Part shown: one piece after another, positions 1-20,145 of the stretch
Layout: every line of letters starts with the position of its first letter
How positions within the stretch are numbered: the stretch's first letter is position 1
Origin: a virus
DNA length: 20,145 nucleotides
Virus record (IMG/VR): IMGVR_UViG_3300034105_001732
Coordinates: 1 to 20,145 of that record
Reading direction: 5' to 3' (one strand)
Translations under genes and position numbers: made by a program
The notes under the pieces: model-generated
Seen by the model: the letters and a program-made list of their open reading frames with translations, nothing else
What the model was told of the DNA's origin: nothing
Databases searched by the model: none

Positions 1-743
1 CCGGAGTGGTGGGGCGTGCGGAGCCAGCGCGCGATCGACGCTGCCGGGACCTTCCCGCCCGACGTCCCGGTCAGCCCCCGCCGTTCGAGTTCCCGCCAGA
101 TCGCCTGCGTCCCGACACCTGAGTCGAGGGCGCGGTACGCCCACGCCAGGAACTCGGCCTCGTCTGGGACGAGCGCCTTGTTCCCCTCGGTGTAGCCGAA
201 CCGTCGCGTGCCGCCGTTGAACTTCCCCGCCACCAGTCGCTCCTCGTGGTTGACCCGCACGCGGCGCGCGGTGTCGCGACTCGACTTGTTGTTGAACGCG
301 ACGAGCACGCGGGCCATCGTGATGTCGGCATCGGTGTCCAACTTCAGCGAGCCGGTCACCGACTTCGCGGTCACCCCGCCTCGCTCGGCGAGGTCGATGA
401 GGTCTTCCAGGTCGCGGGGGTCGCGGCACGCACGGTCGAGGTCGTACGCCATCACGTTCTTGACGTCTCCGTCCCTCAGTTCCTCCAGCATTGCGAAGAA
501 CTCCGGGCGGATGACCCGCCACATTGGCTTGCCGTCCGGCCCCTTGACCTTCCGGCGCTTGAATGCGGACAGCGTCTCCATGTGCCAGATGTCGATCTCC
601 CAGCCGACTTTCTCGGCCTCGGCGATGACCAGTTTCTTCTGGAGTGTCGTGGATTTCTCCTCGCCCGATTTGTCGTCGGAGACCCTGAGGTATCCGATGG
701 CCGGTAACCTGTTGCCCTGCTTGGCTTTCTGCCTTGGTGCCAT
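1..743 (-). CDS. int: Large serine recombinase (phage integrase), C-terminal part beyond the window
   Basis: This gene encodes the site-specific recombinase expected to insert the phage genome at a bacterial attB site and, with a directionality factor, excise it. About 247 codons are visible before the gene runs off the left edge. The N-terminal resolvase domain shows YLRVS at residues 18-22, with Ser22 the likely nucleophile and Arg20 beside it. Residues 31-35 (STTLQ) match the usual S..Q position, and DRACR at 103-107 matches the conserved DR..R active-site motif. Residues from about 165 onward look like the start of the Recombinase domain typical of large serine integrases. The ATG at 741-743 is preceded by GGAGGGCAGC, a good ribosome binding site. 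The missing part should hold the zinc ribbon and coiled coil. The dyad at 768-815 just upstream is a candidate attP. Confidence 0.93.
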   Translation of the reverse strand, partial: MAPRQKAKQGNRLPAIGYLRVSDDKSGEEKSTTLQKKLVIAEAEKVGWEIDIWHMETLSAFKRRKVKGPDGKPMWRVIRPEFFAMLEELRDGDVKNVMAYDLDRACRDPRDLEDLIDLAERGGVTAKSVTGSLKLDTDADITMARVLVAFNNKSSRDTARRVRVNHEERLVAGKFNGGTRRFGYTEGNKALVPDEAEFLAWAYRALDSGVGTQAIWRELERRGLTGTSGGKVPAASIARWLRTPHHS

Positions 744-767
744 GCTGCCCTCCATGCTCGTGGCCTG

Positions 768-815
768 TACCCCAAAAGTGTACAGTTGGCACGCCAACTG
801 CATAATTTGGGGGTA
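768..815. other. attP: Candidate phage attachment site attP (48-bp imperfect dyad)
   Basis: Seen directly: pairing position i with 1583-i gives 19 matches out of 23 between 768-790 and 793-815. There is a perfect inner arm (783-790 with 793-800), and outer arms TACCCC (768-773) and GGGGTA (810-815) also pair. The centre at 791-792 is AC, which is not its own complement, as directional serine integration requires. Established: attP sites of large serine integrases are roughly 50-bp imperfect dyads and often lie next to int. Inference: this is attP. It lies 25 bp upstream of the int start codon and no plausible gene crosses it. An operator is the main alternative. Confidence 0.6.
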
Positions 816-836
816 GGGGGCATGCCGTGGGATAAT
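807..836 (+). promoter_or_regulatory. Likely sigma-70-type promoter for the rightward small-gene operon
   Basis: TTGGGG at 807-812 and GATAAT at 831-836 are separated by 18 bp. GATAAT matches the -10 consensus at five of six positions. Transcription would start near 842-845, about 27 nt before the ATG at 871. The -35 element lies inside the right arm of the candidate attP, and a CTGTAC hexamer at 841-846 covers the predicted start, so integrase or a repressor could influence it. This is pattern matching only. Confidence 0.4.
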
Positions 837-870
837 TGAACTGTACGGGGGACGAGCGAGAAGGGCAGAC

Positions 871-1068
871 ATGAACAAGTTCGCCATCGCATACAACGAC
901 AAGAAATGGACCTACGAGGTCCACGCCCAGGGATGCGCCCACCTGATCTCGAAGCACTTGGTGCAGACCGCCACCTACGAGGCGGCAACGGGTCGAGGCG
1001 CAGCCGACGAGTTCGAGAAGGGCAACGAGGATTGCTTCGCAGTCCTGGCCCCCTGCGCGAAGAAGTAG
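871..1068 (+). CDS. Small hypothetical protein with Cys and His residues (65 aa)
   Basis: This is the first gene of the rightward operon. The ATG at 871 follows GAGAAGGGCAGAC, an acceptable ribosome binding site. The protein opens MNKFAIAYNDKKWTYEVHA, has a GCAHL segment near residue 26, and has two cysteines near the C-terminus (EDC and APC) followed by a lysine-rich end. One histidine and three cysteines in 65 residues could form a small metal site, but the spacing fits no zinc motif I recognise. No membrane segment or signal peptide is seen. I do not recognise the family. Its place between int and other small genes suggests an accessory or early phage gene. Confidence 0.7.
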   Translation: MNKFAIAYNDKKWTYEVHAQGCAHLISKHLVQTATYEAATGRGAADEFEKGNEDCFAVLAPCAKK

Positions 1069-1204
1069 CAAGGGGCGGCCCCCCCGGCGCGCGCCTGACG
1101 GTCACGGTCGTGGACGGCCAACGCCGCCCACCTCCGCGACTGCCAGACAGGCAGCCGACCCGATGACAGAATCGCGCCAAGGCGCGGCAACGGGAGGATT
1201 CACA

Positions 1205-1456
1205 ATGAACGAGCAGCAGCAGGATGCGATCGTAGAAGTGTTTGAGGCAGCCGGTTTCGGCATCGTGTTCGAGAACCTGGTGTTCTCCACCGATTCCGTT
1301 GAGTCATTCGTGACGCAGTGGGGCACGCCGGACGCTGTTTGTGGTGCAGTGCACGTGTGGGACCGTGTGCAAACCCGACCAGGCAAGGTCGGTGGCGACC
1401 TCGCAGTTTTGGCGGTTGACGGCGGCACGCTCACTTACTTCGGTGGCGAGTCGTGA
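1205..1456 (+). CDS. Small hypothetical protein (83 aa)
   Basis: The frame is open from an ATG at 1163, but the start at 1205 is preferred because GGGAGGATTCACA precedes it, a strong ribosome binding site with good spacing. The protein begins MNEQQQDAIVEVFEAAGFG and ends with a predicted beta-rich segment (DLAVLAVDGGTLTYFGG). It is mildly acidic and soluble, with no membrane segment. It probably forms a small alpha/beta domain, but I cannot assign a family or a role. The 136 bases between this gene and the one ending at 1068 hold no gene I can support; they include a GC-only palindrome at 1086-1095. A hairpin follows the gene at 1491-1521. Confidence 0.7.
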   Translation: MNEQQQDAIVEVFEAAGFGIVFENLVFSTDSVESFVTQWGTPDAVCGAVHVWDRVQTRPGKVGGDLAVLAVDGGTLTYFGGES

Positions 1457-1490
1457 TCGACACGGCGGACGAACTCGGATACTGATCGGC

Positions 1491-1521
1491 GAGGACCCTC
1501 GGCGCCATGCCGGGGGTCCTC
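1491..1521 (+). terminator. GC-rich hairpin, possible terminator or mRNA-processing hairpin
   Basis: The arms GAGGACCCTCGGC (1491-1503) and GCCGGGGGTCCTC (1509-1521) pair over 13 positions, one of them a T-G wobble, around a 5-nt loop. No T-tract follows on the plus strand, so this is a weak or non-canonical terminator. The ribosome binding site of the next gene starts within 10 nt of the hairpin. It closely resembles the terminator at 2138-2171. Confidence 0.55.
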
Positions 1522-1541
1522 CTCAATGGAGGGGGCAGGAG

Positions 1542-1787
1542 ATGGAGACCGTGAGCACCGTGTACGTGAAGCGGTACGAGACGGATGACCGGCACTACCC
1601 GGAGCGCGACGAGTTCATGCGCGTGACGGACACGACGGTCGGCGGGGAGCCCGCGCGGATCGTGGAGTACTGGACCGGCGAGACGAACCAGCCGCCGATG
1701 CCGACGTCGTTCACGCAGGTGATCGAGGATGGCACTGCGGAGTTGGACGCGGCGATCGACATGGAGGGATGGGTGAAGGCATGGTGA
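1542..1787 (+). CDS. Small hypothetical protein (81 aa)
   Basis: The ATG at 1542 sits behind GGAGGGGGCAGGAG, a strong ribosome binding site, which decides the start although the frame is open further upstream. The protein opens METVSTVYVKRYETDD, is strongly charged in its first half, and ends in an acidic helix-like stretch (AELDAAIDMEGWVKAW). I recognise no domain and see no membrane segment. Its 3' end overlaps the start of the DUF3846 gene by 7 nt, so the two are probably translated together. The pair is bracketed by two similar hairpins (1491-1521 and 2138-2171) and may move as a unit. Confidence 0.72.
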   Translation: METVSTVYVKRYETDDRHYPERDEFMRVTDTTVGGEPARIVEYWTGETNQPPMPTSFTQVIEDGTAELDAAIDMEGWVKAW

Positions 1788-2122
1788 ATGAGGGTCCGGT
1801 CGTCGCGACGCTCGGAGTCGACGGGCACGTCGACGTGTGGAGGTTGGACGCGAATGCGGGCAGCCACCTGCGAGAGATACGCGCCGTCGTCGGCGGGTAC
1901 ATCGAGGGGATCAGGCTCGGCGCCGACGTGTACATGTACGTCGACGAGGAGGGGAAGTTGAAGGGGCTGCCGATGAACTCGCGTGCGACGGCGCTGGCGA
2001 TCGGCGCGGGACTGCCCGACTTCGTCGTCGGGCCGGTGCTGCTCGTCGGGTTCGACGGGTCGCCGGAGATCGCGTCGCTGCCGCCGGAGTTCGTCGAGCG
2101 GCTCGCGGTCGACGGCCTGTAG
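1781..2122 (+). CDS. DUF3846-family protein (113 aa)
   Basis: The sequence fits my memory of the DUF3846 family, found in phages and actinobacteria and without a known function. The typical elements are present in order: an N-terminal beta strand, a segment IRAVVGGYIEGIRL (about residues 33-46), a YMYVDEEGKLKGLPMN core (about 51-66) and a later FVVGPVLLVG strand. The start at 1781 is chosen because GGAGGG lies about 11 nt upstream. An in-frame ATG at 1769 is possible but abuts that GGAGGG; it would add four residues. The gene overlaps the preceding one and is followed directly by a strong terminator at 2138-2171. No membrane segment is seen. Confidence 0.8.
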   Translation: MVNEGPVVATLGVDGHVDVWRLDANAGSHLREIRAVVGGYIEGIRLGADVYMYVDEEGKLKGLPMNSRATALAIGAGLPDFVVGPVLLVGFDGSPEIASLPPEFVERLAVDGL

Positions 2123-2137
2123 CCCAACGAGACAGGA

Positions 2138-2171
2138 AAGGACCCCCCGGCAGCGATGCCGGGGGGTCCTT
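2138..2171. terminator. Strong bidirectional intrinsic terminator between converging operons
   Basis: A perfect 15-bp stem (2138-2152 with 2157-2171) closes a GCGA loop. T-rich sequence follows on the plus strand (TTCGTTT). The minus-strand side has AA pairs at the stem base and then a short T-containing run. It ends the rightward operon after the DUF3846 gene and also lies just beyond the stop of the minus-strand gene at 2180-2347. Confidence 0.85.
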
Positions 2172-2179
2172 CGTTTCGG

Positions 2180-2347
2180 CTAGCGGTGGAAGTCGAGCAC
2201 CTCGACTCGCAGGCCCAATTCCTCGAAGTCGGCGCGGAGCCGGGAGAACGCGGCGAGGCGGGTCTCCAACTGCGTGAACGGGTTCTCGCTCTTGGGTCGG
2301 GTCAGTGAGAACACGACGACCTTCTTGCCCTTGCGCTGCTTGCTCAT
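2180..2347 (-). CDS. Small basic hypothetical protein (55 aa)
   Basis: This gene is too short for ordinary ORF cut-offs. It starts at the ATG at 2345-2347 and stops at TAG 2180-2182. Upstream on its strand is GATAGGGCAGACAA, a modest ribosome binding site. The protein begins MSKQRKGKKVVVFSLTRPKS, a basic head followed by a beta strand, then a helix (FTQLETRLAAFSRLRADFEEL) and a final strand (RVEVLDF). This beta-alpha-beta pattern could be a small nucleic-acid-binding or regulatory fold, but I recognise no family. It lies after the late-operon terminator at 2504-2536, so it needs read-through or its own promoter. I found no convincing promoter in 2348-2503, a stretch where I see nothing else. 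Confidence 0.6.
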   Translation of the reverse strand: MSKQRKGKKVVVFSLTRPKSENPFTQLETRLAAFSRLRADFEELGLRVEVLDFHR

Positions 2348-2503
2348 TTGTCTGCCCTATCTCTCGGGGGGCGGGTCGCCCCGATCCAGGCACCGGCAGA
2401 GTCGGTGACGGTGGCTGGGTCGCGGCGAGCCGGGTGTCCCGGCGGCGGGGGCTTAGCCTGCCCGCAGGATTCCAGTGTAAACCCGTTGCGCCGCAATAGG
2501 AAA

Positions 2504-2536
2504 TGGCCCCACCCGACATGGTGTCGAGTGGGGCCA
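2504..2536 (-). terminator. Intrinsic terminator of the late structural operon
   Basis: The arms 2504-2512 and 2528-2536 pair perfectly (TGGCCCCAC with GTGGGGCCA). There is one internal mismatch (2513/2527), then a further 5-bp inner stem (2514-2518 with 2522-2526) and a 3-nt loop. On the minus strand the stem is followed by TTTCCTATT. It lies 18 nt beyond the stop codon of the last late gene (2554-2820). Confidence 0.85.
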
Positions 2537-2553
2537 GTGAGACTGGGGCGTTG

Positions 2554-2820
2554 CTAGATGACGTGGAACACCCCGCAGTCGATCACGGGGACCTCGGGGA
2601 CGTCGTCGATCCTCGCGTACACGTGGTACGCGCCGGGATCCAGCGAGTCGACCATGACACCGATCTGCGCGCCCACGACGACCGGCGCGTCGAAGCCGTC
2701 TTCCTCGGGCCGCTCGCCGTCCTTGACGATCGCGAGGGTGACGTTCGCGGTGCGGACCTCGCCGTCGCTGGTGACGACGACGGGCTGGAACTCGACGGTC
2801 TCCCGTTGGTACAGGTTCAT
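2554..2820 (-). CDS. Small beta-rich phage protein, last gene of the late operon (88 aa)
   Basis: The ATG at 2818-2820 overlaps the stop of the repeat fibre gene (ATGA), so translation is probably coupled. The protein begins MNLYQRETVEFQPVVV and shows alternating beta-strand segments (EVRTANVTLAIVKDG, APVVVGAQIGVMVDS, GAYHVYARIDD, VIDCGVFHV), consistent with a single immunoglobulin-like or other beta-sandwich domain. No signal peptide or membrane segment is seen. Position suggests a virion accessory protein, perhaps attached to or assisting the neighbouring fibre. I do not recognise a named family. A strong terminator follows. Confidence 0.78.
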   Translation of the reverse strand: MNLYQRETVEFQPVVVTSDGEVRTANVTLAIVKDGERPEEDGFDAPVVVGAQIGVMVDSLDPGAYHVYARIDDVPEVPVIDCGVFHVI

Positions 2821-4595
2821 GTGAGTGTTCCCTTCCAATGCTTGGCGCCGAGCGTCCCGCTCCTGGCTGCCGGTGGGAGGAGCCGTCCCGTGGTCGCCTG
2901 GTCGGCGAGCCCGCCCGTGACGGTGATGTTGCGCCAGCGCCGCGCGCCGCTCAGGATCGTCGTGATCGACAGGTGCGCGTTGCCGGTGATCGCGACGGTC
3001 GCGGTCGCGGTGAGCGCGGTCGTGACCCGCATGATCGCGGCGCCGTTGGATCCGATGGTGACGGTGCGGGCGACGGTGATCGCCAGTGCCGCGCCGGTGG
3101 AGGTTCCGATGGTCGCGGTCGCGGTGAGGGTGAGGGTGATCGCCGTGTCGGTGTCGCCGACCTGCTGCGTCGAGCCCGTCGCGGTGACGGTGACGGTGAT
3201 CGGCGCGGCGGCCAGTGCGGTGACGCCGGGGACGCCGGTCGCGTCCAGGTCGACGGTGGTCGGCAGGGTCGATCCGGTGGAACGACCGACCGTCGATGTC
3301 GCGGCCCGCCCGGCGAACACGGGGGTGTCGGCGTCGGAGTCGAGGCCCGCTGCTCCGGTCGCGTCGAGTGTGGCGGTGGTCGGCAGGGTCGATCCGGTGG
3401 ACGTGCCGACGATGCCGGTCGCCGCGAGGGTGATCGCCGTGGGCAGGGTGGCGTCGCCGTTGGCGCCGAGGGTGGCCGTCGCGCCCAGGCTGACGGTCGA
3501 GGTCGTCGTGGCGTTGGACGCCATGCCGGTCGAGCCGGTCGCGCTCAACGTGACAGTGGTCGGCTGGGTGGCGGCGCCGGTGTAGCCGGTCGCGCCCGTC
3601 GCGGCGAGGGCGACGGTGACCGGGAGTGCGGCGGTCGTCGAGGTGCCGCGTGCCCCCGTCGCCGCGAGGGTGCCGGTGACGGCGAGGGCCGATGCGGACG
3701 CCCGCGTGTTCGCGCCGGTCGAGGTCCGGGTCGCGGTGATGGCGAGGGCCGAGGCGCTGGACGTGCCGACCGTTCCCGTGGCCGCGAGCGTGACGGTCTG
3801 GGCGAGCGTGGAGTTGCTCGATGTCCCGATCGTCTTGGTGCCCGCGAGGGTGACGGTCGAGGCGAGCGTCGAGTCGGACTTGCGCTGGTTCGCGCCGGTC
3901 GCTGCGAGGGTGACGGTGAGCAGGGAGGCGGCGTCCACGGCGATCGTGCCGCTGCCTGTCGCTGCGAGGGTCGTGGTGATGGCGAGGGCCGACCCGCTGG
4001 AGGTGCCGACTGTCCCGGTCGCCGTCAGGGTGACGGTCGAGGCGAGGGCCGAGTTGCTGCTCGGAGCGGTGGCGACGCCGGTCGCGGTCAGGGTGACGGT
4101 CTCGGCGAGCGTCGCGGCGCCGGTGTATCCGGCGTTGTAGGTGACGGTGACGTTCGCCCACCCGAAGTACTGGATCGAACTCGTGGTGTTCGCCTTTTTC
4201 GCGGTGAACCGGATCTTGAAGTCCCCGGACCGGATCTGCGCGAGGGTGACCGAGCCGAGGGTGACGTCGTCGGAGCCGGGGGTGGTGCGCTCGGTGAGGG
4301 TCGCCGGTGACCCGATCGCCGTTACGCCGTCGTACGCCTGCACCGTGGGGTTGTTCCACCTCGCAGCGTTCGCGACGTACTGCTGGACGTTGACGACGAC
4401 GGAAACGAGGTTGTCCGTGTCTTGGATGGTGCCGCCGAAGTCATAGCCGGTGACGTCGCCGACGTGGTCGCCGGTCGTCGTGGTCGTGAGCGTCCCGTAG
4501 GTCGTGGCGAGGCCGTCGTAGTTCGACGCTGTCGATGCGAACGCGGTGCCCGAGACGTTGGTCCAGCCCGCGCCGTCGTTAGCGCTGGTTGCCAT
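2817..4595 (-). CDS. Repeat-rich tail fibre or appendage protein (592 aa)
   Basis: Residues 1 to about 155 form a beta-rich domain of the lectin or jelly-roll kind seen in phage tail proteins (segments such as NLVSVVVNVQQYV and GDFKIRF, ending ANVTVTY). From about residue 161 to 550 there are about twenty tandem units of close to 20 residues, typically TLP.TVTLAATG..GTS.GS, very rich in Thr, Ala and Gly. A short basic C-terminal tail follows (ARRW, then KHWKGTLT). Such a regular repeat predicts a beta-solenoid or fibrous stalk. Its distance from the baseplate genes, beyond the lysis cassette, makes the exact role uncertain: side fibre, tail appendage or capsid decoration are all possible. The ATG at 4593-4595 has only a weak ribosome binding site (GGGA). 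Two other reading frames across the repeats are also open, an effect of the repeat and GC content. Confidence 0.85.
   Translation of the reverse strand: MATSANDGAGWTNVSGTAFASTASNYDGLATTYGTLTTTTTGDHVGDVTGYDFGGTIQDTDNLVSVVVNVQQYVANAARWNNPTVQAYDGVTAIGSPATLTERTTPGSDDVTLGSVTLAQIRSGDFKIRFTAKKANTTSSIQYFGWANVTVTYNAGYTGAATLAETVTLTATGVATAPSSNSALASTVTLTATGTVGTSSGSALAITTTLAATGSGTIAVDAASLLTVTLAATGANQRKSDSTLASTVTLAGTKTIGTSSNSTLAQTVTLAATGTVGTSSASALAITATRTSTGANTRASASALAVTGTLAATGARGTSTTAALPVTVALAATGATGYTGAATQPTTVTLSATGSTGMASNATTTSTVSLGATATLGANGDATLPTAITLAATGIVGTSTGSTLPTTATLDATGAAGLDSDADTPVFAGRAATSTVGRSTGSTLPTTVDLDATGVPGVTALAAAPITVTVTATGSTQQVGDTDTAITLTLTATATIGTSTGAALAITVARTVTIGSNGAAIMRVTTALTATATVAITGNAHLSITTILSGARRWRNITVTGGLADQATTGRLLPPAARSGTLGAKHWKGTLT
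2950..4115 (-). repeat. Degenerate 60-bp coding repeats, about 20 units
   Basis: On the plus strand, phrases like GGTCGCCGCGAGGGTGACGG recur about every 60 bp. Translated on the minus strand each unit is about 20 residues (18-21), with conserved TVTL and ATG motifs. Units have diverged in sequence while length is mostly kept, so expansion is not recent, apart from closer pairs such as those around GTSTGSTLPTT. Confidence 0.85.
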
Positions 4596-4613
4596 GGTCC
4601 CGGCCTGACGTCA

Positions 4614-4658
4614 GAGGGGGGTGACCGACTCGATGGATCGCCACGGCTCACCCCCCTC
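4614..4658 (-). repeat. Perfect 11-bp inverted repeat in the gap before the repeat fibre gene
   Basis: GAGGGGGGTGA at 4614-4624 pairs with TCACCCCCCTC at 4648-4658 around a 23-nt loop, and the loop ends can pair further (CCG with CGG, with one unpaired base). On the minus strand the upstream arm reads AAGGAGGGGGGTGA, which resembles a strong ribosome binding site, and it is masked if the hairpin forms. No U-tract follows. It could be an mRNA stabiliser, a weak terminator or a translational control element. Confidence 0.6.
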
Positions 4659-4673
4659 CTTGTTGGTCTCGGT

Positions 4674-5072
4674 CTATGCGGCGAGCGGCGCGATCGACAC
4701 TCCGCAGGTATTCAACGTGAACGTGTTGCCGGACACCCAGGCCTGCGGCGTCGTGAGCGCGACGGAGTAGAGGAAGTTGCCCGCCGAGACGTCGTCCCAT
4801 ACGGAGATGTGGCTGATCGTCTCGTTGGTCCCGCCGTTCGTCCAGACCGGGGCGGTGCCGTTGAGTGCGATGGCGCCACCGGATGCGGCGCCCTGCGTCA
4901 TCGCGACGCGGGTGGTGGATCCGGCGGCGGCGGCGGTCGCGCCCGATGCGCCGGGGTCGGCGGTGTGCAACTTGACGAAGATCCCCGCGACGACGGTGCG
5001 CGTGGCGCCCGACGCGCGGATGCAGTTGAGCCAAGCGTTCGCTGTGTTGACGGTCGAGACGCCTACGGTCAT
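4674..5072 (-). CDS. Phage tail or fibre-associated structural protein (132 aa)
   Basis: The protein begins MTVGVSTVNTANAWLNCIR, then has VKLHTADPGASGA (about residues 33-45) and later a SHISVWDD segment and GNFLYSVALT. This arrangement (N.WLN.I, KLHT.DPGA.G, SHIS.WD, GN.L.S..L) recurs in small structural proteins of phages of actinobacteria, usually called tail fibre or minor tail proteins; that comparison is from memory. It is beta-rich, without a membrane segment. The ATG at 5070-5072 overlaps the stop of the 31-aa frame (ATGA), and AAGGAG lies at proper spacing inside that frame. It probably works with the repeat fibre gene that follows. Confidence 0.82.
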   Translation of the reverse strand: MTVGVSTVNTANAWLNCIRASGATRTVVAGIFVKLHTADPGASGATAAAAGSTTRVAMTQGAASGGAIALNGTAPVWTNGGTNETISHISVWDDVSAGNFLYSVALTTPQAWVSGNTFTLNTCGVSIAPLAA

Positions 5073-5164
5073 GTCGATTCTCCTTCAGTATCAATGGTGT
5101 TGGTGGCGGTGCCGGGTCCGACGGTGCCGGACGCCTCGAAGACGATCTCGTATTTCGTGCTCAT
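5069..5164 (-). CDS. Very small hypothetical protein (31 aa)
   Basis: The frame runs from an ATG at 5162-5164 to TGA at 5069-5071 and overlaps both neighbours in ATGA fashion, the same coupling used across the operon. This is the main reason to think it is translated. The product starts MSTKYEIVFEASGTVGPG and is Thr- and Gly-rich, with no membrane segment or recognisable domain. It may be a small peptide of its own, or its translation may mainly serve to deliver ribosomes to the next start codon, whose AAGGAG site lies inside it. Confidence 0.55.
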   Translation of the reverse strand: MSTKYEIVFEASGTVGPGTATNTIDTEGEST

Positions 5165-5691
5165 GCGACGGTCCCATCTGCGTTGATCCGCATGCGTGCG
5201 CGGACGGTCTTGAGGTCGGTGACGGTGATGCCGGGCGCCACGTAGATGTGCATCGGATCCGACAGCCGGGAGTACGTCAGTGGGTAGTCGACGCCGGGTG
5301 ACTGGTCGCTCGCGCCCCACCCGAAGACGACTCGCCCATCGCCGGTGTGGAACCGGCGCAGGATCTGGCTGATCTGCGCCGCCTCGGATCGGCTCATGTG
5401 AGTGGGGAATCCGACCCTGCCGATCCGCAGGGTCCAATGCTCGAACGCCCAGCCGCAGTGGTCGGACATCGGCCCGCTGGTGGAGCCCCTCGGGTATCGG
5501 TAGTTATAGGACCCACTATCTGAAGTCCTGATCTGGCAGACCTGGTCGAGGAGCACGCTCGCGCGCAGCATGAGCGGCAGTGCCGCCCAGTGCGCTCGCA
5601 GGCTGACGGGCCTGCCGGGGACCCTGCGGGTCCGAAGTCGCGGGTCGTACGGTCGCAGCGCCGGATGGCCGCTCAATGTCGTTGCCATCAT
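5161..5691 (-). CDS. Putative endolysin: M15-like (D-Ala-D-Ala carboxypeptidase fold) peptidase (176 aa)
   Basis: The likely role is cleavage of peptide cross-links in host peptidoglycan at lysis. The support is an SDHCGWAFE segment (residues 76-84), close to the SxHxxGxAxD zinc-binding signature of M15 peptidases, and DPMH at 145-148, matching the closing histidine motif. Expected ligands would be His78, Glu84 in place of the usual Asp, and His148. The first motif is one residue shorter than normal. There is no cell-wall-binding domain and no signal peptide, which fits release through the holin encoded immediately upstream (5692-5916). Two adjacent ATGs (5689-5691 and 5686-5688) can serve as start behind GGAAAGGTGA. 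The alternative is a virion-associated or inactive M15 homologue. Confidence 0.65.
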   Translation of the reverse strand: MMATTLSGHPALRPYDPRLRTRRVPGRPVSLRAHWAALPLMLRASVLLDQVCQIRTSDSGSYNYRYPRGSTSGPMSDHCGWAFEHWTLRIGRVGFPTHMSRSEAAQISQILRRFHTGDGRVVFGWGASDQSPGVDYPLTYSRLSDPMHIYVAPGITVTDLKTVRARMRINADGTVA

Positions 5692-5916
5692 TCACCTTTC
5701 CGGCAGGAACGATGCGGACTCGGGGTCGCCGGTCTTCGTCGCGACGAGCGACATCAGCACGGACAGGAATGCGGCGAGCGCGCTGATCGACAGCGTCTGC
5801 ACCCAGTCAACATCAAGAATGCCCGTCACCGACCCGGTGAGCAGCGCGATGACGGACTGCGCTGCGGTGCGGATTGCACGCTCTCCGGCGTCCTTCCAGA
5901 ACTCGATCTCGAACAT
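5692..5916 (-). CDS. Holin, r1t-type (74 aa)
   Basis: This small protein should form the membrane lesion that releases the endolysin. It begins MFEIEFWKDAGERAIRTAAQ, an amphipathic N-terminal helix with the ERA.RT.AQ pattern typical of r1t-type holins. Two hydrophobic segments follow (SVIALLTGSVTGIL, about residues 21-34, and ISALAAFLSVLMSLVA, about 44-59), joined by DVDWVQTLS. The tail is short and polar. Length and layout fit the family. The ATG at 5914-5916 follows AAGGAGTGACC, a strong ribosome binding site. The endolysin gene begins directly after its stop codon. Confidence 0.85.
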   Translation of the reverse strand: MFEIEFWKDAGERAIRTAAQSVIALLTGSVTGILDVDWVQTLSISALAAFLSVLMSLVATKTGDPESASFLPER

Positions 5917-5918
5917 GG

Positions 5919-6041
5919 TCACTCCTTCGGTCGGCGGGTGCGGGTGCGGCGCTTGGGCAGCGGCCACCTGTATGCGGCCCATCGCAGGGCGATGGCGACG
6001 ATCGTCGCGACGACGATGCCGAGGATCTCCTCGAATGTCAT
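5919..6041 (-). CDS. Very small membrane protein with basic tail (40 aa)
   Basis: The frame starts at ATG 6039-6041, overlapping the upstream stop (ATGA). It encodes a single transmembrane segment (ILGIVVATIVAIALRWAAY, about residues 6-24) followed by an Arg/Lys-rich tail (LPKRRTRTRRPKE). A positive C-terminal tail implies that this end stays in the cytoplasm. Lying just before the holin and after another membrane protein, it could be a second holin component, an antiholin or a spanin-like accessory. None of these can be shown from sequence alone. Confidence 0.7.
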   Translation of the reverse strand: MTFEEILGIVVATIVAIALRWAAYRWPLPKRRTRTRRPKE

Positions 6042-6361
6042 GGCCGAGGTCGCGGGTACTCGATGCCGACGAGGTAGGTGCCGCCAGCGAGGACGGCCCA
6101 CGCGACGGCGATCATCGCGGACGTCGGCGATCCGACGATGACGATCGCGGCATAGGCGGCGTACGTCCACAGGGCGACGGACACGAGCATGGATGCGCGC
6201 ATGACCCTGTCCCGGTCGAGTGCCCACGCGGCGACCATGACCGCTGCGGTCGCGAGCGCGACCCATCCGAGGACGACGTAGTCGCCCTTCGCGAGCCATC
6301 CGGCGCCGAGCGACAGCGCCGCGATCGTGAGCGCGAGCGTCACGGGCCGGACGTCAGGCAT
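6038..6361 (-). CDS. Membrane protein with four predicted helices (107 aa)
   Basis: The ATG at 6359-6361 overlaps the end of the previous gene by 8 nt. Four hydrophobic stretches are visible: VTLALTIAALSLGAGWLA, VVLGWVALATAAVMVAAWAL, SMLVSVALWTYAAYAAIVIV and AMIAVAWAVLAGGTYLVGI. A charged loop (DRDRVMR) lies between the second and third. There is no signal peptide beyond the first helix and no catalytic motif. Position in the lysis cassette suggests a holin-like or lysis-timing role, with membrane-based superinfection immunity as an alternative. I do not recognise a family. Confidence 0.78.
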   Translation of the reverse strand: MPDVRPVTLALTIAALSLGAGWLAKGDYVVLGWVALATAAVMVAAWALDRDRVMRASMLVSVALWTYAAYAAIVIVGSPTSAMIAVAWAVLAGGTYLVGIEYPRPRP

Positions 6362-6614
6362 CGGGGTTCTGCCTGCGTGGTTCGCGGTCGCGTCCCCGTC
6401 CTCGCGGGACCGCATCAGCCGGGGGCAGCCCGAAGGCGGCGCGGGCCTCAGCCTCAGACTCAAACCACGACCACCCGGCGACGGGGTAGTCGTACGTGTC
6501 CTTCAGGTGCTTGTGCAACTCGAAGCCTGGCGCGCAGATCCTGTTCGCGGACTCCAGGTTGATGCCGTTCGCGCGGTAGAACCCACCGCCCTTCGTGCGG
6601 AGCCGGTCTGTCAT
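6354..6614 (-). CDS. Small hypothetical protein (86 aa)
   Basis: The preferred start is ATG 6612-6614, which overlaps the stop of the receptor-binding paralogue (ATGA); another ATG lies five codons upstream. The protein begins MTDRLRTKGGGFYRANGIN, has an aromatic-rich centre (DYPVAGWSWFESEAEARAAFGLP), and ends in a charged, probably disordered tail (RGRGRDREPRRQ). No membrane segment is seen. I do not recognise it. Coupling to the fibre gene suggests a fibre chaperone or small virion protein, but its place before three membrane proteins would also suit a lysis accessory. Confidence 0.72.
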   Translation of the reverse strand: MTDRLRTKGGGFYRANGINLESANRICAPGFELHKHLKDTYDYPVAGWSWFESEAEARAAFGLPPADAVPRGRGRDREPRRQNPDA

Positions 6615-7939
6615 GAGATCACCGTCCATCCCTTTGCGGTGGCGATTGCTGGGTTATCGGATGCGGCGCCATCGGTGTCATGAACGTCGACGCGGGTGTC
6701 GTGCGTCACTGAGCCGCCGCTCACGTAGGCGGTGCGCGGGTAGGCGCTCAGTGCCAGCGTGAATTGGTTGCTGGCAGGGACGGAGCGGATCTGTCCGCTG
6801 CCGTTGAAATTGGCCGGGCTGATCCCCGCGACCGTGACGTACTGGCCGGGGATCCATCCGTGGCTCGCCGTGGTCGTGAACGTCGCGACGATCGGATCCG
6901 ACGTCCCGACAGTGGCCGTCGAGATGGTCCGGTTCACGTCGCTGATCGTCGCGAGGTCCGTGTAGATCGTGTTCAGTTCCGACGCCGTCAGTTCCAGGTC
7001 CGAAAGATCCAGGCATATGCGCGAGCCCGTGGCGGCATACGACTGGAGTGATACCCACAATTCCGGCATGAAATAGCGGCCCTCGACCTTGGAGAGGTTC
7101 AGCGCGCCAACGGTTTTCACGCCCCCGCAGCCGCTGAACATTTCGGTGCAGTTCATCGCGGTCGTCGTGTTCATCGTGAATGCGGGGACGTGCTGCAACG
7201 AGAAGCAGTTGTCGAACATGTACGAGGCGTCCGTGACCGATGCGAGGTTGAACGCGGGGACGGACAGGAGGGACCCGCAATCCTCGAACATGGAGGAGGT
7301 GTCCGTCGCGGCGCCGGTGTAGAGGTTCACGACCTGGCGCAGGCAGCCCAGCATGTGGAATGCGCTGAAGAAGTCGGTGATGGCGTTGTTGCCGACGTAG
7401 TCGAACCGCTCGATGTCCTCGCACCATCCGTCCTCGGAGGTGATGAGACTGTTCACGGTCAGGTTGGTGACGCTGGCACCGGCCATGCGGACGTCGAGCC
7501 AGCGATTGTGCGACGTGTAGATCGCGCTCGGGTGCGCGGCATCGAAATGCACGTGCGTCATCGTCTGCGCGGCCTGCATGGTGATCGTCACCACGACCTG
7601 CCGGTAGCCGTGCGTTGTCAGCGTCGATGCGGGGATGTCGGCCCACGTGTAGGCGTGGGATCCGATGGTCCCCGACGAATAGTTCGCCGGGGCCGACCCG
7701 TCCCCCCAGTCGACCGTGTACGCGCCCCAAATCTTCACCGCCAGCCGGTTCACCCCGGTCGAACGGATAGCGACGATCCCGACGATCTTCTGCTCGCCCG
7801 CAACGACAGTCGGCAGCGGCAGCCAATCGGAGGGCCGCTGATAGCCCGACACCGGAGTGGATGCTGTCCCGCCGGTCGCGATGCTCATCCAGTCCTGCAC
7901 CTCGGACGCTGGACGAACTGCGGCGCCGAACCTGCTCAT
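6611..7939 (-). CDS. Receptor-binding/tail fibre protein with PKD-like domain and BspA-type leucine-rich repeats, copy 2 (442 aa)
   Basis: The start MSRFGAAVRP at 7939 overlaps the stop of its paralogue (ATGA). In order it shows: an N-terminal region of about 60 residues nearly identical to the paralogue (SGYQRPSDWLPLPTVVAGEQ), likely the virion anchor; a PKD-like domain (YTVDWGDGSAPAN then SHAYTW, about residues 74-100); BspA-type repeats with MF..C and L.SVPAF motifs (about residues 190-280); and a C-terminal beta domain (HGWIPGQYVTVAGISP, SNQFTLALS) ending ATAKGWTVIS. PKD and BspA-type repeats are extracellular binding modules, so a host-recognition role is likely. It differs from the paralogue most at about residues 140-170 and 285-310. 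This is inferred from sequence pattern, not from a known homologue. Confidence 0.83.
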   Translation of the reverse strand: MSRFGAAVRPASEVQDWMSIATGGTASTPVSGYQRPSDWLPLPTVVAGEQKIVGIVAIRSTGVNRLAVKIWGAYTVDWGDGSAPANYSSGTIGSHAYTWADIPASTLTTHGYRQVVVTITMQAAQTMTHVHFDAAHPSAIYTSHNRWLDVRMAGASVTNLTVNSLITSEDGWCEDIERFDYVGNNAITDFFSAFHMLGCLRQVVNLYTGAATDTSSMFEDCGSLLSVPAFNLASVTDASYMFDNCFSLQHVPAFTMNTTTAMNCTEMFSGCGGVKTVGALNLSKVEGRYFMPELWVSLQSYAATGSRICLDLSDLELTASELNTIYTDLATISDVNRTISTATVGTSDPIVATFTTTASHGWIPGQYVTVAGISPANFNGSGQIRSVPASNQFTLALSAYPRTAYVSGGSVTHDTRVDVHDTDGAASDNPAIATAKGWTVIS

Positions 7940-9252
7940 GTGTACACCGCCCACCCCTTGGCCGTCGCGATCGACGGCGTGTCCGAGGCGATGCCCTCAG
8001 TACCCGACACGTCGACCTCCGTGTCGTGGTCGACGGTGCCGCCGCTCACGTAGTCCGACGCGGGCTGACCACTGAGAGTGAAGGTGAACTGATTGAGGGC
8101 GGGAACCGTCCTGATCTCCATCCCCACGTTGAAGTGCACCGGGGTGACGCCGGACACCATTACCCGCTTGCCGGGCACCCACCCATGATTCACCGTCGTC
8201 GTGTACGTCGCGACGAACGTGTCCCAGTTGTACGTGATCGTGGAGATCGTCCGGCTCACGTCCGCGATCGTCGCGAGGTTCGTGTAGACCGTGTTCAGTT
8301 CGCTTCCGGTGAGTTCGGCATCCATGAGGTTCACCTGAATGCTGGAATTGGTTGCTGCGTAACGCTCAAGTGGCCGCGTGTCGAGAAACCGATAGCCCTT
8401 GACCTTGAGCAGGTTCAGCGCGCCGAAATCGCGGACGTTGTCGCATCCGCTAAACATCAGATCGCAGTCCATCGTCGTCGTGGTGTTCATCGTGAAATCG
8501 GGGATGACGCGAAGCGATTTGCAGCCCCTGAACATCCAGTAAGCGTCGGTGACCTGCGACAGGTCGAAGGCCGGGACCGACAGCAGCGCGCCGCAATTCA
8601 AGAACATTCCAGACGTGTCGGTCGCGGCGCCGGTGTAGAGGTTCACGACCTGGCGCAGTTTCCCGCACCCCTCGAAGGTGCTCCAGAAGTTCGTGATCGC
8701 GTTCGTGCCGACGTAGTCGAACCGCTCGACCTCCCGCGGGTAGCCCGACTCATACGTCGGCCCGATGAACTCGAACGTGCTGACGGAGGCACCGGCCATC
8801 CGGATGTCACGCCAGCCCGACATCGTCTTGATCGAACTGGGGTGCCGCTCGTCGAAGTGGACGGCGGTCATCGTCTGGCCACCCTGCATCGTGATCGACA
8901 CGATGACCTGCCGGTAGCCGTCGGTTGTCAGCGTCGATGCGGGGATGTCGGCCCACGTGTAGGCATGCGACGCGGTCGCCCCTGTTGCGAAGTTGGCGGG
9001 CGCCGACCCGTCGCCCCAGTCGACCGTGTATGCGCCGCTGATCTTGATGGCGAGCCGGTTCGGGCCGACCGGCCTGACGGCGACCATCCCGACGATCTTC
9101 TGCTCGCCCGCAACGACAGTCGGCAGCGGCAGCCAATCGGAGGGCCGCTGATAGCCCGACACCGGAGCCTCGCCCGTGGTGCCGCCGGACGAGATGCTCA
9201 TCCAGTCCTGAACCTCGGACGACGGTCGTACCTGGGCGCCGAACCTGCTCAT
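7936..9252 (-). CDS. Receptor-binding/tail fibre protein with PKD-like domain and BspA-type leucine-rich repeats, copy 1 (438 aa)
   Basis: This is the upstream member of the tandem pair. It starts MSRFGAQVRPSSEVQDW at ATG 9250-9252, 2 nt after the preceding stop codon. It carries the same order of parts as the second copy: conserved N-terminal anchor, PKD-like domain (YTVDWGDGS, then SHAYTW), BspA-type repeats with MFLNCGALLSVPAF, MFRGCKSL and MFSGCDNV (about residues 210-280), and a C-terminal beta domain (HGWVPGKRVMVSGVTP, LNQFTFTLS). It ends ATAKGWAVYT. Repeats of this kind bind surface ligands in bacterial adhesins. Gene order just after the baseplate and short fibre genes supports a distal tail location. 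Confidence 0.85.
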   Translation of the reverse strand: MSRFGAQVRPSSEVQDWMSISSGGTTGEAPVSGYQRPSDWLPLPTVVAGEQKIVGMVAVRPVGPNRLAIKISGAYTVDWGDGSAPANFATGATASHAYTWADIPASTLTTDGYRQVIVSITMQGGQTMTAVHFDERHPSSIKTMSGWRDIRMAGASVSTFEFIGPTYESGYPREVERFDYVGTNAITNFWSTFEGCGKLRQVVNLYTGAATDTSGMFLNCGALLSVPAFDLSQVTDAYWMFRGCKSLRVIPDFTMNTTTTMDCDLMFSGCDNVRDFGALNLLKVKGYRFLDTRPLERYAATNSSIQVNLMDAELTGSELNTVYTNLATIADVSRTISTITYNWDTFVATYTTTVNHGWVPGKRVMVSGVTPVHFNVGMEIRTVPALNQFTFTLSGQPASDYVSGGTVDHDTEVDVSGTEGIASDTPSIATAKGWAVYT

Positions 9253-9254
9253 CG

Positions 9255-9614
9255 CTACGCAATCTCGTTGACGTAGCCGAAGATGCTCACCTTGTTCGTC
9301 GTGCCCGCGTATGCCTTCACGATGAGCGGTGTCGCGTTGCCCTTGAGGAGGATGCCGGGAGCGATGAGGACGAGTCCCTGCGCGGCGGCGAGCGTCACCT
9401 TGATGTTGTCGGCGAGGGCGGTGACGCCGCCCCACTCAACGTTGAGCGTGTACGCAGTCGCGTCGGCATTGGATGCGTAGAGCCAGATCTCCTGAATCGT
9501 CGCCGGGGTCGACGACGCCGTGTGGATGGTCGTGCCGGGCGTCGCCGTCGCAACGACGAGGATGCCCCGACCATCGGTCGAGCCGCTCAGGATTTTCTTG
9601 GTGAACGTTGCCAT
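9255..9614 (-). CDS. Small virion protein, probably tail-fibre associated (119 aa)
   Basis: It begins MATFTKKILSGSTDGRGILV behind GAGGAGCACTCG, a good ribosome binding site. The rest is a succession of beta strands (TIQEIWLYASN, AYTLNVEWGG, NIKVTLAAAQGLVLIAPG, KVSIFGYVNEIA), which predicts one compact beta-sandwich. Small proteins with this opening and fold occur among structural genes of phages infecting actinobacteria, as far as I recall. It lies between a short fibre and the leucine-rich receptor-binding proteins, so it may be an adaptor or a decoration protein. No membrane segment is seen. Confidence 0.8.
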   Translation of the reverse strand: MATFTKKILSGSTDGRGILVVATATPGTTIHTASSTPATIQEIWLYASNADATAYTLNVEWGGVTALADNIKVTLAAAQGLVLIAPGILLKGNATPLIVKAYAGTTNKVSIFGYVNEIA

Positions 9615-9624
9615 CGAGTGCTCC

Positions 9625-10101
9625 TCAGGTGAAGACGGATGTGGCGATCAGGTGTCCCGCCTCGTCGCGGGCGTAGATGTCGGCGAGGGTCGCGAGTTGG
9701 CTCGTGTCCGCGATCCCGTGGATCGACGTCGAGTCGCTCGCGTGGTCGGACAGGTTCGTCGCCGTGGCGAGCGCCGACGTGTCCGCGATCCCATGCACCG
9801 CAGTCGTATCGGATGCGTGGTCGGACAGATTCGTCGTCGTCGCATACGACCCGAGGTCGCTCGCGATCGTCAGGTCGACCCACGTCGAGCCGTTGCATCG
9901 CTGCAACTTCGAGGATGTCGTGTTCCATACGATGCGGCCCGCCCACTTCTGCGCGCCGCTCAGGCCGTCGATGGTCGACTGCGACAGCGACGTGATGCCG
10001 GGGCTGAGGTCGATGAAGTCGGCGAGGATCTGCATGTCGCCCGGCACGTCCACGTCGTCGGCGTCGGCGGGGTACGGATATCCCTTGGTGCTGCTCGGCA
10101 T
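9625..10101 (-). CDS. Short tail fibre protein (158 aa)
   Basis: The N-terminus MPSSTKGYPYPADADDVDVPGDM resembles openings of phage fibre proteins that attach to a baseplate. A GRIVWNTTSSKLQRCNGSTWV segment (about residues 55-75) is a common fibre element. Residues 87-111 and 112-136 form two near-identical 25-residue repeats with NLSDHAS and HGIADTS. The ATG at 10099-10101 follows TAGGAGGCTGGA, a strong ribosome binding site. Position directly after the gpI-like gene matches the P2 order J, I, then fibre. It is short for a fibre, so it may form a stub that carries the proteins encoded next. Confidence 0.82.
   Translation of the reverse strand: MPSSTKGYPYPADADDVDVPGDMQILADFIDLSPGITSLSQSTIDGLSGAQKWAGRIVWNTTSSKLQRCNGSTWVDLTIASDLGSYATTTNLSDHASDTTAVHGIADTSALATATNLSDHASDSTSIHGIADTSQLATLADIYARDEAGHLIATSVFT
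9694..9843 (-). repeat. Tandem 75-bp coding repeat, two units
   Basis: Two adjacent 25-codon units encode NLSDHAS followed by HGIADTS, with only a few substitutions between them (for example TTAVHG against STSIHG). They sit in the C-terminal half of the short fibre protein and suggest copy-number variation in a trimeric shaft. Confidence 0.8.
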
Positions 10102-10110
10102 TCCAGCCTC

Positions 10111-10746
10111 CTACGGTGAGTCGTACTGATTCAGGTCGGTGTACGTGTCGAACGTCGCGGCGAGTTCGCCGTAGGTCGCGAAGTCTGCGGCGATCTCCAA
10201 ATAGATCGAGCCCTCCGTCACGGTCAGGTCGAGCGTCGCACCGGCTGGCTTCTCCGACATGGCAGCGGCGAGGGTCGCTGCCTCGTCAGGTGTCTGCGAC
10301 GTCGTCGTGATCACGTTGATCAAATAGGGGTCGGTGCCGGTGACGTTGACGTAGATCTTCACCGACTGCCCGCCGGTGAGGGTCCGCTTGACGGCGTCCC
10401 GCATCGCCCCGATCGAGCCGCGCCGCTGCGTCGTGATCGCGGCGGTGACTGCCGCTCGGACGTACGGGGCGCCGATGCTCGTGGTGTCGATCCCGACGAG
10501 CCACCCGAGCCATCCGAGCCAATTGGCATTCGGGTCCGATGACCTCGGTGCCATCGCCGCGTTGGCGATCTCGCACGTCCCCGACACGGACGTGTTCGGG
10601 TCCGCTGAGTCGAGGATGCGGAGCGCCGGATCCAGTTGCGCCGCAATGGATCCCAGCCACTTGTACAGCGTGCCGTTGTCGCCGTCTGCGGCGGTGACGT
10701 AGTCGGGGAGCCGGTCCCACGTCATGTCGAGGCCCGGCGACGTCAT
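10111..10746 (-). CDS. Baseplate/tail protein, gpI-like (211 aa)
   Basis: The ATG at 10744-10746 overlaps the stop of the baseplate J gene (ATGA). The protein begins MTSPGLDMTWDRLPDYVTAAD and has a helical region with repeated Trp (NWLGWLGWLVGID, about residues 74-86), then QRRGSIGAMRDAVKRTLTGGQSV, a pattern common in gpI and YmfQ-type baseplate proteins in which a helix-rich N-terminal part precedes a small beta domain. The C-terminal part (LDLTVTEGSIYLEIAADFATY) is beta-rich. In P2-like phages gpI sits at the baseplate edge, between J and the fibre. The family call rests on order plus these features. Confidence 0.82.
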   Translation of the reverse strand: MTSPGLDMTWDRLPDYVTAADGDNGTLYKWLGSIAAQLDPALRILDSADPNTSVSGTCEIANAAMAPRSSDPNANWLGWLGWLVGIDTTSIGAPYVRAAVTAAITTQRRGSIGAMRDAVKRTLTGGQSVKIYVNVTGTDPYLINVITTTSQTPDEAATLAAAMSEKPAGATLDLTVTEGSIYLEIAADFATYGELAATFDTYTDLNQYDSP

Positions 10747-11846
10747 GCGACGTTCACCGTGATCGTGCCGATTTGAACGAGTTCGTCGACATCGACGGCC
10801 ACAGTGCCGGACGGGGTGGTCACGCCGTCGGTGTAGTCGACGCCTGGAAGTTGGTCGATGACGGAGATGATCTGCGCTGGCAGGATGTCCTCGCCCCACG
10901 CCCACGTGTCCGTCGACAGGTACGCGGTGAGCGCGGCCTCGACGGCAGCGGCGATGTCCTCGCTCGCGTAGCCGTCGAGTTTCACGACGTCGACCTCGAC
11001 GTCCTGGGTGACGATGACGGCTGGCTCGACGTGGACGGTGAGCATCATGCTGCTCATCGCCTGCATCGCGGACTGGAGTTCCGACCGAACCTCGACCGGG
11101 ACCTGCGCGCCGCGACCGTAGAGGTAGATGGTGATGTGGCCGAGGTCGAGGCCGGGCGTGCCGCCGGGCTCGAACACGTCGATCGACGTCGCCCGCAGCA
11201 CGCGAGTGTCCTCAAGGCAGTACGCCACGAAGTGGACCGGCAGCACGAGGCTTGACGTGACGCGCGCCAGAACCGTCGCGGCACGGTCGAAATACGCCGT
11301 GTCGTCCTCTGCGTCGGTGCCGCCGGACAGCCCCGTCGACACCGCCGCGCTCACGGCGTACGGCACGAGGTCGATCATGTCGAGCGACGTCCCGGTCGCG
11401 ATCGCATTCGCCGCCGATCCGGCATCGACGGCGACGACGTCGACCACCGCTGTCGACGCCGAGGTGACGGTCGTGTCTGCGGTCGTGACGATCGTGATGC
11501 CCGTGCTCGGGTCCTGCATCTGCGAACCCGCCGGGATGAGCAGGCTGCGCGCAGTGTCGAAGGTGATCGTCACCTGCCCGATCGCGGCGTCGCCGAGCCC
11601 CCGCTCGACGCCGTAGAGCGCGAGCACTGCCTGGAGGACGACCGGCGGGATCCGGTTGAGTGCGTAGACCGCGTCGGACACGGCAAGGCAGAGTGCCTCC
11701 ATGAGGACGACCTCGACGTTGCCGTTGCGTGCCACCCATGTCGGCAGCGCCGCCTGCGCCTGCGCGACGGCGGCGTCGAAGATCGCCTGCGGATCCCGGT
11801 CGTCGGGGGTGATGTCGAGATAGGTCAAGTTCAGGTCTTGCGGCAT
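10743..11846 (-). CDS. Baseplate J-like protein (367 aa)
   Basis: This forms the outer wedge of the baseplate and is expected to rearrange when the tail contracts. It begins MPQDLNLTYLDITPDDRDPQ, has ALPTWVARNGNVEVVLMEAL (about residues 34-53), and carries the characteristic segment VTITFDTARSLLIPAGSQMQ (about 92-111) followed by GLSGGTDAEDDTAYFDRA (about 172-189). The latter is the hallmark of baseplate J/gp47 proteins, in which GG.D.E.D..Y..R precedes the central domain. Length is in the usual range for such proteins. The ATG is separated from the gp25-like stop by 2 nt. It probably assembles with the gp25-like and gpI-like products encoded next to it. Confidence 0.93.
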   Translation of the reverse strand: MPQDLNLTYLDITPDDRDPQAIFDAAVAQAQAALPTWVARNGNVEVVLMEALCLAVSDAVYALNRIPPVVLQAVLALYGVERGLGDAAIGQVTITFDTARSLLIPAGSQMQDPSTGITIVTTADTTVTSASTAVVDVVAVDAGSAANAIATGTSLDMIDLVPYAVSAAVSTGLSGGTDAEDDTAYFDRAATVLARVTSSLVLPVHFVAYCLEDTRVLRATSIDVFEPGGTPGLDLGHITIYLYGRGAQVPVEVRSELQSAMQAMSSMMLTVHVEPAVIVTQDVEVDVVKLDGYASEDIAAAVEAALTAYLSTDTWAWGEDILPAQIISVIDQLPGVDYTDGVTTPSGTVAVDVDELVQIGTITVNVA

Positions 11847-11848
11847 GG

Positions 11849-12148
11849 TCAGTTCCTTCCGGCCCAGGTCGCGCGCACGCGCGCGGCAACACTGCCGTCC
11901 ATGTCGCGGACGATGTCGATCGACTGCACGCGGACGTCCGGCTCGTTCACTTCAATCCAGCCTGCGAGTTCGACCTCGTGGACGTGCGCGCCGATGGGGT
12001 CGGGGATCCCCCACTGCGGGGCGAGTCCTCGCTCGGCCTGGATGACGGACAGGACGCTCGCCGCGATCTCGGATGCGAGCCGGTCGCTGCCCTCGGCGAC
12101 GAGTGCGACCCGGTCGCCCGCGAGCCGGAATGGGTGGGAGATGGGCAT
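11849..12148 (-). CDS. Baseplate wedge protein, gp25/gpW-like (99 aa)
   Basis: The start is ATG 12146-12148, sharing one base with the upstream stop (TGATG). The protein begins MPISHPFRLAGDRVALVAEG and includes ASEIAASVLSVIQAERGLAP (about residues 29-48), resembling the helix and RG region in which gp25-like proteins bind the sheath and wedge. It continues with GIPDPIGA and VRVQSIDIVRDMDGSVAARV. At 99 residues it is close to P2 gpW (115) and T4 gp25 (132). Position between the spike and J is the classic order V, W, J. Some members have a lysozyme-like fold, but no enzymatic role is expected. Confidence 0.85.
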   Translation of the reverse strand: MPISHPFRLAGDRVALVAEGSDRLASEIAASVLSVIQAERGLAPQWGIPDPIGAHVHEVELAGWIEVNEPDVRVQSIDIVRDMDGSVAARVRATWAGRN

Positions 12149-12453
12149 CAGGTGCTCACCCCCGCACGTATGACTCCGAGGACCACGAAGTCCTCCCGGT
12201 TGAGGTCTGACACGAGGATCTCGTCTCCGGCCTCGACGAGGTCCGCGAGCCACTGCGCCGCCGGGACGGTGTGCGTGTGGGTGCCGTGGTCGCCGACCGC
12301 CGTGCCCGACGTCGTCGCCTGGTCGATGCGGACGAAGTTCGCGAGCAGCGGGCATGGCCCGAACTCGATTCCCGGCCAACGACTTTCGGCCTTGAACCAC
12401 ACGCCCTCAGTCGAAGCCCGAGTGACGACAGCGCGATAGCAGTCGCCTCTCAT
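12148..12453 (-). CDS. Short baseplate spike (gpV/gp45-like OB-fold) protein (101 aa)
   Basis: The ATG at 12451-12453 overlaps the hub stop (ATGA). The product begins MRGDCYRAVVTRASTEGVWF, then IEFGPCPLL (about residues 29-37), and ends with GDEILVSDLNREDFVVLGVI (about residues 78-97). This strand pattern fits the OB-fold of gpV/gp45-type spikes, where a GD.VLV strand and a VVLG strand close the barrel. Between them is a His-rich loop, GDHGTHTHT (residues 54-62). P2 gpV is about 211 residues and carries a beta-helix tip; here that helix is absent, so this may be only the OB collar. Role is assigned from position between hub and gp25. Confidence 0.72.
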   Translation of the reverse strand: MRGDCYRAVVTRASTEGVWFKAESRWPGIEFGPCPLLANFVRIDQATTSGTAVGDHGTHTHTVPAAQWLADLVEAGDEILVSDLNREDFVVLGVIRAGVST

Positions 12454-13304
12454 TCGGTGCCCTCCCGCCCGGTGGACTTCACGACGATCTTCTTCGGCTG
12501 CAACGCGGTGATCTCGACGGGCGTGACACCGTCCGGTCGGCGCACGACGGAGTCGACGAGCCACGTCCCGTCGTACCTTCCGAGGCCGGTGACGCGGAGC
12601 CGCTGCCAGGGCCGGATCATCTGCCCAGTGGGGTACGGCATCGTGAGATCCAATGTCGCGCTGGTGATGTCGTCGTCCTCGGTCTGCGTGGCGGTGGCGG
12701 TGAGCATGTCCGTCTGCGGGTTCTTTGCCCAGGTCGCGGCGTACGTCGGGAATCCCGGCACGCCGGTCTTCCACGCCCAATGCCTGGAGCCGAACACGAA
12801 GGCGCTGCCCCATTGGGTCCACGAGTAGCCGAGTTGGGATGCGAGATCGCCGATGATGTCGAGGGTCGTCTGGTCGTTGCCCTGCGCGATCGTCCCGCCC
12901 TTGGCGGTCGGCTGGGCGATGCACCTGCCGCCTGCCTGCTGCACGCGGGCGGTGACCCATTCGTGGGGCGCGACCTTCTGCTCGGCGCTCACCTTGATCG
13001 TGCGCCGCAACTTGCGGGCGAGGAGCGACCGGCACCGAAATGTCCATGCGACGTTGGCGTTCTGGAACTCCGTGTCGACGCCGCTGATGAACCACGGGGA
13101 TCCGTTGAACGTGACCTGGACGCCGAGCCTGCCGAGGTTCGTCGCCGCGAGCCGACCGCCGGTGTCGTGGGACACGATCGCGAGTTCGGCGACCTGCTCC
13201 GCCGACCACGTCGTCGTGATCTCGGACACCAACTCGTCCAGTCCGTACGCCCAGTTGACGCCAGAGATGACGAGGTCGCCGAGGTCGATCCTTCGGATCG
13301 TCAC
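12450..13304 (-). CDS. Baseplate hub protein, gpD/gp27-like (284 aa)
   Basis: The hub forms the trimeric base of the tail, to which the spike attaches. The protein begins MTIRRIDLGDLVISGVNWAY and has a SWAITE-like early beta domain, a segment QVTFNGSPWFISGVDTEF (about residues 62-79), then QTTLDIIGDLASQLGYSW (about 143-160), a typical helix-turn region found in gpD-like hubs. A later QRLRVTGLGRYDGTWLVDSV segment (about residues 235-254) is the strand pattern seen near the C-terminus of such proteins, where the mature hub domain meets the spike. Length is somewhat below P2 gpD (387). The ATG overlaps the upstream stop (ATGA). Confidence 0.85.
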   Translation of the reverse strand: MTIRRIDLGDLVISGVNWAYGLDELVSEITTTWSAEQVAELAIVSHDTGGRLAATNLGRLGVQVTFNGSPWFISGVDTEFQNANVAWTFRCRSLLARKLRRTIKVSAEQKVAPHEWVTARVQQAGGRCIAQPTAKGGTIAQGNDQTTLDIIGDLASQLGYSWTQWGSAFVFGSRHWAWKTGVPGFPTYAATWAKNPQTDMLTATATQTEDDDITSATLDLTMPYPTGQMIRPWQRLRVTGLGRYDGTWLVDSVVRRPDGVTPVEITALQPKKIVVKSTGREGTE

Positions 13305-13492
13305 GGCGTCGTCGCGGGCTGCCGCCGCAGCAGATCCGGCCTGCGGGAACGTGCGAGTTGCGCGGCACGCACTTGCGGCGACCGGCGTGCCGGGGACGTC
13401 GCGTCGATCTCCGCGAGTCCGGCGGGCGCGACCGGCGCCGGGACACCGTTCGCGGACGTGTCGGCGAACGTGTCGTCTCGTCCCTGGCTCAT
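13301..13492 (-). CDS. Small Arg/Pro/Ala-rich protein between tail-end protein and hub (63 aa)
   Basis: It starts at ATG 13490-13492 and stops at TGA 13301-13303, overlapping both neighbours by ATGA. This double coupling is the best evidence that it is a real gene. The product begins MSQGRDDTFADTSANGVPAP, and its second half is strongly basic (RSPQVRAAQLARSRRPDLLRRQP). It looks mostly disordered. In P2 the tail gene X, encoding a small LysM-like protein, lies in this module, but I see no LysM pattern here. It could be a small tail-tip or tube-end component, or an assembly factor. Confidence 0.65.
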   Translation of the reverse strand: MSQGRDDTFADTSANGVPAPVAPAGLAEIDATSPARRSPQVRAAQLARSRRPDLLRRQPATTP

Positions 13493-13953
13493 CGCTTCGC
13501 CACCGGGCCGCGCGGCATCGCCGCGAGCGACTCCTGAATGAGGACCATCTGGACCTCCGCCCGCGACACCTCGCCGCTGCGGGTCCACTCGATCTCCGTG
13601 TAGGAGAACTCGGTGATCGCCCAGGACGTGGTCGACGGGATGGATCCGAGCAGGACGGTGACGCTCGTGCCCGCCGACGCTGCGGTGCGGATGAGCGACA
13701 GTGACGCGGAGCATCCGACGTCGGGGTTCGCCCGTTCGTTGCCGAGCGCAGTGAGCATGAAGCCGAGCGAAAGCGTTGGCAGTGCTAGGGATTCCTGCAC
13801 GAGGAGCGGGACCTTGCCGGGCCTCGGCAACTGGGTCCATGTCGGCGCGAGGGTGGAGTAGGCGATCTCGTCGGGCCACCACGGGAACACGATCTCCCCG
13901 CCCGTCTTGAACGTCATCTTCGCGAACCGCGCGGGGTCGAGGGTGACGCTCAT
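13489..13953 (-). CDS. Tail-end/baseplate protein, gpU- or gp53/XkdP-like by position (154 aa)
   Basis: The start at ATG 13951-13953 shares one base with the tape-measure stop (TGATG). The protein begins MSVTLDPARFAKMTFKTGGE and contains PWWPDEIAYSTLAPTWTQLP (about residues 24-43). Its C-terminal half, ITEFSYTEIEWTRSGEVSRAEVQM (about residues 112-135), has the alternating strand pattern seen in phage tail-end proteins following the tape measure, where W....G...R..V....L.ES is common. It is beta-rich and soluble, with no LysM seen. Inference: it links the tape measure and tube to the hub. Confidence 0.72.
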   Translation of the reverse strand: MSVTLDPARFAKMTFKTGGEIVFPWWPDEIAYSTLAPTWTQLPRPGKVPLLVQESLALPTLSLGFMLTALGNERANPDVGCSASLSLIRTAASAGTSVTVLLGSIPSTTSWAITEFSYTEIEWTRSGEVSRAEVQMVLIQESLAAMPRGPVAKR

Positions 13954-16430
13954 CAGCCGCGCTCCCGCTTGATCCGGTCGGCGCGGCGCAGCGCGGTGAG
14001 GACGGCACGCTCGACGTCGACGGTCTGCGCCGGGTTGTTGACGACGACCGATCCGATCGCTGGGCCGGATTGTGCTTGCACTGCAACGGGTTGCGCGACC
14101 GGGACGCGTGCGGCGTCCCTCGACGCGAGGCGCGTGTACAGGCTGGGGTCGACCATCTTGTCGGCGCGGTTGATGCTCGACAGCGTGTCGATGCCGAGGG
14201 CGCGGACGGCTGCGGCGCGGACGACGAACTCGCCGTTGGACAGCATCGCCGGAATCGAGTCCGACGTCCCGGTGCCCGGCCCCCACACGGGTCCCCCTTG
14301 TGCCTTGCCATCTTCCGGTCTGCCGCCTGTCCAGGGAACGTAGCCGGGGGTCATGGTCGGAGTGGTCGGCAAGGGTGGACCCATCGGCACGTATCCGCCC
14401 TTGATCCAAATCTCTGTCGCCCGCTTGATCGCGAGTTGGGCGTCGAGTTCCTCCAGTTTCGCCAGGACCATGTCGATGGGGTCCTGGTATTGCTTCTTGA
14501 TCGTGTCGGGCATGTCGGCTTTCGTGATTGCTGCGGTCATCTCCTTGCCCGAAGCCCTGACCCATTTCGACTGGAACTTGGGATCCTTGTACAGGCGGGC
14601 GACAGTGTTCGACGCCTTGATCATCTCGTCGTAGTTCGTCTGGGACGGGTCCTTCTCGAACGCGGCGAGTTTCGCTCTATAGGCGCGCTTCGCGTTGTTG
14701 CGATCCAGTTTGCGCTCGACTGCGTCCAGGGTGCCGAGAAGTCCGTTCTGCGCTGCCGCGACCCCGTCCGTCGCCTGCTTCAGGCGGTCCTGGGCGACGG
14801 CGAATGAGTTCGCTGCCGCTGCCCCCTCCTTCGACGCCTCGATTCCTGCCTTCATCGCCTTGGTCGCGTTGTCAAGCCCCTCGCGCTCCCCGTCCATCGC
14901 GATCTCGACCGTGGCCAGCGCGTTGCCGAGTCCCGTGGTCTTGCCGTTCGCGAAGCCGTAGGCCGCCGAGAGTTCGTTCATCCTGCCGCGCAGAACGGTC
15001 GCCGCCTCGCCGCCATCGACGGTCGCCTTGGTGATGTCGGAGAGCGTTATGCCGTGTAAGGCCAGAAGTTTCAGGGTCTCGGGGGTGATCACGTCCTGGA
15101 GCGCCTTCGCCGTGTCGGTGTACGTCTGCATAGTCGGCTTGAACGTCTCCGGGTCGAGCGTTGCCTTGAACCGCTCGGTCGCCTCGGCGGCTTTCGCCTG
15201 CGCGTTCGCGTATCCGATGACGGCGACGGTGAGGACGCCGAGTGCGATCGTCCACGGGGTGAGCAGTGATCCCGCTACCGCGAACCCCGTCCGCAGCCCC
15301 TTAAAGCGTCCATCCGCGACGGTCGCGGCAGCCCCCGTCTCCCGGATCAGCGTCTTGACGGCGAGGATCTTCGGCGCGAGCAGGACGAGCGCTGCCCCCA
15401 CCGCCGCGATCATGATGCCCGTCGACCGCATCGGCGCGGGGATCTCGTTGAACACGCCGAACAACAACTTGAGAACCGTGAGGGCTTCCTTCGCGGCGGG
15501 CATGAACGACTCGCCGATCGAGGCCTGGAGGTTCTGCCATTCGGCGGCGACACGCCGGGACAGGTTTGCGTAGTCGTCTTGGGTCCTGTTGAAGTCGCCT
15601 TGCTGGTCGGTGCTCTGACTCAGGATCTCCTGATACGCGGCGAGCACTTTGATGTTCTGCGGCAACGTCTTTTCGACGGTGTCGGTGAGCCCCTGGTTGA
15701 ACGCAGCCTGCGACAGCGATGCGGCGTCGAGGAGGATGTTCGCGCGTCGGAGCGGCTCGTACTCGCCGCGCAGCGCGGCGGAAAGCGCGACGATCGCCTC
15801 CTCTGGGGCCATGTTGTTGAACGATGAGATGTCGGCGGCGAGCCCGGAGAGTTCCAGCGCGAAGTCGGACAGTTCGGCGCCGCTGAGCCCTGCGGCCTTC
15901 CCGAGGCTCGCGAAGTTCGCGGCGGCGCCGAGTGCCTGCGACTTCGACTGGCCGAACCTGTCGGCTGCGGTGTCGGCGTAGTCGATGACGGCCTGGGATG
16001 CCTCGCCGAAGATGACCTTCGTCTTGTTCAGGGACTCGGTGACGTCGGATGCTGCCGTGATCGTCTTCTTCGCGAACATCGCCAGCGCGATGCCCGCGCC
16101 TGCGAACAGGAGCGGGTTGGAGAGCCCGCCGAGCGCGCGGTTGACTTGCTGGCCCATCCGCGTGAAGGCGTTGCCGTGCGCCCTTGTCTGGGCGGTCGCC
16201 TTTTTCTGCGTGCCGGTCAGTTTCGCGACCTCTGTGCGGAGAGCGACGATGCGCTGCTCGGCGCGCTTGATCTCGTCGGATCCCTTGCCTGTCTTCATCC
16301 ATTCGGCGTTGCTCTTGGCGAGTTCCTTCTCCAGCCCTCGGATCTCGGACCTCATGGCGTTGACTGATGCCTTCACGCCCGCGTCCTCGGCACTGACCTT
16401 GATCGTCAACTGGTCTGCGTATCCGGCCAT
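13953..16430 (-). CDS. Tail tape measure protein (825 aa)
   Basis: It sets the tail length and is ejected with DNA. The start at ATG 16428-16430 follows GGGGGTGACCAG, a good ribosome binding site; the frame is open further but has no better start. Residues 1-85 are a coiled-coil helix rich in Glu, Lys and Arg. Hydrophobic segments follow (LLFAGAGIALAMFA near residue 106; APMRSTGIMIAAVGAALVLLA near 345; TPWTIALGVLTVAVIGYA near 398), which could cross the host membrane. The PhageMin_Tail-like core is about residues 110-330. Near the C-terminus is GPGTGTSDSIPAMLSNGEFV, a signature of tape measure proteins. By the known rule of about 0.15 nm per residue, the tail would be roughly 120 nm long. Confidence 0.95.
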   Translation of the reverse strand: MAGYADQLTIKVSAEDAGVKASVNAMRSEIRGLEKELAKSNAEWMKTGKGSDEIKRAEQRIVALRTEVAKLTGTQKKATAQTRAHGNAFTRMGQQVNRALGGLSNPLLFAGAGIALAMFAKKTITAASDVTESLNKTKVIFGEASQAVIDYADTAADRFGQSKSQALGAAANFASLGKAAGLSGAELSDFALELSGLAADISSFNNMAPEEAIVALSAALRGEYEPLRRANILLDAASLSQAAFNQGLTDTVEKTLPQNIKVLAAYQEILSQSTDQQGDFNRTQDDYANLSRRVAAEWQNLQASIGESFMPAAKEALTVLKLLFGVFNEIPAPMRSTGIMIAAVGAALVLLAPKILAVKTLIRETGAAATVADGRFKGLRTGFAVAGSLLTPWTIALGVLTVAVIGYANAQAKAAEATERFKATLDPETFKPTMQTYTDTAKALQDVITPETLKLLALHGITLSDITKATVDGGEAATVLRGRMNELSAAYGFANGKTTGLGNALATVEIAMDGEREGLDNATKAMKAGIEASKEGAAAANSFAVAQDRLKQATDGVAAAQNGLLGTLDAVERKLDRNNAKRAYRAKLAAFEKDPSQTNYDEMIKASNTVARLYKDPKFQSKWVRASGKEMTAAITKADMPDTIKKQYQDPIDMVLAKLEELDAQLAIKRATEIWIKGGYVPMGPPLPTTPTMTPGYVPWTGGRPEDGKAQGGPVWGPGTGTSDSIPAMLSNGEFVVRAAAVRALGIDTLSSINRADKMVDPSLYTRLASRDAARVPVAQPVAVQAQSGPAIGSVVVNNPAQTVDVERAVLTALRRADRIKRERG

Positions 16431-16434
16431 CTGG

Positions 16435-16623
16435 TCACCCCCTGCCTTCGACGTCCCTGAGTGCGGCGTCGTACGCCGCGATGGCGATTTGCTGGTCCTC
16501 AATTGGCCGTTCGAGGAGTGACAGCGGGTCGACGTGGAACATGCGCCCGTATCTGGCGGCGGTCACGATCCAGGGGTGATGGCTCAGGCCGTCCGCGTAG
16601 GGTCGTCGACCACCTCGGCGTCG
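16435..16623 (-). CDS. Second tail assembly chaperone frame, expected to be made by -1 frameshift
   Basis: This frame is open from the codon after TGA 16624-16626 to TGA 16435-16437. It lies in the -1 frame relative to the first chaperone and overlaps its end. Its readable part continues PYADGLSHHPWIVTAARYG and ends with DDAALRDVEG-type helix (AIAAYDAALRDVEGRG). No good start codon is seen; the only ATG is internal. This matches the gpG/gpGT pattern, in which a small fraction of ribosomes shift to give a longer chaperone. The shift must occur between 16584 and 16623. A CCC/CCT slip at 16599-16602 is a candidate and would give a fusion of about 228 residues. Confidence 0.75.
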   Translation of the reverse strand, partial: RRRGGRRPYADGLSHHPWIVTAARYGRMFHVDPLSLLERPIEDQQIAIAAYDAALRDVEGRG

Positions 16624-17114
16624 TCACGATCGGCGAAGCCCGCGCGGGAGAGCAACTTCATGGCGACCGTCGACACGAAGCCGTCCGTGACGTATGCCTT
16701 GAGGACGCAGTCGGGCGCGGAGATCGCGCCGAAATACTCGATGGCTTCCGGGTGGGCGAACGTCCACGGGTTGCCGTCCGAGTCGACGAGTTTGTCGTCG
16801 CCGATCCTCAACTCAATGTTGAAGCGCGCGAGGAGGAGCCGGTTGAACCAGACGCCGCTCGTGCCGTCCTTCTTGGCCCGCTTCTCGGATCGTGCCGAGA
16901 CCTCCGCGAGTTCCTCGCCGTTGTCCGGAAGCCGGAAGTAGGCGACGAAGTCCTCGCCCTCGAATCCGATCGGGACGATCTGCGCCGCCGCCTCCCGGCG
17001 CCGCTGGAGGTCCGCGAGTAGGCGGTCCTTCGGCGACGCCGGACGGGCGGCGGCGGCCTGCTTGCGGGGGGTCGTCACGACGACGTCGTCGTCGATGTCG
17101 AGGGTGTCGGTCAC
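16584..17114 (-). CDS. Tail assembly chaperone (176 aa)
   Basis: It is expected to coat the tape measure during tail assembly and to be absent from the mature virion. The start is GTG 17112-17114, overlapping the tail tube stop as GTGA. The protein opens with an acidic and then basic region (DTLDIDDDVVVTTPRKQ), then a charged helix (RLLADLQRRREAAAQIV) and a C-terminal globular part (GVWFNRLLLARFNIELRIGDD, about residues 102-122). It ends AEVVDDPTRTA. It sits between tube and tape measure, the normal place for this gene, and a -1 frameshift near its end probably gives a second, longer form. Confidence 0.85.
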   Translation of the reverse strand: MTDTLDIDDDVVVTTPRKQAAAARPASPKDRLLADLQRRREAAAQIVPIGFEGEDFVAYFRLPDNGEELAEVSARSEKRAKKDGTSGVWFNRLLLARFNIELRIGDDKLVDSDGNPWTFAHPEAIEYFGAISAPDCVLKAYVTDGFVSTVAMKLLSRAGFADRDDAEVVDDPTRTA

Positions 17115-17524
17115 GCGACGCCGCCCACGGCCCAGACGATCGTCATCTTCAGCGGGTCCTGGCCGTTCGCGTCGCCGTCATCGCGCGAGACGGCCTTGAC
17201 GACGCAGCCCGTGAACTGCATCGAGTTCCCGGCGATCACGTTGCCGTCCTGGTCGATCTCGGTCGCGACGATCGTCGAGCCCTCATACTTGTTCCCGAGC
17301 ATGAGGGACTTGAACAGTGCGGCGTCGGTGTCCTGGTCGTAGACCTTCGTGATGGTGAGGTCGCTGTACTCGGGCCTCGTCGGCATCGGGAACTTCGCCC
17401 CGCCTGCCTCGACCCGGAGTTTCGGGACCTCGCGTGTGAGTTCCTGTCCGGCGATGGTGTCCCACTTCGCGCCGGGCATTGTGCTGACGCTGATGGACAG
17501 TCGGTCCTGGGTTGCGAGTCTCAT
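17111..17524 (-). CDS. Tail tube protein (137 aa)
   Basis: It polymerises as stacked hexameric rings that form the inner tube through which DNA passes. The protein begins MRLATQDRLSISVSTMPGAK and has the beta-strand pattern of a contractile-phage tube: KWDTIAGQELTREVPKLRVEAGG (about residues 20-42) and YSDLTITKVYDQDTDAALFK (about residues 53-72), then SMQFTGCVVKAVSRDDGD (about residues 101-118) and a final strand PLKMTIVWAV. Length matches small tubes of P2-like tails. The ATG at 17522-17524 follows GGAAGGAATCGCA. It is immediately downstream of the sheath gene, as in most contractile phages. Confidence 0.9.
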   Translation of the reverse strand: MRLATQDRLSISVSTMPGAKWDTIAGQELTREVPKLRVEAGGAKFPMPTRPEYSDLTITKVYDQDTDAALFKSLMLGNKYEGSTIVATEIDQDGNVIAGNSMQFTGCVVKAVSRDDGDANGQDPLKMTIVWAVGGVA

Positions 17525-17536
17525 TGCGATTCCTTC

Positions 17537-18703
17537 CTAGAGTCCGGCGGCTGCGTCACCGGCGGTGACGGTGATGGAGACCATCTCGGCGGTCGGCGAC
17601 AGCCGGACACCGACCTCGGCCTTGAGCAGGCCGGTCGCGAGCGAGATCGGCGAGTTGACGGACGGCCCGGCATCGACGACATAGCCGGGATCCATGAGGT
17701 CGCCGTCGTCGTTGACTCGCGCGAACAGGGCGCCAGCATCAGCGAGCGACCCGAGGCGTCCGGTGATCGCGCCCCCGAACTCCGCGAGCCTCAAGCCCTT
17801 CCCATCGACGATCACGCCGACGAACGACTCGGCGATCTTGTTGAGGTCGGCGGCGATGAGGTTGGTCAGGTCGCGGTACTGGGCGCCCTGGAGGATGCCG
17901 TCGGTGTCGCCGGTGACGGACGCGGCGGTCTTCCAGCCGTAAAGGCGGGTGACGCCGCCGACCCTGCGGACGACCGAGACCCCGGCGTCGTTGAGTGCTT
18001 CCCACGCGACGTCGCCGGTGTCGATCGTCGGGCCGCTGACGTACTGCGCGGTGCCGTAGCGGGCGAGGATCGGCGACTGCCAAGCCCCGACGCCTGCGTG
18101 CGCGCGGGCTCGGCATCCGGCGAGGTAGCCGGTCGGCTCGGCGGTGACGGATCCGTTCGAGGTCGGCATCGTGACCCAGGGCCAGCCGATGATGACGTGG
18201 TCCGCGCCGGTGTATCCGTCGATCGTTCCGGCGGCGCTGATGGCGTCGGCGTCGTCGTCGGCCTCGGCGAGGCTGACGATCGCGAGCCGGTTCGTCGCTA
18301 TCGCATGCGCCGCAAGGTCTTCTCCGACGTCGGAGTAACGCTTCCCGGCGACGGCGACGACTCCGGTGCCGAGGTCGGCGCCGAACAGGTCGAGGAGGTC
18401 GGCGTAGTCGGCGTTCGCCCAGTCGTCGAGTTCGTCGGTCGTCTTGGACGGCCCGAACGCGCGCAGGACGTACACCTCGGCGCAGCCCTCGGAGAAGGCG
18501 AGTCGGCACGTGTCGAAGAGGTCCTGATTGTTGGTGACCCGGTCGCCCCATTCCTCACGGAACTGTGCCATGCCGGTGACCTTCGTGACGGCATAGGTTC
18601 CCTCGGCGGCTCGTCCGATGACGAACAGCCGACCGGTGGGTGTTGCTGCTGCCGGTTGCGGCGTCGCGACTGCCGAGACAGAGACGGTGACTCTTGCACT
18701 CAT
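17537..18703 (-). CDS. Contractile tail sheath protein (388 aa)
   Basis: It surrounds the tube and contracts to drive it through the envelope. The protein begins MSARVTVSVSAVATPQPAAA, then TPTGRLFVIGRAAEGTYAVT (about residues 21-40), a typical sheath N-terminal strand. PTGYLAGCRARAHAGVGAW (about residues 190-208) and NDAGVSVVRRVGGVTRLYGW (about residues 237-256) match the conserved P.GY.AG...R....G and G...R...G...WG.RT-like signatures of sheaths. The C-terminal domain (VGVRLSPTAEMVSITV) is of the strand-donating type. Length is close to P2 FI (396). The ATG at 18701-18703 follows AAGGAGTAGCAAC. Confidence 0.95.
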   Translation of the reverse strand: MSARVTVSVSAVATPQPAAATPTGRLFVIGRAAEGTYAVTKVTGMAQFREEWGDRVTNNQDLFDTCRLAFSEGCAEVYVLRAFGPSKTTDELDDWANADYADLLDLFGADLGTGVVAVAGKRYSDVGEDLAAHAIATNRLAIVSLAEADDDADAISAAGTIDGYTGADHVIIGWPWVTMPTSNGSVTAEPTGYLAGCRARAHAGVGAWQSPILARYGTAQYVSGPTIDTGDVAWEALNDAGVSVVRRVGGVTRLYGWKTAASVTGDTDGILQGAQYRDLTNLIAADLNKIAESFVGVIVDGKGLRLAEFGGAITGRLGSLADAGALFARVNDDGDLMDPGYVVDAGPSVNSPISLATGLLKAEVGVRLSPTAEMVSITVTAGDAAAGL

Positions 18704-18707
18704 GTTG

Positions 18708-18836
18708 CTACTCCTTCATTTCTGGCTCGGGCGCGGCGGCAGGTTCCTGCTTGGCGCGGGGCGTCTTCATCGCGGGGGTAGTTGCGGGGGGCTCGGGCGG
18801 CGGTGCCGCGTGGACGATGCTGGTGCGGGATCTCAT
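18708..18836 (-). CDS. Very small Pro/Ala-rich protein between neck and sheath genes (42 aa)
   Basis: It begins at ATG 18834-18836, overlapping the upstream stop (ATGA), and stops at TAG 18708-18710, 4 nt before the sheath start. Its last codons contain the AAGGAG that serves the sheath start. The product begins MRSRTSIVHAAPPPEPPATT and continues with PAMKTPRAKQEPAAAPEPE. It looks disordered and has no membrane segment. A role as a flexible linker protein of the tail neck is possible; a translational coupler for the sheath is as likely. Confidence 0.6.
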   Translation of the reverse strand: MRSRTSIVHAAPPPEPPATTPAMKTPRAKQEPAAAPEPEMKE

Positions 18837-19423
18837 GTCGGGATCTCCTCCGGTGTCAGGACTGTCGTCGGGCCATTGGTGACGGGATTGATCAAGACCT
18901 CGGTGTGGGTGATCTCGGCGACCGTGTCGGTGAGTTCCTCCGCGACCCGGACCCGGACGGTGACCTGACCGGCGGCCAGCGGTCGGCCCTGGACGTCCTG
19001 GCTTGCCTCGCCGATCTGCTCGGTGAGTCCCTGGGTGACGACGAACGCGATGGGCGACAGTTCGCGGCCCGTCATCAGGGACTCGCGGATCGCGAGGAGC
19101 AGCCGGTCACGCTGGCGACTGGCGTCCTCCCACTGCCCGGCGATGTGGGCGCGGCATGCGGCGACGACGTTGACGTCGTACTCGCAGATCCAGACGCCGA
19201 CCTGTCCGGCCTCGGTCGCGCGCATCGACATGAGCGATGTCGACTGGATCATGACCATCGGGTAGAGCGCCGCGTCGATGGGCAGGGAGTCGAGGAGCGC
19301 GTAGGACTTGGGGTTCACCGGGTCGGTGACCTGGAGCCGGTCGCGGATGAGCGCGAGCCTCGCGGGGACCGATGCCTCGACGTGGTCGCGGACGATGGTG
19401 CGGGCGTACTCGTGGCCGAGCAC
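18833..19423 (-). CDS. Tail terminator/neck protein, position-based (196 aa)
   Basis: The start is GTG 19421-19423, overlapping the upstream stop TAG by one base (TAGTG). The protein begins VLGHEYARTIVRDHVEASVP and has VPARLALIRDRLQVTDPVNP (about residues 19-38), YALLDSLPIDAALYPMVMIQ (about residues 40-59) and MRATEAGQVGVWICEYDVNVV (about residues 67-87). This resembles tail-completion proteins that precede the sheath gene, with a helix, an extended loop, and then strand and helix (GQWEDASRQRDRLLLAIRES). In the gene order, the position after the gpG-like protein and before the sheath is where the tail terminator is expected. No membrane segment is seen. Confidence 0.75.
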   Translation of the reverse strand: MLGHEYARTIVRDHVEASVPARLALIRDRLQVTDPVNPKSYALLDSLPIDAALYPMVMIQSTSLMSMRATEAGQVGVWICEYDVNVVAACRAHIAGQWEDASRQRDRLLLAIRESLMTGRELSPIAFVVTQGLTEQIGEASQDVQGRPLAAGQVTVRVRVAEELTDTVAEITHTEVLINPVTNGPTTVLTPEEIPT

Positions 19424-19869
19424 TACTTGATCCTCGCCATCATGGATGTGTTGAGGGTCTCGACGATGACCTTGCGGTCGTGTGCGTTGAGCATTGGGAC
19501 GGGTGAGCGCCTCGGCATGCGACCGCCCTGGAGGTGGTACTTCGCGTAGGGCACTGGGCTGCCGGGTCCGAACACCGCGAACCTCGCGCCCGCGACCTTC
19601 GGCGAGGGTTCGGTGACCTGTCGCAGGAGCATCCCGGTGCGGACGAGGATCTGGCTCGATCCCTCGGCCTTCTTCTGCCTCAGGGTGTCGTACTTCAGCG
19701 GCGCCCACCGTCCGAGCCCGTTGGTGTCGAACACGTTGCGTTCGCGGGTCGTCCACCATGCGGCGCCGAGTGCGGGCCACGACGTCGACCAGTCGGCGGT
19801 CGCTTTCTCGGCCTTGTCGAGGAGCCGGATCGCGGCATCGACATCGACCTGGGCCTGGATGTTGATCAT
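19423..19869 (-). CDS. Phage virion morphogenesis/tail-completion protein, gpG-like (148 aa)
   Basis: It starts at ATG 19867-19869, overlapping the connector stop (ATGA). The protein begins MINIQAQVDVDAAIRLLDKA, a helix, and then GLGRWAPLKYDTLRQKKAEG (about residues 51-70), followed by ILVRTGMLLRQVTEP (about residues 74-88) and PVPYAKYHLQGGRMPRRSPV (about residues 105-124). This last pattern (Y..HQ.GG..PRR.. ) is characteristic of Mu gpG-like and HK97 gp10-like proteins, which complete the neck and tail. The strand-rich middle and the basic C-terminus are usual. It probably acts at the head-tail junction. Confidence 0.88.
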   Translation of the reverse strand: MINIQAQVDVDAAIRLLDKAEKATADWSTSWPALGAAWWTTRERNVFDTNGLGRWAPLKYDTLRQKKAEGSSQILVRTGMLLRQVTEPSPKVAGARFAVFGPGSPVPYAKYHLQGGRMPRRSPVPMLNAHDRKVIVETLNTSMMARIK

Positions 19870-20145
19870 GCGAAACCGATCGGGTCTCGAAGCGGGGCGA
19901 GCATCATCTGCTCGTCGAGGGTGAGGAGCCGCGACACCGACGCGAGTGCCGGGTTGTAGGACAGGTTCTCGGGACCGGAGAACTGATTGCGGTCCAACGG
20001 GTTCTGGTAGATCCGGCTCGCGATGCGCAGTGCGACGAGCCTCGCCACTTCCATCCGGTAGTCGTCGTCCGCATAGCCGGAGTCGTACTCGACCGTGACG
20101 GTGTCGGCGGATGTCGGCGCGTCGGATGCGACGCCGATCCAGCGG
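19866..20145 (-). CDS. Head-tail connector protein, N-terminus beyond the window
   Basis: The frame enters from the right edge, and about 92 codons are visible; the true start is outside. A visible ATG at 20052-20054 is internal, since the frame continues upstream without a stop through WIGVASDAPTSADTVTVEY. The later part, MEVARLVALRIASRIYQNP, is a helix with the pattern of gp6-like and gp15-like connector proteins (VA.LVA.RIA.R.Y.NP), and it ends LTLDEQMMLAPLRDPIGFA, with a terminal RDP seen in such proteins. It should form a ring between portal and tail. The neighbouring gpG-like gene agrees. Confidence 0.8.
   Translation of the reverse strand, partial: RWIGVASDAPTSADTVTVEYDSGYADDDYRMEVARLVALRIASRIYQNPLDRNQFSGPENLSYNPALASVSRLLTLDEQMMLAPLRDPIGFA

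Follow-up and report, generated by a model that had tools for sequence, protein, structure and literature searches.

A 48-bp dyad upstream of a large serine integrase gene as the very probable intact attP of an uncultured phage

A 48-bp dyad lies just upstream of a large serine integrase gene (int) in the window analysed here, which is the entire IMG/VR virus record IMGVR_UViG_3300034105_001732 of 20,145 bp, a linear fragment ending inside int. Is this dyad the attP of the adjoining integrase, and has the DNA around it been integrated? It is very likely that the dyad at positions 768-815 is the intact attP of that enzyme, a reading adopted mostly because of relatives of the integrase.

The dyad and the integrase gene beside it

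The letters of positions 768-815 are TACCCCAAAAGTGTACAGTTGGC-AC-GCCAACTGCATAATTTGGGGGTA, two half-sites of 23 bp flanking a 2-nt centre. The arms pair at 19 of 23 positions about this AC (GT on the int strand). All of the inner eight positions are paired and so are all of the outer six (TACCCC/GGGGTA), while the mismatches fall at positions 9, 11, 13 and 17 counted from the centre. The recount agreed with the preliminary description, which had given the same number of pairs, the AC centre and the inner 8-bp and outer TACCCC/GGGGTA arms. Among dyads of 23-bp arm length this was the best in the 20,145-bp window, with the runner-up reaching 17 pairs. None of 2000 dinucleotide shuffles of 701-900 scored 19 (the maximum was 16), and the naive expected number of such dyads in the window is about 0.001.

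The gene beside the dyad occupies 1-743 on the minus strand and encodes the N-terminal 247 aa of a large serine integrase. The protein matched Resolvase PF00239 with an E value of 1.3e-14 and the integrase family phrog_95 with 4e-35. Its N-terminal catalytic domain is of the resolvase type and carries RVS, in which R20 and S22 are invariant in the alignments. Part of its recombinase domain also aligns with relatives before the contig edge cuts the gene, a truncation that the preliminary description did not mention; the C-terminal recombinase, zinc-ribbon and coiled-coil domains of such an enzyme would be encoded at least partly past that edge. The likely start is the ATG at 743-741, preceded by a GGAGGG ribosome-binding site read from the sequence at 748-753 (minus strand). 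The gap between the dyad and int is then 24 bp (744-767); with the in-frame ATG at 755 as the start it would be 12 bp. A distance of 25 bp had been given earlier; it holds to within one base and the exact value is 24 bp.

The dyad was compared with sites of known systems. The attP of Bxb1 is likewise 48 bp long, with an asymmetric 2-nt centre, partly symmetric arms and symmetric outer flanks at positions 18-24 (PMC3642061). Its sequence differs, and the Bxb1 site is experimentally proven whereas that of the window is read from sequence. In the complex of LI integrase with an A118-family (Listeria) attP, the dimer contacts about 50 bp and the zinc domain reads a motif at half-site positions 16-24 (PMC3783163). 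The window dyad pairs in this zone, at positions 16 and 18-23. The A118-family site has another sequence and another host group, and its structure was solved, whereas the window site is known from its sequence. When 14 sites were aligned on their centres, pairing peaked at position 3 and at positions 19-23 (0.86-0.93); these sites were partly picked for symmetry, which biases the overall level, but the places of the peaks are informative. The outer peak coincides with the zinc-domain zone of the known attP sites. The proposal that size and symmetry fit the attP of a large serine integrase, a site of roughly 48-50 bp with partly symmetric half-sites and an asymmetric central dinucleotide, was therefore borne out by the 48 bp, the 19 pairs, the AC centre, the paired outer flanks and the adjoining integrase gene.

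Related integrases, their dyads and their junctions

Profile scans for relatives of the integrase gave 17 and then 21 viral contigs, together with 80 bacterial-genome loci. The closest relative was L017, with 59% identity over a fragment, and others reached about 50% over longer stretches. A profile search of genome contigs with the integrase returned relatives at 38-51% identity, and named phages were more distant (best about 35%). In the integrase tree the window integrase is a long, unplaced branch. Therefore, what is carried over from the relatives is carried over by family and not by close kinship.

Dyads directly before int were also found in several viral copies and in the Streptomyces phages Celia and Yosif. 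The serine integrases of these two phages are about 35% identical to that of the window, and their dyads pair at 17 of 23 positions with the centre 42-43 bp before int. The dyad sequences differ from that of the window, and the attP status of the Celia and Yosif sites is likewise putative. The 110 bp upstream of int were tested against shuffles, 300 for viral copies and 100 for genomic copies. The window dyad obtained P 0.003. Among the other viral or phage copies a dyad before int was detected in 9/17 at P<=0.007 and in 11/17 at P<=0.03; no clear dyad was seen in the viral relatives L103, L104, L008 and L015. In bacterial genomes, where the int starts were picked by rule, it was detected in 1/78 at P<=0.05; a single element contributes many near-identical copies to these 78, so that there are clearly fewer independent cases. 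Across the integrase family, most of the clear viral cases carry a strong dyad before int, and bacterial-genome copies almost never do.

Junctions of integrated relatives indicate where such dyads are broken. In the viral contig L014 the dyad before int reads CTAGGTCGGTATCTCCCTGTAGGC-GA-TCCGACATGTAGACGGTAACCTATCG and is weaker, at 14/23. L013, from an isolate genome, has the int-side half in common with L014 (GATCCGACATGTAGACGGTAACCTATCG), but its other half is replaced by the reading frame of a comEA gene, encoding SLBB and helix-hairpin-helix domains, which enters from the left (GAGGTCAACGGCATCGGA). The integrases of L013 and L014 are sisters in the tree. Junctions in comEA like that of L013 are also present at L059, L063, L068, L073, L087, L090 and L091. 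In two Streptomyces genomes, G001 (for L090) and G002 (for L091), both ends of the element were located within comEA. The far ends are 16.8 kb (G001) and 16.1 kb (G002) away, where the missing end of comEA resumes with GDRRFSDLRNLVRP and a stop. The element halves joined give a rebuilt attP of GCTAGATACCCATAGAACACTCGGC-GA-TCCGAGATGTCAATGCTAATCTACG, a 15/23 dyad, with the right edge of its centre 29 bp before int. The bacterial halves joined give a rebuilt attB that reads as comEA without interruption and has 5/23 pairs. For L013, a search with the expected arm did not locate the opposite end.

The rebuilt sites of G001 and G002 and the pair L013 and L014 show that the attP of this integrase family is the dyad just upstream of int, with crossover on its central dinucleotide. 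The check suggested in the preliminary description, a comparison with prophages carrying related integrases, thus put their breakpoints on the central two nucleotides of a dyad in the corresponding place. The central claim of that description, an intact attP, gains support from these breakpoints and from dyads that are kept in many viral copies and absent from bacterial-genome copies. In the window, the int-proximal half-site (768-790) was assigned from its place relative to int and by analogy with L013, L090 and L091. By analogy with G001/L090 and G002/L091 the crossover is predicted at the central dinucleotide (791-792), and the int-distal half-site (793-815) corresponds to the attR of G001 and G002. 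The comEA-targeting elements (L013/L014, L090/G001, L091/G002) belong to the same integrase family as the window integrase, at about 40-54% identity over matched stretches, and also carry, upstream of int, a dyad whose 2-nt centre is 29 bp away from the start of the gene. However, their centre is GA rather than GT on the int strand, and their arms differ. Since the tree leaves the window integrase unplaced, the comEA target is not carried over to it.

The DNA-uptake gene comEA is a recurrent target of the integrase family (L013, L059, L063, L068, L073, L087, L090 and L091), with insertions in genomes of Streptomyces, Nonomuraea, Streptosporangium and a member of the Pseudonocardiales. No relevant paper on comEA as a serine integrase target was found in the openly accessible literature. 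Another branch of the family (L061, L064, L081, L084, L094, L096 and L100) appears to use Walker A (P-loop) codons as its insertion site, with a conserved GTCTTGCC-like sequence at the junction just upstream of int. In most of L023-L058 a near-identical integrase is preceded by TAGCCGAGGTTCTGTAAACGCACCTACCTCTC and has many different flanks across actinobacterial genera; this element appears to insert at many sites in a transposon-like manner.

Integration state and other readings of the dyad

Beyond the dyad, away from int, come small plus-strand ORFs at 871-1068, 1163-1456 and 1769-2122. The first had no relatives in the viral contig collection searched, and the last matched DUF3846 and phrog_3777. 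Tail genes follow on the minus strand, encoding baseplate J (10743-11846), a tape-measure-like protein (13953-16502) and a tail sheath (17537-18703). The sheath has distant relatives (about 34%) in phages of Arthrobacter and Gordonia, and on this basis an actinobacterial host is probable. A sister contig, L117, shares 91-94% identity with most of 3637-20145 (98% for baseplate J), and stops within a repetitive tail gene, short of int. That gene, at 2817-4595, encodes a tail-region protein of degenerate ATLTATGT-like repeats, and the end of L117 inside it is perhaps an assembly break. Two adjacent paralogous proteins at 6611-7954 and 7936-9276 resemble BspA-type leucine-rich repeats; L117 lacks about 2.8 kb between 6363 and 9154, roughly one such copy.

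No bacterial junction was seen beside the dyad in the whole window, and phage genes continue for 19 kb beyond it. Because the dyad is unbroken and is followed by phage genes, the contig very probably derives from unintegrated phage DNA. This agrees with the earlier argument that an intact site would mean unintegrated DNA, since phage sequence extends from the dyad as far as the tail genes. A prophage attL or attR that is symmetric by chance was weighed in this connection, as the contig is cut inside int and the other side of int is unseen. However, the continuing phage genes, the match of the sister contig and the lack of such symmetry at the junctions of bacterial-genome copies make it extremely unlikely. 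An RNA element, for example a terminator or a leader hairpin before int, deserves just as little credence. Folding is indeed stronger than in shuffles for both strands (z -3.7 and -3.1), but every DNA dyad folds as RNA. The terminator and RNA-family readings were rejected, as no terminator-like site lies inside the dyad and no Rfam family matched.

The dyad sits in a divergent intergenic region, where it could mainly be a transcriptional operator through which a regulator controls minus-strand int and the small plus-strand genes that begin at 871. It overlaps a promoter-like match on the plus strand, TGTACA-16-CATAAT (779-806), and GTACAGTT at 780-787 recurs inverted as AACTGTAC at 839-846, 51 bp away, possibly as regulator sites. 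However, the 48-bp length, the symmetry up to position 23 and the non-palindromic 2-nt centre fit attP better, the dyads of relatives at the same place are split by integration, and no regulator gene was identified; an operator as the main role is very improbable. An operator role in addition to attP is possible. The fuller proposal is an attP that doubles as operator for int and the early genes diverging from it; integration would then split the operator and rewire expression. This is considered unlikely.

Several results were counted against the attP reading itself. They are the promoter-like overlap, the weak dyad of L014, the viral relatives with no clear dyad, and the failure to find an integrated copy of the phage, an attB or a relative with the same att in the collections searched. 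Exact and N-masked half-site searches of the viral contig collection gave no matches, nor did a half-site search of 395 genomes from a single class, allowing <=3 mismatches, or a single-sequence search of genome contigs with the integrase. Against the same 395 genomes the best identity of the integrase was 50%. The att sequence of 768-815 was found in no close relative in the collections searched.

Proposed recombination and significance

With the dyad taken as attP, an integrase dimer would cover 768-815 with one subunit on each half-site. The recombinase domain would read the inner 12 bp or so and the zinc domain the outer TACCCC/GGGGTA. The site would pair with a shorter bacterial attB, both would be cut around the central dinucleotide (AC/GT), and the half-sites would be swapped. 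The 768-790 half would then stay by int and the 793-815 half would move to the opposite end of the prophage. What the window shows is DNA before such an exchange. We infer the binding, the exact crossover bases and the activity of the window integrase.

The site at 768-815 is an ordinary, well-formed example of a well-known type, and what is new is its sequence. It adds the putative serine integrase attP of an uncultured phage that probably infects actinobacteria, and no sequence in the collections searched resembles it. It is a possible orthogonal recombination site, once the complete integrase and the attB have been identified. Since the dyad marks most of the clear viral cases and almost none of the bacterial-genome copies, a strong dyad before int in this integrase family can help to read the integration state from contigs.
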